Source: a virus
DNA: 64,000 nt
Virus record (IMG/VR): IMGVR_UViG_3300048838_000628
Location: 18,024 to 82,023 of that record
Direction: 5' to 3' (one strand)
A program made the translations under genes and the position numbers. The notes beneath the pieces are model-generated. The model was not told the DNA's origin and searched no databases. It was given only the letters and a program-made list of their open reading frames with translations. Positions 1 through 64,000 of the stretch are shown here, piece after piece (position 1 is the stretch's first letter; every line of letters starts with the position of its first letter).

Positions 1-279
1 AATAAAAAACAGAAACATATTTATTATTTAGAAAAAATAGCTGACAACGAAAAAGATAATATTTATATCTATGAAGTTAGACACAACAAAACGTTATTTG
101 GGCACGTATGGGTAGATATGCAAGACCCAGATGAGATAAAAATATACACACAATATACAGAGAGCAAAGAACGCTTTGCTTATTGTGACTATTTCAAAGA
201 AGCTTTTGGCACATTGACAACCGAAAAGCTTTATGCTATGTTTAGACCAGATATTGTGAAGGGCGGAGATCGTGTCTGA
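1..279 (+). CDS. Hypothetical protein, 3' end only
   Basis: The frame is open from base 1 to a TGA at 277-279, so the start lies outside the window. The visible 92 residues are charged and rich in Lys, Tyr and Asp, with no motif I recognise. Base use is AT-rich like the rest of the early operon. The next gene starts at a GTG eight bases before this stop, which is typical of the translational coupling seen along this operon. Function unknown. Confidence 0.6.
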   Translation, partial: NKKQKHIYYLEKIADNEKDNIYIYEVRHNKTLFGHVWVDMQDPDEIKIYTQYTESKERFAYCDYFKEAFGTLTTEKLYAMFRPDIVKGGDRV

Positions 280-676
280 CAACTATATTAAGATTTTTAA
301 GAACGGGAAGTATGTATATATCTATAGATTTATACTTGGCACGAGAACAACTAACGGTGATATAGGCGATTTTATTGAATATAAAGTGTATGTCAAAAAG
401 AAAAATATGGAGAGCCTGTTTGTAACAACAGAGTTTTATATTGGCACATTGGGTGTGTATCAAGAAAATTTAGATAATCGAATTCTAGATACAGAAAGAG
501 GCAGGATAAGTTTACAGATTAAACTAACTGACAATAAACAGTATGAATTACCGGTTAGTTTGTTGCTAGACTATTTAAACCACTCTAGTGAAGAATTTCA
601 TCAGTTTGTTGTTCGACTTGTTTCTGAAGTTATTGAAATCATAAACAAAGATTTATTACATGAACAAAATAAATGA
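272..676 (+). CDS. Small hypothetical protein, first of a tandem group upstream of the polymerase
   Basis: A 134-residue protein with a GTG start preceded by GGCGGAG, overlapping the previous stop by 8 nt. The N-terminal half alternates hydrophobic and charged residues and looks beta-rich (GDFIEYKVYV near residue 35). The GDxIEY segment resembles one in the fourth protein of this group (1459-1908), so distant paralogy is possible. It overlaps the next gene by 17 nt. No known family is recognised; position suggests an early function expressed with the replisome. Confidence 0.65.
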   Translation: MSDNYIKIFKNGKYVYIYRFILGTRTTNGDIGDFIEYKVYVKKKNMESLFVTTEFYIGTLGVYQENLDNRILDTERGRISLQIKLTDNKQYELPVSLLLDYLNHSSEEFHQFVVRLVSEVIEIINKDLLHEQNK

Positions 677-1079
677 GTTTATAAACCATGAACGGTTTGT
701 TTCTATTATGTCTCTAAGCAACGATGCTTTTGGATTGGGTTGCGAATTGCTTATTATATTTAACTCTGACCCATATGGAGAGAAGTGGCCGTTTAATAAA
801 TTCTTTGCCATTAACATACCAAATAGACTGTTAGTGTATATGTGCCCATTTGAAGTACAAATAAATAACGATTATTCCACTTCTATTGTTTATGACCCTG
901 CGATATTTTATACAATGACCTATAATCCTTATTCTAGTTTAGAGGGCATAGAATTCAATTCTGCAATTGACGGAGTACTTGAATCGCTCCCTAATTATAT
1001 TAGCACTCTGGCCGACGATGTATCTAGTTATCTTATAAGCACAAGCGAAAGATATGATATATGGTCATCCATACGCTAA
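660..1079 (+). CDS. Small hypothetical protein with C-terminal IST-E-Y-W-R signature
   Basis: A 139-residue protein starting at ATG 660, inside the end of the previous gene. Its C terminus (ISTSERYDIWSSIR) follows the same spacing as the ends of the next two proteins: an I-x-[ST]-[ST]-E-x2-Y-x2-W-x2-[IR]-like pattern. The codon for the conserved Trp (TGG, 1062-1064) supplies the TG of the next gene's ATG. Function unknown; probably a paralogue of the two following genes. Confidence 0.65.
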   Translation: MNKINEFINHERFVSIMSLSNDAFGLGCELLIIFNSDPYGEKWPFNKFFAINIPNRLLVYMCPFEVQINNDYSTSIVYDPAIFYTMTYNPYSSLEGIEFNSAIDGVLESLPNYISTLADDVSSYLISTSERYDIWSSIR

Positions 1080-1474
1080 TAACAGATCACAGATTTTTTA
1101 GAGGTTTAAATAAAGAAATCAACTGGTTTGATGAAGCTTATGAATTTCTTATTAACTACGATACTGATTATGTACCCAATAAACTGTTTAACGTGTACAA
1201 TAAAGATACAGATATAGAGTATGGCATTTTGCGCTTTACGGTTAATATTAAAGACGACATAACAACAATAGAATTCGATCTAGACTATATAGAAGAACTT
1301 ATACATATTCCAACTAAAGCTGATAAAAATTATTATTCAGAAGTAATGGCTGATATACGAAATCAAATAGTTGAAACCTATTTAGCATCACCTTATTCAA
1401 GCGAAGAATCTGAAGAAATCTACGGCTTTATTATAGATACCGAAAACGCTTATAGAGAATGGCTAAAACGATGA
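1061..1474 (+). CDS. Small hypothetical protein, YREWL-ending paralogue 1
   Basis: A 137-residue acidic protein. The C terminus (IYGFIIDTENAYREWLKR) is clearly related to that of the next protein (VYDFILSTEKEYREWLTR), and the preceding segment (IRNQIVETYL / IRDYLIDDLL) also aligns. It starts at ATG 1061 within the Trp codon of the previous gene and overlaps it by 19 nt. No family or catalytic motif is recognised. Its place directly before the polymerase suggests a role tied to early expression or replication, but this is inference only. Confidence 0.7.
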   Translation: MVIHTLITDHRFFRGLNKEINWFDEAYEFLINYDTDYVPNKLFNVYNKDTDIEYGILRFTVNIKDDITTIEFDLDYIEELIHIPTKADKNYYSEVMADIRNQIVETYLASPYSSEESEEIYGFIIDTENAYREWLKR

Positions 1475-1908
1475 TGTACACTTATAGATATTCAGACAGT
1501 GATATATTTGTTTATTCTTTAGATCAAAAAGTAAACTACGGTACTGAAGAAGGTGATTTAATAGAATACCATATTTCTATTGGCTATGATTCTAAAGACC
1601 GATTAGTTAGAAAAATTGCGATTGTTTCTAAAGAACTTTTTCAGTGTTCAACATTACCTTTTTCTGTTTATATATGTGAACAGAGTGTAGACGTAAGTTA
1701 TGACTTAGATTACATGTCTTTTGAATCCGAATTTAATAAAGATCAAAACGGCACAAGATTTCATCGTTTTAGATCAGCAGTTAACGCAATACGAGATTAT
1801 CTAATAGATGACTTGCTAGACCTTGGTAATCCAACAGACGAAACAAAAGCGGTATACGATTTTATTTTATCTACAGAAAAAGAGTATAGAGAATGGCTGA
1901 CCCGATGA
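1459..1908 (+). CDS. Small hypothetical protein, YREWL-ending paralogue 2
   Basis: A 149-residue protein starting at ATG 1459 (a second ATG at 1471 is possible). The end (DFILSTEKEYREWLTR) matches the previous gene's end. The start of the next gene, the DNA polymerase, lies in its Trp codon exactly as this gene's start lies in the Trp codon of the gene before, so the junction AGAGAATGGCT occurs twice. Unknown function; paralogue of 1061-1474. Confidence 0.7.
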   Translation: MAKTMMYTYRYSDSDIFVYSLDQKVNYGTEEGDLIEYHISIGYDSKDRLVRKIAIVSKELFQCSTLPFSVYICEQSVDVSYDLDYMSFESEFNKDQNGTRFHRFRSAVNAIRDYLIDDLLDLGNPTDETKAVYDFILSTEKEYREWLTR

Positions 1909-4769
1909 CAGAAATAATTCATTTGCATAACCATCTAGCAAGCCATGATACGTATGGCAGTATAGAATATTCTTTGGGCAAACTAGCAGAAAAGGGTATT
2001 AAGTATTACGCCACAACAGAACACGGCACTTTGCATCATGTTATTCGTTTGCTAAATGCTGCCAAAAATTACGACATCAACATCATCGTTGGACTTGAAC
2101 CTTATGTAGAATACAATGACCAAATCTATCACATTACACTTCTAGCAAAGAACAAAGAAGGTTACTATAATTTAGTACGACTAAACAATAAAGCAAAGAT
2201 GCGCGGTGCTGGTAGCATGAAGCGCAACCGTAGCGTCGTTACTATTGACGATTTAATTGAATTCTCTGAAAACGTTATTATGCTCTCTGGTTGTCCTGCT
2301 TCGCCTTTGCAAACAACAGAACTTGACATGGTTCTTGTTTCGCGTTTAAAGGCGGCCTACGGTGATGATTTTTATGCAGAGGTACAGATACTAGGAGAGG
2401 ACGATAAACACGCTCTACGGGGCTTGCAGATAGCAAAAACAACCGGTTCTAAGATCGTTGTGACTAATGATAATCACTTTATCTTAGAAAGCGATGCAAA
2501 GAGTCATGAACGGTTTATGCGAGTTATTCACGGGTTTGCTTATGATAGCTCAAATAACTTTTGTGCTACAGCAGACGAGATTGTTGCGCGCAATCCTAAA
2601 CTAGAAACTCTTATTAGAGAAGGGATCGCTAATACACACGAAGTATTAAGCAAGATCGAATTCTTTAATTTAAACGCAGAGCCTACTCTGCCTGAAATTC
2701 CTGATGCTGAAAACATTTTACGAAAATTAGTTTATGAAGGGCTAAATGAAAAAGTTGTTGCTGGTCTTGTTGAAGACAATAACGAAACACGAGAACAGAT
2801 CGAATACGAACTTAGCGTTATCACAGACAACCATTTTGCGAGTTACTTTTTACTAACTAAAGATATTCTTGATTATGCGAGAACGAATAAAATTAAAGTG
2901 GGTTATGGTCGTGGAAGCGCCGCTGGCAGTATTGTTTCTTACTTGTTGGGGATTACTCAAGTTAATCCTAAAAGCTATGGTCTGCTTTTTGAGAGGTTTT
3001 TAAATCCTTCACGTATTGAGATGCCAGATATTGATAACGATATTGCTAGTAGTGGTCGCAAACAAGTGCTTGAATACGCCAATAGCAAATATGGCGCTTT
3101 GCAAGTAGCGGCGTTTGATACATTTGGTTTACGTAGCACATTGACCTACGGCAAAAAGATTGGGGACTTTCATTTAAATCAAGACGATATTATTCCAATG
3201 CACGAAGAAGATGATTACGAAGGAGTTAAATACGCAGAGTTTGCTAAGAAATATCCTGATTATGATAACTTTGCCAAGCCATTAGACGGTCAGATTAAAA
3301 ACATCTCTCGACATGCAGGTGGTATTGTTATTGTGCCAGACCAAGAAAAGGATCATATTCCGCTAGAGCAAAGCCCTGATGGGGATTTAATTGCCGCGTT
3401 TGCTGAAGGGCAAAGCGGCAAAGATTTGGCGTTAGCCGGTATGGTTAAGTTTGACGTTCTAGGATTAACCGCACTTGACATTCTACAGGAACTAGAGCAT
3501 ACTACGGGTGTTGAAGCGCCACATCCCCCTATAGGCGATTCTGTAGAGTTTGATATATTCCGTAGCGGTAAGACTTCTGGCGTGTTTCAGTTTTCTGGTG
3601 CAGGCATTACTAGATTTACAAAAGAAGCGCATCCGACAGACTTTGAAGATATTATCGCTATTAATGCAGTATATCGTAAAGGTACACTTCTTGGCGGTAC
3701 TGGAGAGCTTTATAAGAAAGTTAAGACAACTGGTAAACCTAGGCTTCTTGGACATGCCGAGATTGATAAAATCCTAAAGAAAACATATGGCTTGATTATT
3801 TACCAAGAAGATGTTATGAAGTTATACGCTTGGGCTACCGATAAGGACTTTGCCCATGCTGACTTTGCTAGAAAGACTTTGGTTAAGTTTAATAAAAACA
3901 ATCCCAAGTCTGTAGCCGCTGTTGAACAGCTGAAACAAGAAATGTTTGATGGTATGGCTAAGAAAGGTGTTAGCAAAAAGGTTCAGAACGAACTGTGGAG
4001 CGAGATCGTTACTCATAGCATGTATAGTTTTAATCGCTCACATGCTGTAGCGTATAGCTTTATTTCTTGGGCTATGGCGTGGTTTAAGTATCACTACCCT
4101 CTTGACTTTTATACTGTGTGCCTGAATTATCGTTCACACGAAGAACGTCAACAATTTATCTTTGATATTATTTCTGAAGGCTATGAAATTTCATTTCCAG
4201 ATGTTAATATCTCTGATGAAAAGTTTCGTAATGACGGCAAGAAAGTATTTATGCCATTAAGTGAAATTAAGGGCGTAGGCGGTGTTGCAGTAAATGAAAT
4301 TATTAGCAATCGTCCTTTTGTATCTGTTGAGGATATGACACTCAAATGTATTAAGCGTGCGCTAAACAAAAAGGTTTTATCAGCGCTTTATTTTACCGGA
4401 GCGTTAGATTCTATTATTAGCTCTGATGCTGATAGAGAGTTTTTGCGCTTAGACGATTATACTAGATTAAATTATCGAGAAGTACAGCAAAAATATTTTG
4501 ATCTAAAGATACCAACCAAAGCAATTTATGATCGCGTACTTGAAGTTCTAGATAAGAAATATAATAATAAAAATAAGTATAAGCTTTATGCTGGCGTTAT
4601 CGCAGATAAAGAGCTTAAAAATAAAACAGTCTATAAATATATTGTTGTTCCTGATGGGCAGATGTTTTTTCTATCTGCTGATGATGAACACAATAAGCAG
4701 TTAGAAGTAGGTGACTGGATTTTGTTAGCTATGAACTATCGTAAGATAGAGAAATTGAGCAAACTATAA
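1893..4769 (+). CDS. dnaE: DNA polymerase III alpha subunit (DnaE-type, phage short form)
   Basis: A 958-residue family C replicative polymerase that extends primers on the phage genome. An N-terminal PHP domain is visible: HLHNH at residues 10-14, TTEHG at 41-45, GLEPYV and TNDNHF further on. The palm shows YGRGSAAGS near residue 337 and ERFLNPSR followed by MPDIDND near 376, with the catalytic aspartates in place. IIYQEDVM and YSFNRSHAVAYS are also family hallmarks. A helix-hairpin-helix segment (IKGVGGVAV) lies near residue 795. It is about 200 residues shorter than bacterial DnaE, lacking most of the C-terminal OB/tau-binding part. No separate proofreading exonuclease is seen nearby; a PHP-based nuclease is conceivable because its metal ligands look largely preserved. 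First large gene of the replication operon. Confidence 0.95.
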   Translation: MADPMTEIIHLHNHLASHDTYGSIEYSLGKLAEKGIKYYATTEHGTLHHVIRLLNAAKNYDINIIVGLEPYVEYNDQIYHITLLAKNKEGYYNLVRLNNKAKMRGAGSMKRNRSVVTIDDLIEFSENVIMLSGCPASPLQTTELDMVLVSRLKAAYGDDFYAEVQILGEDDKHALRGLQIAKTTGSKIVVTNDNHFILESDAKSHERFMRVIHGFAYDSSNNFCATADEIVARNPKLETLIREGIANTHEVLSKIEFFNLNAEPTLPEIPDAENILRKLVYEGLNEKVVAGLVEDNNETREQIEYELSVITDNHFASYFLLTKDILDYARTNKIKVGYGRGSAAGSIVSYLLGITQVNPKSYGLLFERFLNPSRIEMPDIDNDIASSGRKQVLEYANSKYGALQVAAFDTFGLRSTLTYGKKIGDFHLNQDDIIPMHEEDDYEGVKYAEFAKKYPDYDNFAKPLDGQIKNISRHAGGIVIVPDQEKDHIPLEQSPDGDLIAAFAEGQSGKDLALAGMVKFDVLGLTALDILQELEHTTGVEAPHPPIGDSVEFDIFRSGKTSGVFQFSGAGITRFTKEAHPTDFEDIIAINAVYRKGTLLGGTGELYKKVKTTGKPRLLGHAEIDKILKKTYGLIIYQEDVMKLYAWATDKDFAHADFARKTLVKFNKNNPKSVAAVEQLKQEMFDGMAKKGVSKKVQNELWSEIVTHSMYSFNRSHAVAYSFISWAMAWFKYHYPLDFYTVCLNYRSHEERQQFIFDIISEGYEISFPDVNISDEKFRNDGKKVFMPLSEIKGVGGVAVNEIISNRPFVSVEDMTLKCIKRALNKKVLSALYFTGALDSIISSDADREFLRLDDYTRLNYREVQQKYFDLKIPTKAIYDRVLEVLDKKYNNKNKYKLYAGVIADKELKNKTVYKYIVVPDGQMFFLSADDEHNKQLEVGDWILLAMNYRKIEKLSKL

Positions 4770-5383
4770 TGCAAGTATTCCTACCAATTAAAGTTACTGA
4801 AGAAAAAGATATATGGCGCATTTGCGAAATCTTAGACCGCGCTAGAGCAAACAAACAAATTATGGAATGTAAAACTATTCTTAATGGAGGTTGGCCTAAT
4901 CATCCATGTAGCAAGATGTACGCAGAGAACGAGCAGACAATAGCAAGTCTTTTGTTTTATTCTACAAATCTGCTATTGACATTTAACAAAACCTATGGTA
5001 TAGTACATAAGACGAACTTTGACGAATTCCTTCCAGAAGAAGAATTTGAGTTCGAGCTACCGCATTGGTTTACAGATGAAAACTTCTACAGTCATCATGC
5101 TGCCGCACTAATCAGAAAAAACCCAACCTATTATACTCTGTATCCTGATGTGCTTAAAAACGCACAGAACCTATTAACTAATGCCGACATTGAATATCTT
5201 ATGGAGATTGAGGACGAAGAAATAAGAACAGAATTGCTTAAACACAAGTTTAATTTTGAACATAACACCGGCGGAGAAACAGAACTCTTTGATAAAATAA
5301 GTTCAATTTATAAAAAGATGCCGAATATCTATTGGTCACATAAAAGCAATACCTATATTTATTATCCGCAGCAGTATTCTTAG
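4769..5383 (+). CDS. Putative pyrimidine-dimer DNA glycosylase (MSMEG_6728/endonuclease V-like)
   Basis: A 204-residue protein beginning MQVFLP, as this family does (usually MQTFLPY). It carries the matching features in order: LDRARANKQIMECKTIL, then GGWPNHP..KMY..NE, then P.WF.DENF and SHHAAALIRKNPTYY. In characterised or annotated relatives these frame a DNA lyase/glycosylase acting on UV photoproducts. The start overlaps the polymerase stop (TAATG). Its place between polymerase and helicase suggests repair coupled to replication. The family assignment is by motif recall, not a search. A perfect-looking sigma70 promoter lies inside the gene (4976-5004). Confidence 0.65.
   Translation: MQVFLPIKVTEEKDIWRICEILDRARANKQIMECKTILNGGWPNHPCSKMYAENEQTIASLLFYSTNLLLTFNKTYGIVHKTNFDEFLPEEEFEFELPHWFTDENFYSHHAAALIRKNPTYYTLYPDVLKNAQNLLTNADIEYLMEIEDEEIRTELLKHKFNFEHNTGGETELFDKISSIYKKMPNIYWSHKSNTYIYYPQQYS
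4976..5004 (+). promoter_or_regulatory. Possible internal sigma70 promoter
   Basis: TTGACA at 4976-4981, a 17-nt spacer ending TATGG, then TATAGT at 4999-5004. It lies within the glycosylase coding sequence, upstream of the helicase and primase. The TGG before the -10 box is shared with several other promoters in this window. It may be coincidental in AT-rich coding DNA. Confidence 0.4.
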
Positions 5384-5392
5384 GAGAATGTT

Positions 5393-6715
5393 ATGTCTTG
5401 GTTCGGCCCGCTAGTAACTAAGGTTCTGAAAGAAAAAGCATATGAGACTAAGAACTTCTTAGACCAGCTTCCTAAAGAAGCATACGATGAAATGCAGATC
5501 AAGGTGTTAAATTATATTGACGAATATCGTGTCACTTTTGGCGATATGCCAAATCTAGAAATCTTTAAAACAGACTATCCGCAATATTATACAGAAGTTT
5601 ATATCAACGTTCCTATTGAGGATTTGCGAGAACGCTTTAAGCAAGATTCAATTAAATATCTTGTGAATAAACGTATCAATGAATTTGAAATTGGTAAAGC
5701 AAAAGGTGTAGATCAAACCGAGCCGATTTATATTTTGGTTAACGAGATTAATACAGTTAATCAAGCAGGAAGAAATAAGGTTAAACGTGCCACTGATGTT
5801 AAAAACGTGTTTGAAACATTTGGTGGTGAAAGTATTTCTCTTGGTGTACCATTTATTGATAACGTTGTTAAGATGTACGCTGGAAATTATTATTGTTTCT
5901 ATGGACAATCTGGCGGTACTAAAAGCTATTTGATGTCTTATATCGCAGCACAACTAGCTCTTGCTGGTAAGAGGGTTTTAATTGCTCCATGTGAAGTTGG
6001 TAATGACGGTTATATTGCACGAATTAGCGGCATACTAAACAACTTCTCTTTGCGCAACGCTCTATCAGAGATAGAAAAAGATAAGGCGGCTATTGATAAA
6101 TATGACCGTATTGCGAATGTAAGCATGAATTACCTTTCTATGGTTCGTGGTGGGGAGATTTATTTTACAGACAAAGTATTCCCAACTATTTCTGATATTG
6201 AGAACGATTATAAAAATGTTAAACCAGATATTGTTATTGTAGATAGTGTTTATGATCTTGCTGCACGACATGAAAAATATAGCAAGAACAAATACGAAGC
6301 TGAAGCTGATATTTCTCGGCAGATTAAAGAATTTTGCAAGTCTGGTGTAACAATTGACGATCACGTATATAAGCCGCGTATTCTTGTAGCCTCACAGTTG
6401 TCTCGTAACGCTAACAGTAAAACTGGCAACATGAGCGCATCTGATATTTTTGGTAGCACACAGTTCTTCTTTGATGCTGACAATTTCTTTCTTGTGTTCC
6501 GTTCACCGATTGAAGATAACTATTGTGTAGAGAGCATCAAGACACGCAATAGCGAAATGATTAAAGGCACTTACACAATTCACTGGGACACTATGGTATT
6601 TGACTTTGAAACATATTTTGGTGTCAATGTATATGACGGCATCAAAACCCTTGGCAAGCATACCAAGAAAGATATTACCGATTACGCTCTTAGAGATTTA
6701 GGAATTACGCTATGA
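5393..6715 (+). CDS. Replicative DNA helicase, DnaB/RecA-like ATPase
   Basis: A 440-residue RecA-fold ATPase expected to unwind DNA 5'-3' ahead of the phage polymerase. The P-loop region (YGQSGGTKSYLM) is near residue 170, Walker B (DIVIVDSVYDL) near 279, and ILVASQLSR near 334 matches DnaB motif H3 (usually xxLSQLNR). The DIFGSTQFFFDADN segment corresponds to the DnaB SDLR-GSGxIEQDAD motif. The Walker A is unusual: Thr replaces the Gly that normally precedes the catalytic Lys. The N-terminal 150 residues are helical, as in DnaB N domains. Start ATG 5393 has AGGAG upstream; the next gene overlaps as ATGA. Confidence 0.88.
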   Translation: MSWFGPLVTKVLKEKAYETKNFLDQLPKEAYDEMQIKVLNYIDEYRVTFGDMPNLEIFKTDYPQYYTEVYINVPIEDLRERFKQDSIKYLVNKRINEFEIGKAKGVDQTEPIYILVNEINTVNQAGRNKVKRATDVKNVFETFGGESISLGVPFIDNVVKMYAGNYYCFYGQSGGTKSYLMSYIAAQLALAGKRVLIAPCEVGNDGYIARISGILNNFSLRNALSEIEKDKAAIDKYDRIANVSMNYLSMVRGGEIYFTDKVFPTISDIENDYKNVKPDIVIVDSVYDLAARHEKYSKNKYEAEADISRQIKEFCKSGVTIDDHVYKPRILVASQLSRNANSKTGNMSASDIFGSTQFFFDADNFFLVFRSPIEDNYCVESIKTRNSEMIKGTYTIHWDTMVFDFETYFGVNVYDGIKTLGKHTKKDITDYALRDLGITL

Positions 6716-7590
6716 TAGGCGTTGATGTAAACAAGCTAGGGTTATCTGTAGCAAAGATATATCACAATACAGAAAGTTATAGCGTTTACTGTCCGTTTGG
6801 TACAGAGCGCACACCTAACGCTGTTTACAACCCGATCAAAGATAGTTTTAAATGTTATGCTTGTGGTGTGCAAATAAATAAACGTGCATCTCAAAAGATC
6901 ATCCAGTACACGCTAGGCAGTGTTGAATATAAAGACGTAAAATTTGATAAAGATAAGCAACAAGAATATAAACAATATCTCAAGCTGCCTGTAGCATTAC
7001 ATAATGCTTATATACAAAGTAGAGGTTATGATAATAGTGTTATCTCACACTTTGATGTCAGGGAAGATGACACTGGAATATATTTCCCTGTTCAACTTGT
7101 TGGTGGCGAAGTAGCGGGTGTTCAGAAAAGATTATATCACCCGTGGAATGATTTACGATATATTTATCTCGGTAACAGAGTTCCGCTTTATAACATGCAA
7201 AAAATACGCAAATACACTGGTGAAAGAATTTATATTGTCGAAGGTGTATTTGGAGTGTTAAACGCTTATCGTCATGGTTTTGAAAACGTTTTCGCTCTAC
7301 TAGGGGTGTCTAATGTAAACAGAAAAATAGTTAATTCTCTAAAAGAATATGACGTACATCTTATATTTGACGATGACAAGGCCGGTTATATAAATGCTAT
7401 TAAATGGTTGAATATTAATCCACAAGCCAAAGCTATAGTAACCGGTCTTGAAGCTGATGAAATAGATTGGGGAATTTTACACGATGGGTTATTTACTTCT
7501 AGAATTTCTAGACTTGTAGAAAGTTCTGAAGCGGCAGGAGTGCATAAATCAGAATTGGAGTTCTTGTTTGACAAACCATTTACTGTATAA
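6712..7590 (+). CDS. DNA primase, DnaG-type (zinc ribbon plus Toprim)
   Basis: A 292-residue primase that would make RNA primers for the phage polymerase. The N-terminal zinc-ribbon region reads CPFGTERTP (Cys near residue 27) and later FKCYACG; the family normally has CPFH, so the His ligand appears missing. Toprim motifs are present: IVEGVFG near residue 176 (catalytic Glu) and IFDDDKAG near 219. It is much shorter than bacterial DnaG (about 600 residues) and lacks the DnaB-binding C-terminal domain. The start overlaps the helicase stop by 4 nt (ATGA). Confidence 0.85.
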   Translation: MIGVDVNKLGLSVAKIYHNTESYSVYCPFGTERTPNAVYNPIKDSFKCYACGVQINKRASQKIIQYTLGSVEYKDVKFDKDKQQEYKQYLKLPVALHNAYIQSRGYDNSVISHFDVREDDTGIYFPVQLVGGEVAGVQKRLYHPWNDLRYIYLGNRVPLYNMQKIRKYTGERIYIVEGVFGVLNAYRHGFENVFALLGVSNVNRKIVNSLKEYDVHLIFDDDKAGYINAIKWLNINPQAKAIVTGLEADEIDWGILHDGLFTSRISRLVESSEAAGVHKSELEFLFDKPFTV

Positions 7591-8218
7591 TAAGAACGGT
7601 GTGAAAAAGAAAATTGATGAAACACAATTATATCCAACACCTACGGAAATTATCACAGAAATTCTAGATGAAATATTTAGCAAATATCTTTATGATTATT
7701 CTAGAATGGGCACAGATACATTTAATATCTTAGATGCTGGTGCGTTTGATGGGCGTTGGGGCGGATATTTCCAAACATGGGTACAGGATTACTATAAAAT
7801 CAAGACGCACGCTACGTATATAGAGTTGCTTGACGAAGCTACAGTTTTAAAAGCAGGACGCTCTTATTGGGATAGAGACAAAAGTACCGTCTTGTTTGAA
7901 ACAAGTTTTCTTGATTATGCTCCAGAAGAAAAATTTAACGTAGTAATTGGGAATCCGCCTTACGGCAAAGAGTTCCCTTTATTTTGGAAAAAAGCTAAAG
8001 AATGTTTAATACCAAATGGATTAATTATGTGGCTACTGCCAACAGAATACCTGAACGGGCAATGGCGCAAAGATAACGTTAATCCATATTTAGAACATGT
8101 TTATAATCTTAGTAGGCGTATTGACTTTACGGGTAAAGGTAGTCCTAATCGAAACTATTCTTTCTTTGTTTACAACATGAGCAAAATTACCGAAGGGTAC
8201 ACTGGACACATACTATGA
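7568..8218 (+). CDS. SAM-dependent DNA adenine-N6 methyltransferase
   Basis: A 216-residue class I methyltransferase. The SAM-binding motif I (ILDAGAFDG) is near residue 53 and the catalytic NPPY is near 127 (VVIGNPPYGKEF), typical of N6-adenine enzymes. The C-terminal part (NRNYSFFVYNM) resembles bacterial Eco57I/TaqI-like folds. The start is TTG 7568 with GGAG seven bases upstream; GTG 7601 is an alternative that avoids the 23-nt overlap. No restriction partner is nearby, so it more likely protects or marks phage DNA. Confidence 0.8.
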   Translation: MTNHLLYNKNGVKKKIDETQLYPTPTEIITEILDEIFSKYLYDYSRMGTDTFNILDAGAFDGRWGGYFQTWVQDYYKIKTHATYIELLDEATVLKAGRSYWDRDKSTVLFETSFLDYAPEEKFNVVIGNPPYGKEFPLFWKKAKECLIPNGLIMWLLPTEYLNGQWRKDNVNPYLEHVYNLSRRIDFTGKGSPNRNYSFFVYNMSKITEGYTGHIL

Positions 8219-8907
8219 GATACATGGGCGGTAAATATAAAATTGCTAAAAGTCTTGTTGCTATTTTTAGCCAATCAGAATATGATACTTATATCGAGCC
8301 TTTTGCTGGTGGCATGAACGTTATCGATAAGGTTAAAGGTAAAAGAATAGCTAATGATATTAACCTTTATACTATAGCGTTATTTGATTCTGTTTCTAAT
8401 CATGAGTGGATACCGCCTGAAGATATAACAAAAGAACAATATGATTATGTGATGAATAATTATAAAGAGCTGCCGCCTAACCTAGTTGGGTATGTTCTTT
8501 CTGGTTGTTCTTTTGGCGGTAAATGGCGCGGCAGTTACGCGCATCCAAACGGTAAAAGACATTATGGAAACGAAGCAAGACGAGCCATATTAAAACAAGG
8601 ACTATTACTTGCTGGAACAGAATTTGTTTCTAAAGACTATAAAGATTTAGAAATTGGCAAAGGCAATTTAGTTTATTGTGATCCGCCTTATGCTGATACC
8701 ACTGAATATGGTATTGAAAAAGGATTTGACCACAAAGAGTTTTGGGATTGGGTACGGTTTGCTTCTTTAAACAATATCGTTTATGTAAGCGAATTAACAG
8801 CACCAGATGATTTTGAAGTTGTTTGGCAAAAAGAAATCAATCACACTTTAGATAAGAAATCAAACAAACGAAAAACTATTGAAAAATTATTTAGGTGTAA
8901 AAAGTGA
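8215..8907 (+). CDS. Dam-like (D12 class) DNA adenine-N6 methyltransferase
   Basis: A 230-residue enzyme with the D12/Dam architecture. It begins MRYMGGKYKIAK (SAM-binding; compare YMGGKS in relatives), has YIEPFAGGMNV near residue 25, NDIN near 45, and the catalytic DPPY in VYCDPPYADT near residue 156. Length fits Dam-type enzymes. ATGA overlap with the upstream methyltransferase suggests coordinated expression. Likely modifies phage DNA against host restriction; the recognition site cannot be read from sequence. Confidence 0.9.
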   Translation: MRYMGGKYKIAKSLVAIFSQSEYDTYIEPFAGGMNVIDKVKGKRIANDINLYTIALFDSVSNHEWIPPEDITKEQYDYVMNNYKELPPNLVGYVLSGCSFGGKWRGSYAHPNGKRHYGNEARRAILKQGLLLAGTEFVSKDYKDLEIGKGNLVYCDPPYADTTEYGIEKGFDHKEFWDWVRFASLNNIVYVSELTAPDDFEVVWQKEINHTLDKKSNKRKTIEKLFRCKK

Positions 8908-9815
8908 AAAACTTAGGGTTCTATGAAAGCTTTAATCTAGTCTATCCAAAGATAATTTCCGCAATCACAGAACTAAGCAATGTAATCTTTACACTTCTAC
9001 GCAACCTAATTACGACAATTTTCATTCCAGTTATTCTTGTATTGGTAGTCGCTGTAGAAATTCCACGAGTGCAATCGGGTATCGCTTTATTTGATAATAA
9101 CCCTACACACTCTAATTTTTCGGCCATTGTAATTGTATTGAGCTTTATCGTGTATCAGACACTAGATCACTTTGTTAAAGAACGCGAAGGCTATATTCGC
9201 AAACCAATATGGAACTTAAAAGTATTTGCCTTAAACTTATTATATCGAATTGGAGTTGGTGAAAAACGTTATGTCCCACAAAGCAGCAAATACTCTTTTG
9301 TATCTGGACTGCTGAAATGGGGCATTATTATTATATCATTTATTGGTACAATGCAGCCACAAATTGTAGCAACCGGTGAAGAAGTTTGGTATACTGCAAT
9401 TGTAAAAGTATTTCTAAACTCCAACCTAGAAACGTTTACCGGCTGGATTGTTGGCCTGATCTTCACATTTATGCTTGTGTACGCATCTGGTACGCTTGCG
9501 TATCATATCGCTGCTACTGCGTCTGAAGCACTTAAAGAGATTCAGATACGTGGCAAGATAATCGAAAACAATATTCGTAGACATACTATGTTGACACCAG
9601 AGCAATTTGGGCGTATGATTAGAAGTAGGAAAATACGACACTTTAAATATCTGGACGATGATAAGTTTAGCTATGATGAAACTGGCAATATTGCAATTTT
9701 CTATGATTCGATTAATGAGACAGAACTGGAGTTTAGTTTAAATGAAAGTGCAGACAAGGCGCGGCTATTCAAGTACCTCAACGAAAACAGAGGTCTTGAG
9801 AATAATTCGGATTAA
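8904..9815 (+). CDS. Integral membrane protein of unknown function
   Basis: A 303-residue protein (GTG start overlapping the methyltransferase stop). At least four hydrophobic segments are visible: residues about 27-52, 72-87, 134-152 and 180-205. They are followed by a charged cytoplasmic-looking tail of about 90 residues. A long polar loop separates segments 2 and 3. No family recognised. A membrane protein inside a replication operon could anchor replication or affect superinfection, but neither is supported directly. Confidence 0.7.
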   Translation: MKNLGFYESFNLVYPKIISAITELSNVIFTLLRNLITTIFIPVILVLVVAVEIPRVQSGIALFDNNPTHSNFSAIVIVLSFIVYQTLDHFVKEREGYIRKPIWNLKVFALNLLYRIGVGEKRYVPQSSKYSFVSGLLKWGIIIISFIGTMQPQIVATGEEVWYTAIVKVFLNSNLETFTGWIVGLIFTFMLVYASGTLAYHIAATASEALKEIQIRGKIIENNIRRHTMLTPEQFGRMIRSRKIRHFKYLDDDKFSYDETGNIAIFYDSINETELEFSLNESADKARLFKYLNENRGLENNSD

Positions 9816-10152
9816 TGATCGTCTTTTGATTTTCAATAATCAAGAAGAATTTGACAATACTATTAATGGAATTTATAGTCAGCTTGTTGCCGTTGGAGAC
9901 TTTCTTTATATTGACTACAGCGGCGAATATGTTATTATTAACAAAAACACAATCAAAGAAATTGAAACTTATACAAGTCAGACAGGCTTCGTTAACTTTA
10001 TTCTAGAACAGATCAAAGAGATTTCTGGTATTACTGAATTGCACAAAGCAAAAGCAGATAAGGATTTCTTCTTTGAACTTTCTACAACTTACACTAAAGA
10101 ACGCTTTGTAGTCTTACAAGAAATGTTTAATCAACTCATGAGAGGGTATTAA
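9796..10152 (+). CDS. Hypothetical protein
   Basis: About 118 residues from TTG 9796, which has AGAGG just upstream. The frame is open further back to ATG 9742, but that start would overlap the membrane protein by 74 nt. The sequence is mixed alpha/beta (RLLIFNNQEEFDNTI; YVIINKNTIKEI), without a recognisable motif. It directly precedes thyX. Confidence 0.6.
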   Translation: MRIIRINDRLLIFNNQEEFDNTINGIYSQLVAVGDFLYIDYSGEYVIINKNTIKEIETYTSQTGFVNFILEQIKEISGITELHKAKADKDFFFELSTTYTKERFVVLQEMFNQLMRGY

Positions 10153-10154
10153 TC

Positions 10155-10871
10155 TTGGAATACGTATTGGGTGACGGCATTGGGTACATTGATTTTGTAG
10201 ATATTATGCCGAAGCATGATTTACACGAATATTCAAATGGTGATAAAATCTCTACAATTGAAAAACGTGTTGTTGAGGCTGCACGTGTTAGTTTTGTTGG
10301 TGACGGGGCTTCAACGGAAGATAGAAATTTAGCACGTGATTTAAAGCTGCTTAAGTTCTTACTTGCAAACGGGCATACGACGCCACTAGAACACGTTAAC
10401 GTTACAATGGCTATCAAAACACCGCTGTTTGTCAGCAAACAGATAATGAGGCATAGGACTTGGAGCTTTAACGAAATCTCACGACGATATACAAGCGTAG
10501 AACCTGAATTCTATATTCCCAAACAGTTTCGCAAACAAACGCTTACTAATCGTCAAGGTTCTGGTGAGTTTATGAAAGATAAGCAAAACGCTTTCTTTGC
10601 TGGCTCTTTAACAGAGCTTTGCGAAAACGCTGTAATAACATATAACTACGCAATCTCACAAGGTATGAGTAAAGAACTTGCACGTATGTGGCTACCACAA
10701 AACATGTACACTTGTCTTGTTGGAACTGTTGATTTAAAAAACATGATTGATTTTGTTAATAAACGTGTTGCTACAGACGCACAATGGGAGATTAGAGTTT
10801 ATGCTGCCGCTATGCAAAGATATATCGCCAAGGTTGCGCCTAATATAGCAATTCTATTGTGGGCATTATGA
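10155..10871 (+). CDS. thyX: Flavin-dependent thymidylate synthase ThyX
   Basis: A 238-residue enzyme that makes dTMP from dUMP using FAD, NADPH and methylene-tetrahydrofolate. The ThyX signature RHRxxSxNExSxRY is complete (RHRTWSFNEISRRY, near residues 98-111). HTTPLEHVNVT upstream is the usual FAD/dUMP-binding region. Start is TTG 10155 with GAGGG upstream. With the dUTPase and the DUF5664-type pyrophosphohydrolase downstream it forms a nucleotide-pool module that supplies an AT-rich phage genome with dTTP. Confidence 0.96.
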   Translation: MEYVLGDGIGYIDFVDIMPKHDLHEYSNGDKISTIEKRVVEAARVSFVGDGASTEDRNLARDLKLLKFLLANGHTTPLEHVNVTMAIKTPLFVSKQIMRHRTWSFNEISRRYTSVEPEFYIPKQFRKQTLTNRQGSGEFMKDKQNAFFAGSLTELCENAVITYNYAISQGMSKELARMWLPQNMYTCLVGTVDLKNMIDFVNKRVATDAQWEIRVYAAAMQRYIAKVAPNIAILLWAL

Positions 10872-11113
10872 AAAACTTAATCTCTCTTTATAAGCAAAAA
10901 GAAACGTTAGAAACTCGTGTTGTTTTTTTAGAGGAACAAATTTTAAACTGGGGAGCTGACGGGTTTACTGATATTTATAATAGTCGCGAAGAATATGTAA
11001 GAGCAACATCTGAACTAGAAGAAATAAAAGATCATTTAATTAAACTAGAGGAAAAGATAGAATATGAACTCGGAAGAAAGATTATACGTAGAAACAAGAA
11101 TGAATGGAGCTGA
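10868..11113 (+). CDS. Small coiled-coil protein
   Basis: An 81-residue protein starting at ATG 10868, overlapping the thyX stop as ATGA (a GTG at 10859 is in frame). Heptad-like Leu/Ile/Glu spacing through most of its length (ETLEARVVFLEEQI-type pattern; LEEIKDHLIKLEEKIEYEL) predicts a coiled coil. Function unknown. Confidence 0.65.
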   Translation: MKNLISLYKQKETLETRVVFLEEQILNWGADGFTDIYNSREEYVRATSELEEIKDHLIKLEEKIEYELGRKIIRRNKNEWS

Positions 11114-11387
11114 TCTGTTTGAAAAGCGTGATTATGATATTCACTTTCAAGCAGAGTTTGAAACTCCAGACAACATCGCTATTTATATCAGCTTTGCAAT
11201 TGAAAACTCTATAGTTGCAGGCTTTACTGTAAATCTAGAATTCTATGAAGATCAAGAACTAACTACAGATGTTCTTCATGAAGCTATTGAGCATTTTATT
11301 GGTGAGAATATGGCTACACAACAGCAGATTGATAGACTTTATCTACGGGTAACTACAGAAAATTATAATACCGGAATGGTGCATTAA
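11064..11387 (+). CDS. Hypothetical acidic protein
   Basis: A 107-residue protein whose start overlaps the coiled-coil gene by 50 nt; an internal ATG at 11100 would reduce this. Mixed alpha/beta, strongly acidic, no recognised motif. The stop overlaps the next start (TAATG). Confidence 0.55.
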   Translation: MNSEERLYVETRMNGADLFEKRDYDIHFQAEFETPDNIAIYISFAIENSIVAGFTVNLEFYEDQELTTDVLHEAIEHFIGENMATQQQIDRLYLRVTTENYNTGMVH

Positions 11388-11671
11388 TGTCATTAGATTT
11401 AAATAATAATCCAGAGTACAAGCATTTTAAAGAAATGCTGGCACAGCTTGTATCGGCACTTGATGATCCTAAGTACACAGAGTTTGAAGCACTTGCCAAA
11501 GAACTTACTGACGAGCAAATGCTAAGAATTTTTTATCACAAAGTTAGTCATCAAGTTTTAGGCGCAATTACAGTTGATCCATATTCAGAGCCAATTTTGC
11601 TTTATGATTTAAATATGTTTATGATGTTCTTAAGGGAGCGATATGAAGGCATTCATTCTACCGGGGAGTAA
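11387..11671 (+). CDS. Hypothetical protein
   Basis: A 94-residue, mainly helical protein between two nucleotide-metabolism genes. TAATG coupling with the previous gene and a 29-nt overlap with dUTPase. No motif recognised. Confidence 0.6.
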   Translation: MSLDLNNNPEYKHFKEMLAQLVSALDDPKYTEFEALAKELTDEQMLRIFYHKVSHQVLGAITVDPYSEPILLYDLNMFMMFLRERYEGIHSTGE

Positions 11672-12149
11672 TATTCTTTCACCTAATAACGGTGATGCAG
11701 GTTATGATTTAACATTTAATAGCGAATTATACACAAAAGATTCTACTTTAGAAGTTACGTCACCACTTGCTGAAGTTTGCTGTTATGGCGGGGCTTTGCA
11801 CTTTTCTACACTAAACGAACCATCTTATTTTCGTGTATTGATTAATACAGGTGTAGCAGTACAAACGCCACATGGACATTTTGGCAAAATCTTAGATCGC
11901 AGCTCTATGGCTAAGAAAGGATTTTATATTAGCGGCGGTGTAATTGATAACGGATACCGTGGATTTATTCATATTATTTTTAATCTAATTCTTGGTGCCG
12001 ATGATTTTCGTGTTATTGCTCATGGGGACAAGATTGCCCAAATGGTTATTCTGCCGCATAATAATACAGAACTATTTCTTGTCGACACTATCGAAGATTT
12101 AACTCCTACCGTAAGAGGCGCTAAAGGTTTTGGGAGTACAGGACGATGA
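11643..12149 (+). CDS. dut: dUTP diphosphatase (trimeric dUTPase)
   Basis: A 168-residue enzyme hydrolysing dUTP to dUMP, which feeds ThyX and keeps uracil out of DNA. All five family motifs are present in order: GDAGYDL near residue 18, DRSSMAKKG near 86, GGVIDNGYRG near 98, GDKIAQMVI near 132 and RGAKGFGSTG at the C-terminal end (about 158). Start ATG 11643 has AGGGAG upstream. Confidence 0.95.
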   Translation: MKAFILPGSNILSPNNGDAGYDLTFNSELYTKDSTLEVTSPLAEVCCYGGALHFSTLNEPSYFRVLINTGVAVQTPHGHFGKILDRSSMAKKGFYISGGVIDNGYRGFIHIIFNLILGADDFRVIAHGDKIAQMVILPHNNTELFLVDTIEDLTPTVRGAKGFGSTGR

Positions 12150-12379
12150 GTATTTTTATGTTGCTATTCACAAAACACATTCAACGAAGACTAAATGATT
12201 ATGACCAGACTTTGCTACAAGAGATTAAAGATTTAACTGGTAAAGACGTTTCGGCACTTCAGCACTATAGCATGAATTATATTGTTGCTGAACTAGAAGC
12301 GGGCAAGCAATTTGCTTTAGCCAACAGGCTTAAAGAGGCGATGAGAGAAGTTTATAAAGGTTTGAATGATGACATCTAA
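12146..12379 (+). CDS. Hypothetical small helical protein
   Basis: A 77-residue protein overlapping the dUTPase stop as ATGA. Hydrophobic at the N terminus and then amphipathic helices (YIVAELEAGKQFALANRL). No family recognised. Confidence 0.6.
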   Translation: MSIFMLLFTKHIQRRLNDYDQTLLQEIKDLTGKDVSALQHYSMNYIVAELEAGKQFALANRLKEAMREVYKGLNDDI

Positions 12380-12617
12380 ATTATATATTGCCTATACAGA
12401 ATATCAACCAGAAGATAACGAAGAACATTCTTCGCGCATTATCGGTATTTTTGATACCAAAGAAGGAGCAGCCGAATGTTTGATTGTTTGGATGGATCAC
12501 ATGAGAGAGATTAATAAAAAGCACGGCGATAGAGCAGATTATTTTACTAATAAAGACAAGCCAATGATTGTTGAAGTTGAACTAAATATGCCTATCAAAT
12601 ACGGACTTATTATATGA
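12366..12617 (+). CDS. Hypothetical protein
   Basis: An 83-residue protein starting at two consecutive ATG codons. A strand-rich start (KLYIAYTEYQ) leads into a helical segment (ECLIVWMDHMREINKK). No recognised motif. The stop overlaps the GIY-YIG gene as ATGA. Confidence 0.6.
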   Translation: MMTSKLYIAYTEYQPEDNEEHSSRIIGIFDTKEGAAECLIVWMDHMREINKKHGDRADYFTNKDKPMIVEVELNMPIKYGLII

Positions 12618-13396
12618 AACCGTTTGGAATCGTTTACAGGGTTACAAACACTGTGAACGGGAAAACATATATAGGCATAACAACACGAAGTTTAAGTATA
12701 AGAAAGTCTGGACATTACAATAGAGCAAATAACGGTTCCAAAAACAAATTTCATAGAGCCTTGTTAAAACATCGAGAAGATTGTTTTGTTTGGGAAACAA
12801 TTTGCTCTTGTAATGATTTGCTGGAACTTGAAGAAAAAGAAAAATATTATATCTCGCTTTTTAAAGAAGATGAATTATATAATATAACTGAAGGCGGCAG
12901 AGTCGGTGCTTTAGGATACAAACATACAGATGAAGAAAGAAAAAGACGATCTGATAAATTAAAAACGGCTGGTGGTATTAGGCGCTCTGATAAATTAAAT
13001 AAGCCAATAGTTTGTATAAACAATAACGATGTGTTTGCTTCTATTTCTGATGCTGGAAGATTTTTTGATATATCCGATAAAAATATTGGCAAGTTGTTAA
13101 AAAGGGGATATGGAACTTTAAGAGGTCTAATGTTCAGATATGCAACAGAAAAAGAATGGGCAAATATTGACAAAGAAAAAACACAATATAACGAACAAGA
13201 ATTAAAAGAAATGAAAAAAGCTAACAGTTTAAAACCAAACGGTAGGCGAGTTAAGTGTTTAGAAGATGAACGTATATTTAAAAGCGCGTCAGAGGCGGCT
13301 AGATTTTATAAAATAAGAGCTGGCGGAATAACAAGAGTTTGTAGGGGTGAAAGAAACAAGTATTCTAATATGAGGTTTGTTTATGTGGACAACTAA
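12614..13396 (+). CDS. GIY-YIG homing endonuclease with NUMOD3 and two NUMOD1/IENR1 domains
   Basis: A 260-residue free-standing homing endonuclease. The catalytic GIY-YIG domain is at the N terminus (GIVYRVTN, GKTYIGITTRSLSIR). A NUMOD3-like DNA-binding motif follows near residue 100 (GYKHTDEERKRRSDKL). Then come two copies of a NUMOD1/IENR1-type helix-turn-helix domain (ISDAGRFFDIS... near 145; SASEAARFYKIRAGGITRVCRG near 230). Such enzymes cut intronless or endonuclease-free alleles at a related locus and spread by repair. It sits between the small gene and the dNTP pyrophosphohydrolase with ATGA and 14-nt overlaps, so it is well fitted into the operon rather than lying in an intron. Confidence 0.9.
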   Translation: MKPFGIVYRVTNTVNGKTYIGITTRSLSIRKSGHYNRANNGSKNKFHRALLKHREDCFVWETICSCNDLLELEEKEKYYISLFKEDELYNITEGGRVGALGYKHTDEERKRRSDKLKTAGGIRRSDKLNKPIVCINNNDVFASISDAGRFFDISDKNIGKLLKRGYGTLRGLMFRYATEKEWANIDKEKTQYNEQELKEMKKANSLKPNGRRVKCLEDERIFKSASEAARFYKIRAGGITRVCRGERNKYSNMRFVYVDN

Positions 13397-13850
13397 ATCA
13401 ACAGAAAAGAACGATGAGTTTACAACCGGCTCTAAACGTGGTAGTCAAGAAGGTAAAACAAGATACGATTTAATTGATCCGTATTTTCTCAAAGAACTTG
13501 GCGATCTTATGCACCGTGGTGAAAAAATATATGGAGAAAATAATTGGAAGTTGGGGCAGCCTATTTCAAGAACTTATGCTTCTTTGCTTAGACACACCGT
13601 AGAGCTTGTTTTGTATCCCAAAGATGAAGAAAATCATTTGGCGGCAATTGCTTATAATACAATGGTTATCATACATCATATAAGAGCCATTGCAGAAGGC
13701 GAGCTTCCAAGTGAACTGGCCGATACCGACTGGTCTAAGTTGTTAATTGAAAATTATAATGCCAGAAAATCGAACGCTACAGCCCCTAATTTAAACGATA
13801 GTGGCGATGTGGCTACGATCATAGCCGTAAACAAAAAAGATCGCTTGTAG
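13383..13850 (+). CDS. dATP/dGTP diphosphohydrolase-like protein (DUF5664/MazG-like)
   Basis: About 155 residues from ATG 13383, seven bases after GAGG. The segment KTRYDLIDPYFLKELGDLMHRGEKIYGENNW, split across residues about 25-55, followed by SLLRHTVELVL and EENHLAAIAYNTMVIIHH, matches the all-alpha DUF5664 N-terminal domain found in phage dNTP pyrophosphohydrolases. The E/D/H residues typical of metal-dependent NTP pyrophosphatases are present. Likely trims purine dNTPs, complementing ThyX and dUTPase. Motif-based assignment. Confidence 0.75.
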   Translation: MWTTKSTEKNDEFTTGSKRGSQEGKTRYDLIDPYFLKELGDLMHRGEKIYGENNWKLGQPISRTYASLLRHTVELVLYPKDEENHLAAIAYNTMVIIHHIRAIAEGELPSELADTDWSKLLIENYNARKSNATAPNLNDSGDVATIIAVNKKDRL

Positions 13851-13868
13851 GGGCATCCAGAGGGCAAA

Positions 13869-14309
13869 ATGCATATCAAATCACAAGTAGTGTCGGACTC
13901 GGAGTTCTGCAATAAAGACATGAGTTATTCTGTAGTGCATTATAGCGACTTTAACAGAATGAACATGTTCGGGATTATTTTACATCACAGTCAGTTTATT
14001 AACTGTACGTTTCGTAATTGTGACTTTTCATATGCCGATTTATCCAGTTGTGATTTCATAGACTGTATATTTCATGACTGCGTATTCTATCGAGCAAATA
14101 TAGAAAACTGTAAAGGATTAGTTTATGACAACATTCGGTCTAGTACTTTTAAACCTTTTCTTTTTGGTGGTAGTGTTGTTTACTGGACGGAAAAGGCAAT
14201 AGGCGACAAGAGGTTTATTGTAAATTACTACGAAGATATTCTTCTAGAGGATGAACTAAACGAGCTAGAAGAACGCTTTAAAGCTTTTATCAACCGAAAT
14301 AGTATATAA
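13869..14309 (+). CDS. Pentapeptide-repeat protein
   Basis: A 146-residue protein. Residues about 10-95 follow the A(D/N)LxX-type five-residue periodicity with Phe/Leu at the centre: SDFNRMNMFG, FINCTFRNCDFSYADL, CDFIDCIFHDCVFYRANI. This predicts a right-handed quadrilateral beta helix. The C-terminal 45 residues are helical and acidic (ILLEDELNELEERF). Phage and plasmid proteins of this fold can mimic DNA and bind gyrase, but that function is not shown here. Last gene before the terminator. Confidence 0.82.
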   Translation: MHIKSQVVSDSEFCNKDMSYSVVHYSDFNRMNMFGIILHHSQFINCTFRNCDFSYADLSSCDFIDCIFHDCVFYRANIENCKGLVYDNIRSSTFKPFLFGGSVVYWTEKAIGDKRFIVNYYEDILLEDELNELEERFKAFINRNSI

Positions 14310-14315
14310 AAAACT

Positions 14316-14339
14316 GGGGAGCTTGCGCTCCCCTTTTTT
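14316..14339. terminator. Bidirectional rho-independent terminator
   Basis: A perfect GGGGAGC/GCTCCCC stem (14316-14322 and 14327-14333) with a TTGC loop is flanked by T6 on the right and A6 on the left. It therefore works for both the plus-strand early operon and the minus-strand late operon, which converge here. Confidence 0.92.
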
Positions 14340-14344
14340 GATTC

Positions 14345-15664
14345 CTAGCTATTCTTACTAATAAGCCTTTGCTTCAAACTCTCTGTTAGTTCAATCTCTG
14401 AAGCTAGGTTTATGCTTCCACCAGCGTCCATTGGCACAAATGCATTAGGGCTAATAGAATAAGCAGTCCAACCTAATTCAAGATTGCCGTTTCTAGGATT
14501 GATAAACAAATAAGCGCGCCAATCGTAGCCATTCATGCGAACGTTTGATTTAACAAATTCGTATCCTACTTGATCTTTCTGAAGATTAAATAAGATACTA
14601 GCCGACGTAGTTGGTGAGGTGCGAAAACGTAATGAATCGCTACCAGTATACATAATCTTTCTTAGTTCTCCACCTAGAGCCATATTTATCTCCTTCTGTT
14701 CCTCGTTACTAAAATCTCCATAACATAATTGTTCTATTAGCTTCTCATAACCAGATATATCATAATACTCTTTCCACACTCCTTGTCCACCCCAACAAAA
14801 ATAGCAAACACCTTTTATGTTTATTTCTTTCTTGTATAGAGCGTTCCAAACAGATTGTAATTGCAAGAAAGCATATTGCTCCCAAGAAGCAAGATCAGTT
14901 TTCCATGTCATGAAAGCAAGAATAGATTTGCCTATTCCCATATGAGATGGCGAAAATCCTGGAACGGATGACTGATAATTATAATAAGCGTGAATTGTGT
15001 CAAAGCCCCATTCGGTTATAATGATGTTTGGCAAATTGCCAAAGTTTGCAATACAGTAATCGTTTATGTGTTTAAATCTACCAAATAGATTTGGCCGAGT
15101 GTGATTTAAGTCTTTAACCCATTTTTGATAATCTGTACTGCCACCATATTCTGCATACCAGTTTGTTGCTGCATATTCATGTAGACCAAGATAAAGATAA
15201 TCTGGATTATCGCAAATAAGTTTAAACAAAGGTTTTAGCATTTCATACTGTGCAGGATTATTATTAGGAGTTTCTGGTGTTCCTACAGAGAAGTTGCATA
15301 AAACAACTTTAGTTTTATTTTTAATTGCTATCTTAGCGCACTCTATTTCCCAATCAACCATGGCTTTTGTAATAGCAGGCTCGTTGTTGGTGTGCAAGAC
15401 AAGTCCATAATTTGCGGCTGCTGAATAAATGTTCCACCACGTTTCAGGCGATATTTGCATCCATAAGTTATCTTGGTTAGGAAGGGCCATATCTCGATAT
15501 ATGACGTTCATATAAGGGAACCTGCCTTTCATCTCAGCAGCAAAAGGCATAGAGTTTATAACCAGAATACTTTCTGGCTGGTCAACAGATAAATAACTAA
15601 TTAAATCTGTTTTTTGCTTATCTGTTATAAACAAACCATCTATGTTAAGCCCCATGCGTTTCAT
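14345..15664 (-). CDS. Glycoside-hydrolase-type lysin with C-terminal SH3-like domain
   Basis: A 439-residue, last gene of the late operon. The N-terminal 320 residues look like a (beta/alpha)8 glycosidase: TNNEP near residue 95 supplies an acid/base Glu and IIITEWGF near 218 a nucleophile Glu, as in clan GH-A enzymes. The C-terminal segment (LRFRTSPTTSASILFNLQ near 340) resembles SH3_3 wall-binding domains. Located beside the C39-like protein and holin, it probably degrades the glycan strands of the host wall or a surface polysaccharide. I do not recognise the exact GH family. Confidence 0.65.
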   Translation of the reverse strand: MKRMGLNIDGLFITDKQKTDLISYLSVDQPESILVINSMPFAAEMKGRFPYMNVIYRDMALPNQDNLWMQISPETWWNIYSAAANYGLVLHTNNEPAITKAMVDWEIECAKIAIKNKTKVVLCNFSVGTPETPNNNPAQYEMLKPLFKLICDNPDYLYLGLHEYAATNWYAEYGGSTDYQKWVKDLNHTRPNLFGRFKHINDYCIANFGNLPNIIITEWGFDTIHAYYNYQSSVPGFSPSHMGIGKSILAFMTWKTDLASWEQYAFLQLQSVWNALYKKEINIKGVCYFCWGGQGVWKEYYDISGYEKLIEQLCYGDFSNEEQKEINMALGGELRKIMYTGSDSLRFRTSPTTSASILFNLQKDQVGYEFVKSNVRMNGYDWRAYLFINPRNGNLELGWTAYSISPNAFVPMDAGGSINLASEIELTESLKQRLISKNS

Positions 15665-16371
15665 TTTTTTTTACCCTTTAAATACATACCTTGAAAGGGC
15701 ATGTTACTACCTGTGCCAAGTTGTGCTATAGCTTCGGCAAAAGACTGTACAGAGTAGCGCATGTAGGCTCTTGTGTTTGGATCGTGAGTTATAATATCCC
15801 CATCGTATCCAACAACAACTAAGAAATGTCCGTAATTTTTGCCCCTAATTAGCTTGTCATAGTTCACAAGCATTAGAACAGGAATGTTCTGATACACGCT
15901 TTTTAATATCTTACTCATATGCAAAGGCCGAAAATATTCTGGCGAGTAATTATGTTTCTTTGCTAAATATATTAACTGGTTAAAACTAACAAAGTCCCTA
16001 CCAATTAATTGTATATCAGAGGCCAAATCGTTAACAGAGCGATCAAACCCGTTTATGTTTCGCATTAAAATAGATAGAGATGCAAGACCGCAGTCATTAG
16101 GATGTTTGCTGCTGTCGGCATCATTTTGTGAGACATAATCTGTAGTTATAACGTGTTCTTTTAGCTCCACATAATCATGTACGTCTTTGTGTACCCAAAA
16201 GTCCTTACCGTTGTAATTGTAATTGACCCATTTTTCGTTCTCTTGTATATATTCGGCAATCACACCAATTGATGTTAAATACCATTCAACACGAGAATTA
16301 ATGTCTGGTGCAGCACGACAATTAACATGACTGTGGTTGCTTGCCCCTAACGCATTTATATAAACTTGCAT
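15661..16371 (-). CDS. SH3b plus C39-like cysteine peptidase (putative endolysin component)
   Basis: A 236-residue protein. Residues 1-70 form a bacterial SH3-like domain (NCRAAPDINSRVEWYL, KWVNYNYNGKDFWVHKD). A papain-like C39_2 domain follows: catalytic Cys in NDCGLASLS (about 94), His in YGHFLVVVGYDG (about 182) and Asp in ITHDPNT (about 197). Such proteins cleave peptide or amide bonds in the cell wall. Start ATG has AAGGAGG upstream. The stop overlaps the glycosidase start (ATGA), making a two-enzyme lysis pair. Confidence 0.8.
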   Translation of the reverse strand: MQVYINALGASNHSHVNCRAAPDINSRVEWYLTSIGVIAEYIQENEKWVNYNYNGKDFWVHKDVHDYVELKEHVITTDYVSQNDADSSKHPNDCGLASLSILMRNINGFDRSVNDLASDIQLIGRDFVSFNQLIYLAKKHNYSPEYFRPLHMSKILKSVYQNIPVLMLVNYDKLIRGKNYGHFLVVVGYDGDIITHDPNTRAYMRYSVQSFAEAIAQLGTGSNMPFQGMYLKGKKK

Positions 16372-16382
16372 AGCGCCTCCTT

Positions 16383-16409
16383 AAAAAGATGGGGCGGCTT
16401 TCGCCGCCC
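16383..16409 (-). terminator. Intergenic hairpin/terminator after holin
   Basis: The minus strand reads a GGGCGGC/GCCGCCC stem (16392-16409) followed by CATCTTTTTAA. The U run is short, so it may act as a partial terminator or as an mRNA 3'-end stabiliser between holin and lysin genes. Confidence 0.7.
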
Positions 16410-16436
16410 ACTAGGGGAATCTAGTTGAAACGGTGA

Positions 16437-16850
16437 TTAACCGATTCTCTGTAATTGTGAAGCTGCTTCGTGCTTAGAAATCTTTTCTTCAGAAATCTGT
16501 GCTTTAGTAGCATCTAACAGCGATTCAATAACGCTTTCTAGCAGATCAATAGATACTTCTTCATATCCTTGTTCCGCAAGCCACTGACGAGCCTTATCTG
16601 TAGCAAGGCGTAACTTTTCTTTTGCTTCAAGTTTAAGCTCTGCACCAACAATTTCAGCGATACGAATACCGAAACGAGCAGCGCTTTCATAAGCCAAGCG
16701 TACATCTTCAGGACGTGACATAAGAAATTCTTCCCAACGGCCACGAACCCAAACAGTAACATATCCAACCACTACCGGAACAAGAACCGCCACAAGTGCC
16801 GCCAGAAGGTTGATAAGGTTTTGCAGAACTGGCGTCCAATCAATTTCCAT
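16437..16850 (-). CDS. Holin, LLH family
   Basis: A 137-residue protein with one strong N-terminal membrane segment (LINLLAALVAVLVPVVVGYV, residues about 11-32) and an amphipathic, charged C-terminal region. WVRGRWEEFL then ESAARFGIRIAEIVGA and KARQWLAEQGYEEVSIDLLE match phage_holin_LLH proteins. It would permeabilise the cytoplasmic membrane to time lysis. It overlaps the upstream coiled-coil gene by 11 nt and lies next to the lysis enzymes. Confidence 0.82.
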   Translation of the reverse strand: MEIDWTPVLQNLINLLAALVAVLVPVVVGYVTVWVRGRWEEFLMSRPEDVRLAYESAARFGIRIAEIVGAELKLEAKEKLRLATDKARQWLAEQGYEEVSIDLLESVIESLLDATKAQISEEKISKHEAASQLQRIG

Positions 16851-17496
16851 TTTGAATCTCCTTTAACTGTCTTTCTAATTTACTGATAACGATTTCTTTT
16901 TCTCGTAACTGTATTTCTAAGGTTTCAATAACGGTCACAAGCTCTTTGTTTAAAATAGTTAATCGCTCAACTTCTTTACGTAAGCTTTCCATCTCATTGC
17001 TCATCTCACTCACTTGCTGTTTAAGACTCATTATAACAAACGAATTTTTTGTTGCAGTTTCAAGTCTCTGATTGGCTTGCTTTAAATCTTCAATGAGATT
17101 ATCGACTTTTCTTTGTAGCTCTTTGCGTTGTTCTTCGTTAACAGCAAACTCTTTCTTTGTTTCTTCAAGCTCTTGTTTAATTGCTTGACGATATTCTTGG
17201 CTATCTCGCAGCAACATCTCCTGCATCATGTTAGCCATTAAAGTTCGGTTTTTAATTTCTTCTGAATATGTCGTTTCAGCATTTTGCGCCTTAAGCATTT
17301 CTACTTCATCTCTATTTTTAGCAGCAGCAATACGATTACGCCAGTAGAGAAAAAGTATTAAAATGAAATTTAAGACTACGGCAGAAATAACATATGAGAT
17401 ATTATTAGAAGAAGCTGTTTGAAGTTCTTGCAAGAGTTTTAGAAACTCGTTAATCTCCTGCCCCATCTGATTCGTTACTATCGTTGCTAGCGGCAT
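16840..17496 (-). CDS. Membrane-anchored coiled-coil protein in the lysis cassette
   Basis: A 218-residue protein with a single membrane segment at about residues 33-51 (ISYVISAVVLNFILILFLYW) and then about 160 residues of near-continuous coiled coil (repeated E/K/L heptads to the C terminus). It overlaps the holin gene. The topology resembles an inner-membrane spanin or a holin regulator, but no partner lipoprotein is seen, so the role is open. Confidence 0.6.
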   Translation of the reverse strand: MPLATIVTNQMGQEINEFLKLLQELQTASSNNISYVISAVVLNFILILFLYWRNRIAAAKNRDEVEMLKAQNAETTYSEEIKNRTLMANMMQEMLLRDSQEYRQAIKQELEETKKEFAVNEEQRKELQRKVDNLIEDLKQANQRLETATKNSFVIMSLKQQVSEMSNEMESLRKEVERLTILNKELVTVIETLEIQLREKEIVISKLERQLKEIQNGN

Positions 17497-17635
17497 TAAA
17501 AACTCCTAACAGTTGTAAGAACAGTTCGGCAATGGTTTTATTCTTACCATCGTCTAACCTATAAGTTGTGCCGGAAGGCGTATTTGCAAGAACCAGTAAA
17601 ACCTCGCGCAGCAATTCTTCTTTAATTTTTACCAT
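17450..17635 (-). CDS. Small hypothetical protein
   Basis: A 61-residue protein starting at ATG 17635, preceded by AAGGGG. The frame is open upstream to 17683, but that part lies before the ribosome-binding site. One amphipathic helix region (LLREVLLVLANT...; IAELFLQLLGVF) is visible. Function unknown. Confidence 0.6.
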   Translation of the reverse strand: MVKIKEELLREVLLVLANTPSGTTYRLDDGKNKTIAELFLQLLGVFNAASNDSNESDGAGD

Positions 17636-17652
17636 TTTATTTCCCCTTTTTA

Positions 17653-19452
17653 TTATGCCAACATTGTTTCTTTTGCTACCCAAACTGAACTTTCACGACG
17701 CTCAAAAGCAAGATTGTTGCCGTCTTTAATAATGCGCCATGTGCCGTCTACGGCGGGATCGCCTAAGTAGAAAGCGGCTTCGCTTCGTACACCGTCGACA
17801 TTGACGCTACCACGCTCAACACCAGCGGTTAAGAATTTAATCTTATTAGAACCAGTTAGCGCAAGACTTCCAGTTGAAACTGTTTCAATAAATGCATCGC
17901 CAGCAGCAATACCGGCAGTGGTCGTATAACTTGCACCAGCAACACCGGCATACATATAGGGATTACCAAAGCGCGAAATACGAATAAAAGCCCTACCGTT
18001 AGTTGTATTGCTATCAAAACCTGCGATAACGCTATCGCCATCTCGGAACACACCTAGCTTAGCATCTGTTGATTCTGTGCCAAGAAGCAAAGAACCATTG
18101 CTACCTTCTGGAATAAATCTAGCCACACGTCTTGTGCCACCAGAATTATTTACGTTAATATCAAGGCAACCAACACGAGAAGCATGATTGCTTACTAGCC
18201 AGAAGTAATTTAGACTACCAATTTCTGTATCTTCAGTTGTTGATGTTTCAACAGCAGCTTGTATTTTTAGACCAATTCCATCAGCAGGTGTTCCAGTAGT
18301 GTTTTTGGTGAACCTAATAATTTCAGAAGTGCTATTGTTTAGCGCATCTTCAAGTAAATAATCACCACCACCTCCAACAGAAGCATTGATAATAGGATTA
18401 AGCGGGTCTGTGTTATCAACAGTAACGTTTGTTCCGGCTACAACACTTTCTAGTTTAGAATCGAGTGCAGCATCTAAATCTGTTTGATCTGATAACGTAC
18501 CCGTAATGCTTCCCCAAGTACCACCACCGCCAGACATTGTTTCAATCTTATCTCTGATAGCGTTTTTGGTAGGAGCATCCGTATTCCCATTCCATGTAGT
18601 GGCGTCATAAGCATCATCAGATACGTTGATAATCGTAGGCTTGTTTAATATCTGTGCGTCACCAGAAACAGCGTCCCAGTCAGCGTTTACATTAGCTTCT
18701 GCTGTAGTGCTGATAATGGGGTTATTTGGATCGGTATTATCAACAGAGACAAGACCCGTTCCAGAAACTCCATCAACCTTAGCATCAAGAGCAAGCTGCA
18801 AATCTGTCTGGTCGCTTAGTGTTCCAGCAATATCGCCCCAATCAGGTGAACCGCTAGTGGCCGGTTTATCTTCTAAAATCCAGTCGCTACCAGCAGTACG
18901 GTAAACGAGAATTTTGCCATCCGTAGGGCTTCCTACTGTGCTATCTAAAGGTGTACCACGCAAAGCCACAACAGTTAATGCGCCAGAACCAGTAGCATCA
19001 CCTGTGTGCGTAGCATTATTTACAATAGTCGGCTTATTAAGAATTTGCGCATCACCTGATACCGCATTCCAATCTGCGTTAACGTTTACTTCAGCACCAG
19101 TAGCAATACCAGAGAGTTTTGTTTTCTCTGTTGCCGTAAAGACTTTATTTGTAGTTCCGTCTGTGTGATTGTCCGTATCAAATGCATCACCAGATACACC
19201 TTGAGGGTCATACGTAGCAATAAGCATGTCCCCAAGACCTGAAGCGGCTGCGAATTCAAGGCCGTCCTCTGTGTTATTAACAACCACAACTTGACCAGAA
19301 GCACCAGTGTAATCGCTTGGCGTGTCTGTAAGATCAAGAAATTCTTCAGCACCACCGCCACCATTTGTTTCTAAATCATTTACAAAATTTGTTAAAGTGT
19401 TTAACCACGCTCTTAAATCAAAAGGATTGCGCGGTGGCTGAACTATAGGCAT
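17653..19452 (-). CDS. Tail fibre / receptor-binding protein with duplicated segments
   Basis: A 599-residue, Gly/Asp/Asn/Thr-rich protein. The N terminus (MPIVQPPRNPFDLRAWLNTL) resembles that of the next fibre, suggesting a shared tail-attachment domain. Two segment types are duplicated: ADWxAVSGDAQILNKPTI (about residues 126-143 and 257-274) and WGxIxGTLSDQTDLxxALDxK (about 205-225 and 313-333). VDNTDPxNPII also occurs twice. These are common in trimeric fibre shafts. The C-terminal part (GTWRIIKDGNNLAFERRE) is typical of fibre tips. Likely contacts the host surface. Confidence 0.78.
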   Translation of the reverse strand: MPIVQPPRNPFDLRAWLNTLTNFVNDLETNGGGGAEEFLDLTDTPSDYTGASGQVVVVNNTEDGLEFAAASGLGDMLIATYDPQGVSGDAFDTDNHTDGTTNKVFTATEKTKLSGIATGAEVNVNADWNAVSGDAQILNKPTIVNNATHTGDATGSGALTVVALRGTPLDSTVGSPTDGKILVYRTAGSDWILEDKPATSGSPDWGDIAGTLSDQTDLQLALDAKVDGVSGTGLVSVDNTDPNNPIISTTAEANVNADWDAVSGDAQILNKPTIINVSDDAYDATTWNGNTDAPTKNAIRDKIETMSGGGGTWGSITGTLSDQTDLDAALDSKLESVVAGTNVTVDNTDPLNPIINASVGGGGDYLLEDALNNSTSEIIRFTKNTTGTPADGIGLKIQAAVETSTTEDTEIGSLNYFWLVSNHASRVGCLDINVNNSGGTRRVARFIPEGSNGSLLLGTESTDAKLGVFRDGDSVIAGFDSNTTNGRAFIRISRFGNPYMYAGVAGASYTTTAGIAAGDAFIETVSTGSLALTGSNKIKFLTAGVERGSVNVDGVRSEAAFYLGDPAVDGTWRIIKDGNNLAFERRESSVWVAKETMLA

Positions 19453-19458
19453 AGTTTT

Positions 19459-20637
19459 TTACTCCCAATCCCAAACCATAGTCGTGCAAGTAATTGAGTT
19501 GTTTGTACTAGCGGCATTCCATACAACTCTTACGTCCATCGTGTTACTCGTAGTTGTATTTATTGTCGTATCACACTTTAAAGCTCTCTCTAACGATGTG
19601 ATAGTACCAGCGTTTGTATATGACAGAATACCGGCTCCCTTAATGCTTCCAGATGCGCCAGTTGTACGTAGAATAAATACGGCTTCAATATACCACGAGT
19701 TATCTGTTCCTGCGGCACTTGTAAGAGTTACGGGGGCAGAAACAAGTGTTGTTCCACCATAACGTATCTGTATTGTGATTGTTCTATCAGTGTGCGTTGC
19801 AGTATAATAACCGCCAGCTTTTAATCTAAGAACTTGACTTTCTACTAGATAGTTGGCAACAAATGTCATGTTCGAGTAGTAAAAGCCGCTTGTATCAACA
19901 ATGCTTGTTGCAGTTACAGTGTTAGTAACAGTCATATCATTAAGCGAATTGTACATCAAACCCTTTTGACGTATTGTGGTGTTTGTGTTTCTTGACCACA
20001 TTGAGTTATTCTGAAAGAACAGATCGCCACCAGTAGTACCACTTGGAATACCGTCTGCGCGCTTAACAATGTTCAAGCCTTTTTGAGCATATATGGTCAT
20101 CGCTGTTTCATAACCAGTATCGCCCGTTGGCGTTGTTGAGAACAACAAAGATGCGCCAGTAGTCGTGTTTGTCCAAGCTTCAGTTGTAGTTGCTCGTATT
20201 AATGCAGCAGAAGTAAGTGTAGAACTATCTGCTGTTCCTGAAAAGAAAATGTTCCCAAGATCATGATTAATACTTACTCCACTAACAGTAATAAAATCAG
20301 CACCATGAAACTTCCTTAAATTAATATTAGGTGCCGTATTGGTAGTTGCAGCATAACTGTTTACAACAGAGTTATTAAAGAAAGCATTATTGGGTGTTGT
20401 AGAACCAATAACACTAGGCGCGCCCCAATTAACTCTAGCGTTATCTAAAACGCCTGTCTGTATATGGGCTGCGTCCAATAGAATAAAACTAGGAACAGCA
20501 GCACTTGAGGCAACACCAAAGACTTTATAAGCATCTTGAGATGTAAAGTCAAATGTAGAACCGTTTACCGCGTCTTTCAAACTATAAAGCCATAAGCGAA
20601 TGTTGCAAAGATCGCTAGGTGGATCACTAATTGGCAT
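19459..20637 (-). CDS. Second tail fibre / receptor-binding protein
   Basis: A 392-residue Ser/Thr/Asn-rich protein. It starts MPISDPPSDLCNIRLWLYSL, aligned with the start of the other fibre. The middle is beta-rich with repetitive NTTTGASLLF/TPTGDTGYE text, and the C terminus ends in alternating strands (NSITCTTMVWDWE). GGAGG precedes the ATG. No enzymatic motif. By position after the Tal-like protein it should sit at the tail tip. Confidence 0.72.
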   Translation of the reverse strand: MPISDPPSDLCNIRLWLYSLKDAVNGSTFDFTSQDAYKVFGVASSAAVPSFILLDAAHIQTGVLDNARVNWGAPSVIGSTTPNNAFFNNSVVNSYAATTNTAPNINLRKFHGADFITVSGVSINHDLGNIFFSGTADSSTLTSAALIRATTTEAWTNTTTGASLLFSTTPTGDTGYETAMTIYAQKGLNIVKRADGIPSGTTGGDLFFQNNSMWSRNTNTTIRQKGLMYNSLNDMTVTNTVTATSIVDTSGFYYSNMTFVANYLVESQVLRLKAGGYYTATHTDRTITIQIRYGGTTLVSAPVTLTSAAGTDNSWYIEAVFILRTTGASGSIKGAGILSYTNAGTITSLERALKCDTTINTTTSNTMDVRVVWNAASTNNSITCTTMVWDWE

Positions 20638-20645
20638 TTTGCCTC

Positions 20646-22451
20646 CTAAACTTCAAATACTACGATAGCGGTTAGATCAAGCGTATCGCTTGTAGTCCAA
20701 CTGCCGCCAGACGGTCTAACAGCTATTTCAAATGTTGCTCCAGCAGTTGTAGGAACAACTACAAAATTTGCAATGTAACGACCGTTATTAACTGTTTTAA
20801 TTCCGTTCTGCGTGTCAATAATAAAATCGTTCTCTTTATAGAACTGTTCAATATAACCAGAACTTGTAAGATTGTGTACAACACTCTTACCATCAAGATC
20901 AAGAGCAAAATAAGCTACAACACTTGCACCTGTAGGAATTGGTCTAATATCACCAAGAAGCCAATCAGCAGTTTTGTTAACAGTAAACTTATACCAATCA
21001 AAACCGCCAGAATTATAATTATTTGCCGTACTTAACGGTATGTTGTAACTGTAATAACCGATGTTGTGCATCGGTGAAGTAACAAGGAAATATTCACCAC
21101 TTTCCCGCAACTGCCTACCAAGAGAAATCAAAATCTTTTCTTGTGAAGCATCTCGTTTAAAATCGTTTGTCGATTGCAAAACATAACTTATATTTCGTTC
21201 TTCTTGAGAGATGCTCATAGTGTATGATTTAATATAATAAGTAGCGTTGTTTAAAGAGAACGCTTCTATTTTCTTTGTATTTGCTTGCCCGGTCATTGCA
21301 TTGTATTTACTCATAAAATGAGAATAAGCTAGTTCGACTGTGTTCCCCGGCATAATATCTGTTGAAAATTCTGAACTACTAATTTCAATTTCAGTATCGC
21401 CTTGAGATTCTTTTATCTCTGTGATACCTTTGCCGTACACTGTGTCACCGGCCTGTTGTCTTTCTGTAGCAGTTGGGTTTTCTAAAGTATCGGGTTGTAT
21501 CTCTTTATAATAGAAAGTCAAGTATTTCTGGTCATAATCAAAATTAGTTACAGAGCTTTCGTAAGTAAAATTATTTGGAGCATCAATAATATAAGGCGAA
21601 ATAATACTGCCATATGTACTCTTATCGCTTGCCATAACAATTTGTGGCGTGGTGGCTGGTGTACCTGTTTTATATTCCCAACCGTAGCCATAAAAGCCCG
21701 TTGCCCTTGGCTCATTTGGAATGCGAATATTAAACTCATCTATGTTCTTTTCGTTGTATTGTAGACCGGTTGATTCGTTAAATACTCCACACTCAATTGA
21801 GTGAACAACAGCAAATAATCCGCCACCATAGTGTACGAGTTTGTTACCTCCATATCTGAAATAAAACTTTGGCACGCTTTCAGATATTTTCTGCAACTGT
21901 GCTAAAATGCTTTTCTCATCTCGCAAATCAATTCTTGTTGCAGTTGATTTAGAAAATATACTATGAAACCTAGTTATTTCCCAATAAGCATATTGATTAT
22001 TTCCGGTTGTTGGGCCGGGGATAGAGATATTCTTTAATATTGAATAGAAGCCCGCTAATGCCGTTTTATTGTTAACAATTGTGTTAGGAACGGCAGCGGT
22101 GTAATTGAGCAAATAAAGCATATCGTTACAATCAAAGGTTATTTGTCCATCAAGAATGTTGATATTTGTTTCGTATAACATTCCAGTAACAATAATTTTG
22201 CCATCTTCTTCAACTTCAACATAATAGTTCTTATTTTTAACGATAGGAAAGTCGTTCATAAAGTTGAAGTTGTTTACGTTTGTTGTTACTTTAAACGTAG
22301 TAAGCTCAACTATACTACGGCTAATCTCTACGCTATCTGCCAAAAATTCAAGAACCGGAGAAGCGTGTGATAAAATCTCAAAATTTATAGAGACATAACC
22401 ACCACTACTTGAAAGTCGATTTACGCCTTCATAAATAGATGTTTTAATCAT
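20646..22451 (-). CDS. Tail-tip (Tal/baseplate hub-like) protein
   Basis: A 601-residue protein translated from an ATG overlapping the previous stop (TAATG). The N-terminal 400 residues resemble a tail-hub fold (VEVEEDGKIIVTGMLYE; a gp27-like strand pattern), and the C-terminal 130 residues look like a separate beta-sandwich (YYSYNIPLSTANNY to the end). It follows the tape measure and Dit-like genes, the canonical position for Tal. No peptidase motif recognised. Assignment mostly from synteny. Confidence 0.65.
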   Translation of the reverse strand: MIKTSIYEGVNRLSSSGGYVSINFEILSHASPVLEFLADSVEISRSIVELTTFKVTTNVNNFNFMNDFPIVKNKNYYVEVEEDGKIIVTGMLYETNINILDGQITFDCNDMLYLLNYTAAVPNTIVNNKTALAGFYSILKNISIPGPTTGNNQYAYWEITRFHSIFSKSTATRIDLRDEKSILAQLQKISESVPKFYFRYGGNKLVHYGGGLFAVVHSIECGVFNESTGLQYNEKNIDEFNIRIPNEPRATGFYGYGWEYKTGTPATTPQIVMASDKSTYGSIISPYIIDAPNNFTYESSVTNFDYDQKYLTFYYKEIQPDTLENPTATERQQAGDTVYGKGITEIKESQGDTEIEISSSEFSTDIMPGNTVELAYSHFMSKYNAMTGQANTKKIEAFSLNNATYYIKSYTMSISQEERNISYVLQSTNDFKRDASQEKILISLGRQLRESGEYFLVTSPMHNIGYYSYNIPLSTANNYNSGGFDWYKFTVNKTADWLLGDIRPIPTGASVVAYFALDLDGKSVVHNLTSSGYIEQFYKENDFIIDTQNGIKTVNNGRYIANFVVVPTTAGATFEIAVRPSGGSWTTSDTLDLTAIVVFEV

Positions 22452-23653
22452 TAGTAAACCCTATGTAAGTGCAAAGCACCAACTTCGTTAGTTGGCCATG
22501 CTAAAGTAAAGGATATGTCTACTTTATTTCTAATTCCTATTAGTTCTCCGGGGCATCTTGTTGAGAAATCCCATTTAGGGATAAATAATTCGTTAGTACG
22601 ACTATCATAAACAGGATAGCCATCTTTAATCATAAAACTATGAGGATAGACATCGTTTTGCGAATATAGTACTATGTCCGTTGACAATCCTGTAGCTGCC
22701 AATCCAACGCTATTTGCTACACCATAAGACCTAAGGTTATCATCTAAATATTCTAGGTTTAAAGTGCTTGTAGTTGCTATAATATTAAATGGCGAATATT
22801 CTGAATTAACCGTGATAACCAAATCATGCCCTGTGCCAAATTCTATATGGCCAAAAGCGTGTAAGGTTCTTACAGAGCCAGAATGTGGCGAACTAACAGT
22901 ATAGCTTCTCATAAGAGAGCTTGTGCTTAAGCTCTGTGCATACACAAATGAACTATCGTTCCAGTCATCCCAATAGGCCGTATCGTAAAGTAAAAAGCTA
23001 TTAACAAAACGACGTTTAACCCAAACAAATTCAGGTTCATAATGAAATGGCGCTACTTGACAAGGATGATGTATTAGATTAGTAACACCAACAACCTTCT
23101 CTTGAACGCCTAGGGTAATGTCTAACGGCGTCCCATTTTCTTCTAGTTCAAAAACATTTGGGATAACATCTCCATAAATTGGGATATAAAGATACTTATT
23201 CAAAGGCTCCCAATATGGGTTTGCTTCTAATTCAAAAGATATTTCTAATGACGCTAAAGGATCAGAAACGCTTTCGTCTAGCGTATAAGTTCTTTCAACA
23301 GAGCTAATGCGCCCATAAGTATGATACCAACGAACGCATTCGCTCACTCCGCAACAAATACTGCAAGAAGAACCGACCTCACAGCAAGCATTAGGCAGAT
23401 ACCCTATAATATCAATATAGGGCCTGCCACCGTTTCGCATTAAATCTACTAGCTGTCTAGACGCCGTGTTGCCCCTGTGTGCTGCTATTGTTCCAGAAAC
23501 GCTATAGCTAGCAATCTCTGGTAGGGGATATAGAGAGTTATAAAATACAGTAGAACTGAACTCGTTCTGCAAACCCTCGTTCTTCCATTCCACAGGCGTG
23601 CTGTGTTCAGCAAATCCGCGTATTACAACATCACCTACCTGATAGATAAACAT
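22451..23653 (-). CDS. Distal tail (Dit-like) protein
   Basis: A 400-residue protein immediately downstream of the tape measure gene, as Dit proteins are in siphoviruses. The N-terminal part has a Dit-like strand pattern. A Cys cluster (ACCEVGSSCSICCGVSEC, near residues 89-106) is unusual for a cytoplasmically assembled structural protein and could bind metal. Assigned by synteny. Confidence 0.6.
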   Translation of the reverse strand: MFIYQVGDVVIRGFAEHSTPVEWKNEGLQNEFSSTVFYNSLYPLPEIASYSVSGTIAAHRGNTASRQLVDLMRNGGRPYIDIIGYLPNACCEVGSSCSICCGVSECVRWYHTYGRISSVERTYTLDESVSDPLASLEISFELEANPYWEPLNKYLYIPIYGDVIPNVFELEENGTPLDITLGVQEKVVGVTNLIHHPCQVAPFHYEPEFVWVKRRFVNSFLLYDTAYWDDWNDSSFVYAQSLSTSSLMRSYTVSSPHSGSVRTLHAFGHIEFGTGHDLVITVNSEYSPFNIIATTSTLNLEYLDDNLRSYGVANSVGLAATGLSTDIVLYSQNDVYPHSFMIKDGYPVYDSRTNELFIPKWDFSTRCPGELIGIRNKVDISFTLAWPTNEVGALHLHRVY

Positions 23654-26600
23654 TAAACCCCCGATGCACCAGAAAGCTTCAAAGTTCTAAAAGTCTCTCT
23701 TGCTTTGCGCTTTTCCATCTTCTTTACAACAGCCTCGGCCACAGCTTCAGGACTACCAGCCCCATTTACCGTTATATACGTGTCACCTTCGTTGATATTC
23801 ATACTACTCATACCAACACCGGCAGCAGCGTTTATCTCACGTGTACGGCCCGCAGGAGAGTAAATTTGACCATTCTCGTTGGAGATTAAATAGGTCTTGC
23901 CCTTGCTAGTCCGATACGTTTCAAACGGTAACCCGTTTTCGAGAACCTCATATTTACCACCAGCGCGAACACCACCACCATAGAAACTTGTACCATCTGT
24001 TGGTTGAATGCCCTCGCCTGGTCCCAATCCTACATTAGAGTTCAAGAACGCAACCTTCATACGCGCTAATGACAGAATTGCATCTTCGATCTTATCAATA
24101 AATAGGTCGAGTTCGCTACGAGCAACTATAAGGTTTAATTTAAGTATTGTTGTAGCAATAGTAAATGTAGAACTAAAGACTACAAGGTTTAGAATAATTT
24201 GCGATAGTGCAATCGTAACCTTGTTTGCCATTATAGCGGTCATGACTGAAATAGTTTCAAGTTCGCCAACAACTTTATCGACAGATTTTTTAAGGTCGCT
24301 AACGTTGTCATCAATGCCTTTTTGTAGACCTTCAATGATATTTTCGCCAACGGTTTCATATACAGTTGAAGGAGATTTAATACCAAGAGCATTTTTAGTG
24401 CCTTCGTCTAGATATTGTCCAATCCCTTTACCGACATTTTGCAGTCTTGTTGTATTTTCACTTGTTATTAATCCAAGTTCTAAGCCTTCAAGAATACCAT
24501 TTAAGTAATCATTGCTAAGAGCGCGAGTATATTGATTTTCGGGATCATAAAGCGAACTTATAAACCCCCTAGCAATACTCTTTGCATCTTCATCACTAAT
24601 AGCATCTTCTTGATTGTGTAATAATCCGTTAATTATGCTCGTATAAAGATCGGCTCCAGCTTGTGGCCCAAGCAGATCATAAATCGGTCCCATGCTAGAT
24701 TGTAGTTCTGCCACAACACCGTTTATTTCCGATTGTTCTAATGGGCGAAGATTGCCAGATGCTAAAATACTCAACATATTAAAGCCAGCAAATTCTTCTG
24801 TGGCCATTAACTGATTTACTAAAGCATCGCTTTCATTTAATGTAGCAAGATCATCAACAACTCTAGTCTGTAAATCAGCTTTTGTTGTTTCACTAAGCCC
24901 AGTATCTTGAGCAACAGCGCCTTTTATAAAGCTATCTATTAATCCAGTTACGCCCTCTATTGTCAAGAAGCCGCTTATATTTTCTTGATCCAAACCAAGC
25001 TCCCCAAGAGCAACATTTCTTAGCAATGCTTCTTTTAGATTTGTTGGCATATTCTTTAAGAACGGCAAATTAGCAAGCTGTTCGGTTGTAAATTGCGTTT
25101 CTGGATCAATACCAAGCATTCTGAAAACGTTAAATGCATCATTAGCGCTATCGGCGTCACCAGAAGTAAGTAAAGTATTGATTGCGGCATAGCGTAAGCG
25201 TTCTTTAGCTTCTGCACTTAAGGTATAATTTTCTGGATTGCTTAACGCGTCCCTGAACGATGTAGCAACCAGCTTACCAAATGAATTAGTAAACCCAAAC
25301 GTACTATCAAGCTCAAGAGTAGAAAATTTGAACTGCTCTCCAAAAGCCAATCCACCTATTAATTTATCTCGTTCTAATTGAAATGGGCGCTCTTTATTGG
25401 GATCAAGCTCGTTAAATATTTGTAGGTCTAAAGCAGCAATCTTAATACGAGTAATAATGGTATCAATGATTGCAATAATGCCTCGCAAAGAGTTTTCAGC
25501 TTGTATTCTAAATACGCTAGCTGGCCCAAGGCCAATAGCCTCCATGACATTAAATGTAGAATTTGCTATACTACCAAAGAACGCCTGTAGAGCATCCCAT
25601 ATGCCCTCTAGCGCCTTGTCAGCGTTCGCTTGAACCTTGTCTTTATCGCCCTCTATTAAACCTTCGATAACGCCAAATGCACCCGATGTAGCGGTTAGTA
25701 GAGAGGGTAGGGCTTCGGCAATACCGCCAATAAGCAATTGCAAACCAGCAAATCTAGCAACTGTCATAACCATTGACGCTACTTTTATTCTGTTCATAAA
25801 TGCTATAAAAACAGCACCTATTTTTAGTAGCGAGTTAATATCGTCAGAAGTGAATTCTTCTGTCAAAACGTTAAATGTTTTACCAATATTTTCGATTAAC
25901 GGTAGTATAAACGTCTTAAGTTCTAACAAAGCAACGCTACCAACAAGCAATGCTGCGCCAGCAACAATATCGTTTATGAACTTCAATATACCAGACACAA
26001 ACGTGGTTATGCTTGTAAAATCTATTCTGTTGATTTCATCAATTATGTCTTTAACGTCTTCTATTAAAGCGTTAAAATAACTAACAAATGGATTACTGCC
26101 AGATTTTGCAGAACTTGGCATAATGCTGTCGTTTTCCATAATACCAACACCGGCTTTTAAACCGTTTGCGGCATTTTTATCCGGGTTCATTATTTCGCCA
26201 ACAGCTGCTAGGGCAAGATTAATCTGTTCACCAATATAACCAACAGCTTTGACGATCTCATTGCCAATTTCTGTTTTTTCTAATTCTGTTCTAAGATTAA
26301 AAACATCGTTTTCAATAGCCATAGCCAACATGTTAGATACAAAAGCTATAGCGCCAAACGGAAAACCAAACACAAGAGCTAAACCAGCGGTTATGCCAGA
26401 GCGAACAAAATTATCGACATTAGTCTCTAAGAAGGTTTTTGCTTCGGTATAATCGCCATTTGCAATATCCGTAAGAACTCTGCGTATATTAAGTATTGCA
26501 AGGTCTATACTTTCGCTCATATTTTCTGGTTTACCGATTTCTTTGATGCGTTTTTCTAGTTCTTCGTTAAACCCAAAAAGGCTTCTCGTTATTGTCTTTG

Positions 26601-29600
26601 TTGGCATTCCAAATTGGTTATCTGTTAAACCGCCAGATTGTGCGAAAGCGTATTCTTCTTCTGGAGTGCCAAGATTTATTTCACGTTCACCAAAACCAAA
26701 CTGATTAAGACCGCTACTAAGCAAAGTCTGTAAAGCGCCAACAGGAACAAGAAGTGCTGTTCTAAAAGCTTCTTTCCAGTCTTTGTTTTTAATGTCGTCA
26801 ATTAGTTCACTAATACGTCTTGTAAAAGGATTTTCTGTTATTTCTATTCCAAGAGTCGTTAGAACCGATTTAAAGTTCTCTTTAAGGTTTCCAACAGCTA
26901 TTGCTAGTTCATCAGAACCTTGCTTTGTTTCGCCACTAAATAGTAGACCAATAGCTTTCCTGGAATCAGCGAAGTCTTTGTTTAGCCCGCGCAAGTCGTT
27001 TCTTAAATCTGTTATTTGGTCAACTGTAAGATTCTTACCAAACACTTTAGCTGCACCAGCGAATCTTTTTGTCGTCTTTTCACTATCGGTCATTTGGTCT
27101 TCAAGGCGCTTCATTTCTTCATATTGATCTTGGAGCATATCGGAAACATCTTCGCCTTCAGAATTATATTTAGACCAAATCTTTATTGTATCACCGTAGT
27201 GATATACGCTATCTTTAGTAAGACCGTTCCACTCTCTTAGCTGGTCTACAGAAACACCATAACGCTGTGCAATTCCCCAAAGACTATCGCCTTGAGCAAG
27301 AACAAGTTCTTGATACATGCCAAGCGCAGGATCGTATAACGTCTTTAGTCTGTCAAGCTCTGGATTTGTTTTTCTTGGCCCGCTTTCACCAGCAGCGCCG
27401 CCAGTTGGCCCGCTACCAAAAGTATTATCTATTAACGCTTTTAGTTCATCAATTGGTGTTCTAATTAAACGGATAGATTCAACAAAACCGCTTAAGAAAA
27501 CATTTACTCTTTGTATGGCATTACCGATTGCATCTGCAAGAAACTTAACCAATGGAGCAAATATATTGCCAATTGTTATTTTAAGATCATACATACGGTT
27601 CTTAAGTCTCTGAATAGAAGCGTCCGTAGTTTCATTACGGATACGTGCCTCATTCATAAGAGCATTATTTTCACGCCAACCATCGTTACCGACTTCAACG
27701 GCTTTATTAACCAACTCGTTAGCGTTACCAAGACGACGCAACATGTCAGAAACACGAATACCGTCTAAGCCAAGCTGATCGAACAAAACAACCTGTTCCT
27801 CAAGAGGGTATTTAGAAAAGCCCTCAAGCATATCCAAAAGAAACTCCGCCGGTTTTTGTTTCTGCAACTCTTTTAATTCAGCACCAGTCATTCCGGCAGC
27901 TTTAGCAAATAACTCAAGTTCTGTTCCACCTTTAGCTAAAGCGTTAATGCTTTTCTGCATAAACTGGCTAAAAGCTGTACCGGCTGCTTCAGGGTTAAGA
28001 CCGACCGATTCCATAGCAGCAGAGAACGAAAGAATCTCCGGCACAGAAAGACCGAACGAGACACCGACACCGGCAATGCGATTTGACATTTCAGCAATAC
28101 CGCTTTCAGTAGCGGCAAACTGATTGCCAAGCGTAACCATTGTACTGGCAACTTTATCAAAATCTTTACTTCCAGTAATGGCCGAAAACTGTCCAAGGAA
28201 CGTAGCTGCTTCTTCGCCACCAAGATTAGTGGCAATTGTCATAGCACCGACGGTTTGAGTAAACTTTTCCATCAATTCAATAGGTATACCAAGCGTACCA
28301 GCAACTTCAGCGATCTCAAGAATAGTTTTTGAAGCATCTGATAGACCAGATAAAACACTATCATTGCCAGTCGCCATATCTCTAAATTGTTGTGTTAATG
28401 TGGCCTGTACTTCTTTTTTAGTTTCTTCTGGTATTTCAATTGTTTTGAAAACCTGCGCTAAACCTTTTTCAAATTCAATTGCCGTTCCAGCAAAAACAGA
28501 GCCTAGTCCACCAACAAACATTCTAAGATCATTTATTGCAAAACGTAAGCGATTGCTTATTTGTTTAAATATACCGCCTATTGCATCACCGGCTTTTCTA
28601 AAAGGGAAAGTTATAATATTGGCGATATTAGAGAAAATTGATTTAGTAGTGTTTACAACACCTTTAAATGCGTTTATAACTGTTTTTGCTAAAAACTCTA
28701 CAACAGCCTTGATTTTACTAAAACCAGATTTCAAGCCTTCAACAATATTTTCACCAAAGCGCTTAAAAACGGCACTAGGGGAGCGAATTCCCCATGAGAA
28801 TTTGGCACCACGATTTACTTCGTTACCAAAATCTTTACCAAGGTTAAAGCCTGCACGTTTATCAAATCCGCCAGCTTTCATGCCTTTGGATAATTGCTTA
28901 ACAGAATTAGCAAAACCTTTAAAGTTTATATCTTTCATATTAACGCCAGATAACTTTTCTAGCGTTTTTGCAATAGCAAGGATTGATTCAGAGAAAGAGC
29001 GAAATTTATCTACTGTATTTTTATTAACGCTGCCAATATCTTTCATAATAGCTTTAAAGCCACCAAAAGGTAGTAAGGGTATGCCATTAAGCATTCTGCG
29101 TATAGTTCCAAGACTTTTTATAACAGTTTCTACGCTAACGCCTTCATCAATACGAGCAAGAACGCGAAATACCTTGCCTATATTTACGACAGCTTCAGCA
29201 AAACTTGAAAACTTTTTAATGTCATCTGATTTAAAACCAGATATACTCTTAACAATGCCCTTGAAGCCGCCAATGTTGAACAAACCTGTAGCACTAAGCA
29301 TTCTGCGTATTTTGTTTAAGTTTTCAACAATATTTTCTGTGCTTAAATCTCTTGAGTCCACAGAAAGCGATCTAAAGGCTTTGATAATACCAAGCATACC
29401 CTCTGTAAATCCACGTACCTTTTCTACTTGCTGAATAGATACGCCACCTTCGTTTTTCTTAAATATATTAAAACTAAAGCTTTTAAAGCCGTCTAGTTTT
29501 TTAAACAGTTTCGACATACTTTCAAGCATATAAAGCGATTCAACCAAAAAAGAGTTTAACTGTTTAGAAGCATTTTGTATATTTAGCTTTTCAACACTTT

Positions 29601-30765
29601 CGATTACCTCAATAGTGTTTTTAAAGAACTTTAATACTACACCAAACTTATCAAGTACAAACTCAATTTGATTAACATTTTGTATTTTAATATTTCCGAT
29701 TTTAATAAACACAACTTCTATATCATCAAACACGGCAGCAAATGATTTGAATATAGCCTTATCACCACCAAAGTTAGTGTTTTCAAGAGCAGAAGTAATT
29801 TTATCAACGGTCTTAAATAAGCGAACTAAATAGTTAAGGTTTTTTGTTGTATTTTTATCAATAACGATTCTTGCAGCAGCCGCAGCAAAAAGAGTTGATT
29901 GTATAAGAACTTGTCTAAGGTCATAGATATATTTATCTGCAAGTAATTGCTTTATTTTAACTCCATAAAGCGCGTGTGAATCGGCGTATGCTTTAACAAC
30001 CTTTAATGTTCTATCTATCATTTTTAGAATATTGTTTAACGGTTTTGTACCGTCATCTTTTGCAGCAGTTGTAACATTGCCGATTATAAATTCAACTTTA
30101 TTAGATATACTTATAATTACATCAGTAAACTTTTTTAACGAAATCTCAAAATCTTCTGATTTTCCAACTTCGTCTATCTTCTTTTTCATTCTTTGAATTG
30201 CCGAAACCATTGTATAAATAGGCGTAAGAACTTCTTTATCAAAAGCAACAACTTTTGCAACCCTATCGGCTGTAGGAAAGTTAATTCTATTAAACGCTGT
30301 AACAAATTCTTTGAAAGTATTTACGGCACGTACGCCGCCCTCTATTGCGTTTTGAGCAGTTGTTAAACCGCTAAACTTTTCAATTAAATTTATAAACGCG
30401 TACATGCTGCCAGTTATACTGGTGAGCGCTTGAGAAGTTTTGTTGCTATCAGCACCAGCTGAAAGCATTTGCTTTACAAATGTATTAACAGAGCCACCCA
30501 TTATTTCAAACTTCTTGTTAACACCCGCCATGCTTGGCAAGTTCTTTATTGTTAACGAGAAGCTAAGTATTTCCATTCCAAAAGCTTTCATTGCCGCTAT
30601 TTCAAGACTTTTATTATCAAAAACTTTTAATAGCGCTCTAATGCCATCAGCAGTATTGGTTAGTTTTGATTTTAAATCACCCTGAAGTTGTGAGAATTCA
30701 TAAAGTGCATCGTTTAACTTACCAAAAGCTTCAACATCAAATTCTAATCCAGCACCAGTGGCCAT
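23653..30765 (-). CDS. Tail tape measure protein with TP901-like core and internal LysM domain
   Basis: A 2370-residue protein, the longest gene here; it sets tail length and is ejected into the host. The TP901-type core lies around residues 800-1090 (FEKGLAQVFKTIEIPEE; VSFGLSVPEILSFSAAMESV; LGLDGIRVSDMLRRLGN). A LysM domain is near residues 1150-1195 (QGDSLWGIAQRYGVSVDQL), able to bind peptidoglycan. The N-terminal region has a 69-residue repeat (IRRML...GGFK near 487 and 556). GI[KR]SPS-x-V-x4-GEN[II]xEGL appears twice (before the core and near 2160). By the usual ~1.5 angstrom per residue the tail would be roughly 350 nm. GGAGG precedes the ATG. Confidence 0.95.
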   Translation of the reverse strand: MATGAGLEFDVEAFGKLNDALYEFSQLQGDLKSKLTNTADGIRALLKVFDNKSLEIAAMKAFGMEILSFSLTIKNLPSMAGVNKKFEIMGGSVNTFVKQMLSAGADSNKTSQALTSITGSMYAFINLIEKFSGLTTAQNAIEGGVRAVNTFKEFVTAFNRINFPTADRVAKVVAFDKEVLTPIYTMVSAIQRMKKKIDEVGKSEDFEISLKKFTDVIISISNKVEFIIGNVTTAAKDDGTKPLNNILKMIDRTLKVVKAYADSHALYGVKIKQLLADKYIYDLRQVLIQSTLFAAAAARIVIDKNTTKNLNYLVRLFKTVDKITSALENTNFGGDKAIFKSFAAVFDDIEVVFIKIGNIKIQNVNQIEFVLDKFGVVLKFFKNTIEVIESVEKLNIQNASKQLNSFLVESLYMLESMSKLFKKLDGFKSFSFNIFKKNEGGVSIQQVEKVRGFTEGMLGIIKAFRSLSVDSRDLSTENIVENLNKIRRMLSATGLFNIGGFKGIVKSISGFKSDDIKKFSSFAEAVVNIGKVFRVLARIDEGVSVETVIKSLGTIRRMLNGIPLLPFGGFKAIMKDIGSVNKNTVDKFRSFSESILAIAKTLEKLSGVNMKDINFKGFANSVKQLSKGMKAGGFDKRAGFNLGKDFGNEVNRGAKFSWGIRSPSAVFKRFGENIVEGLKSGFSKIKAVVEFLAKTVINAFKGVVNTTKSIFSNIANIITFPFRKAGDAIGGIFKQISNRLRFAINDLRMFVGGLGSVFAGTAIEFEKGLAQVFKTIEIPEETKKEVQATLTQQFRDMATGNDSVLSGLSDASKTILEIAEVAGTLGIPIELMEKFTQTVGAMTIATNLGGEEAATFLGQFSAITGSKDFDKVASTMVTLGNQFAATESGIAEMSNRIAGVGVSFGLSVPEILSFSAAMESVGLNPEAAGTAFSQFMQKSINALAKGGTELELFAKAAGMTGAELKELQKQKPAEFLLDMLEGFSKYPLEEQVVLFDQLGLDGIRVSDMLRRLGNANELVNKAVEVGNDGWRENNALMNEARIRNETTDASIQRLKNRMYDLKITIGNIFAPLVKFLADAIGNAIQRVNVFLSGFVESIRLIRTPIDELKALIDNTFGSGPTGGAAGESGPRKTNPELDRLKTLYDPALGMYQELVLAQGDSLWGIAQRYGVSVDQLREWNGLTKDSVYHYGDTIKIWSKYNSEGEDVSDMLQDQYEEMKRLEDQMTDSEKTTKRFAGAAKVFGKNLTVDQITDLRNDLRGLNKDFADSRKAIGLLFSGETKQGSDELAIAVGNLKENFKSVLTTLGIEITENPFTRRISELIDDIKNKDWKEAFRTALLVPVGALQTLLSSGLNQFGFGEREINLGTPEEEYAFAQSGGLTDNQFGMPTKTITRSLFGFNEELEKRIKEIGKPENMSESIDLAILNIRRVLTDIANGDYTEAKTFLETNVDNFVRSGITAGLALVFGFPFGAIAFVSNMLAMAIENDVFNLRTELEKTEIGNEIVKAVGYIGEQINLALAAVGEIMNPDKNAANGLKAGVGIMENDSIMPSSAKSGSNPFVSYFNALIEDVKDIIDEINRIDFTSITTFVSGILKFINDIVAGAALLVGSVALLELKTFILPLIENIGKTFNVLTEEFTSDDINSLLKIGAVFIAFMNRIKVASMVMTVARFAGLQLLIGGIAEALPSLLTATSGAFGVIEGLIEGDKDKVQANADKALEGIWDALQAFFGSIANSTFNVMEAIGLGPASVFRIQAENSLRGIIAIIDTIITRIKIAALDLQIFNELDPNKERPFQLERDKLIGGLAFGEQFKFSTLELDSTFGFTNSFGKLVATSFRDALSNPENYTLSAEAKERLRYAAINTLLTSGDADSANDAFNVFRMLGIDPETQFTTEQLANLPFLKNMPTNLKEALLRNVALGELGLDQENISGFLTIEGVTGLIDSFIKGAVAQDTGLSETTKADLQTRVVDDLATLNESDALVNQLMATEEFAGFNMLSILASGNLRPLEQSEINGVVAELQSSMGPIYDLLGPQAGADLYTSIINGLLHNQEDAISDEDAKSIARGFISSLYDPENQYTRALSNDYLNGILEGLELGLITSENTTRLQNVGKGIGQYLDEGTKNALGIKSPSTVYETVGENIIEGLQKGIDDNVSDLKKSVDKVVGELETISVMTAIMANKVTIALSQIILNLVVFSSTFTIATTILKLNLIVARSELDLFIDKIEDAILSLARMKVAFLNSNVGLGPGEGIQPTDGTSFYGGGVRAGGKYEVLENGLPFETYRTSKGKTYLISNENGQIYSPAGRTREINAAAGVGMSSMNINEGDTYITVNGAGSPEAVAEAVVKKMEKRKARETFRTLKLSGASGV

Positions 30766-31452
30766 TTATCCTCCAAGCATATCGTTAATAATAGCTGGCG
30801 TAAACTTAAGATCAGCGTCACCAAGCTTTTGTTTAATTTCGTTTCTAAATTTAGCATCTTTAAGCTCAGTGAAAATTGTGTCATAAAGCCCGCGTCCAAA
30901 CCAGCCGCCCATTTTCTTGCCTTTTGGATAAATAAACCACTCACGTAATTTTGATTTGCGTTTGCCCCAAAGATGAAAACGCTTACCGCTAGTTCTTGCT
31001 GAACTTTCAGGCCAATCTTCGTTCTTTGGAAATGCAGCAGGCTTCTTGGAAATCGCTTCAGGATAACCTTGATTGTTTTGTGTAAAACTAGAAGCGACTT
31101 TATGACCATTTGGAAATGTCGTATAACCCAAGGTGACCCTACCTTTACGGCCAGCGCTTATATAATGAAAAATCTTATGAGGCTGACCACTACTATTTAC
31201 TGCACTAATTTGTACATTATAGATTGACTTGCCTTTTTTAAAGTCAAACGAAGATTTGACATAAACCTGAAAACGCACGGCTTCATCACCAAAGCGACCA
31301 TCTTCATTTAAATATCCAGCAAGCTCATTAAGTTTGTCTTTAAACACTTTTGCTATTTCGCCTTCTTTGCGCTTAGCAAGACCTTCGGCATATTTATCTG
31401 GTTTAAATCCTTTAACAAAATCTATAACGTCACCTAAATCTACTGTTGTCAT
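30766..31452 (-). CDS. Putative minor tail / tail completion protein
   Basis: A 228-residue basic protein between the chaperone-like pair and the tape measure. Features: FVKGFKPDKYAEGLAKRKEGEIA at the N terminus, split around residues 13-35, and a Gly/Lys-rich middle (HYISAGRKGRVTLGYTTFPNG). No family recognised. Position is unusual for a neck protein, which normally lies upstream of the tail tube. Confidence 0.55.
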   Translation of the reverse strand: MTTVDLGDVIDFVKGFKPDKYAEGLAKRKEGEIAKVFKDKLNELAGYLNEDGRFGDEAVRFQVYVKSSFDFKKGKSIYNVQISAVNSSGQPHKIFHYISAGRKGRVTLGYTTFPNGHKVASSFTQNNQGYPEAISKKPAAFPKNEDWPESSARTSGKRFHLWGKRKSKLREWFIYPKGKKMGGWFGRGLYDTIFTELKDAKFRNEIKQKLGDADLKFTPAIINDMLGG

Positions 31453-31844
31453 TTGTTTCCCTTCCTTGCACTTTCAACCTCGCGGTAAAAATCTTCAATA
31501 GACTCAATTTGATTTTTTACTATCTCAACTGCCATTGTTTTACCACGAAGTTCGGGTTCGTAATCATTCCAAATATGGGGAGGGATATTTAGTTTCGATC
31601 TTATAAATTCTTCTTGTATTTCAAACGGTATTTGCTGGATGTTGATGCGACCATATAGCTTTTTCTTTAACTCTCTGATCGCATCTTTACCAGCTTGGTC
31701 TAAATCTTCTTTTTCGCCGTCTAAACGTTTGTTTAACTTCTCATTTTCTTCGTATAATGTTTCTTCTGTCGAAAGGAGAGTGTTCTTGCTATAATAATTA
31801 AGATAGAAGTTCATCCAGTCGATCACGGAGAAAGGAGATGTCAT
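31449..31844 (-). CDS. Tail assembly chaperone, second reading frame (gpT-like)
   Basis: A 131-residue, highly charged helical protein starting at ATG 31844 with AGGAGGG six bases upstream. It overlaps the upstream gene in the +1 frame. This overlap, immediately before a tape measure gene, is the classic G/GT chaperone arrangement. The strong ribosome-binding site argues that it is at least partly made independently rather than only by frameshifting. Confidence 0.6.
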   Translation of the reverse strand: MTSPFSVIDWMNFYLNYYSKNTLLSTEETLYEENEKLNKRLDGEKEDLDQAGKDAIRELKKKLYGRINIQQIPFEIQEEFIRSKLNIPPHIWNDYEPELRGKTMAVEIVKNQIESIEDFYREVESARKGNK

Positions 31845-32577
31845 CAAGACCCTCCTGCGAGTTCAAGATGCTAATGCCCGTGTACACGCGCTTAACCGCA
31901 TCCTGAAACACATCGCTAATGGGCTTGTACTCATTAACGATCTGTGAGGCAACTGCAATCATTACCTCAAACGGGTTGTTCTTGTCAATCAGTGGGGCAG
32001 GGGGCATGTATTCGTCAAGTAGTTCGTCCAGAGGATCGCGCTCTACTTTTGCACCGTCCCAATAACTTTCAGGAATTACCACATCAAACTTGCTCTCAAT
32101 AGATTTGTTCTTATGGATTGTAAATACGCTCTTACGCATAATTGCCCATGAGATAACCTGAAATAGAGCCAGTGTATAATGCGGTGTATGCTCTCGCTTA
32201 ACTGATTGAATAAATGTAGAAATTTTGCTCTGTGGCACGTTACGGAAAGCACGACGATATTTCTTAACAAGATCGCGAACATCATTATCGTTTTCGTCAA
32301 TTGCTTCCGGGTCTTTAATACCGCGAGTAATTAGAAGTGTACGAGTGCGCTTCATAATTTCTTCAGCAGTTTTGTCGTTAAAGCCCAGTGTTAGAACGCG
32401 CATAGGATCGACAACAACGTTTTCTTTGTCGTAATAAGCGCCATCTTTTTCAGTAAGGACTTCGCCAGTATCGACGTTAATATGCCAGTTAAAGTAAACC
32501 TCATATTCGTCAAATACTTCGTTAATTTCTTCTTCTGTAAGTTCCTTACGCTTGTCTTTCGTACTGATAATAGCCAT
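31798..32577 (-). CDS. Tail assembly chaperone (gpG-like)
   Basis: A 259-residue acidic protein starting at ATG 32577 with AAGGGG upstream, directly after the tail-tube gene and its terminator. Helical and soluble, it ends in FLRDRLDELLS. Location between tail tube and tape measure and the overlapping following frame support a chaperone that coats the tape measure during tail assembly. No direct sequence match is recalled. Confidence 0.6.
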   Translation of the reverse strand: MAIISTKDKRKELTEEEINEVFDEYEVYFNWHINVDTGEVLTEKDGAYYDKENVVVDPMRVLTLGFNDKTAEEIMKRTRTLLITRGIKDPEAIDENDNDVRDLVKKYRRAFRNVPQSKISTFIQSVKREHTPHYTLALFQVISWAIMRKSVFTIHKNKSIESKFDVVIPESYWDGAKVERDPLDELLDEYMPPAPLIDKNNPFEVMIAVASQIVNEYKPISDVFQDAVKRVYTGISILNSQEGLDDISFLRDRLDELLS

Positions 32578-32598
32578 TTTATTTCCCCTTATAGTTTT

Positions 32599-32630
32599 TT
32601 AAAAGAAAGGGGCGGTTTTTAGGCCGCCCC
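32599..32630 (-). terminator. Terminator/attenuator hairpin after the tail-tube gene
   Basis: On the minus strand a GGGGCGG/CCGCCCC stem with a 8-nt loop (32609-32630) is followed by CTTTCTTTTAAAAAACT. It would lower expression of chaperones relative to the abundant tail-tube protein. Confidence 0.65.
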
Positions 32631-32640
32631 AGTTGCATTA

Positions 32641-34149
32641 CTAGCAACCGCCACCAATGCAAAGATTGCAAGTAGCGATCTGAACAAGATTGCCGTCAGC
32701 CGTGACAGCAAGGAAGTAGTTCACACCTTCGTCAAGCAAGGGCGAACCCGCAACGATCTGATTAATAACACCAGCGCCAGCAAACGGCGAAACTGTCTGC
32801 CAGTTCTGATTGGTCAGAGCTTCACGTTTGCGCAGAGCCGCACCAGCACCAGCCAGAACGCGATAACCGAATTCGTCACCAGCCAGAGCGCCAATAACAA
32901 CATTGCTGGCAGCAATAGCGATCTTAGTGTAGCTTGAAGCAAGATTGTCGGCAGTGTAGTTTTCGTAGATGTGACCATCTGCGCCACCAAAAACAACGTG
33001 ACCCGAACCAAGGATCGTGACCGAAGTCAAGTCCGTAGCAGCCGTGCCACCAACCTGTGTGCTAATGTCGGTAAACGTAACACCGTCATAAGCATAAGCA
33101 GTAGCGCTTGAAAGAGCAAGGTACATCAGACCAGTACGCGAGTCATAAGCTGCGTCCAGAATGTCTTCAGTGTCAATATCAGTCAAAGCCGTGAAGGTCA
33201 CGCCGTTATCGCACGAATAGAAAACTTCACCAGCCGTACCGAGAGCGTAAACCTTGCTGAACGCTTCGATAACCTTGTTGACGCCGGTTGAAGCTGCACT
33301 CAAAGTTGAGAGAGCGAAAGCCGCACCACCAACCGAGTAAGCAACACCACCATCGGTACCCGTGCCGCCAACAACGTCAGTATAACCAACCACATAGTTA
33401 CCGTTAACATAGGCAGCTGAAGAAATATCGGCAGCAACCAAATCGCCAGTAATCGCAGTTGTCGTAATAGCAGTAAAACTAGCGCCACCATCAGTCGAAA
33501 GCAGAGCATCGGCGCCTTCGCCAGCAATAAAGATCGTCTGGTACGCGCAGTCCACGCTCTCGCAACGCTCGTTAACAAGCACAACCGTATTAAGACCAGC
33601 ATCGTGGTCAAACATCAGCTTGTTCTCAAGGCCGTAATAGTGACGCAGGTTACCAACGATAGCCAGAGTACGCATTGACGTAATCGGATTTTCGTTGTCG
33701 TCATAGCCAACAATCGCAGCGTTGTACTGACGCACTCCCATGTTGAAGTCTTCGCCTAGCCAGAAGTAGCTATCACAGCCATCATCGCAGCTTGACGGGA
33801 CAAAAAGAATATCGTACCGTGCGCCAGCATACTGCGCCTGATAGATACGATCCGTAACCGAAATCATCTTATTCGGAAGCATCATGTTCACGGTCAAGCC
33901 CTTAACCTTGTCACCGGTCAGAGTACGCTCAACGAGAACATTACGACCATTCAGATGACGGTACTCAGGAAGAATCTTGCGTTCCGTGAGATTATAGCTG
34001 AAAGCTTCGTCCACACGATGACCGCCAAGATAAACCAAATCAACCGGATTATCTTTACGGGCCGCATACATCTTCATCGTACCAGAGTCAAGCAACGCAC
34101 CGGTTGCCTGCTCGTCCTGCTCGCCCCCGCTAAAATAAACAATAGGCAT
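32641..34149 (-). CDS. Major tail (tube) protein with C-terminal Asp-box/propeller-like extension
   Basis: A 502-residue protein. The N-terminal ~200 residues have the features of a tail-tube subunit preceding the chaperone genes. The remaining 300 residues are low-complexity beta repeats with Asp-box-like turns: LLSTDGGASFTAI, FYSCDNGVTFTAL and AYDGVTFTDIS (pattern S-x-D-x-G-x-[ST]-F). This predicts a BNR/sortilin-type beta-propeller displayed along the tail. Codon use is GC-richer than in neighbouring genes, as expected for a very highly expressed protein. ATG has GGAG upstream. Confidence 0.75.
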   Translation of the reverse strand: MPIVYFSGGEQDEQATGALLDSGTMKMYAARKDNPVDLVYLGGHRVDEAFSYNLTERKILPEYRHLNGRNVLVERTLTGDKVKGLTVNMMLPNKMISVTDRIYQAQYAGARYDILFVPSSCDDGCDSYFWLGEDFNMGVRQYNAAIVGYDDNENPITSMRTLAIVGNLRHYYGLENKLMFDHDAGLNTVVLVNERCESVDCAYQTIFIAGEGADALLSTDGGASFTAITTTAITGDLVAADISSAAYVNGNYVVGYTDVVGGTGTDGGVAYSVGGAAFALSTLSAASTGVNKVIEAFSKVYALGTAGEVFYSCDNGVTFTALTDIDTEDILDAAYDSRTGLMYLALSSATAYAYDGVTFTDISTQVGGTAATDLTSVTILGSGHVVFGGADGHIYENYTADNLASSYTKIAIAASNVVIGALAGDEFGYRVLAGAGAALRKREALTNQNWQTVSPFAGAGVINQIVAGSPLLDEGVNYFLAVTADGNLVQIATCNLCIGGGC

Positions 34150-34154
34150 TTTTC

Positions 34155-34376
34155 TTACTCCTTAAGCAAACGTTTGGGTAACTCAAATTCTTTTGGAAAG
34201 TCGGGGAAGTTCTCTAGAATAAGGTTTGCGGGAATCCAAAACTTAGTCTTTCCATCCGTCACCCGTACTTGATTACCTCTAATTCCAGTCAAACGTGAAA
34301 GCTTTACTGTTTGAGGAACCGGAGGGGCTTTCTTTACTTCTACCATTACTTCTTCTTTTACTTCGATTTCGTCCAC
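34155..34376 (-). CDS. Small hypothetical head-tail protein
   Basis: A 73-residue protein from GTG 34376, directly after the preceding stop. An acidic N terminus leads into VKLSRLTGIRGNQVRVTDGKTKFW split across residues 24-48, resembling a small SH3-like barrel. Function unknown. Confidence 0.55.
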   Translation of the reverse strand: MDEIEVKEEVMVEVKKAPPVPQTVKLSRLTGIRGNQVRVTDGKTKFWIPANLILENFPDFPKEFELPKRLLKE

Positions 34377-35642
34377 TTAGAGACTACTCCCTTCAACATT
34401 GTAGCACTTATACTGGGACATTTCGCGCAAAGCCATAGTTATACCCTGATAAGGAGGATAACCAGACAATAGTGCGATTGTTTGAGGCGTTAACAATTCT
34501 TTATATTCACTACCATAACTCTTACCGCTACTGCTGGCCTCTAATACGGCAATACGTGGGACTTCACGATAGTATTTAATCTTTTGCTCTGCACATTGAT
34601 CGCAGTCACACCATGCACGCACACAGTCAGCTAGTCCGATAGCAAGTTTAGATAAGATTTGTGAAACACCATACTGTACGTCGCCGCTGTAAAGCGGTTT
34701 AATACCACTAAGATAATTCACCGCAACCTCTTTTGGAGTGCATTGCAAACAATATCTTTGCATTACTCCGTTGTCATCACACATAGAGGTTTTTGGCACT
34801 AACCACGTTTCTTGACCAATTGTACGTCTTTGAAAACAAACAGGAACAGCTAATTCGTCACAATTGCCGCCATAACAATCCGTACCATTACAAACAAAAT
34901 AACCTTGTTCACATTCGTCAACATAAGTATAAAAAGCTAGAACTTCATCAACATATGTTTCTTCAGCATGTGGCAAACAAGTCTCTTGTTCATCAAGAGA
35001 AGGCTTTTTAAGTAAATAGGCGGGAATAGTAACTGTGCAAGTATCGCCATTAATAACAATACCGCGCAAAGGACGAATTTCGTATTCTCGATCTGCAAAT
35101 GTAGGATCAACAATATAGTTTGCATCAGCAGATGTGAAATAAAGCTTAATGCGGCTCTTATCCATACCTACCGGTACAGTGAACGTTACAGTGAAATTTT
35201 GCTGTAAAGCGCCACTGACAACAGGTTTAACTACTTCTGCTAAACCGAGATACATTAACCCGATTTTTCCTGTTTCTTGAAAACCACAAGAATTTTGCAA
35301 TCTTACTGCAACATATTCTCCTGATTTTAGACGCATTCGATTCAAATTGTTCGTTAAACGATATTGAATTCTCTCGTTTTCCACTTGTTCTGTAGATGGG
35401 TGTAAATTTGTTTCCCAATAAAACACCTGCTCTGCGTAAGTTAACATTCCGATTAAATCATCACGCGACCAATGAGATGCCTGAACCCAAGGTCGCTGTA
35501 ACATACAAAAGCATTTTTCTGTTTTTTGGTTTGGATAGTTAAACACACTATCGCCAGAAAGATCAATTCCAGCAGCATAGAAAGGCTCAATGCCAAAAAA
35601 CTCTACAAATTGCAACAAAGGCATTAGAGTATTACTTCTCAT
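34377..35642 (-). CDS. Cys-rich structural protein, probable head-tail connector region
   Basis: A 421-residue protein from ATG 35642, seven bases after GGAGG. It contains numerous Cys residues, several in pairs or clusters (CFCML; CNGTDCYGGNCDEL; CVRAWCDCDQC), so it may coordinate metal. It lies between the DUF1360-like membrane protein and the tail-tube gene, where connector and tail-terminator proteins are normally found. No homologue recognised. Confidence 0.55.
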   Translation of the reverse strand: MRSNTLMPLLQFVEFFGIEPFYAAGIDLSGDSVFNYPNQKTEKCFCMLQRPWVQASHWSRDDLIGMLTYAEQVFYWETNLHPSTEQVENERIQYRLTNNLNRMRLKSGEYVAVRLQNSCGFQETGKIGLMYLGLAEVVKPVVSGALQQNFTVTFTVPVGMDKSRIKLYFTSADANYIVDPTFADREYEIRPLRGIVINGDTCTVTIPAYLLKKPSLDEQETCLPHAEETYVDEVLAFYTYVDECEQGYFVCNGTDCYGGNCDELAVPVCFQRRTIGQETWLVPKTSMCDDNGVMQRYCLQCTPKEVAVNYLSGIKPLYSGDVQYGVSQILSKLAIGLADCVRAWCDCDQCAEQKIKYYREVPRIAVLEASSSGKSYGSEYKELLTPQTIALLSGYPPYQGITMALREMSQYKCYNVEGSSL

Positions 35643-36051
35643 CTGCAAGCCTCCCTATAAAAATAGTTGCTGTACTACACGCTAAAATAAGCATAGCAAT
35701 AATGAAAACCGGATTTAACGCTACTAGAATGACATTCAGCGTGCCTACCCAAACAGACATACACCAGATACAAGAAAATAATTCAGCAAAATGATTAGTA
35801 TAAATCTTATCTAAACCTGTAGAGTCCATTCCTAGCTCAATGGCTTCTTTAAGCGTTAGGCGTTTTTCAATTATTTGTTCACCATCGTGTTTTTCATAAT
35901 AAACATAACGAACGCCAAAGATATGACGAATAATCGTAAAAATATGCAAAAAGCCAATTTCGTCAATAAATAGACTGCTTAAGCGCCAAGTTGCTAGAAA
36001 TAAAACTATAACAACAACTGGATTAAGCAACCACAATAAGGTCTCCGGCAT
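35632..36051 (-). CDS. DUF1360-like membrane protein
   Basis: A 139-residue protein with two hydrophobic ends (residues 4-24 and 112-133). A central FSCIWCMSVWVG motif resembles the CxWC-x-GVW motif of DUF1360 proteins. Such proteins occur in phage head modules but have no established role. It starts within the end of the upstream gene (29-nt overlap). Confidence 0.6.
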   Translation of the reverse strand: MPETLLWLLNPVVVIVLFLATWRLSSLFIDEIGFLHIFTIIRHIFGVRYVYYEKHDGEQIIEKRLTLKEAIELGMDSTGLDKIYTNHFAELFSCIWCMSVWVGTLNVILVALNPVFIIAMLILACSTATIFIGRLADEK

Positions 36052-36214
36052 TTGCGTCTTCCTTCATCACGTAGAATTGCTGAAGCGGTTTTCTGTACCC
36101 ATAAACCGTTTTGCTAGTCTGGCCTTGGTAATATCCCGCTTGATCGCCAACATACCGCACAAGGGTGTATTCATCCATGATATTAACTTTTGGCTTCTCT
36201 TTACATTTACACAT
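36023..36214 (-). CDS. Small Cys-containing protein
   Basis: A 63-residue protein beginning MCKCKEK, with AGAGG upstream of the ATG. The remainder (LVRYVGDQAGYYQGQTSKTV) resembles a small beta barrel. It shares a Cys-rich N terminus with the upstream 127-residue protein (MCCGKIKK). Function unknown. Confidence 0.55.
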   Translation of the reverse strand: MCKCKEKPKVNIMDEYTLVRYVGDQAGYYQGQTSKTVYGYRKPLQQFYVMKEDANAGDLIVVA

Positions 36215-36216
36215 GG

Positions 36217-36600
36217 CTATTCCTCTTTCTTCTTGCGCCGCGTTTTCTTAACTGGTTCTTCTGTTTCTTCTTCTTGTTCAACTACTTGTGCTTCAACTTC
36301 ATAACTCATGTCTTCGTCTTGAGATACTTGTACAAGAACATCAAGAACGGCTTCCGGCTCTACAACCGGCTCTTGTACCTGATAGATGCTGAAAAGAGAG
36401 AAGTTCTTAACTTTACGAGTTAAAAGAAAATCTACATCTTGCGGATGTACTTGCTGAATTTGCTTGTTCTTGTTATCAAAAACGTACATGTTCCGCATAG
36501 GAGACACAAACGTAACCTGTTTACTACCGTTATAGATTAACTGAATTCCATCTTCGTAAACCATTGTTGTATTAACCTTTTTAATTTTTCCGCAACACAT
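36217..36600 (-). CDS. Hypothetical head-module protein with charged tail
   Basis: A 127-residue protein. The first 60 residues are beta-like (TMVYEDGIQLIYNGSKQVTF); the last 45 are acidic and then strongly basic (EEPVKKTRRKKKEE). It starts two bases after the SGNH stop. No family recognised. Confidence 0.55.
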   Translation of the reverse strand: MCCGKIKKVNTTMVYEDGIQLIYNGSKQVTFVSPMRNMYVFDNKNKQIQQVHPQDVDFLLTRKVKNFSLFSIYQVQEPVVEPEAVLDVLVQVSQDEDMSYEVEAQVVEQEEETEEPVKKTRRKKKEE

Positions 36601-36601
36601 T

Positions 36602-37480
36602 TTACACCATACCTAGTAATAAATCACCATACACTCTGCCAATAGCTTGATGTGCGCGAGTGTTAAAATGTACCTGATCTATCATGTACTCTGTAGCCCA
36701 ATCAGGATTTGCTAAGAAAACGCCTCTAGCGTCTAGTAGAGCAACGCCCTCAACTACTGCAATATCCTCTATTTCATCGCTGTAAGCCTCTACAGCGCTA
36801 TTTGCTGGCTCATCGGTACGTGGGGGCACATTCATCAATATCGGCGTCACAGAGGCCGTTTCTAGGGCATTTATGATACTTATAACGTTAGCCCTAAAGG
36901 TCGGCATTGCAGTTCCACCAGCAGCGTCGTTTGTACCCGTTTCAATCATACAGAAAGTTGGCTTTGGTGAATGACCAGTAATGTTACCGACACGTGCAAG
37001 CACTTGACCTGCGTTATTTCCACCTTCGCCATCAATTACCGGAATAACATAATGACGCAAGTCTCCGTACACCTTTGCAATTGCTGTAGATGTAAACGAG
37101 AGACTGTTATCGTCAAGTTCTGCTGAAGATGTGCCTATCCAGATTAACTGGCTATCGCCTAAAGCGCCTATGGCGTATTCCGCCGTTGCCAAAGAGTTAA
37201 TCTTCTGGATTACCACATCTTTGAAAGTACGTACTTCTGTAGAATTATCTGCTATTCCTGTAACACGAAATTCAACACGCCAGTTAGTATCTGTAGCGGT
37301 TTTGAAATTTAATTTGTAGTTTCTGTGTATTGCCGAAGTGTCATAAATCTCTGGCATGTAGCGGATTAAGCCACTATCAGCCTCTTTAACACCAAACTGG
37401 CAAAAACGGTTTAAATCACCTTTGGCACGAAAACGTAATTGGTAATAAGTATTTTGCTCTAACGTAATGTCCTGATACAC
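36602..37480 (-). CDS. SGNH/GDSL-type hydrolase domain protein with irregular 5' end
   Basis: From GTG 37480 the protein has 292 residues: a carbohydrate-binding-like beta-sandwich (about 1-95) and then an SGNH esterase domain. Block I is GALGDSQ (Ser near 110), block II has GGNNAG, block III GTNDAAGG, and block V DQVHFN gives the catalytic Asp-His. Likely deacetylates or esterolyses a surface glycan. Protein-like sequence continues in frame upstream to 37636 without any ATG/GTG/TTG, and a good AAGGAGG at 37661-37667 precedes an ATG whose frame stops after three codons. The true start is therefore uncertain, and the 5' end may be damaged. Confidence 0.7.
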   Translation of the reverse strand: MYQDITLEQNTYYQLRFRAKGDLNRFCQFGVKEADSGLIRYMPEIYDTSAIHRNYKLNFKTATDTNWRVEFRVTGIADNSTEVRTFKDVVIQKINSLATAEYAIGALGDSQLIWIGTSSAELDDNSLSFTSTAIAKVYGDLRHYVIPVIDGEGGNNAGQVLARVGNITGHSPKPTFCMIETGTNDAAGGTAMPTFRANVISIINALETASVTPILMNVPPRTDEPANSAVEAYSDEIEDIAVVEGVALLDARGVFLANPDWATEYMIDQVHFNTRAHQAIGRVYGDLLLGMV

Positions 37481-37687
37481 TCTAGCGTAACCTGCGGCAT
37501 CGCCGCCTGCTGCACGAGTTAGTGTAATTTTAGTACCATCGTCTTCTTCAAATGATCCAGAGATACCGCTAAGAGCAGATATTTCTGTTTCCCAAGTGCT
37601 TAATTCAATTGAGCTACCGAAGTAGCTCGGTAGGGTTAAAATTCCATTAGGAATAATTTCCTCCTTTTAGACCGGGGCTTCTTGATT

Positions 37688-37954
37688 TTACGGATCGGGA
37701 CGTCGCCGCCAATCCGGCTGCACTTTATGGATAGCGCTATCTTCAATTGCTACGCATTCCGCGCGTTGTCTAGGGTCTAAGAACTCAAACGACTTCCACA
37801 TCTGATAATACTGTTCAGATGTCATCGAATGAATTTCCATACGTTCGACGACGCACGGGGGCGGATTACTGCCGCCGTGTTCGAGCCAATCGTTTAGATC
37901 TTTTAATGCTGATGCAGCGGCACGAAAGCGTTGCCCAATCCTATCAAGATCCAT
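37688..37954 (-). CDS. Small hypothetical protein in the GC-rich insert
   Basis: An 88-residue protein with GGAGTG upstream of the ATG. GC-rich codons and Arg-rich composition (RRRPDP end) differ sharply from the AT-rich neighbours and match the BNR_4 gene just upstream, so both probably arrived together. A helical N terminus (IGQRFRAAASALKDLNDWLE) is visible. Function unknown. Confidence 0.6.
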   Translation of the reverse strand: MDLDRIGQRFRAAASALKDLNDWLEHGGSNPPPCVVERMEIHSMTSEQYYQMWKSFEFLDPRQRAECVAIEDSAIHKVQPDWRRRPDP

Positions 37955-38006
37955 CTCACACTCCTTACATCAGAACGAGCCCGTAGGCAATTCGCATTCT
38001 GTCGAC

Positions 38007-40043
38007 CTACGACGGCTCGTACTCTACGAGCTTTAGTTTGCCATTTTCCGCACTCGGATATGGCAATGCGACGGAGATTGGCAGGTAGAATTTTGATTGA
38101 GACCGCCACTGTATCGGGTCCCACGACGGGTTCCACAGTTGAACATCGAAACTGTACAGTTTCTCGGTTGTCCAAGTGGTATCGTCAGACGATCTGTAGG
38201 CCAGCAACCCAAAATCATCTGAGTTGTTATATCCGACGATAAACACCGTGTTGTCGCTGCGCCGAACTGCAATTCGGGGAGGGGATAGCACCGGATTAGC
38301 CAACCCCACAAACGTACCAACGATGTGTGGTCCAACGCCGGTTTTTACCCACGAAGTCCCGTTATGCCACGTGTGGAAAAAGCGTGAATTACTATCGACG
38401 TCGTTTTTAATGTATGCAAGATGCGGATTGCCATAACTGTCCGCGTCAATGCTTAATTGCGACGTTAATCCGGAGGATTTAGCAACCGCATCGATGATAT
38501 CACAGTTTGCGAGCGTAATTGGCACGGTCTGCGCTGAGCCATCGCTTTGTTCCCAATTTGCCCCGTCCCAGCGCACATATGACACATCGTGGTTAGCCAG
38601 TGACGAGATAGTTTCCCGCCAGATAAAGCCGAAGTGCATATAGCCACCCGCGCCGAAATCGTTATCAAATGCGGGTTGTCCCCAATAGGCGTTCTGATCC
38701 GGCGTGCTGTTTTTACCGTCGATCAGAAGCCCGGCCGTCGTTCCGGTTGCTGCCCCCCATGTCTCTGTCCCCGCGTTGTATACGTAGAAATACAGGTCAC
38801 CGTCACCACTGTCACCATCGCGAAACATATAATATAATGTTCCGGCAGGATCGGTGAAAAATGTGGGATATGTCATCGCAGATTCGTTCGTCCCCAGCAT
38901 CGACAGTTCCGCTGAAAGTTGACCGTTGAACGTATTTAGCGGCAGCGTAGACCGGCGGTATTTCATAGCCGACGTTCGCGTGTCATAGACAATGTGTAAA
39001 TAGCCGTTAACGTCAATGCCGATGTTGATGACATAGTGGAAATCATCGACTGTTTGTTGTAGTGTTGGAAGCGACGGGTTAGTACCGTCATAGGCGTACC
39101 ACGTCCAAGCGCCGTCAAGTACGCGAACCCCAATTCTCGCGTATTGGTTATCATCCCAATATGCAATTGCCTGGTAGGTTGTCGATCCAATAACGACGCT
39201 GTATATCGCGTTCTCGCGAAAAGTCGCGCCGTTGGAATTGTTAGACGTGAGAGAGTCGGTTGCGATTATAGTAGCCGTTTCTGCCACCGTTACCGGTTGC
39301 GCCAGATCGTTCCACATACCCTGAACGTCTGTTAGCGTTAGTGTTGTCCCACCCCAATAGGCCACATAAGCCAACGCGCCATCGAGGACGCGCGTATTCG
39401 CGGCAGATGCACCAACTAATGCAATGGTGAGATTGCCAACCCATGCGCCAAGGGTCGCAGGTGATTGACTGTTTATCAGCGCGCCATTAAGATACATTTG
39501 CACAGAGTCATCGCTCTTGGAATAGACGAGCGTTAACTGCATCCAACCTTGATTGGCGTATAGGCTACTCCCCTGATCCGTCGTGCCGTCCGCCGTATAT
39601 CTCCATCCGAGCTGGTTAACTGTGTTTTTCTGCAGGAATACAAGATTGGTCCCATCGGCAAACAGATGGAAGAATCTATTGTCGCGACTATCGTAATAGG
39701 CGTCACCCATACGCACGCAAATAGATACAGATCCCTCACTTTGGTTAAACACGCTGGCCAATGCAGATGTGAACACATTCCCGATACTGCTTGCCCCGTC
39801 ACTGACCGGCGACATTTCACCGGGAATAGGACCCGGAACAGATTGCAAGCTCCATCCCGATTGCGTCCCCTCATATCCTGCCGGAACGGAAGTGATTGCA
39901 GCCCCGGACGCAATATCTACGAGAGGGTAAACAACTGACGCCCCGTAGTTAGCAACCAATCGCTCGGCGTAGTTCATAAGCGCGCCCGCCCCGCTGCGCC
40001 ACGTCGGGATGTCTACCAGTCGTCCTATGCTAATACGTGTCAT
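38007..40043 (-). CDS. LamG-like plus BNR_4 repeat protein (possible glycan-binding or glycosidase-like surface protein)
   Basis: A 678-residue protein. The N-terminal ~240 residues look like a concanavalin/LamG sandwich (YYDSRDNRFFHLFADG; VQMYLNGALINSQSP). From about residue 270 a BNR_4 propeller is recognisable: FHYVINIGIDVNGYLHIVYD, MKYRRST, NESAMTYPTFFTDPAGTLYY, MFRDGDSGDGDLYF. It probably binds or cleaves carbohydrate on the host or virion surface; catalytic residues cannot be assigned. GC content is visibly higher than around it. GAGGAG precedes the ATG. Confidence 0.75.
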   Translation of the reverse strand: MTRISIGRLVDIPTWRSGAGALMNYAERLVANYGASVVYPLVDIASGAAITSVPAGYEGTQSGWSLQSVPGPIPGEMSPVSDGASSIGNVFTSALASVFNQSEGSVSICVRMGDAYYDSRDNRFFHLFADGTNLVFLQKNTVNQLGWRYTADGTTDQGSSLYANQGWMQLTLVYSKSDDSVQMYLNGALINSQSPATLGAWVGNLTIALVGASAANTRVLDGALAYVAYWGGTTLTLTDVQGMWNDLAQPVTVAETATIIATDSLTSNNSNGATFRENAIYSVVIGSTTYQAIAYWDDNQYARIGVRVLDGAWTWYAYDGTNPSLPTLQQTVDDFHYVINIGIDVNGYLHIVYDTRTSAMKYRRSTLPLNTFNGQLSAELSMLGTNESAMTYPTFFTDPAGTLYYMFRDGDSGDGDLYFYVYNAGTETWGAATGTTAGLLIDGKNSTPDQNAYWGQPAFDNDFGAGGYMHFGFIWRETISSLANHDVSYVRWDGANWEQSDGSAQTVPITLANCDIIDAVAKSSGLTSQLSIDADSYGNPHLAYIKNDVDSNSRFFHTWHNGTSWVKTGVGPHIVGTFVGLANPVLSPPRIAVRRSDNTVFIVGYNNSDDFGLLAYRSSDDTTWTTEKLYSFDVQLWNPSWDPIQWRSQSKFYLPISVALPYPSAENGKLKLVEYEPS

Positions 40044-40141
40044 GGTCTCAACTCCTCACCGCGCGGTTCTTTCCACGCCAGATAAACGATCCCCACCAAC
40101 AGCGCCAAGGCTGCGATATTCCCTATTATGTAAAGGATCAT
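40040..40141 (-). CDS. 33-residue single-span membrane peptide
   Basis: ATG 40141 lies two bases after the previous stop. The peptide is one hydrophobic helix (IIGNIAALALLVGIVYLAW) with a charged tail and overlaps the BNR_4 start by 4 nt. Too short to assign; probably translated because of its tight fit between genes. Confidence 0.5.
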   Translation of the reverse strand: MILYIIGNIAALALLVGIVYLAWKEPRGEELRP

Positions 40142-40142
40142 C

Positions 40143-40508
40143 TTATTCGCCCTTAACTTGCTTAAGCGCTTTCTCCCACGCTTCAGCAGATACACGATAC
40201 GTCCCACGGGTATGCCAAGTATTAGCGCCACCGTAACTAGCGACAAATTTCTGTAAACTATCTGTAGCAATCAAGTAAATATCGCCAGTCTCGGTTCCTA
40301 GAAGAACATGAGCGTAAGAGAAATAACTATCGTAAACTACAGTGATGTTCCCAAATGAATGAGTGCGTTCAGGAGTTTTAAACCCTGTAATGCTGTTCCA
40401 ATCTACAACTTCGCCTTCCAGCAAAGCCAAAGAAAGATCGAAACTTCCTTCAGACCAATAGGGCTCTGACCAGACAACTGCTATAGCGCCATCTTTAAAT
40501 ATTCTCAT
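40143..40508 (-). CDS. Hypothetical head-module protein
   Basis: A 121-residue beta-rich protein from ATG 40508, one base after the previous stop. Segments such as GAIAVVWSEPYW and ITVVYDSYFSYAHVLLG alternate strands. No family recognised; possibly a head decoration or closure protein by position. Confidence 0.55.
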   Translation of the reverse strand: MRIFKDGAIAVVWSEPYWSEGSFDLSLALLEGEVVDWNSITGFKTPERTHSFGNITVVYDSYFSYAHVLLGTETGDIYLIATDSLQKFVASYGGANTWHTRGTYRVSAEAWEKALKQVKGE

Positions 40509-40509
40509 G

Positions 40510-40908
40510 TTAATTGCCAGTATACAAATAAAGTGTTCTTTCAGCAGCCTGATTAACCGCTGTAGCCGCGCCAACTGTCACAGAAAGAATCTTCATGTAA
40601 CGCATTCGCTGAATAGGAGCCCAAATCTCAGCAGGAAGGTGATAAATACCTTTTGCATTGGTTTTAATACCGGAAATACGTACTTCGGTACCTTCGTGGT
40701 CATAAGCTGTTGCTAAATCAACTGTATCACCATTAGGCGCAAACTGGAAGATAATATCGGCAGCAGTCCAAACAGAAGGAACAATAATAAAGCCACCACG
40801 CGGCTCGCTAAAATGCCATAAATCAATAGGGTCGAGATGCGTGTTAGAGCTAATTGGAATTGTCACGCTTGTAGCAAATGTTTCGTTAAGCCTAGCCGTT
40901 GTAGTCAC
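40510..40908 (-). CDS. Putative capsid decoration/stabilisation protein
   Basis: A 132-residue protein from GTG 40908, the first gene after the major capsid gene. It has repeated beta strands (ATSVTIPISSN; GGFIIVPSVWTAADIIFQF; RISGIKTNAKGIYHLP). Position and beta-rich character fit a head decoration protein, but no sequence family is recognised. Confidence 0.5.
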   Translation of the reverse strand: MTTTARLNETFATSVTIPISSNTHLDPIDLWHFSEPRGGFIIVPSVWTAADIIFQFAPNGDTVDLATAYDHEGTEVRISGIKTNAKGIYHLPAEIWAPIQRMRYMKILSVTVGAATAVNQAAERTLYLYTGN

Positions 40909-40929
40909 TTTTTACTCTTTCTAAACAGG

Positions 40930-40950
40930 AGGGGCGGTCAAGCCGCCCCA
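40930..40950 (-). other. Hairpin after the capsid gene
   Basis: A GGGGCGG/CCGCCCC stem (40931-40949) resembles the hairpins after the tail-tube and holin genes but lacks a clear U run on the minus strand (CCTGTTT). It may protect the capsid mRNA 3' end rather than terminate. Confidence 0.5.
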
Positions 40951-40964
40951 AACCTAAAGTCTAA

Positions 40965-42647
40965 TTACGCAGCTTCGTCGTAGGTGACGATAGTAACAGT
41001 CGCGGTATCGCTACCGGCTGCATTGGTAATGGTGTAAACATAGGTGTCAACACCCTCAAAGGTTGCGCTCGGAGGCACATACGTGAACCCGCCATCAACA
41101 GTAATAGTAATCGTACCGCCTTCGGTCGTAGCAACAGTTGTAACTGCCGTAGCTGCCGGAGCAGGAGTACCAGTGTCGTTTACCAACAGACCGCTACCAG
41201 CGGCAACAACTAGCGAACTAGCACCAACTTCACGGGTGTAGAAGTCATTGTTCGCAACAGGAGCAACCTGAGTTACGAACCCACTAGCCTTCGGGTAACT
41301 AACCAAGTTACCTTCAAAGAAGAATGTACTCAAAGGATCACCAGACTTTGCACCATAGATGCTATCGCAAGCAACATCGATAATTTTCATTTGTGCCCAA
41401 GGACCGGGCATGTCAACGCGCCACTGAAGTTCAGTGTGGATGCGATAGCAAGTGTGGTCAAGCGTCTTCCACGACAGAATGCGCGAATTATCGCTAACCA
41501 TGTACTCGCTACCAGCCGGAGGAGTAGCCGCAACAGCCGACATATCCTTAACCTGAATACGAACCAGCGGCGTATTACCGACATTGGGCGTCAGGATCAG
41601 AATAGTAGCAAGAGCAGGGTCCCCAGGTTCCGCACCAGCCGACAACAGACCGTAGTCGTAGGGGAAGAACACAACCGGAACGCCATGGAACGTCAAGGTA
41701 ACATTCTGACCGGCCATAAGCGTGTTCTTAAGCTGATTCAGCATAGCCTGAACTTCACTTTCCATCATCCACTCTTTGTTGCCGCCGCAATGCGTGTGGC
41801 AAACCCAAGCGTCAATCAGACAGTTGAGATGTTCAGTCGGGATAAGGCCAATGTGTGTCGGCATACCGGACAGCGAAGAATGGGCAATACGCTGGCGGGT
41901 CAAGCGAAGGAACGAGGCCACATAGTCATAGAAAGCATAGCCGTCAGTAACAGCATCGCCATTAAACGTAACACCAGTAGCGCCATTCTCAGGAGCAAAG
42001 CTGTTGCCATTATAGTCAATAACCGTGCTGTCCATAGACGTACAGGCTTCACCGGTTTCGGGATCAGTGTAGCCATAAGTCACTAGCTGAAGCAGACCAT
42101 CGGCCTCGCCAGCGTTCGATTTATTGCCGTTGATAATAAATCTCTGAAGGTCTTGCAGCATAACAGTCGTCTGACGAACCACGTCCCACTCATAGTCGTC
42201 ATCGATCATATTCCCGCCGATGTCATAAATCGGGCGCTGTGACGAATAACGAATAGGCAGGTCGGTAATGTCACGCGTGTCTGATGACTTGCGCATACGG
42301 CCCCAACCCTCTAGCAGATACGAACAGCCACCAGACTCAACACCAGTACCCGGAGCGCACGCATCAGCATGAGCGCTAGAAACAGGTGAACCATCGGCAG
42401 TACCAGCAGGTGCAACATAAGTCAGGAAATTACGCTTAATCAAATGAACATTGCTGTTCACAAAACCAATAGCATCAAGAGCGCGATTGTAGCCACCCAA
42501 AAGGGTGAAAGAAACAATAGCGTCTTCCGAATCGAGATCAAACAACGGCTGGTTATACAAACCATCAACCGGCCCAATCGACAGCGCTTCCGTACCAGAA
42601 TCACGCTTGATGAAATTACCGCCCTTTGAATTACGTTTCTGCATCAT
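40965..42647 (-). CDS. Major capsid protein with C-terminal Ig-like (cadherin/Big_9-type) domain
   Basis: A 560-residue protein downstream of the protease/scaffold gene. Residues 1-455 would form the HK97-type shell subunit. Residues ~463-555 form a separate Ig-like domain recognised by LLVNDTG, ITITVDGGFTYVPPSATFEG and DTYVYTITNAAGSDTATVTI, the usual order of the cadherin-like/VCBS-type fold. Ig domains on capsids are displayed outside and can bind glycans. Codon use is GC-richer than average for the phage, consistent with extreme expression. Two consecutive ATGs are at the start. Confidence 0.82.
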   Translation of the reverse strand: MMQKRNSKGGNFIKRDSGTEALSIGPVDGLYNQPLFDLDSEDAIVSFTLLGGYNRALDAIGFVNSNVHLIKRNFLTYVAPAGTADGSPVSSAHADACAPGTGVESGGCSYLLEGWGRMRKSSDTRDITDLPIRYSSQRPIYDIGGNMIDDDYEWDVVRQTTVMLQDLQRFIINGNKSNAGEADGLLQLVTYGYTDPETGEACTSMDSTVIDYNGNSFAPENGATGVTFNGDAVTDGYAFYDYVASFLRLTRQRIAHSSLSGMPTHIGLIPTEHLNCLIDAWVCHTHCGGNKEWMMESEVQAMLNQLKNTLMAGQNVTLTFHGVPVVFFPYDYGLLSAGAEPGDPALATILILTPNVGNTPLVRIQVKDMSAVAATPPAGSEYMVSDNSRILSWKTLDHTCYRIHTELQWRVDMPGPWAQMKIIDVACDSIYGAKSGDPLSTFFFEGNLVSYPKASGFVTQVAPVANNDFYTREVGASSLVVAAGSGLLVNDTGTPAPAATAVTTVATTEGGTITITVDGGFTYVPPSATFEGVDTYVYTITNAAGSDTATVTIVTYDEAA

Positions 42648-42655
42648 AGTCTTAA

Positions 42656-43963
42656 TTAACCCTTTGTCACTTTAATTTTTTCACGATTAGCGCGGGCACG
42701 TTCACGCGGGGACATTTCTTCTTCGTCCTTAGTTTCAGCTTCCGGCTCAGTAAACTGTTTGTAAACAACTTTAACATTACGATTACGAACCGCAGTTGAC
42801 AAGCTTAGTGTCGCTTCCTGAATCTTTTCATTGTCCTCGCGTTCAACAGAAGCAAGACGCTCTGTTAGTTCATCAATACGCGCACGAGCAGTTTCAAGTT
42901 CAGCAACCAATTCACTACTGTCAAAAACGGGGACAGTGATCTTTTCAGCAACCTTGATAGCAATTGCGTCGATAATTTCTTCAGTAATCTCAAGCTCTAC
43001 TTCTTCGGGAGCTTCTTCTTCGACAACCGGTTCTTCGACCACAACTTCAGGCTCAGGTTCAGGATCACCGTCGCGTGTAATCATTTTTTCATCTTCAATC
43101 TTTCGGCTGCGCACATTGGCGTCATCCAAAAGCGATTCAACTTCGTCTTCGGCTTCTGTGCCGAGAAATTCGAGCAAGGCTTTCTTTGCCCGATCACGGT
43201 CATAACCCATGTTTCCACTCCTTAAACTAGAAATAGTAGTAAAGTAGCTCGCCGCAGCATTTTCTTTGAGCAAAGAACACTCAATTAAGATACCGCGATT
43301 GAACGTACTGATTTCGGTGTTACCAATTCGGATCACTTCAGGTTCTTCTGTAATCCTAAATCCAATGCTTATGCCCCAAACACCATCACTATTATCGCCC
43401 AACTTTTCAGCAATTCGAGAGCCAATAGTGGTAGTTTCGTCAACAAGACCGGAGATAATGAGAAACTTCTCATATCTGAATACTTTTTCCACAGTGCCAA
43501 AGCGCACCGCTTCACCGAGATGATAAAAGGTTAGATATGCTTTATCTTCTTGATCTTCGTAGGCTTCTTCAAACGAATCAAATAAAGCCGTTGTGTCAAG
43601 CTCAGCAACTCGATTCAAAACAGCCGCAGCCGCAATTCCATAAAAATATAGTTGACCATCAGCATTTCTACGAACGAATGTACGAGAACGCTCAGCGGGT
43701 ACTTCTACATACTCAATTGCAACTTCAGTGGGTTCGCTAAGAGTAACAGAGTCATTAGCGTAATCAACACCTAAACGGTATAGCTTCCCATTGTCAGTTA
43801 CAACAATGTAGTCGCCTTGTTCTGAACGCATGTATTCTAAAAGATAAGGATAATCAAACCCCGAAGAAGTTTCTAGTGCCTCATAAATCTGAGTAAAAAA
43901 CTGGTCGTTTGTCAACTCCCTGTTAACACCCAAAAGGCTTTTAAAAACATTTTTTAAGCCCAT
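42656..43963 (-). CDS. Prohead protease fused to a scaffold-like region
   Basis: A 435-residue protein between portal and capsid genes. Residues ~90-250 look like a phage prohead protease (ISGLVDETTTIGSRIAE, GVWGISIGFRI, ILIECSLLKENAAASYF). The C-terminal 170 residues are extremely acidic and then coiled coil (EPVVEEEAPEEVELEITEE; ARIDELTERLASVERE), typical of scaffolding delta domains. The catalytic His/Ser pair cannot be placed confidently. Confidence 0.65.
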   Translation of the reverse strand: MGLKNVFKSLLGVNRELTNDQFFTQIYEALETSSGFDYPYLLEYMRSEQGDYIVVTDNGKLYRLGVDYANDSVTLSEPTEVAIEYVEVPAERSRTFVRRNADGQLYFYGIAAAAVLNRVAELDTTALFDSFEEAYEDQEDKAYLTFYHLGEAVRFGTVEKVFRYEKFLIISGLVDETTTIGSRIAEKLGDNSDGVWGISIGFRITEEPEVIRIGNTEISTFNRGILIECSLLKENAAASYFTTISSLRSGNMGYDRDRAKKALLEFLGTEAEDEVESLLDDANVRSRKIEDEKMITRDGDPEPEPEVVVEEPVVEEEAPEEVELEITEEIIDAIAIKVAEKITVPVFDSSELVAELETARARIDELTERLASVEREDNEKIQEATLSLSTAVRNRNVKVVYKQFTEPEAETKDEEEMSPRERARANREKIKVTKG

Positions 43964-43975
43964 AAATGCGTTTCC

Positions 43976-44551
43976 TTAACACTCATAAGTACAGCCGTGG
44001 TTATTTATCCACGCCTCTAAATAATCCGAACCAAAAGTTTGTTCTATCCATAGCATAGGCGGTTTGGCATTTTTTGTTAAATTGCATTTAGCACATGTCA
44101 AAGCAATATTAGAAGAATTATTATTGCCGCCTTTAGCCAGCGGTATAATATGATCTATATGGTATTTATCCTCAATAGAGCAATAACAATAAAAACATAA
44201 GCCGTTTTGTGCCTTAAATTTCTCTAAAATATCTGAATCAGCAAAAGTCCCCTCAGCATTTCGTAGCCTGGCTCTACGCTTTGCTCGACTTATTTTTTGA
44301 CTGAGTTTAAATTTGGAACGATTTTTGCTTCTATATTCGCTAATCTTGTTTTTGTAATATTTTAGATTATCATAATATTTTTTTGATTGTTTTTGTCTAA
44401 TCTTAGACTTATTTGCTTCAACATATTTTTTATTCATTTGGTTCTTACATTTTTTACAACAATTCTCAAAACATCCACCATATCTTTTTCTCCACTGAAA
44501 AAATTCTTCAGTTAATGGAAGTTCCTCGTTACATTTTGGACAAATCTTCAT
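43976..44551 (-). CDS. HNH homing endonuclease (portal-downstream copy)
   Basis: About 191 residues from ATG 44551 (GTG 44557 possible). An N-terminal zinc-finger pair (ICPKCNEELPLT; CCKKCKNQM) is followed by a basic helical linker and an HNH domain: GLCFYCYCSIEDKYHIDHIIPLAKGG, split near residues 125-150, then ALTCAKCNLTKN. It closely parallels the endonuclease on the other side of the portal gene. Likely a free-standing mobile gene inserted between portal and protease. Confidence 0.88.
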   Translation of the reverse strand: MKICPKCNEELPLTEEFFQWRKRYGGCFENCCKKCKNQMNKKYVEANKSKIRQKQSKKYYDNLKYYKNKISEYRSKNRSKFKLSQKISRAKRRARLRNAEGTFADSDILEKFKAQNGLCFYCYCSIEDKYHIDHIIPLAKGGNNNSSNIALTCAKCNLTKNAKPPMLWIEQTFGSDYLEAWINNHGCTYEC

Positions 44552-44556
44552 GTCCA

Positions 44557-45996
44557 CTAGTACGCTCTTTTCCTTAGCATTTCATCGCCATTTTTATATA
44601 ATACTTCTACATTGCCATTTGGAAACTCGTATTCATATAATTTATCTGGCGCGTCATAATTACCGATAATCTCGCGTTTTGAATTATATGAATAGGTTAT
44701 GATCGGTTCATCAGGATAGGTTTTAGCAAAGCGACGAATCTCAAAGTTATCTCTGGCACGCTGGCGAACATGCTGAAGGTCTGTGACCGTTAGACTTTTA
44801 TCTTCAATTCCAGCAATCCAGTCACGAGGCAAAATACCACTTTTGGCAAGAAGATAACGTCCTTCTTGTGCATCAATCAATTCGCTATCTTTCATAGACT
44901 TAATATTCGCAATGACAAGAGCGTTGATTTCTTCTTGTGCTAAGGTATCATCATCGTTACGCATGTTAAAATCGAATAATACGCTCGGCGGCAAGAAATA
45001 AGATTGTATTTGATCTTGAAAACTTAATGCAAATTCTAATTCACCCATATAAGTCGTGTTTTTTCGCATAGCGTCGATTTCACGACCGCGCCCAAAAGTT
45101 CCCGATTCCGGCGTCCAAAACTGATAAATGTTTGTACCAAATGCTAAAGAATACGCTTTCATAATATTATCCAGCCAATCGCGCAAATTGAAGTTATCAG
45201 GAAGTTCAGATAAGCCAATTAAATCTAATTTTGCATTAGGGTCTTTAACAAACAACCCAAAAACACCATCATATGTTGCCGTATCTTGGTTTTCTTTTTC
45301 TTGCTGAAAATTAGCTACTGCTGAATCCCATTCTTGGCGTCCTACCCCTGTTGCAAAAAGAATTCCTTTTGGCGGGGCTACTCCTAGCTTTTCAAGCTGA
45401 TGATAGTGCAGACCTATCATCAAACGGGTAAACAACAGCGCTCTTTCAATTGCGCAAAAGCCAGCGTAATTTAGCTTTTCTTGAACAGCAGGCATCGAAT
45501 TTCCGTGAATATAAGTTTCCCGACGGAGTTTCTTTTTGCCTGTCGCTGGATAATAATACATTGGATAATCACGCGCACCTGTCATACGCAGACGCGAGGG
45601 ATCAACATGCCACATGGTATCCGAAACCTTATTCCCGTCAACTCCAATTTCGGAGACATAACCTAAATTCGAAGAATACCAAGCTGTAGAATTTAGGGAC
45701 AAGAATTGCCGCCAACCTTCGTTGTTATGGACAGTATGAAGCTTTTTAGCAAAATTACTTACTAAACGTGCCCCACCAGTTAATGTCCAGGCCCTATTCT
45801 TGTCCCTTGCTACTGACGCCGCTAATACACTGGCTATTAAGCTCTCTGATCTCCAGAAATGTTGTAGCGCTTCGTCACGCTTCCGCGTATCGGCTTCATA
45901 AGGTGGTAAGACCTGATCCGATCTAGTAACCATGTTAATAATACGACGAAACATCATCTCGTCGTTGTCAAACCTATCTTTTTGAATAGTTGTCAT
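44557..45996 (-). CDS. Portal protein
   Basis: About 479 residues from ATG 45996, which overlaps the HNH stop as TAATG; an ATG at 46017 is also in frame. It lies after TerL and before the protease. Portal-like features include FWRSESLIASVLAASVARDKN, split near residues 45-65, then SNLGYVSEIGVDGN, WHVDPSRLRMTG and ALLFTRLMIGLHYHQLEKLG. The dodecameric portal is the DNA entry/exit channel. HNH genes abut it on both sides with overlapping stops and starts. Confidence 0.8.
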   Translation of the reverse strand: MTTIQKDRFDNDEMMFRRIINMVTRSDQVLPPYEADTRKRDEALQHFWRSESLIASVLAASVARDKNRAWTLTGGARLVSNFAKKLHTVHNNEGWRQFLSLNSTAWYSSNLGYVSEIGVDGNKVSDTMWHVDPSRLRMTGARDYPMYYYPATGKKKLRRETYIHGNSMPAVQEKLNYAGFCAIERALLFTRLMIGLHYHQLEKLGVAPPKGILFATGVGRQEWDSAVANFQQEKENQDTATYDGVFGLFVKDPNAKLDLIGLSELPDNFNLRDWLDNIMKAYSLAFGTNIYQFWTPESGTFGRGREIDAMRKNTTYMGELEFALSFQDQIQSYFLPPSVLFDFNMRNDDDTLAQEEINALVIANIKSMKDSELIDAQEGRYLLAKSGILPRDWIAGIEDKSLTVTDLQHVRQRARDNFEIRRFAKTYPDEPIITYSYNSKREIIGNYDAPDKLYEYEFPNGNVEVLYKNGDEMLRKRAY

Positions 45997-46643
45997 TAAA
46001 TACCGTAGCCCTTCCATTCGCTCAGTAGTTTTGTGCCTTTTGATAAATTACACCTTGGACACGATAATGCCAAATTATCTGGCCAATTTGAACCACCACG
46101 CGATAATGGTATAATATGATCTATGTGGAAGGTATCTTTTAATTTTTCATCACAATAAGCACAAATACCATTTTGTTTTAAATATAAAGTCTCTATGTCG
46201 TTTTTATTATATCGTCCATCAGCATTTCTAATTCTTGCGCGCCTGTTAACATGATAAGCTCTACAAGATTCTGGATTATTTTGACGCCAGATTTTGTTTT
46301 GAAGGCTATATAAAAACTTATTATTATGATAATTGGATTTTTTACGCGCTCGCTCTTTTAAAAGAAATTTAGGATTATTTTTTCTATATTCTCTAAATTT
46401 CTTTAAAATTTCTTCTTTATTATTTTCATATTTTTCTTTTCTTCTTTGCGCCAACTCAACAGCGTTTTCTTCTCTATATTGGCGAGCGTATTCAATCCAT
46501 TTTTCATTATATTTTTTATAAGTTTCTCTTTGCATTTTGCTTTGACATTTTTTACATCTAGGCTGTAAACGACCTTTTGTATGTAAATTAAAATATTCTC
46601 TAGTTGCCGGAAACTCTTGGCCGCATAAAGTACATTTCTTCAT
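45996..46643 (-). CDS. HNH homing endonuclease (portal-upstream copy)
   Basis: A 215-residue protein with the same layout as the copy downstream of portal: CTLCGQEFPATREYF and CKKCQSKM zinc fingers, a long Lys/Asn/Tyr-rich linker, RRARIRNADGRY, then HNH motif ICAYCDEKL, FHIDHIIPLSRGG and LSCPRCNLSKG. It overlaps the TerL stop (ATGA) and the portal start (TAATG), so insertion preserved coupling on both sides. Confidence 0.9.
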   Translation of the reverse strand: MKKCTLCGQEFPATREYFNLHTKGRLQPRCKKCQSKMQRETYKKYNEKWIEYARQYREENAVELAQRRKEKYENNKEEILKKFREYRKNNPKFLLKERARKKSNYHNNKFLYSLQNKIWRQNNPESCRAYHVNRRARIRNADGRYNKNDIETLYLKQNGICAYCDEKLKDTFHIDHIIPLSRGGSNWPDNLALSCPRCNLSKGTKLLSEWKGYGI

Positions 46644-48859
46644 GTTATCACCGGGATTTTGGTTCCAAATACACCAGTTAGTTCATGTATCGCTTCGTTG
46701 GCAATCGCAAATGCGATTACAATATCATCATTATAACCTTTTGTGCCAGCATACCTGGTTTTACCGCTAGGGGTAACGTCAATAGTAAACGCCTGTAATT
46801 GTCTAATTAGCTCTGGATCGCGTAAAGCAAATATCTTCTTTTTCTCAAATTTTAATGCAAGGTTTTGAATAATACGCGCTTTACTAGAGTTAGACGTAAC
46901 AAATGGTTGAACAGGCATTCCTTTTTGAACTCGCATAACTTCAATAACTGGATCACCAGCAGAGTTTTCTTCTGCTAGAATACTAATTGGTTTCCATTTG
47001 TTGTAGAACTTTTCTATCTCGTCAATAATTTCAAGATAGCTAAGTTTATTAACGACCATCATATCAATCATATTACCGGTCATAACATCTAAACAAACTA
47101 CTACCGTAAAGTCGTTCTTTCTAGCAAAATCAATACCAAAAACATAATCGCCGCTGTCAACCATGTCGTCACTAGGATAAGGGAGGATGCAAACATCGTT
47201 AATATTTTTAAATACCTCGCCAGTGTTGATGAGGAATTCGGCATTATATTCTTGTTCGAATACTCTCGCTGGCATTGAAATTCTAGCATTATTATACTCA
47301 TTAATGTCAAAGAAAGGTGAAATAATGCTTGGGAAGCGCCATGAGCGCATTTCATCGTTATCTGGCTTTTGACCAGCTAAAAATAGCTCGTAGATGTAAT
47401 TTCTACCATTAGGAGTGGTTAAGAAATAGGCTCTACCGCGTCTGTCAGCTAAAGTAGGACGAATATCGCTTTCCCATGAGTCGCCTGATTTGTAATAAGC
47501 AGCCTCGTCAAGAATAGCGAAATCATAGCTTCTACCACGAACAGCTTTGCTGTTTTCAGCTGACCAGAACTGTAATTCACCACCATTGTGCAGAATTATC
47601 AGTTTCTCTTGGATATTCGTGTATTTACTAAGCGGCTGTAGGGCTTCATACATTTCACGAAACACATGGTTGTACATACTATGGGTTGGTGAGAACCAAG
47701 CAGCCTTGCCAGCATCACGAATAATCGTGCGATAAGCGCATAACTTTCCTAGCTCTGTATTGTGTGTGGGGATTAAAGTCTCTCCACAGAGATACATATG
47801 GGATGGCGAATCTACGGAAATACAGCGCGTAGGCACGGTTTCAGTAGGTTCTATAGAGATTATAGTGATGTTTTTATCGGTTAATTTCTGTTTCTCTAGC
47901 TTTCTAGAGATACGAAAAACCGGCAGAGAAGTGTTAAAACCTAATCTATAGTTCTTTCCAGTACGTTTAACCTTGCCATTTGGCAAACGATAGCGTGCTG
48001 AAACCTTAGAAACGCCAAACTGGACACCTAAGCTGCGTAATAGATAAGAATACTGTTTATAAAGCCGATTAGATGTTGTTGAAAGCTCAACAGCTTTACA
48101 AGCGCTACCATCTGTGTCACATAGACCTTGTAATAAGGCAAGTCTTTGTTCTATAGAGCCATCTAAATAGATTTTGGGAATGTACTTGCGTTTAATTTTA
48201 TTCTTACGGTAATTGCCAAATTCTTTTGATGTATGCTCTAGAATTCGATAATCATAAGGACTTGTTTTCTTTTGTAAAGTGATTCCTATCTGCAAAAAAT
48301 TTTGGGTAACAGTATTTATATCTTGATCCCCTATGGTAAAGTAATTAGTTCCTACTGTTCCGTCACCAATGTGATAACCCATTAGATAAGGGTTAAGTAA
48401 AAGGTCTTTCTCTGGTAGATTTAGCGGCCTTGCTGGAACAATAGAGAGTCGTTCTGTAGACAAAAACAACTCTTTTGTTGTAAAAATTTTACCGTTAACT
48501 ACCCACTTGTGATCTTCTCCAGCTGTAATACTTTCGCCAGTAGAAAAAGTAAGTTTGTAGCAAGGATTATGAAAAATCTCTGAAACAAAAGTGATTTTAG
48601 TTGGTTGACCTAATTCGTTAAAAACATATTCACCTACAGATAATTTGCCCATTGTAGACCAATATGTTTTTCCGGTAGAAAACTTATAGCAAAGTATCTT
48701 AGTGTTTACATCAAGGTCTTTGCCAAAGCGTCTTCCGGCAATAACTACTTGAAAGCGTTTCTCGTCTAAGTAGGGTAAAAGTTGCGCAGCATGTGGCGTA
48801 TTAAGATTTAACCCACTAGATTTTTTAATAGACGAACTTAATTTTTGTATTTTAACCAT
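46640..48859 (-). CDS. terL: Terminase large subunit precursor containing an intein
   Basis: The 739-residue precursor should yield a 419-residue TerL after splicing. Exteins: AGRRFGK (residues 41-47) joined to TELGK after residue 367 gives a complete Walker A. Walker B is FAILDEAAY near 447-455, and the nuclease domain has GIDFARKNDFTVVV, LAEENSAGD and YNDDIVIAF acidic motifs. It packages DNA through the portal and cuts concatemers. The intein lies at residues 48-367. Activity of the unspliced protein is impossible because the P-loop is split. Overlaps TerS by 8 nt. Confidence 0.93.
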   Translation of the reverse strand: MVKIQKLSSSIKKSSGLNLNTPHAAQLLPYLDEKRFQVVIAGRRFGKDLDVNTKILCYKFSTGKTYWSTMGKLSVGEYVFNELGQPTKITFVSEIFHNPCYKLTFSTGESITAGEDHKWVVNGKIFTTKELFLSTERLSIVPARPLNLPEKDLLLNPYLMGYHIGDGTVGTNYFTIGDQDINTVTQNFLQIGITLQKKTSPYDYRILEHTSKEFGNYRKNKIKRKYIPKIYLDGSIEQRLALLQGLCDTDGSACKAVELSTTSNRLYKQYSYLLRSLGVQFGVSKVSARYRLPNGKVKRTGKNYRLGFNTSLPVFRISRKLEKQKLTDKNITIISIEPTETVPTRCISVDSPSHMYLCGETLIPTHNTELGKLCAYRTIIRDAGKAAWFSPTHSMYNHVFREMYEALQPLSKYTNIQEKLIILHNGGELQFWSAENSKAVRGRSYDFAILDEAAYYKSGDSWESDIRPTLADRRGRAYFLTTPNGRNYIYELFLAGQKPDNDEMRSWRFPSIISPFFDINEYNNARISMPARVFEQEYNAEFLINTGEVFKNINDVCILPYPSDDMVDSGDYVFGIDFARKNDFTVVVCLDVMTGNMIDMMVVNKLSYLEIIDEIEKFYNKWKPISILAEENSAGDPVIEVMRVQKGMPVQPFVTSNSSKARIIQNLALKFEKKKIFALRDPELIRQLQAFTIDVTPSGKTRYAGTKGYNDDIVIAFAIANEAIHELTGVFGTKIPVIT
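47759..48718 (-). mobile_element. Class 3-like intein with LAGLIDADG endonuclease in the TerL Walker A motif
   Basis: A 320-residue intein starting at Asp48 and ending at Asn367 (PTHN followed by Thr368). Block A is DLDVNTKILCYKF, block B ITAGEDHKWVV with Trp119 after the His, block F RCISVDSPSHMYLCG with Cys346, and block G IPTHNT. The absence of a nucleophile at position 1, with Trp in block B, Cys in block F and Thr as first C-extein residue, is the WCT triad of class 3 inteins. LAGLIDADG motifs are LMGYHIGDG (near 159) and LLQGLCDTDG (near 243). Confidence 0.88.
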
Positions 48860-49478
48860 TTTGTCTCTTACGAATAATTTCTTGAATCTGTTCTTCTATC
48901 TCGGATTCGCTTGGTAGCTTTGGCTCATTCCATGTTAAAGCGAATGTGTTGTCAGAGTCGTCAGCGTTTTCATCAGTGATAATCGTTGGTAGATTTAATT
49001 GCCTACGAGCAAATACGTCAAGTTTCTCTCTAGCAACCACCATCTTTTCAAAAGCATAGATAACACCTTTAGGAGAATATGTGCGTTTATTCGCCTTTGC
49101 CAAAGAGATTTCTTCGTTCATTTGGACATCTAAAGCATCTAGTTGTTTTCTCCATACGTTTACTGCTTTATGATAATCTTTTAGAGAATCTAACTTAAAT
49201 GTCTCTTTGATTACTCTTAGCTCTCTATCACGTGAATCTCTTTCTTCAGAGACTTTGTATAAGTGATAAGCTTCAGCTCTACCAGTCCAATCCCATACAT
49301 GAAAAGCTTCATACCAGAATTTAGGTGGACGAACAGCTTTAACTAAACCTTGAGAGTCTAAATAACGCTTATAAGCATTTTTTAACGTTCTTTCTTTTTC
49401 GTTAAGTTCAAGAAAGTAGTATGTAAAGTATTTAAACGCTTTAGTAGGTTCTCCTTCTTGTTGATCCCATGGTCTCAT
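48852..49478 (-). CDS. terS: Terminase small subunit
   Basis: A 208-residue protein directly upstream of TerL. FHVWDWTGRAEAYHLYK (near residue 64) is the W-x-W-x2-RA-x-A motif of the phBC6A51-type small terminases. It is followed by charged helices and an acidic C-terminal tail. It recognises phage DNA and recruits TerL. GAGGG precedes the ATG. Confidence 0.8.
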   Translation of the reverse strand: MRPWDQQEGEPTKAFKYFTYYFLELNEKERTLKNAYKRYLDSQGLVKAVRPPKFWYEAFHVWDWTGRAEAYHLYKVSEERDSRDRELRVIKETFKLDSLKDYHKAVNVWRKQLDALDVQMNEEISLAKANKRTYSPKGVIYAFEKMVVAREKLDVFARRQLNLPTIITDENADDSDNTFALTWNEPKLPSESEIEEQIQEIIRKRQNG

Positions 49479-49581
49479 AATTCCCTCTTTCTATCTAACT
49501 TAATATTAACATATGCTGTCAATAGTATTTTACGTTTTTTAGTGCTTTTCTAGCTCTTTTTACTCTCTTTCTCATGAAACT

Positions 49582-49848
49582 CTAATCTAACTTACTTATT
49601 AAAAATTTACTAATAAAGTTAAGTATTTTACGAATATGCCATTTAGGTAAAGAAAATTCATTTGCTAACATATTTTCTATAGTTTCATAATCATAACCAC
49701 AAATAGCTAAATGATAATCTCTTTTATATATTTCTTTTTGCCTATTTGTTAAAGAGCTATATTTGCTATAATATTGGTTATTATATTTATTATATTTGTA
49801 TTTCTTATATATATTACTAAATGCTATATCTTCAGTTACTCTATTCAT
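49582..49848 (-). CDS. Small putative DNA-binding protein, first gene of the late operon
   Basis: An 88-residue protein from ATG 49848 with AAGGAG upstream; an upstream in-frame start at 49905 would precede the promoter -10. YSSLTNRQKEIYKRDYHLAI followed by YETIENMLANEFSLPKWHIR is compatible with a sigma-like or terminase-like helix-turn-helix. It is very AT-rich. Could be a late-gene regulator; not established. Confidence 0.55.
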   Translation of the reverse strand: MNRVTEDIAFSNIYKKYKYNKYNNQYYSKYSSLTNRQKEIYKRDYHLAICGYDYETIENMLANEFSLPKWHIRKILNFISKFLISKLD

Positions 49849-49876
49849 AATAATCTCCTTATAATGATTAGACATA

Positions 49877-49905
49877 ATGATATAATATAATCTTACTAAT
49901 GTCAA
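49877..49905 (-). promoter_or_regulatory. Late-operon promoter
   Basis: Minus strand: TTGACA (49900-49905), a 17-nt spacer, TATCAT (49877-49882), about 30 nt before the first late start codon. This is the only good promoter seen for the 35-kb structural operon. Confidence 0.75.
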
Positions 49906-49906
49906 T

Positions 49907-49971
49907 TGCTAAAACGTAAAGTAACTGCTAAAGACTCTATTATTTGCTAAAGACTCTATATAACGTAAAGT
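49907..49971. repeat. Iterated 19-bp motif array next to the late promoter
   Basis: TGCTAAA occurs at 49907, 49926 and 49945, exactly 19 bp apart; the last two copies extend to TGCTAAAGACTCTAT. A second motif, ACGTAAAGT, flanks the array at 49914-49922 and 49963-49971. The first copy touches the -35 box. The regular phasing suggests co-operative protein binding, as an operator/activator site or an iteron-type origin. Confidence 0.7.
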
Positions 49972-50199
49972 ATTATATATACTAAACTATATAGTATAGA
50001 AAGTTATATGCAAGATTCTTAACCATGGTTAACTTTTATGAGAGCAAAAACATTTAGATTCCATTCGTGAATCAACTAAAAGGTACCTGGAGTCGCGAAT
50101 CGCATTTTTTGACGATGTACGCTCAAAACACGCTACAATGGCGCTGTTTCGCACGATTCGCGCATTGTGGCATGATGACACGACTCACGCTCAAATCGC

Positions 50200-50227
50200 T
50201 TGACTCTGCCTTGTATGGTGCTATGCT
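50200..50227 (+). promoter_or_regulatory. Promoter candidate for the 182-residue early gene
   Basis: TTGACT at 50200-50205, 16-nt spacer, TATGCT at 50222-50227, about 90 nt before ATG 50315. An upstream alternative is TTGACG/TACAAT at 50109-50139. Confidence 0.5.
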
Positions 50228-50314
50228 AAGGTTATCGATTAAGCGACTCGTAGTCTTAACGCACATACGCGTAAGCGAGTCGATACCGCGCATAATGCGC
50301 AGGAGTCCAGCACC

Positions 50315-50863
50315 ATGACTAAGCAGACGTTGAACCTGACAGATGCCCGCACAATCAAGCATGACCGTCCCTATAGCAATCTCGACACGAGTCTTAACGC
50401 TCGCATGTACGCGCTAGCGAGTCTTATCGCGGGCGATGCGCAGTACGCACCCACGGTAAAGACTCTCCGCCAGTTGGGGAATGTTCGCCCTGAGGATGGT
50501 CACACGTTACGCGCATGGTTTGTTCCCGTGTGGTCAGCCTGCGAGAAGCACTTGGCCAGCACAACCGTGACCATGGCAGCAGTTCGCGCTATTAACGCGC
50601 TATGCGTGAAAGCACAAGCTGCCGAAGAACTGTGGCAGGATGAGCAACGCGCTATGCGTAAGGCGCAGCGCACACAGGTTAAAGCTAAGCCTGCCAGCAA
50701 GAACAGCAAACAGGCCAAGGCTTATAATGCGCAGGTAAGCACGCAGATCAAGCCCGCAGGAAAGACTAGCGGCATGGTGACGGTTACGCTAGAAATGACC
50801 GTCGAACAATACGCGCTAATAGCGCCCATGCTGGCAGCCATGAGCGTTACGCCCAAGGCGTAA
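50315..50863 (+). CDS. Hypothetical protein, GC-rich early region
   Basis: A 182-residue Ala-rich protein with CAGGAG upstream of the ATG. The first 90 residues are helical (YALASLIAGDAQYAPTVKTL), the middle is Lys/Ala/Gln-rich and possibly disordered (KAKPASKNSKQAKAY), and the end is strand-helix (GMVTVTLEMTVEQYALIAPM). Codon use is GC-rich, unlike the AT-rich replication genes. Flanked by its own promoter and terminator, so probably strongly and early expressed. Function unknown. Confidence 0.65.
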   Translation: MTKQTLNLTDARTIKHDRPYSNLDTSLNARMYALASLIAGDAQYAPTVKTLRQLGNVRPEDGHTLRAWFVPVWSACEKHLASTTVTMAAVRAINALCVKAQAAEELWQDEQRAMRKAQRTQVKAKPASKNSKQAKAYNAQVSTQIKPAGKTSGMVTVTLEMTVEQYALIAPMLAAMSVTPKA

Positions 50864-50965
50864 GCAACACTCAACTAAGCTAAATTAAACGACAGTTCAA
50901 GCATCAGCATCCCAACGCTACAGGCAACACAGGCACAGGCTTAACGTAAGCAGTTTGAACCTAAA

Positions 50966-51003
50966 GGCACCTCGGAATCGCTGATTTCGGGGTGCTTTTT
51001 ATT
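50966..51003 (+). terminator. Rho-independent terminator
   Basis: GCACCTCGGAA and TTTCGGGGTGC pair around a short loop, followed by TTTTTATTT. It ends the transcript of the 182-residue gene. Confidence 0.88.
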
Positions 51004-51047
51004 TCCCGACGCAGCGTGTATGTACACGCACATGTAAAGGACGCAAG

Positions 51048-51152
51048 ATGGACACGATCATCAGCTGGATAGTCGGCATGACAGCGGTATTGTGGTTCGT
51101 GTGGTACGTGTTTGTGGGCATGTGGCCTGTGTACTACACGGTCACGTTCTAA
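51048..51152 (+). CDS. 34-residue membrane peptide
   Basis: ATG 51048 has AAAGGA upstream. The peptide is Trp/Val-rich and hydrophobic almost throughout (WIVGMTAVLWFVWYVFVG). A GCGTGTA/TACACGC inverted repeat (51014-51029) lies just before it. It stands alone between two hairpins, so it may be an independently expressed single-span peptide. Function unknown. Confidence 0.5.
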   Translation: MDTIISWIVGMTAVLWFVWYVFVGMWPVYYTVTF

Positions 51153-51162
51153 GCCTAGTACA

Positions 51163-51216
51163 GCGCCACTAAGGACTGATACTCTTTGGTGGCGCGATAC
51201 TGTGCATAGGGCACAG
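51163..51216 (+). other. Tandem hairpins between the membrane peptide and the 221-residue gene
   Basis: A stem of GCGCCAC with GTGGCGC (51163-51195) is followed at once by CTGTGC/GCACAG (51200-51216). Neither has a long U run. They could be the 3' end of the peptide mRNA or structured leader for the following gene. Confidence 0.5.
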
Positions 51217-51239
51217 GATAGTCAATAAGGAGCAATATC

Positions 51240-51905
51240 ATGTACGTAGCTATGTATAACAGCCAGTCCATACTAAAGGGTTCTTTCGTAGTACCCGCAC
51301 AAGATGAGCAAGCAGCAAAGAACCTTGTCGAGATCGTTCACGCCCTTTACACGGACATGTACGCAAGGTACATGAGCGAGATCGAAGACGCATGGCAAAA
51401 CGATGACCCTTATGCGCTTGAAAACATCGAAGACCGCTATAACCCGCCGGTATTTATCGCGCTCGTGAACGAGCTTACAGGCGATGCAAAGCCCGTGTGG
51501 TGTAATTGTCGCATCGAGTTCAAGCAGGGTGAGCGCGAAGGCGCGTTAGTAGTGCCTGAAACGCTAGGCTTGAATTTACAAACAGCCGTCGAAGACGGTG
51601 ATCTCAAGATGGAACGCTTTACGCTTGAACGCGTACCTGCGCCACGTTGGGTAAAGTTCGGCTGCGATGAGTATCCTGCTACCCCCGACGATTGTGAATA
51701 TATGTTCGCAGGTGAAGAATACGTGACAGTCCGCAACGGTACGCTACGTTACGTTCACATAGACATGGCCGCGCTACAGGAGATAGCGACTAGGCTTTAT
51801 AAAACACCAGACGGCAGATATCTGAAGATTTGGCGCGGTAACGCAGAAACGCCTAGCAGTATTAAGTTTGTGAGCGAAGGGTACATCAACAACAAAACCA
51901 AGTAA
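51240..51905 (+). CDS. Hypothetical protein, GC-rich early region
   Basis: A 221-residue acidic protein with AAGGAG upstream. N-terminal strand-helix (VPAQDEQAAKNLVEIVHALY); WCNCRIEFKQGE in the middle; C-terminal TPDGRYLKIWRGN. No family recognised. Followed by its own terminator. Host-like codon use suggests strong expression. Confidence 0.65.
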   Translation: MYVAMYNSQSILKGSFVVPAQDEQAAKNLVEIVHALYTDMYARYMSEIEDAWQNDDPYALENIEDRYNPPVFIALVNELTGDAKPVWCNCRIEFKQGEREGALVVPETLGLNLQTAVEDGDLKMERFTLERVPAPRWVKFGCDEYPATPDDCEYMFAGEEYVTVRNGTLRYVHIDMAALQEIATRLYKTPDGRYLKIWRGNAETPSSIKFVSEGYINNKTK

Positions 51906-51926
51906 CGATTTAATCCACCACAACCT

Positions 51927-51971
51927 AAGGGCTAGTGTTCGTACTACGGTGCGGGCATTAGCCCTTTTTTA
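51927..51971 (+). terminator. Rho-independent terminator
   Basis: AAGGGCTA pairs with TAGCCCTT around a ~24-nt loop, followed by a T6 run. It ends the 221-residue gene's transcript. Confidence 0.82.
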
Positions 51972-52004
51972 TTTCTCTATCCACGAGTAAAAGGACGGCA
52001 AATC

Positions 52005-52220
52005 ATGTTCGCACTAGAATTCGTCAGCATAATCGCATACGGGATATTCGGCATATATCCCAACTTCGCAATTGTGGATGATATATTCTACGCGGGTTGG
52101 GAAGATGGTGAAATTGAGAACTATCTAATTTACTTTCCCGAAACCCACTCACTAGGCTATTACACGCTCACTGGCGATCTTCTCGATCTGGTGGATTATA
52201 TTCGACTTGAGCAAGAATAA
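52005..52220 (+). CDS. Small acidic hypothetical protein
   Basis: A 71-residue, Tyr/Ile/Asp-rich, strongly acidic protein with AAAAGGACGG upstream. An acidic small early protein can be a nucleic-acid mimic, but there is no specific evidence. A promoter for the next gene begins seven bases after its stop. Confidence 0.55.
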   Translation: MFALEFVSIIAYGIFGIYPNFAIVDDIFYAGWEDGEIENYLIYFPETHSLGYYTLTGDLLDLVDYIRLEQE

Positions 52221-52227
52221 TAGCTGT

Positions 52228-52257
52228 TTGACCGAAAGCCCTGAACTGTGGGATAAT
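52228..52257 (+). promoter_or_regulatory. Promoter for the 68-residue gene
   Basis: TTGACC at 52228-52233, 18-nt spacer ending CTGTGG, GATAAT at 52252-52257. Same design as the promoter at 52538. Confidence 0.75.
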
Positions 52258-52282
52258 AGAGTTTGGGGCAATCAGCACCCTG

Positions 52283-52297
52283 TCGTATATCTAGCAA
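52283..52297 (+). repeat. 15-bp leader repeat, copy 1
   Basis: TCGTATATCTAGCAA, identical to 52650-52664. Both copies lie in 5' leaders, 16-21 nt before a start codon. Confidence 0.8.
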
Positions 52298-52313
52298 ACC
52301 ACAAGGATCAAAT

Positions 52314-52520
52314 ATGACGCACCCTACGAAAATGACAAACGACCACCTAGAACTTCTCGTGAAAGAATTCGGGAAGCTGCTAGAAGAATTCCCGCAGTTT
52401 GCCACCATGAAATATAGCAACACTAAGACCTACAAAAAGCGCCATCTAGAACTTAGGGCCGAACTCAAGAAAAGAAAAATGGTCGGTCGTAAGAAAAAAC
52501 AGGCGCAGGGGGAAATATAA
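52314..52520 (+). CDS. Small basic hypothetical protein
   Basis: A 68-residue protein from ATG 52314 (AAGGAT upstream); the frame is open back to 52263, but that is only six bases from the -10 box. Helical, with a strongly basic C terminus (KKRKMVGRKKKQ), so nucleic-acid or membrane binding is possible. It has its own promoter. Confidence 0.6.
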   Translation: MTHPTKMTNDHLELLVKEFGKLLEEFPQFATMKYSNTKTYKKRHLELRAELKKRKMVGRKKKQAQGEI

Positions 52521-52537
52521 GATAAATATAAGTCGGT

Positions 52538-52567
52538 TGACAGCATCGACCGAACCGTGGGATAATG
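52538..52567 (+). promoter_or_regulatory. Promoter for the 289-residue gene
   Basis: TTGACA at 52538-52543, 18-nt spacer ending CGTGG, GATAAT at 52562-52567. The leader to ATG 52686 is about 110 nt and contains the 15-bp repeat. Confidence 0.78.
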
Positions 52568-52649
52568 GGATTGTCAGTCCGATCCAGCAGTAACAAGGAG
52601 AAAATATAAGCGATAAATATATAGGCCAAGTCATAACAAGCAATAACTC

Positions 52650-52664
52650 TCGTATATCTAGCAA
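52650..52664 (+). repeat. 15-bp leader repeat, copy 2
   Basis: TCGTATATCTAGCAA in the leader of the 289-residue gene, identical to the copy at 52283-52297. Confidence 0.8.
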
Positions 52665-52685
52665 GCAAAATCAGGAGTAATAAAA

Positions 52686-53555
52686 ATGGCTACCAATCGT
52701 CGTAATAACGAACTCGTGGATGGTAAGTTTGCCAGCATCGTCATGATTGACGGCAAGTTTTACTCGCCTAAGATTGGTCAAACCGTTGAGGCGGCTAAGA
52801 CCGTCCTGATTGACCGCCTGCGTTCGTTCTGTGGTAAAGGTGACTCGAATGGGTTGCCTTACCAGGCGGGTAACATCAGCAGCCCGCTTTACATGACTTG
52901 GGCAAATCCGGAAGCAAACAACAAGGTCGGCCTGATTATTTCGCACAACGTCGATAAGGCCGGTCGCAAGATTTACACGATCAGTGGTGACTATGCTCAC
53001 CTTAAGGCAATCTTGGATGTTCACGGCCAGACTCCTCTAGCGAACATCGCTAACGGTTTGTGGCAGCGGCTTCAGGCAATCCGTTTTGTCCCCGTTGAAG
53101 GCGAGACTTACAACGCCTTTGTTACGCTGACTCTCGATCAGCTGCACAAGATTAAGCCGGTGACGACGCCTATCGTTACCGCCGCTATGAAGGACGATCC
53201 GGAACCCGTTAATCCTAAGACGGGTAAAGTTGACAGCCGGACTAAGGCACACAAAGAATGGCAGACTCGTCAAGCTGTTCGTGCAGCACAGAACCTTGGC
53301 ATCACCACCACGGTTAAGGAAACGCTGCATCGTCCCGATATGCTCAACAGTACACCGGTTATTCTGCCGTCGCAGAAAGCTGCTGGACTCAAAGCACAGA
53401 TCGCTCCTCTGCCCGCCCCGACTACCAGCAAGACTTCGGGTTTGAGCAAGAAAGACGCTTTCGGTGACTGGACGGTTCTGCACAACGAAGAACTGATCGA
53501 CAGCAATATCACGTTTGCGGTTTGGTGGGAAGCTAACAAGGCGCTGTATAGCTAA
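52686..53555 (+). CDS. Hypothetical protein, strongly expressed early candidate
   Basis: A 289-residue protein with CAGGAG upstream, a strong promoter and a strong terminator of its own. Residues 15-165 are mixed alpha/beta (FASIVMIDGKFYSPKIGQT; KVGLIISHNVDKAGRKIYTI), then comes a Lys/Thr/Pro-rich linker and a C-terminal segment ending FAVWWEANKALYS. GC-rich, optimised-looking codons. It could be a ssDNA-binding or host-takeover protein, but no motif decides this. Confidence 0.65.
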   Translation: MATNRRNNELVDGKFASIVMIDGKFYSPKIGQTVEAAKTVLIDRLRSFCGKGDSNGLPYQAGNISSPLYMTWANPEANNKVGLIISHNVDKAGRKIYTISGDYAHLKAILDVHGQTPLANIANGLWQRLQAIRFVPVEGETYNAFVTLTLDQLHKIKPVTTPIVTAAMKDDPEPVNPKTGKVDSRTKAHKEWQTRQAVRAAQNLGITTTVKETLHRPDMLNSTPVILPSQKAAGLKAQIAPLPAPTTSKTSGLSKKDAFGDWTVLHNEELIDSNITFAVWWEANKALYS

Positions 53556-53568
53556 ACACCACACTCAC

Positions 53569-53598
53569 AGAGGGGGCGCAAGTCCCCTCTATTTTTTT
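53569..53598 (+). terminator. Rho-independent terminator
   Basis: AGAGGGG/CCCCTCT stem (53569-53590) followed by ATTTTTTT. It closes the GC-rich gene block. Confidence 0.93.
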
Positions 53599-53636
53599 GC
53601 CTTTTTCCAGAGTAAAAAAACTCAAATTAGTAATTT

Positions 53637-53665
53637 TTGACTTTTTGTAAAATTGTTGTTAGAAT
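53637..53665 (+). promoter_or_regulatory. Promoter of the small-gene operon
   Basis: TTGACT at 53637-53642, 17-nt spacer, TAGAAT at 53660-53665, about 40 nt before ATG 53704. Confidence 0.72.
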
Positions 53666-53703
53666 AATATTATTGCTTCTGGTTTATTTACGAAAGGTCA
53701 AAA

Positions 53704-53886
53704 ATGTCAGAACTACAATCTCGCCGTGCTTTTCTCATTGGCTTTCGTTCAAGAATAAATCGGTTGCTGGAACAGTATACTCTCACCAGTAATTATTATC
53801 TCTTTTTGGTGCTGCGCAAAATTAGCATAAATAGAGAAATCACTCTACTCGATCAGCAGATAAAGGAGCTTGTATGTGTAAAATAG
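53704..53886 (+). CDS. Small basic helical protein
   Basis: A 60-residue protein, GAAAGG upstream, rich in Leu/Arg/Ile. First gene after the promoter; overlaps the next by 13 nt. Function unknown. Confidence 0.6.
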   Translation: MSELQSRRAFLIGFRSRINRLLEQYTLTSNYYLFLVLRKISINREITLLDQQIKELVCVK

Positions 53887-54164
53887 TTCGCTTGTCTGAT
53901 CGCAAATATCGTCTTGTGATTGCCGGTTATAATTCAGACACGATTTTTCGTGATCCTGCTGATGCAGGACAAATTTACGGACGGATTGTGGCTGGCAGTA
54001 CACATTTGCTCATCCGTCACTTTTCGCTAATTATCGACAGCTATAATACAAGCGTCCGCAACAATAGCTTGCCCGCTAATTGGCCGTTGATAACACAAGA
54101 ATCAAACGTGCATGTAGCAATCCGGTATTTAACTCTCATGTCAAACTTTATAGGGAGAATGTAG
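53874..54164 (+). CDS. Hypothetical protein
   Basis: A 96-residue protein, AAGGAG upstream. N-terminal strands (KIVRLSDRKYRLVIAGYNS) followed by helices. No motif recognised. Confidence 0.6.
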   Translation: MCKIVRLSDRKYRLVIAGYNSDTIFRDPADAGQIYGRIVAGSTHLLIRHFSLIIDSYNTSVRNNSLPANWPLITQESNVHVAIRYLTLMSNFIGRM

Positions 54165-54165
54165 C

Positions 54166-54357
54166 ATGAAGTATATAATCGTGGTTATAGATAAAGATGG
54201 CAAGTACGTCAACGCAGAGTCGAACGTCAATCACCAAGATGTTTACGGCTTCTGCAAAGGTGTCGAGACAAGCGGTAATAAATATCATCTGGAACCGCAA
54301 GTTGGTGATTTTTGGGATGTTCTTGGGCGTATCCTAGAAATCGTAATTGCTTTTTAG
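54166..54357 (+). CDS. Hypothetical protein
   Basis: A 63-residue protein one base after the previous stop, with GGGAG upstream. Starts with a hydrophobic strand (KYIIVVIDKDGKYV). Function unknown. The 79-nt gap downstream holds an ATGCACA/TGTGCAT hairpin (54371-54400) without a U run. Confidence 0.55.
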   Translation: MKYIIVVIDKDGKYVNAESNVNHQDVYGFCKGVETSGNKYHLEPQVGDFWDVLGRILEIVIAF

Positions 54358-54436
54358 TACCAGAAATCATGCACATCAGAAATCTTTTTGGTGTGCATCT
54401 TTCCGGTTCTAAATAAGATCGCATGGAGAAAACATA

Positions 54437-54607
54437 ATGATTATTGTCGAAGCGTATTGGAATGGTTCTAGTTGGCCATTTTATTATTGTGAGTGGCAAT
54501 TGGATGAACGTGAATATGCGCTCGAAGATTACAACTGGTTGCGAAATAGCTTTGCTGTTATGGGTGACGACTGTTTGGTTTTCTTCCACGAAAAGAAGGA
54601 GTTATAA
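54437..54607 (+). CDS. Small hypothetical protein
   Basis: A 56-residue acidic, aromatic-rich protein (five Trp/Tyr in the first 20 residues) from ATG 54437 with TGGAG upstream. It ends with AAGGAG inside its last codons, which serves the next gene. Function unknown. Confidence 0.5.
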   Translation: MIIVEAYWNGSSWPFYYCEWQLDEREYALEDYNWLRNSFAVMGDDCLVFFHEKKEL

Positions 54608-54608
54608 C

Positions 54609-54914
54609 ATGTCCGACAACGACATTGTTCGTATACGCTGCCAAGAATGGCTTGACAAACAGGACGCTAAAGCCCGCAAAATAGCGGAGAGGGTTGCTAT
54701 TGAAAATCAAATCAAGGCAACAAAAAAGCTGATTGAGAAAAAACAAAAAGAATTTGACAATGTTAATCAGATCATTTTCGGGCTTGAGAGAGCGAATGAT
54801 ACGGAACTCAAGGGCAAATTTCTTGAAGACTTTAATCTTATTGCGCTTGTAAATGGTCTTGAAATCCTAGAATTGTCCATGGAACTCGCTGCACTAGAAA
54901 GGAAATTGAAATGA
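54609..54914 (+). CDS. Coiled-coil hypothetical protein
   Basis: A 101-residue Lys/Glu-rich protein from ATG 54609 with AAGGAG upstream; the frame is open upstream but overlaps the previous gene. Two long helices (ATKKLIEKKQKEFDNVNQII; LEILELSMELAALERKL) predict a helical hairpin. The stop overlaps the next ATG (ATGA). Confidence 0.6.
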   Translation: MSDNDIVRIRCQEWLDKQDAKARKIAERVAIENQIKATKKLIEKKQKEFDNVNQIIFGLERANDTELKGKFLEDFNLIALVNGLEILELSMELAALERKLK

Positions 54915-55192
54915 GAATCTCCGGTTTCGCAAAGATTATCACGGGCGATGTATATGAAATTCTTGCCGTTGATACTGACGGTATTAATCCTGAACTGCGC
55001 ACAATCTTTCAGGCCGTTCATGACGGCGAAGATCATTACAGAATTAAAAATATTTATTACACCGAAGATGAATTTAAGGATATCTGGTTTATCCTTCGTG
55101 CTGCTATGACATACAGCAATACAATTTATGAACTCTATTATTATCTCTTTAACCACAAGAGCAGTTATAATTGGTCGGAGATGCTTGAATGA
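54911..55192 (+). CDS. Hypothetical protein
   Basis: A 93-residue protein, ATGA-coupled on both sides. Strand-rich start (FAKIITGDVYEILAVDTDG), helical end with many Tyr. Function unknown. Confidence 0.6.
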   Translation: MRISGFAKIITGDVYEILAVDTDGINPELRTIFQAVHDGEDHYRIKNIYYTEDEFKDIWFILRAAMTYSNTIYELYYYLFNHKSSYNWSEMLE

Positions 55193-55671
55193 TTAATAAA
55201 AAATGGAACGCCGGTTTGTATCTTTTGCGCCGCTTGCGTGGTGAGTATCGATTCATGGAACAGATTCAGGAAATATATCTTGGTGATAAAATTCGCAAAA
55301 TTAACAAATATATTTTCGCAATACAGAAAGGCGAAACTACTGAAGAAATCGAAACTTATGTCCGCAACTATGCTCAAGAACTGCTTCACATGCAAATTAT
55401 TTATGCACGTGCAGCACATTTCGTTGAAGATAAAATTAGTTACGAAAACTGTCGTTTTGTGATTGGAAAATGTCAACAATTTTTATACAAAGGAGAACAA
55501 ATGGCCAAACGTTATTTTATCGTTATCTACATAACACAATCTGGTGAAAAGATTATAGACAGCCGTCTTTTCGAGCATCAAAACGATGCACTTTATTACG
55601 CAGAACCACGAGTTAAAATCATGAATTATGCCGGTTGTATTATCGAGCCTGTATTCTTGGAGAAAAAATAA
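55189..55671 (+). CDS. Hypothetical protein with a probable internal start
   Basis: A 160-residue frame. Residues 1-104 are helical and basic (LLRRLRGEYRFMEQIQEIYL). Met105 at 55501 is preceded by AAAGGAG at ideal spacing, so a separate 56-residue protein (AKRYFIVIYITQSGEKIID start) may also be made. The two parts look like different folds, so this may be a fusion of two once-separate genes. Function unknown. Confidence 0.6.
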   Translation: MINKKWNAGLYLLRRLRGEYRFMEQIQEIYLGDKIRKINKYIFAIQKGETTEEIETYVRNYAQELLHMQIIYARAAHFVEDKISYENCRFVIGKCQQFLYKGEQMAKRYFIVIYITQSGEKIIDSRLFEHQNDALYYAEPRVKIMNYAGCIIEPVFLEKK

Positions 55672-55808
55672 TGTTGACGATATTTGCGGGCATCATCGGC
55701 ATGATTGGCAATCTTGTTATCGCTGGCGAAACGAGTTTGTCGGGTTTATTTATTTTTCTTGTGCTGTTGTTTTTTATTATCTTAGCAGAAGGAATTAAGA
55801 AAAAATAA
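55671..55808 (+). CDS. 45-residue membrane protein
   Basis: Starts within the previous stop (TAATG), with TTGGAG upstream. Two hydrophobic stretches (ILTIF-like start; LFIFLVLLFFIILAEG) and a basic end (GIKKK) indicate a small two-span or hairpin membrane protein. Function unknown. Confidence 0.5.
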   Translation: MLTIFAGIIGMIGNLVIAGETSLSGLFIFLVLLFFIILAEGIKKK

Positions 55809-55850
55809 GTCGGCTAATGGTATGATTCCGCCAATCACATGGAGGTCGAA

Positions 55851-56282
55851 ATGGAAATCCTTTTTGTTTTCCTTCTCGTAACAATTGTGGGGATGTTTGT
55901 CAAAACATCTAATCTCAATTATCGGCTTGATCGGGAAATTGCACGGTCGGCGAAGAATAATGACCAGTTGGAATTTATTGTGAGCAACAATGTTTTCCTT
56001 GCTGGCGAATCTGTGCAAGAAGATGTTATTCACGATTTAATTCTGCGCTTCGTAGAAACAGAAACCGGTTTTGTTTTTCAAATCTGGAACATGACAACTA
56101 ATGAGCTTGTCAAAGAGTTTGATCGCTTTGATCATAAAGTTTACGATTTCTGGTTGTTTTATACAGACAAGAATCGTGCAGCAGAGATTAAGTATTTCCA
56201 AGAAATGCAGAGAATAGAAAAGCAAACAGAGAAACAAAAGCAGGAAACACTTGACCGGATTCGCAAGGATTATGGAGTTTGA
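55851..56282 (+). CDS. Membrane-anchored hypothetical protein
   Basis: A 143-residue protein from ATG 55851, with GGAGG upstream; an in-frame ATG at 55839 lies before the ribosome-binding site. N-terminal signal anchor (ILFVFLLVTIVGMFV), then a soluble part and a C-terminal coiled coil (IEKQTEKQKQETLDRIRK). Function unknown. Confidence 0.6.
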   Translation: MEILFVFLLVTIVGMFVKTSNLNYRLDREIARSAKNNDQLEFIVSNNVFLAGESVQEDVIHDLILRFVETETGFVFQIWNMTTNELVKEFDRFDHKVYDFWLFYTDKNRAAEIKYFQEMQRIEKQTEKQKQETLDRIRKDYGV

Positions 56283-56284
56283 CA

Positions 56285-56659
56285 ATGAACATTCGTGTTG
56301 ATATGAAAAACTACAAGTGTTGGGTAGATAACATATCTTTCTCCGTGCATCGTTTATGTGATTTCCGTTCGTTCGTAGTTGAGGCTTTTGATCAACTTAT
56401 GGACGGGCAGAAACTGATTATCTTCGGGCAAGAATATACAAAATACGATAATATCGCTATAAGCATTTCTGGAACTGTAATTGCATTCCAAGAAGGTTAC
56501 AGTGACATTGACGGCGAATATTATCAAGCAAACTTCATGTTATTTCTAGAAAGTCGCTACGATCTTCCTCAATTGCAAAACTTGTTTTATTTCGCTGTAG
56601 AAGGCGGTGCAGGTATTTCTGATATTCGTTTGACAAAACAAGGAGTTGACCCACGATGA
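56285..56659 (+). CDS. Hypothetical protein
   Basis: A 124-residue protein from ATG 56285, with GGAG upstream (a TTG at 56279 is in frame). Alternating strands and helices; no recognised motif. ATGA overlap with the next gene. Confidence 0.6.
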   Translation: MNIRVDMKNYKCWVDNISFSVHRLCDFRSFVVEAFDQLMDGQKLIIFGQEYTKYDNIAISISGTVIAFQEGYSDIDGEYYQANFMLFLESRYDLPQLQNLFYFAVEGGAGISDIRLTKQGVDPR

Positions 56660-56889
56660 AATTTATCACTATTCCAGCACAAGACGCAATCATATACAAA
56701 GAGAAATATCTCACTAAACTGGACATGTTAATTCGTGTAGGTTATACTTACTACAGCGATGTCGAGCGCGGCTTTTACGTCCTGCGTTTTCGTGACACTA
56801 TTCTCGCTCCAGAGACACAGGAACAGTTTGATATTTTTATTAACACTCTGAATTCGTGCGGCGTCTTTTATTTCATCAAGGAGCTATAA
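56656..56889 (+). CDS. Hypothetical protein, possible small alpha/beta paralogue
   Basis: A 77-residue protein. Predicted helix (KYLTKLDMLIRVGYTYY) between strands, similar in outline to 56889-57125, 57233-57493 and 58440-58694. Function unknown. Confidence 0.55.
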   Translation: MKFITIPAQDAIIYKEKYLTKLDMLIRVGYTYYSDVERGFYVLRFRDTILAPETQEQFDIFINTLNSCGVFYFIKEL

Positions 56890-57125
56890 TGCCTAAGAAA
56901 GAAATTCGCTTTGTTTTGCTCAAGCAGGAACTCGAATACTCACCCCAACTCTATGAATTCCTGCATGAAGAAGGTTTGCCTTTCAGTGGCGGGAACAGTG
57001 TAATTCATATTGACGAGCGCTGGTGGTATGACGATTATCTTAATCTCACTTGGAACTTGCAGCGTCAGGAACAATTTGCTAGTAAAGGAATTCACTCTGA
57101 AGTACGTATTGTCATGCTGGTCTAG
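56889..57125 (+). CDS. Hypothetical protein, small alpha/beta type
   Basis: A 78-residue protein from ATG 56889, overlapping the previous stop (TAATG), with AAGGAG upstream. Strand (IRFVLLKQELEY), helix (PQLYEFLHEEGLPF), strand. Resembles its neighbours in layout. Function unknown. Confidence 0.6.
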   Translation: MPKKEIRFVLLKQELEYSPQLYEFLHEEGLPFSGGNSVIHIDERWWYDDYLNLTWNLQRQEQFASKGIHSEVRIVMLV

Positions 57126-57142
57126 AATCGCGTTCTAATAGC

Positions 57143-57209
57143 CCTAGGAACGACGTTTAACGATTCAACGATAGATGATAAGCATATGACCGTTATCGTC
57201 GTTTCTAGG
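57143..57209 (+). ncRNA. Strong stem-loop in the leader of 57233
   Basis: 13 consecutive pairs form between 57143-57155 (CCTAGGAACGACG) and 57197-57209 (CGTCGTTTCTAGG), with one G-U. The 41-nt apical region has a possible inner GATAA/TTATC helix. There is no U run, so it is not a terminator. It lies 24 nt before a start codon and could be a regulatory leader, an RNase site or a small RNA. Confidence 0.6.
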
Positions 57210-57232
57210 TACTGTAGAAAAGGAATTTCACT

Positions 57233-57493
57233 ATGTTTGAAGACAATCTCATATTGTTTTGCACAAAAACTATAGAATTGGCCGATTCCGAAGAACTCAT
57301 TCTTGTTCTTGAACGCAACGGGATTGAATACAAGCGCATTAAAGGTGATCTTATCGCTGGTGATACAATTCGTGTTAAAGAAATGATGTTTGAAGATAAA
57401 TTTGGCAATATCGAAGCGCGTATTGCACAAGCGCAAGAATTAGACGAAGTTTGCGTTTTCGCTTATATTTTAGTAGGGGCAAGGGAGATATGA
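57233..57493 (+). CDS. Hypothetical protein, small alpha/beta type
   Basis: An 86-residue protein, AAAGGA upstream. Strand (LILFCTKTIEL), helix (SEELILVLERNGIEY), strand (IAGDTIRV), second helix and a final strand. It shares layout with 56889 and 58440 genes. Preceded by a strong RNA stem. Function unknown. Confidence 0.6.
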   Translation: MFEDNLILFCTKTIELADSEELILVLERNGIEYKRIKGDLIAGDTIRVKEMMFEDKFGNIEARIAQAQELDEVCVFAYILVGAREI

Positions 57494-57795
57494 GATACGG
57501 CAAATTTTTACAAACATACGGTTATTTAAGAATTCAAAAAGAAAGATTATATGAAGACCCTGATGACGGGCATAACCAAATTGGCGATAAATATTTGGCA
57601 AGAAAGTTTACTTATGTTTATTATGAGTTAAAAGATTCTAAAAGAATAATTAGAGTTAGCGAAGCGAATAAAAAAGAGTATGAAATTACCGTTATTCAGT
57701 ATGAATATACTGTTACTAGGAGAGTAAAAACAGAGCTTTATCTTTTGTTCGATCACATTAACGCTTTAGCTGATAAAGTTGAAAGGATGCTATAA
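57490..57795 (+). CDS. Hypothetical protein
   Basis: A 101-residue basic, Tyr-rich protein from ATG 57490 (AGGGAG upstream; ATGA overlap). Open frame upstream belongs to the previous gene's region. Function unknown. Confidence 0.6.
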   Translation: MRYGKFLQTYGYLRIQKERLYEDPDDGHNQIGDKYLARKFTYVYYELKDSKRIIRVSEANKKEYEITVIQYEYTVTRRVKTELYLLFDHINALADKVERML

Positions 57796-57968
57796 TGGAC
57801 ATTTTCATTGTTGTTTTAACTGCAATTTACAAAGATGATACTATTATTAGCAGTGTATATTTTACTACAGAACAAAAAGCTAAAGATTATATAAACGTTA
57901 TGTTAGAAAGACACAACGATCAACCTTATCATGCTGGCGTAATGAAAATAAGATTATATAGCGCTTGA
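57795..57968 (+). CDS. Small hypothetical protein
   Basis: A 57-residue protein, TAATG overlap with the previous stop. Strand-helix-strand (IFIVVLTAIYKDD; AKDYINVMLERH; VMKIRLYS). Its TGA stop lies inside the -35 box of the next promoter. Confidence 0.5.
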   Translation: MDIFIVVLTAIYKDDTIISSVYFTTEQKAKDYINVMLERHNDQPYHAGVMKIRLYSA

Positions 57969-57993
57969 CAGGCATCGCAGACTGTGCTACAAT
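57965..57993 (+). promoter_or_regulatory. Sigma70-like promoter
   Basis: TTGACA at 57965-57970, exact 17-nt spacer ending TGTGC, TACAAT at 57988-57993, about 29 nt before ATG 58022. The -35 box includes the preceding gene's stop. Confidence 0.82.
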
Positions 57994-58021
57994 AGTGATT
58001 GCTGGTAGTGAGGAGAGAGAT

Positions 58022-58336
58022 ATGAAGTTTAAGGTTTATAGCGTACAAGAAATTTTAGCAACTAAGTTAATCCCTAGCGGTTTATCAATTACTAAAAATC
58101 AGTATGAATCGCTTGGTAGACAACTGACAATCATTAATGCTCTAAGATTTATAATTTGCGCTTTAGTATTTTCTTCACCCTTTACTGCTTTATTTGCTTA
58201 TGTGCTTTCTGGTATATTTATTAGAGGGATATATCAGGATTATGAAAATTATCTATATGGCTATAGTTACATGCTTGGGTTGAACCCACAGATACTAAAA
58301 GGACTTAAGAAAGCTGCTGAAGAACTAAAAGAGTGA
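58022..58336 (+). CDS. Membrane protein, two predicted spans
   Basis: A 104-residue protein from ATG 58022 (GAGGAGAG upstream). Hydrophobic segments at about residues 38-55 and 57-72 (ALRFIICALVFSSPFTALFA; VLSGIFIRGIY). Function unknown. First gene of the transcript that carries the Leu tRNA. Confidence 0.65.
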   Translation: MKFKVYSVQEILATKLIPSGLSITKNQYESLGRQLTIINALRFIICALVFSSPFTALFAYVLSGIFIRGIYQDYENYLYGYSYMLGLNPQILKGLKKAAEELKE

Positions 58337-58343
58337 TTATTTA

Positions 58344-58417
58344 GCCGGTGTATCCCAATGGGCAGAGGAAACTGACTTAAAATCAGTAAAGTGTGGGTTC
58401 GAGTCCCACCACCGGTA
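58344..58417 (+). tRNA. tRNA-Leu (anticodon UAA)
   Basis: Acceptor GCCGGTG/CACCGGT with discriminator A, anticodon stem ACTGA/TCAGT, loop CTTAAAA (anticodon TAA, 58378-58380), T arm GTGGG-TTCGAGT-CCCAC. CCA is not encoded. The variable loop is only 5 nt, unusual because bacterial Leu tRNAs normally carry a long variable arm. Confidence 0.88.
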
Positions 58418-58439
58418 CAAAATTTATATAGAGGATAAG

Positions 58440-58694
58440 ATGGATGGGCTAAAGAAATTAAAAGTATTTCTCATCGTTAACGCTTGCGCTTTAGAACACA
58501 ATCCTATGCTAGTTCATTTATTAATTGATAACAAAATAGAGTTCAAATTACAGGAAACTAAAGGCGAAGCAAGAGTTCTTATTTACGAAAACGAAATATA
58601 TAGTGAGTTAGAGGCGAAGGATATCGCCAAAAAAATAGTTGTTCTTGCTTGGTTAAAATCGTATCGCGTCCCTTGTCATATTACAATAATGTGA
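58440..58694 (+). CDS. Hypothetical protein, small alpha/beta type
   Basis: An 84-residue protein, GAGGATAAG before the ATG. Strand (KLKVFLIVNACAL), helix (PMLVHLLIDNKIEF), strand (RVLIYENEI). Resembles 56889 and 57233 gene products in layout. Function unknown. Confidence 0.6.
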   Translation: MDGLKKLKVFLIVNACALEHNPMLVHLLIDNKIEFKLQETKGEARVLIYENEIYSELEAKDIAKKIVVLAWLKSYRVPCHITIM

Positions 58695-58701
58695 GGATGA
58701 A

Positions 58702-58962
58702 ATGAAAAACGTATATAAAGTATACCATTTCAAGAGCGATAACACTGTTGGTATTTATACTCAAACAGCAAATGATATTGAAACAGTCGAAGAATATTTC
58801 AAAGATAGTATTGCTTACAAAGACCTTTGTGAAAAGAACGGCGGGCAACACGCTATGGTAAATTATACTAAAGATCGCATTATAATGGAATTTTTATTCC
58901 AGCAAAGTGAATATTATCCGTACAATAGAGATATTATTATTATCCAAAAATTGGAGGAATAA
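58702..58962 (+). CDS. Hypothetical protein
   Basis: An 86-residue protein with GTGAGG upstream. Begins MKNVYKVYHFKSDN, then a helix (IETVEEYFKDSIAYKDLCEK) and C-terminal strands. Slightly similar in layout to 60729-60953. Function unknown. Confidence 0.6.
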   Translation: MKNVYKVYHFKSDNTVGIYTQTANDIETVEEYFKDSIAYKDLCEKNGGQHAMVNYTKDRIIMEFLFQQSEYYPYNRDIIIIQKLEE

Positions 58963-59156
58963 TGACGCTAATTTCAATAGCCGTATTTTTAATGTTGCTC
59001 TTTCACACACTTATCGTCATAGCCTCTATCTATTCGCTCTATGAAGATTTTCAGCAGTTTAGACCAATAGAAAAAGGGTTCCTACTGTTTATTATTATTA
59101 ATATACTTTTTGTCATATTCTATTTGTTCCTATTTCGTTACATAGGATGGCAATAA
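58962..59156 (+). CDS. Two-span membrane protein
   Basis: A 64-residue protein (TAATG overlap, GGAGG upstream) with hydrophobic residues 2-27 and 40-60. Function unknown; one of a run of small membrane proteins here. Confidence 0.6.
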   Translation: MTLISIAVFLMLLFHTLIVIASIYSLYEDFQQFRPIEKGFLLFIIINILFVIFYLFLFRYIGWQ

Positions 59157-59320
59157 TGAATAAGTGGGCGATCACAGTTGTTCTTTATATCATTAATATT
59201 ATTATCGTTGGCTTCACAATTGTTTATGATATATCGGCATTGTTTGCAATTTTTGCAACCGTTTTTTGTTTGCTGTTAGTGTTTTTAGCGCATAATGGAG
59301 TTGACAATGGTAATAGATGA
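59156..59320 (+). CDS. Two-span membrane protein
   Basis: A 54-residue protein (TAATG overlap) that is hydrophobic almost throughout (ITVVLYIINIIIVGFTIV; LFAIFATVFCLLLVFLA). Function unknown. Confidence 0.5.
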   Translation: MNKWAITVVLYIINIIIVGFTIVYDISALFAIFATVFCLLLVFLAHNGVDNGNR

Positions 59321-59579
59321 AAATGTTATTCGTATTGTTAAAGCAACATATCGTCAACGTGTTAATAGTTTCTTTTTATATCGCGATTTAATCGTTAGTT
59401 TTTCGTCACCAAAAGTCGAGTTCCCGTATAAATTAATTGTTAACAATAAAAATTATTATACATTCCCGCCATCAAGCACATTTCTTCAGGACGGCAAAAA
59501 TTATCAACTAACACTAAGTTTTAATCGTTCAATGGTTCCGACTATTATTTCTATTGAGGAGATTGTTGATGAACGTTAG
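59307..59579 (+). CDS. Hypothetical protein
   Basis: About 90 residues from ATG 59307, six bases after GGAG; an ATG at 59295 is also in frame. Beta-rich (VIRIVKATYRQ; YKLIVNNKNYYTF). Function unknown. Confidence 0.58.
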   Translation: MVIDENVIRIVKATYRQRVNSFFLYRDLIVSFSSPKVEFPYKLIVNNKNYYTFPPSSTFLQDGKNYQLTLSFNRSMVPTIISIEEIVDER

Positions 59580-59895
59580 TTATGTTAATCCAGAAGAACT
59601 TCTTCGGCTTTATTCAATTGATAAAAACCCTTTGCTTGTAATTAATATTTGGTCAGGAAACGAAGAAATAGTTTATGAAACGTTTTGCGAAATTGGTAAT
59701 TTGTTAGAAATGGTATTTCCTTTTGAAGAAGATACTGACAAGGCTATGACCGGTTATATTATTCTTGAATTTAATAATCTTGAATCCGCAGTTGACGCAT
59801 TTGATAAATTAGATAATCAACTCTACTTAGTTGATGCACTTGTGCTTGATAACGGTGTTGTTGTTAAGCAAAGTATTGATGACGGGTTTGAATAA
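59569..59895 (+). CDS. Hypothetical acidic protein
   Basis: A 108-residue protein from ATG 59569 (GAGGAG upstream). TGYIILEFNNLESAVDAFDK resembles the outline of an RRM-like strand-helix, but no RNP motif is complete. Function unknown. Confidence 0.58.
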   Translation: MNVSYVNPEELLRLYSIDKNPLLVINIWSGNEEIVYETFCEIGNLLEMVFPFEEDTDKAMTGYIILEFNNLESAVDAFDKLDNQLYLVDALVLDNGVVVKQSIDDGFE

Positions 59896-60119
59896 TGGAT
59901 GAAAATACGACAGGATACACGGCTGTTGGCTGTTTTATTGTTATAATTTTTATCGTTGTGGCGGTTTTCTTTTGCAGTATCGGATATTTTCTTGTAACTA
60001 ATTTCCAGTACAATCTATCAAATGTAGATTATTGTAGAGAAAACTTTGCCGATACAGTTATCAGTGAAGTTCCTGTTAAATGCTATCCTATTTTTAACAT
60101 TCAAGCACCAGTGAGGTAG
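59895..60119 (+). CDS. Single-span membrane protein, PVxCY family
   Basis: A 74-residue protein (TAATG overlap). Membrane helix at residues 12-35, then an exterior-looking tail with CRENFADTVISEVPVKCY. The same C...TI/V...PVxCY pattern is found in 60375-60605. Two conserved Cys could form a disulphide if the tail is outside the membrane. Confidence 0.6.
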   Translation: MDENTTGYTAVGCFIVIIFIVVAVFFCSIGYFLVTNFQYNLSNVDYCRENFADTVISEVPVKCYPIFNIQAPVR

Positions 60120-60121
60120 TT

Positions 60122-60403
60122 ATGTATTTGAGTAGCAAAATTCACGATAAGAACGACTCATATACACGGATGTTGATTATCAAAGACTATACTGGGTTTA
60201 GTTATGCCTATATGTCCTATCGTAGCTATTTGCGCTGTTGGATTATTGAGCGTAGAGATATCGAGCATCTACTTCCTGCCAATCTTCTTCCGTATCGTTT
60301 CGCTACTTACACAGAATGTCTTAACCAGCTCTTGTCTATTATGGTCTATATGAATCAAAACAAGGAGAAATTTTATGAAAGCACTAAGCGATTTTCTTAC
60401 TGA
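60122..60403 (+). CDS. Hypothetical protein
   Basis: A 93-residue Tyr/Leu/Arg-rich protein with GAGG upstream. Mostly helical second half. Overlaps the next gene by 29 nt. Function unknown. Confidence 0.58.
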   Translation: MYLSSKIHDKNDSYTRMLIIKDYTGFSYAYMSYRSYLRCWIIERRDIEHLLPANLLPYRFATYTECLNQLLSIMVYMNQNKEKFYESTKRFSY

Positions 60404-60605
60404 ACATTTTCCCAATATTCTTTTAATTCTTTTTGTCGCCTCATGGATTTTGCTTCTTATTATTATTGCAAGCGATTATAGTTCACCAGAAATGAAACAG
60501 AAAAAAGCATTTGAAACTCAAATCTGTGAAGAATACAGAAACAGAACAATTGATAAACTTCCCGTTGGCTGTTATGATTATTATGGAGTTAGCAATGACC
60601 AGTAG
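60375..60605 (+). CDS. Single-span membrane protein, PVxCY family
   Basis: A 76-residue protein, AAGGAG upstream. Membrane helix at about residues 14-33, then a charged stretch and CEEYRNRTIDKLPVGCYDYYG, matching the tail of the 59895 gene product. Probable paralogue. Confidence 0.6.
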   Translation: MKALSDFLTEHFPNILLILFVASWILLLIIIASDYSSPEMKQKKAFETQICEEYRNRTIDKLPVGCYDYYGVSNDQ

Positions 60606-60732
60606 TATCTTTCTTATATTCTTTTCTCTCGTATGTCTGTTTGCTGCACAATTTAATCCTACTTACTTTTGGTTGTTTCTTATCTCTGCTATTGCTTTCT
60701 TTATTGTTAGCATGAGAAAGGTAAACGAATGA
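60595..60732 (+). CDS. 45-residue membrane protein
   Basis: From ATG 60595 with GGAG upstream; an upstream in-frame ATG (60511) lies inside the previous gene. Two hydrophobic segments cover most of the protein (IFLIFFSLVCLFAA; FWLFLISAIAFFIVS). Function unknown. Confidence 0.5.
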   Translation: MTSSIFLIFFSLVCLFAAQFNPTYFWLFLISAIAFFIVSMRKVNE

Positions 60733-60953
60733 AACGCACATATCGCGTGTGCTATCCAGCTAAAGAAGCAAATAAAGAAAAAGCGAGAACAAAGATAGAA
60801 AATACTTTTAACTCCTATGAGAGCTTAAAATATTTGGGTGTTAAAGATGGGCACCATGAATTTCTCATGGAGACGACTGTAGCTAATCATTATGGTATAT
60901 ATAACATGAATAATTCAAGAGATTACGTACAACTAAAAAGCTTTAGTGCTTGA
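60729..60953 (+). CDS. Hypothetical protein
   Basis: A 74-residue protein (ATGA overlap), strand-helix-strand, with KDGHHEFLMETT in the middle. Its TGA stop lies in the next promoter's -35 box, as at 57965. Confidence 0.55.
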   Translation: MKRTYRVCYPAKEANKEKARTKIENTFNSYESLKYLGVKDGHHEFLMETTVANHYGIYNMNNSRDYVQLKSFSA

Positions 60954-60978
60954 CAGCAAACTCGTCCTGTGGTACACT
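60950..60978 (+). promoter_or_regulatory. Sigma70-like promoter
   Basis: TTGACA at 60950-60955, 17-nt spacer ending TGTGG, TACACT at 60973-60978, 35 nt before ATG 61013. It drives the transcript carrying the Thr, Gln and Ile tRNAs. Confidence 0.8.
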
Positions 60979-61012
60979 GGTGTTGTAGTTCGTTCACAAG
61001 AAAGAGGATATA

Positions 61013-61261
61013 ATGAATTTACATACCTATACCGATGAAGAAATTGAGAATATTCTGAATGAAAATGAAGAACTTGTTGCTATTTTTGCTCTACCAGAAG
61101 ATGAGCTAAAACATACCGATCACTTTGTTAGCAGAAAGACGGCTAAATTTATGGCGCTAAAATCTGTTAGAGACTATTTGTACAAACGTCACAAATTGAT
61201 TTGTTTCGCTTATCCTATGTCTTATAAGGATTCTACAATCCGTTTATCAGACGGGGCTTAA
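61013..61261 (+). CDS. Hypothetical protein, paralogue of 61715
   Basis: An 82-residue protein, AAAGAGG upstream. SRKTAKFMALKSVRDYLYKRH followed by a strand aligns in layout with SEELFNLLSEQVVKDYLNEKH in the 61715 product. Function unknown. Confidence 0.6.
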   Translation: MNLHTYTDEEIENILNENEELVAIFALPEDELKHTDHFVSRKTAKFMALKSVRDYLYKRHKLICFAYPMSYKDSTIRLSDGA

Positions 61262-61340
61262 ATCTAACCATGGGTTGTATGTTATCCCATGACTTAGGGT
61301 ATATGATGAAAAAAACATAACCATTAATTAGTTTGTAGTG

Positions 61341-61370
61341 TTTTCCAGCAGGTTAAAATCTGTTGGAAAA
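61341..61370 (+). other. Hairpin directly before tRNA-Thr
   Basis: An 11-bp stem TTTTCCAGCAG/CTGTTGGAAAA (one G-U) with an 8-nt loop ends one base before the tRNA acceptor. It may guide tRNA 5' processing or insulate the tRNA from the upstream mRNA. No U run follows. Confidence 0.6.
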
Positions 61371-61371
61371 T

Positions 61372-61443
61372 GCCATCGTAGTTTAATTGGCAGAACAACT
61401 GTTTTGTGAATAGTTGGTACGGGTTCAAATCCTGTCGATGGCT
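61372..61443 (+). tRNA. tRNA-Thr (anticodon UGU)
   Basis: Acceptor GCCATCG/CGATGGC with discriminator T; D stem GTTT/GAAC; anticodon stem ACTGT/ATAGT with loop TTTGTGA (anticodon TGT, 61405-61407); T arm ACGGG-TTCAAAT-CCTGT. It reads ACA. Confidence 0.85.
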
Positions 61444-61478
61444 TTAAGGTTAATTTAAGGTTAAAAGGAAATAAAAAA

Positions 61479-61715
61479 ATGAACGAGATTACATTCGCAG
61501 ACTTACATAACAAGTGTTATAACTATACTTTAAGTAAAGATAATTTTGATAACGGTACGTTTCTTGAAATCGATGAAAAAGAGGAAGGAACGCTGTGCAA
61601 TTTATTTGTTGTCGGCGAAGTAATTGATTTTCTTGGAATAAAAATGCGCTGTACACAAAATTATGTTTGTACTGATTTATATAAGCAAACAAATATTTAT
61701 TTGGAGGTGATCTGA
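61479..61715 (+). CDS. Hypothetical acidic protein
   Basis: A 78-residue protein, AAAAGGAA upstream of the ATG. Starts TFADLHNKCYNYTLSKDN-like and strand-rich after; four Cys. Overlaps the next ATG by one base. Function unknown. Confidence 0.58.
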   Translation: MNEITFADLHNKCYNYTLSKDNFDNGTFLEIDEKEEGTLCNLFVVGEVIDFLGIKMRCTQNYVCTDLYKQTNIYLEVI

Positions 61716-62002
61716 TGCCGCTTGTAGTGAACCGAAACTGGAAAGAAGATTTTATTCAAAAAGTAGAGAATAACGTCGAACTTCAAAAAATTGTTTCAGG
61801 CAGACCTTTTCGTAAAGATGGGCACGGAATAAGCGAAGAGCTTTTTAATCTGTTATCAGAACAGGTTGTAAAAGATTATCTAAACGAAAAACATGGCCTA
61901 GATATTGAAGTAGATATTCGTTGGGCACAAACACGTGAAATTATTGGATATAGGCTGAAAATCAGAGATTTTCAAGAGTTAAATAAGTTAAAGAGAGATT
62001 GA
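61715..62002 (+). CDS. Hypothetical protein, paralogue of 61013
   Basis: A 95-residue protein with GGAGGTG upstream. Helix SEQVVKDYLNEKHGL followed by strands (IEVDIRWAQT) mirrors the 61013 product. Ends just before the tRNA-Gln gene. Function unknown. Confidence 0.6.
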   Translation: MPLVVNRNWKEDFIQKVENNVELQKIVSGRPFRKDGHGISEELFNLLSEQVVKDYLNEKHGLDIEVDIRWAQTREIIGYRLKIRDFQELNKLKRD

Positions 62003-62007
62003 TTACT

Positions 62008-62079
62008 AACTCTGTGGTGTAATGGCTAACATTCTTGCCTTTGAAGCAAGTGATTCTGGTTCGAGTCCAGACAGGGTTG
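62008..62079 (+). tRNA. tRNA-Gln (anticodon UUG)
   Basis: Acceptor AACTCTG/CAGGGTT, discriminator G; anticodon stem CTTGC/GCAAG with loop CTTTGAA (anticodon TTG, 62041-62043); T loop TTCGAGT. It reads CAA. Confidence 0.88.
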
Positions 62080-62083
62080 CTAA

Positions 62084-62120
62084 GGGGCTGTAGCTCAATG
62101 GCAGAGTACGGTGTAAAAGA
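62084..62120 (+). pseudogene. Decayed tRNA, 5' half only
   Basis: GGGGCTGTAGCTCAATGGCA and the following GAGT form a normal tRNA acceptor 5' strand, positions 8-9 and D arm. The anticodon arm, T arm and acceptor 3' strand are missing before the next tRNA starts at 62136. A tRNA remnant left by deletion or recombination within the cluster. Confidence 0.65.
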
Positions 62121-62135
62121 GTTCTAGTTGTTTAA

Positions 62136-62208
62136 GCGGGCATGGTGTAACGGTCAAGCACAAACGTCTTATATACGTTTAGTTCCAGTTCAATTCTGGA
62201 TGCCCGTA
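62136..62208 (+). tRNA. tRNA-Ile (anticodon UAU)
   Basis: Acceptor GCGGGCA/TGCCCGT (first pair G-U), D stem GTGT/GCAC, anticodon stem AACGT/ACGTT with loop CTTATAT (anticodon TAT, 62170-62172), T arm TCCAG-TTCAATT-CTGGA. It reads the rare Ile codon AUA directly. Confidence 0.83.
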
Positions 62209-62230
62209 TTATTGAAAATCAGGTGAGTTT

Positions 62231-62779
62231 ATGAAAATTTGCTTAAATTGCGGTAAAGAAATTGGTAGTAAATGGAACTCTGTATTTTGTTCTAAAGATT
62301 GCTATTATAAATTTATGAAAAAAGATAATGATAGCAAAACTTGCATAAATTGCGGTATAAAAACCGATAAAAAGTTTTGTACGAAAAAGTGTTATAACGA
62401 ATTTATTAAAAATTACAAACTGAAATTATACTGTAAAAATTGTAACAAGCAATTATTAGGGCGTCGAATAACAAGTTTTTGCGACAGAAATTGTTATAAA
62501 AACTATTATAAAGAAAAAATAAACACTTTTTTTACAAAAAATTCTAAACATAATAGAGGCCACTTAAAAGACAAAATTATAGAATTTAAACTTCTAAATT
62601 ATTCATGTGAAGCTTGCGGTAATAATGGTGAATGGAATGGCAAGCCGTTAGTTTTGCAACTAGACCATGTTAACGGCAATAACACAGATAATAGATTGGA
62701 AAATTTAAGATTCCTTTGTCCAAATTGTCATACTCAGACAGATACTTTTGTTGGTAAAAATAGAAGAAAAAAGAAATAA
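62231..62779 (+). CDS. HNH endonuclease with repeated zinc fingers
   Basis: A 182-residue protein with CAGGTG before the ATG. Three N-terminal C-x2-C...C-x3-C knuckles (CLNCGKEI..FCSKDCY; CINCGIKTDKKFCTKKCY; CKNCNKQL..FCDRNCY) precede an HNH core (YSCEACGNNG, LQLDHVNGNNTDNRLENL, FLCPNCHTQT). It is a free-standing homing endonuclease next to the tRNA cluster, unrelated in layout to the two portal-flanking HNH genes. Confidence 0.9.
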   Translation: MKICLNCGKEIGSKWNSVFCSKDCYYKFMKKDNDSKTCINCGIKTDKKFCTKKCYNEFIKNYKLKLYCKNCNKQLLGRRITSFCDRNCYKNYYKEKINTFFTKNSKHNRGHLKDKIIEFKLLNYSCEACGNNGEWNGKPLVLQLDHVNGNNTDNRLENLRFLCPNCHTQTDTFVGKNRRKKK

Positions 62780-62819
62780 ATTTCCGGTACGCTCCACTAT
62801 TGTTATTTAGGAGGTTAAA

Positions 62820-63215
62820 ATGAGTAAAGTTCTAGTTAATTTCGATCATCCAATTGCAGATTTTGAACTAAATTACGAATATCATAGAAGTAAAATAAAA
62901 AGAGGATATGATTTTATTTATGAAAACAAATATTCTATTGAGTATTCTATTTCGCTTTTTCAGGTTACTATAACTTATGTAGATAAACTTCATCCTGATC
63001 GTTGGGTTTCATGGGGGGATAATTACTATAAAACCTTTGTAGTAAAGTACAAAGTCGTGGATGGCAAAATTGTCATTCAAGAAAACAAAATTAAAGATTT
63101 AGAACTATACAACGAAAAACAATTTGTAATTCACGATTTTGTTCTTTCTAATCCTGTCATTACTAACGCTATGTTGGAAATTAATGAGATCGCTAGAAAA
63201 AGGTTGGGGGTATAA
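62820..63215 (+). CDS. Hypothetical protein
   Basis: A 131-residue protein, GGAGG upstream of the ATG. Beta-rich with many Tyr (YSISLFQVTITYVDKLHP). No motif recognised. Confidence 0.62.
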   Translation: MSKVLVNFDHPIADFELNYEYHRSKIKRGYDFIYENKYSIEYSISLFQVTITYVDKLHPDRWVSWGDNYYKTFVVKYKVVDGKIVIQENKIKDLELYNEKQFVIHDFVLSNPVITNAMLEINEIARKRLGV

Positions 63216-63216
63216 G

Positions 63217-63849
63217 ATGAAAAATTTTGAATATAGTTCAGATAGTAATGATTTTGAATGGGATATTGAATATCTAAAAGATCATGACCGTGATTACTAC
63301 TATGAATTGTTAAACGCAAGTAAGGCCGCAGAAGAAGTTGCAGAGTTGCTAGAAAAAGCAGATTGTTTCTTACATCTACACGCAATGATAGATCGCGACG
63401 ATGTCTCTATTGGTTTCACTTTTTATTATAATGACGATCTTGCCGACAAAGTTCATCATGTTTGCAAATACACGCCGCCGTTCGATCCAGATTTTGAACA
63501 CGTACCTGTTAAATCTTTTTCTTATTTTCAAGAAGATTTTGAGGATGATAGAAAGTTTAAATATATTCTTTCTTCAAGCGAAATTCTTCCCGATATTGAT
63601 TTAGAACGTTTTATCAAAAAAGTTCTTGATTATATTGATGAAGAAGATCGTTGTGTTGAGTGTAATATACGCAGTAAAAAATATGGCGATTATTGCCGTT
63701 CTTGCGCAGTAAAATATGATGGCGCTGGAACTGGCGCAGAGCTGCTTTACCTTGAGAAAAAAGTACAAGAACTTGGTACTAAAGTAGGTTGTGAAAGCAC
63801 CGATCCAGAAGAAATTCTTGATTATGTTTCACGGCATATGGGAGGATAA
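63217..63849 (+). CDS. Hypothetical protein with C-terminal zinc ribbon
   Basis: A 210-residue acidic protein from ATG 63217, right after the previous stop; the upstream open frame belongs to that gene's region. Near residues 147-163 CVECNIRSKKYGDYCRSCA forms a four-Cys zinc ribbon. A helical tail follows. Probably binds nucleic acid or protein; function unknown. Confidence 0.65.
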   Translation: MKNFEYSSDSNDFEWDIEYLKDHDRDYYYELLNASKAAEEVAELLEKADCFLHLHAMIDRDDVSIGFTFYYNDDLADKVHHVCKYTPPFDPDFEHVPVKSFSYFQEDFEDDRKFKYILSSSEILPDIDLERFIKKVLDYIDEEDRCVECNIRSKKYGDYCRSCAVKYDGAGTGAELLYLEKKVQELGTKVGCESTDPEEILDYVSRHMGG

Positions 63850-63850
63850 A

Positions 63851-64000
63851 ATGGACTATTATAAATATCACTATTCTAACAATCCAGAACTGAAACTTGA
63901 TGATCTAGTATTTGATATAACGCCCTACCCTATTCGCAATAAGCCTAAACGTGGATTTTGGACTTCAGATGATAGTTGGAGAGAATGGTGCGAAGGTGAA
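63851..64000 (+). CDS. Hypothetical protein, 5' part only
   Basis: Starts at ATG 63851 with GGAGG upstream and is open to the end of the window (50 codons). Tyr/Asp-rich; no motif recognised. Confidence 0.6.
   Translation, partial: MDYYKYHYSNNPELKLDDLVFDITPYPIRNKPKRGFWTSDDSWREWCEGE

Follow-up and report, generated by a model that had tools for sequence, protein, structure and literature searches.

The six genes between positions 50315 and 53555 of the analysed window (64,000 nt, positions 18024-82023 of a virus record of 82,023 bases) most likely constitute the pre-early region of their phage, judging from the organization of the sequence. We give even odds to the fuller reading, in which a lytic phage has its pre-early region here, the sigma70 polymerase of the host transcribes the block, and a GANTC control region lies upstream. 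A host-takeover function of the block products is plausible by analogy. The preliminary description of this DNA had proposed an early host-control module. Early expression is supported, because the block contains the first genes of the rightward arm, which starts at the only divergent switch, because of the class of its promoters, and because of synteny with the pre-early genes of the Thermus phage P23-45; action on the host stands as a candidate function. Several findings count against the pre-early reading: the block proteins have no relatives and gave no usable fold, only three proteins of the phage have significant homologues in P74-26, the block shares its promoters with other right-arm units, and the codon use of its 289-aa gene matches that of structural genes. 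The most surprising feature is a dense array of GANTC sites at the start of the block, which was overlooked in the first reading and gives a stronger signal than those first reported.

Genome layout

The first and last 127 bases of the record are identical, and the genome is therefore probably complete, at about 81,896 bp, and assembled as a circle. These identical ends suggest circular assembly only and not the physical ends of the genome. The genes fall into two arms. The leftward arm runs from 49.5 to 14.3 kb and carries a TerS candidate, an intein-bearing TerL, virion genes and the tape measure. The rightward arm runs from 50.3 kb to the end of the record and on through its left 18 kb to 14.3 kb, and it comprises small genes, tRNAs, an exonuclease, an AAA protein, a CobT-like protein, DnaE polymerase, DnaB, primase, methylases, ThyX and dUTPase. 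Cumulative GC skew is lowest at 50471 and peaks at 14321, where strong terminators on both strands (14316-14333) close the arms. Taken together, the arm layout, the skew extremes and the two-strand terminators place the block at the single divergent switch of the genome. The 15-kb stretch around it had no nucleotide match in the phage collection.

Several other elements were recorded along the arms. The TerL gene (46640-48859, - strand) carries, in frame, an intein-like insert that includes a LAGLIDADG-type domain, and homing-type endonuclease genes of the GIY-YIG (12614-13396, + strand) and HNH (62231-62779, + strand) types are present. Four tRNA genes within 58344-62208 (+ strand), Leu-TAA, Thr-TGT, Gln-TTG and Ile-TAT, read A-ending codons.

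Anatomy of the six-gene block

All six ORFs lie on the + strand, and each is preceded by a Shine-Dalgarno-like sequence. They encode a basic orphan protein of 182 aa (50315-50863, pI 9.9), a 34-aa membrane-type peptide (51048-51152), an acidic orphan protein of 221 aa (51240-51905, pI 4.7), a strongly acidic protein of 71 aa (52005-52220, pI 4.1, with 13 D/E and 1 K/R), a basic protein of 68 aa (52314-52520, pI 10.1) and a basic orphan protein of 289 aa (52686-53555). Four of these products, the 182-, 221-, 71- and 68-aa proteins, are strongly charged for their size. The five unknown proteins and the membrane peptide described at the outset are thus all present, the peptide having a peak hydropathy of 1.97 over 19 residues. 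The claim that short units here differ from overlapping operons elsewhere was likewise borne out: intergenic gaps measure 87-184 nt inside the block, whereas both arms have a median of -4 nt, with 64% of neighbouring genes touching or overlapping.

Upstream of the block, on the - strand, lies a small ORF of 87 aa (49582-49845, the ATG having been chosen within an ORF at 49582-49905) with a possible helix-turn-helix by eye, a weak match to phrog_14446 (E=9e-4), the Shine-Dalgarno sequence AAGGAG and a promoter candidate, TTGACA-17-TATCAT, at 49905.

Composition and codon use

The earlier observation of a GC-rich block of short units is real and was confirmed in part. GC content is 45-52% in 1-kb windows of the block against 38% for the genome, a richness that is not unique to it, as about 50-52% is also reached in the stretches of structural genes that span 38.0-42.6 kb and 32.6-34.1 kb. 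When codon use was scored against this GC-rich structural set, the 289-aa gene gave +0.165 per codon and the other five genes gave -0.141 to +0.026; these five are closer to the GC-rich structural set than to the AT-rich sets, and the fit is not good. Since only the 289-aa gene clearly resembles the GC-rich structural genes, high expression is likely for this gene alone, and the host-like codon use first ascribed to the block was not confirmed. Several 6-bp palindromes are strongly avoided across the genome, as are CCNGG (24 vs 91 expected) and GGNCC (25 vs 60), which suggests restriction pressure from the host.

The codon use of the 289-aa gene also bears on a competing explanation, in which the block is early and works for the DNA or virion of the phage itself: its 289-aa product would be an abundant protein associated with DNA or internal to the virion, and the remaining products would be replication or packaging accessories for the neighbouring origin/packaging region. 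The three basic proteins of the block (pI 9.4-10.1) would suit such a role, as would its position beside TerS and TerL, the GC-skew minimum and the AT-rich stretch. We consider this explanation somewhat unlikely, as the phage has a separate SSB-like gene outside the block (L004:12190-13038) and the block lies on the strand opposite the virion arm, with promoters of the early arm.

Promoters and terminators

Strong promoters or terminators had been ascribed to the units of the block. The terminators are clear: strong hairpins on the + strand lie at 50967-51004, 51927-51976 and 53569-53600. These three, among about 8 strong terminators in the genome, fall within 3.55 kb, with a p of about 0.004 that is rough, the scan and threshold having been picked after looking at the data. 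As for the promoters, those of the phage early family are found at 52228-52257 and 52537-52566 (11 of 12), both on the + strand, and each is followed by the leader TCGTATATCTAGCAA, which is common to these two units and has no other exact copy in the genome. The family, with the consensus TTGACA-N17/18-TGTGgKAYAATrG, also serves other right-arm units and is not particular to the block. A genome scan gave eight sites scoring at least 17, at 52228, 52537, 57965, 60950, -15434, -11240, -9763 and 4976 (negative positions lie left of the window; the site at 4976 falls within coding sequence), compared with ten shuffled genomes that had 0-2 sites scoring 16.5 or more and none exceeding 17, an excess that is inflated in that the pattern was drawn from the block and its neighbours and partly fitted to the sites found. 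All eight sites share the + strand and belong to the rightward arm, and the pattern was fitted to neither strand nor arm.

The first half of the block has weaker promoter candidates only, including one of moderate score for the 182-aa gene (50200-50227, + strand, TTGACT-16-TATGCT with a TG extension). The architecture typical of host-takeover regions, with short units that have their own promoters, ribosome-binding sites and terminators, is therefore present, with clear promoters confined to the second half.

This division could be explained if the first half (50.05-52.0 kb) consisted of moron-like cassettes with a promoter and terminator of their own, recently acquired and inserted where the arms meet, so that within the block the second half alone belonged to the early regulon of the phage. 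There is a sharp step in composition near 50045, from 22% to 47% GC, the 182- and 221-aa genes differ in codon choice from the 289-aa gene, and neither of the two has an early-family promoter upstream. We nevertheless regard recent acquisition as improbable: no relative was found in phages or sampled genomes (plasmids were searched with one gene), and CCNGG and GGNCC are as scarce in the first half as they are genome-wide, which favours long residence.

The signature motif of RNA polymerases was not found in the ORFs of the phage, where the DxDxD pattern is confined to the DnaE active site and two other acidic stretches, in small ORFs. Host RNA polymerase therefore probably starts transcription, and the absence of a signature appears fitting for the sigma70-type promoters of this phage.

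A dense array of GANTC sites

Sixteen GANTC sites lie between 49933 and 50465, sharing only the 5-bp core. The array extends 151 bp into the 182-aa gene and sits at the global GC-skew minimum (50471), beside the most AT-rich 500-bp stretch of the genome (49494-50040, 22% GC). From the rest of the genome, 0.95 sites would be expected in this interval, and dinucleotide shuffles of the region gave a mean of 1.8 and a maximum of 7 in 2000. Elsewhere in the genome GANTC is depleted (134 vs 203 expected, z = -4.9). Among 32 short palindromes, with counts above 3 considered, it forms the largest local cluster for its frequency (16.5-fold), followed by a cluster of CGCG within a GC-rich structural gene (12.9-fold). 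In 204 other loci, covering 1.9 Mb of viral DNA, no 530-bp span holds more than 9 GANTC sites. A 10.5-bp phasing of the sites was not convincing, no cluster of DnaA boxes was found at the array, and a 15-base array repeat gave only scattered, chance-like matches to viral contigs.

We read this array, from its sequence features, as a putative methylation-type control or origin region. A different explanation is that a protein binds here, the array being an iteron, operator or pac site in which GANTC is incidental. A few sites do share longer flanks (TGCTAAAGACTC twice, GAGTCTTWWC three times), and the array adjoins TerS, next to which pac sites are often located. Across all 16 sites, however, no column outside the 5-bp core exceeds 0.43 bit, and this low information in the flanks favours the 5-bp GANTC site itself, leaving the protein-binding explanation fairly unlikely.

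CcrM methylates GANTC in most Alphaproteobacteria; the motif is scarce in their genomes as a whole and enriched intergenically (PMC3973325). GANTC is found above expectation in repABC loci (PMC11514494, PMC6090056), and GANTC methylases are often encoded by alphaproteobacterial phages (PMC5537653, PMC7139368). Like the phage with its putative control region, repABC replicons of Alphaproteobacteria have unusually many GANTC sites at a replication or regulatory region (origins and promoters) in an otherwise GANTC-poor genome (PMC6090056, PMC11514494, PMC3973325). The phage array has more sites, 16 in 533 bp, than the repABC cases, for which 3 per element or 6 in 250 bp are described. In contrast to these systems, no GcrA, ParB or PF01555 methylase was found in the phage, and its host may not be alphaproteobacterial. 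Directly after the helicase and primase genes come two neighbouring genes for adenine methylases of 216 and 230 aa (7568-8907, + strand), which have NPPY and DPPY motifs and show no similarity to the GANTC methylase of phiLM21. The host could not be pinned down from the methylases or the best phage matches, neither of which is specific.

Relatives of the block proteins and of the phage

The statement that no block protein matches a known family held in Pfam, PHROGs, NCBIfam and PADLOC, where nothing usable was found, and the same was true of three block proteins compared with PDB sequences. No relatives were found for the block proteins in phages (tblastn) or viral contigs, for two of them in genome contigs, or for one in plasmids, and no match was obtained when proteins of the block and of the remaining window (TerL excluded) were compared by tblastn with 80 TerL-related loci and a few phage loci. 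Two single-sequence AlphaFold models had pLDDT values of 34 and 40 and were unusable for fold search. An SSB identity was considered for the 289-aa protein and rejected, the SSB-like gene lying elsewhere and the C-terminus not being acidic.

Other genes do connect the phage to the P23-45 type of Thermus phages, which give the best match to ThyX in the phage collection and are among the best matches to TerL, Halorubrum and Tunturiibacter phages ranking alongside. Only three proteins matched those of P74-26 significantly: ThyX (p22, 5e-42), TerL (p84, 5e-31) and AAA (p49, 3e-8). The gene order helicase/primase/ThyX/dUTPase is partly kept with the P23-45 type. A CobS/CobT-like pair of AAA and VWA genes (L004:8349-11849, + strand) is arranged as p49/p48 of P74-26, the VWA/CobT gene adjoining the AAA gene in both phages with a weak score of its own. 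The block proteins have no sequence similarity to P74-26 proteins. Judged by its gene content, the phage is a distant relative of P23-45 and P74-26 and not a member of the Oshimavirus lineage, since it shows no signature of a phage-encoded two-barrel RNA polymerase (DxDxD).

The P23-45 genome has its ends at the junction of the terminase arm with the pre-early genes gp77 and gp76. The genes adjoining its left end are pre-early, probably enter first and are read by an RNA polymerase fused to the tape measure (PMC10770324), and gp76 inhibits the host RNA polymerase (PMC7064336). The pre-early region of P23-45 and P74-26 (gp76, gp77) likewise consists of small orphan-type genes, first on the early arm and at the boundary of the terminase arm, and P23-45 carries its left terminal repeat at the place that matches the block. 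The two differ in that the pre-early genes of P23-45 use the virion RNA polymerase, whereas the block promoters are sigma70-like.

Discussion

We propose that the block opens the rightward arm of early and replication genes, at the divergent switch where it meets the leftward arm of packaging and virion genes, and that the block probably lies near the genome end that would enter the cell first. The host RNA polymerase, carrying its main sigma factor, would transcribe the block at once from strong extended -10 promoters, and the hairpin terminators would insulate each short unit, providing a separate dose of every product. At least some of the small charged products may bind host machinery such as RNA polymerase, the 71-aa acidic protein being the most likely inhibitor. 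The 289-aa product would be made in large amounts, and it is just as likely to be a plentiful component of the virion or a DNA-associated protein. The upstream AT-rich stretch and the 16 GANTC sites would form a control region, most likely an origin or switch that responds to methylation. Of this picture, the sequence itself displays the gene anatomy, the promoter family, the terminators, the codon use, the syntenic position and the GANTC array, from which the early timing, the host targets, the order of entry and the methylation are inferred.

A more specific version, in which the dense array is a divergent control or origin region and the methylation state of its DNA times the pre-early block, the packaging arm or replication, is one that we put forward tentatively and consider rather doubtful. 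Such timing may represent a GANTC counterpart of Dam/GATC origin control, with incoming, hemimethylated and newly copied DNA as the states read by host or phage factors.

The host-takeover module of the Bacillus phage SPO1 resembles the block in consisting mostly of small genes, in promoters and ribosome-binding sites of the highly expressed type, and in its several short operons (PMC6873191). It differs in comprising 26 genes within a known terminal redundancy, for which early expression and growth inhibition were measured, whereas the block has six genes.

If the proposed reading is true, the block would add six candidates for host inhibitors, all undescribed, from a lineage of phages without close sequenced relatives. 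The GANTC array predicts that GANTC is methylated by the host or by the phage, and the early switch or origin of this phage may be wired to adenine methylation.
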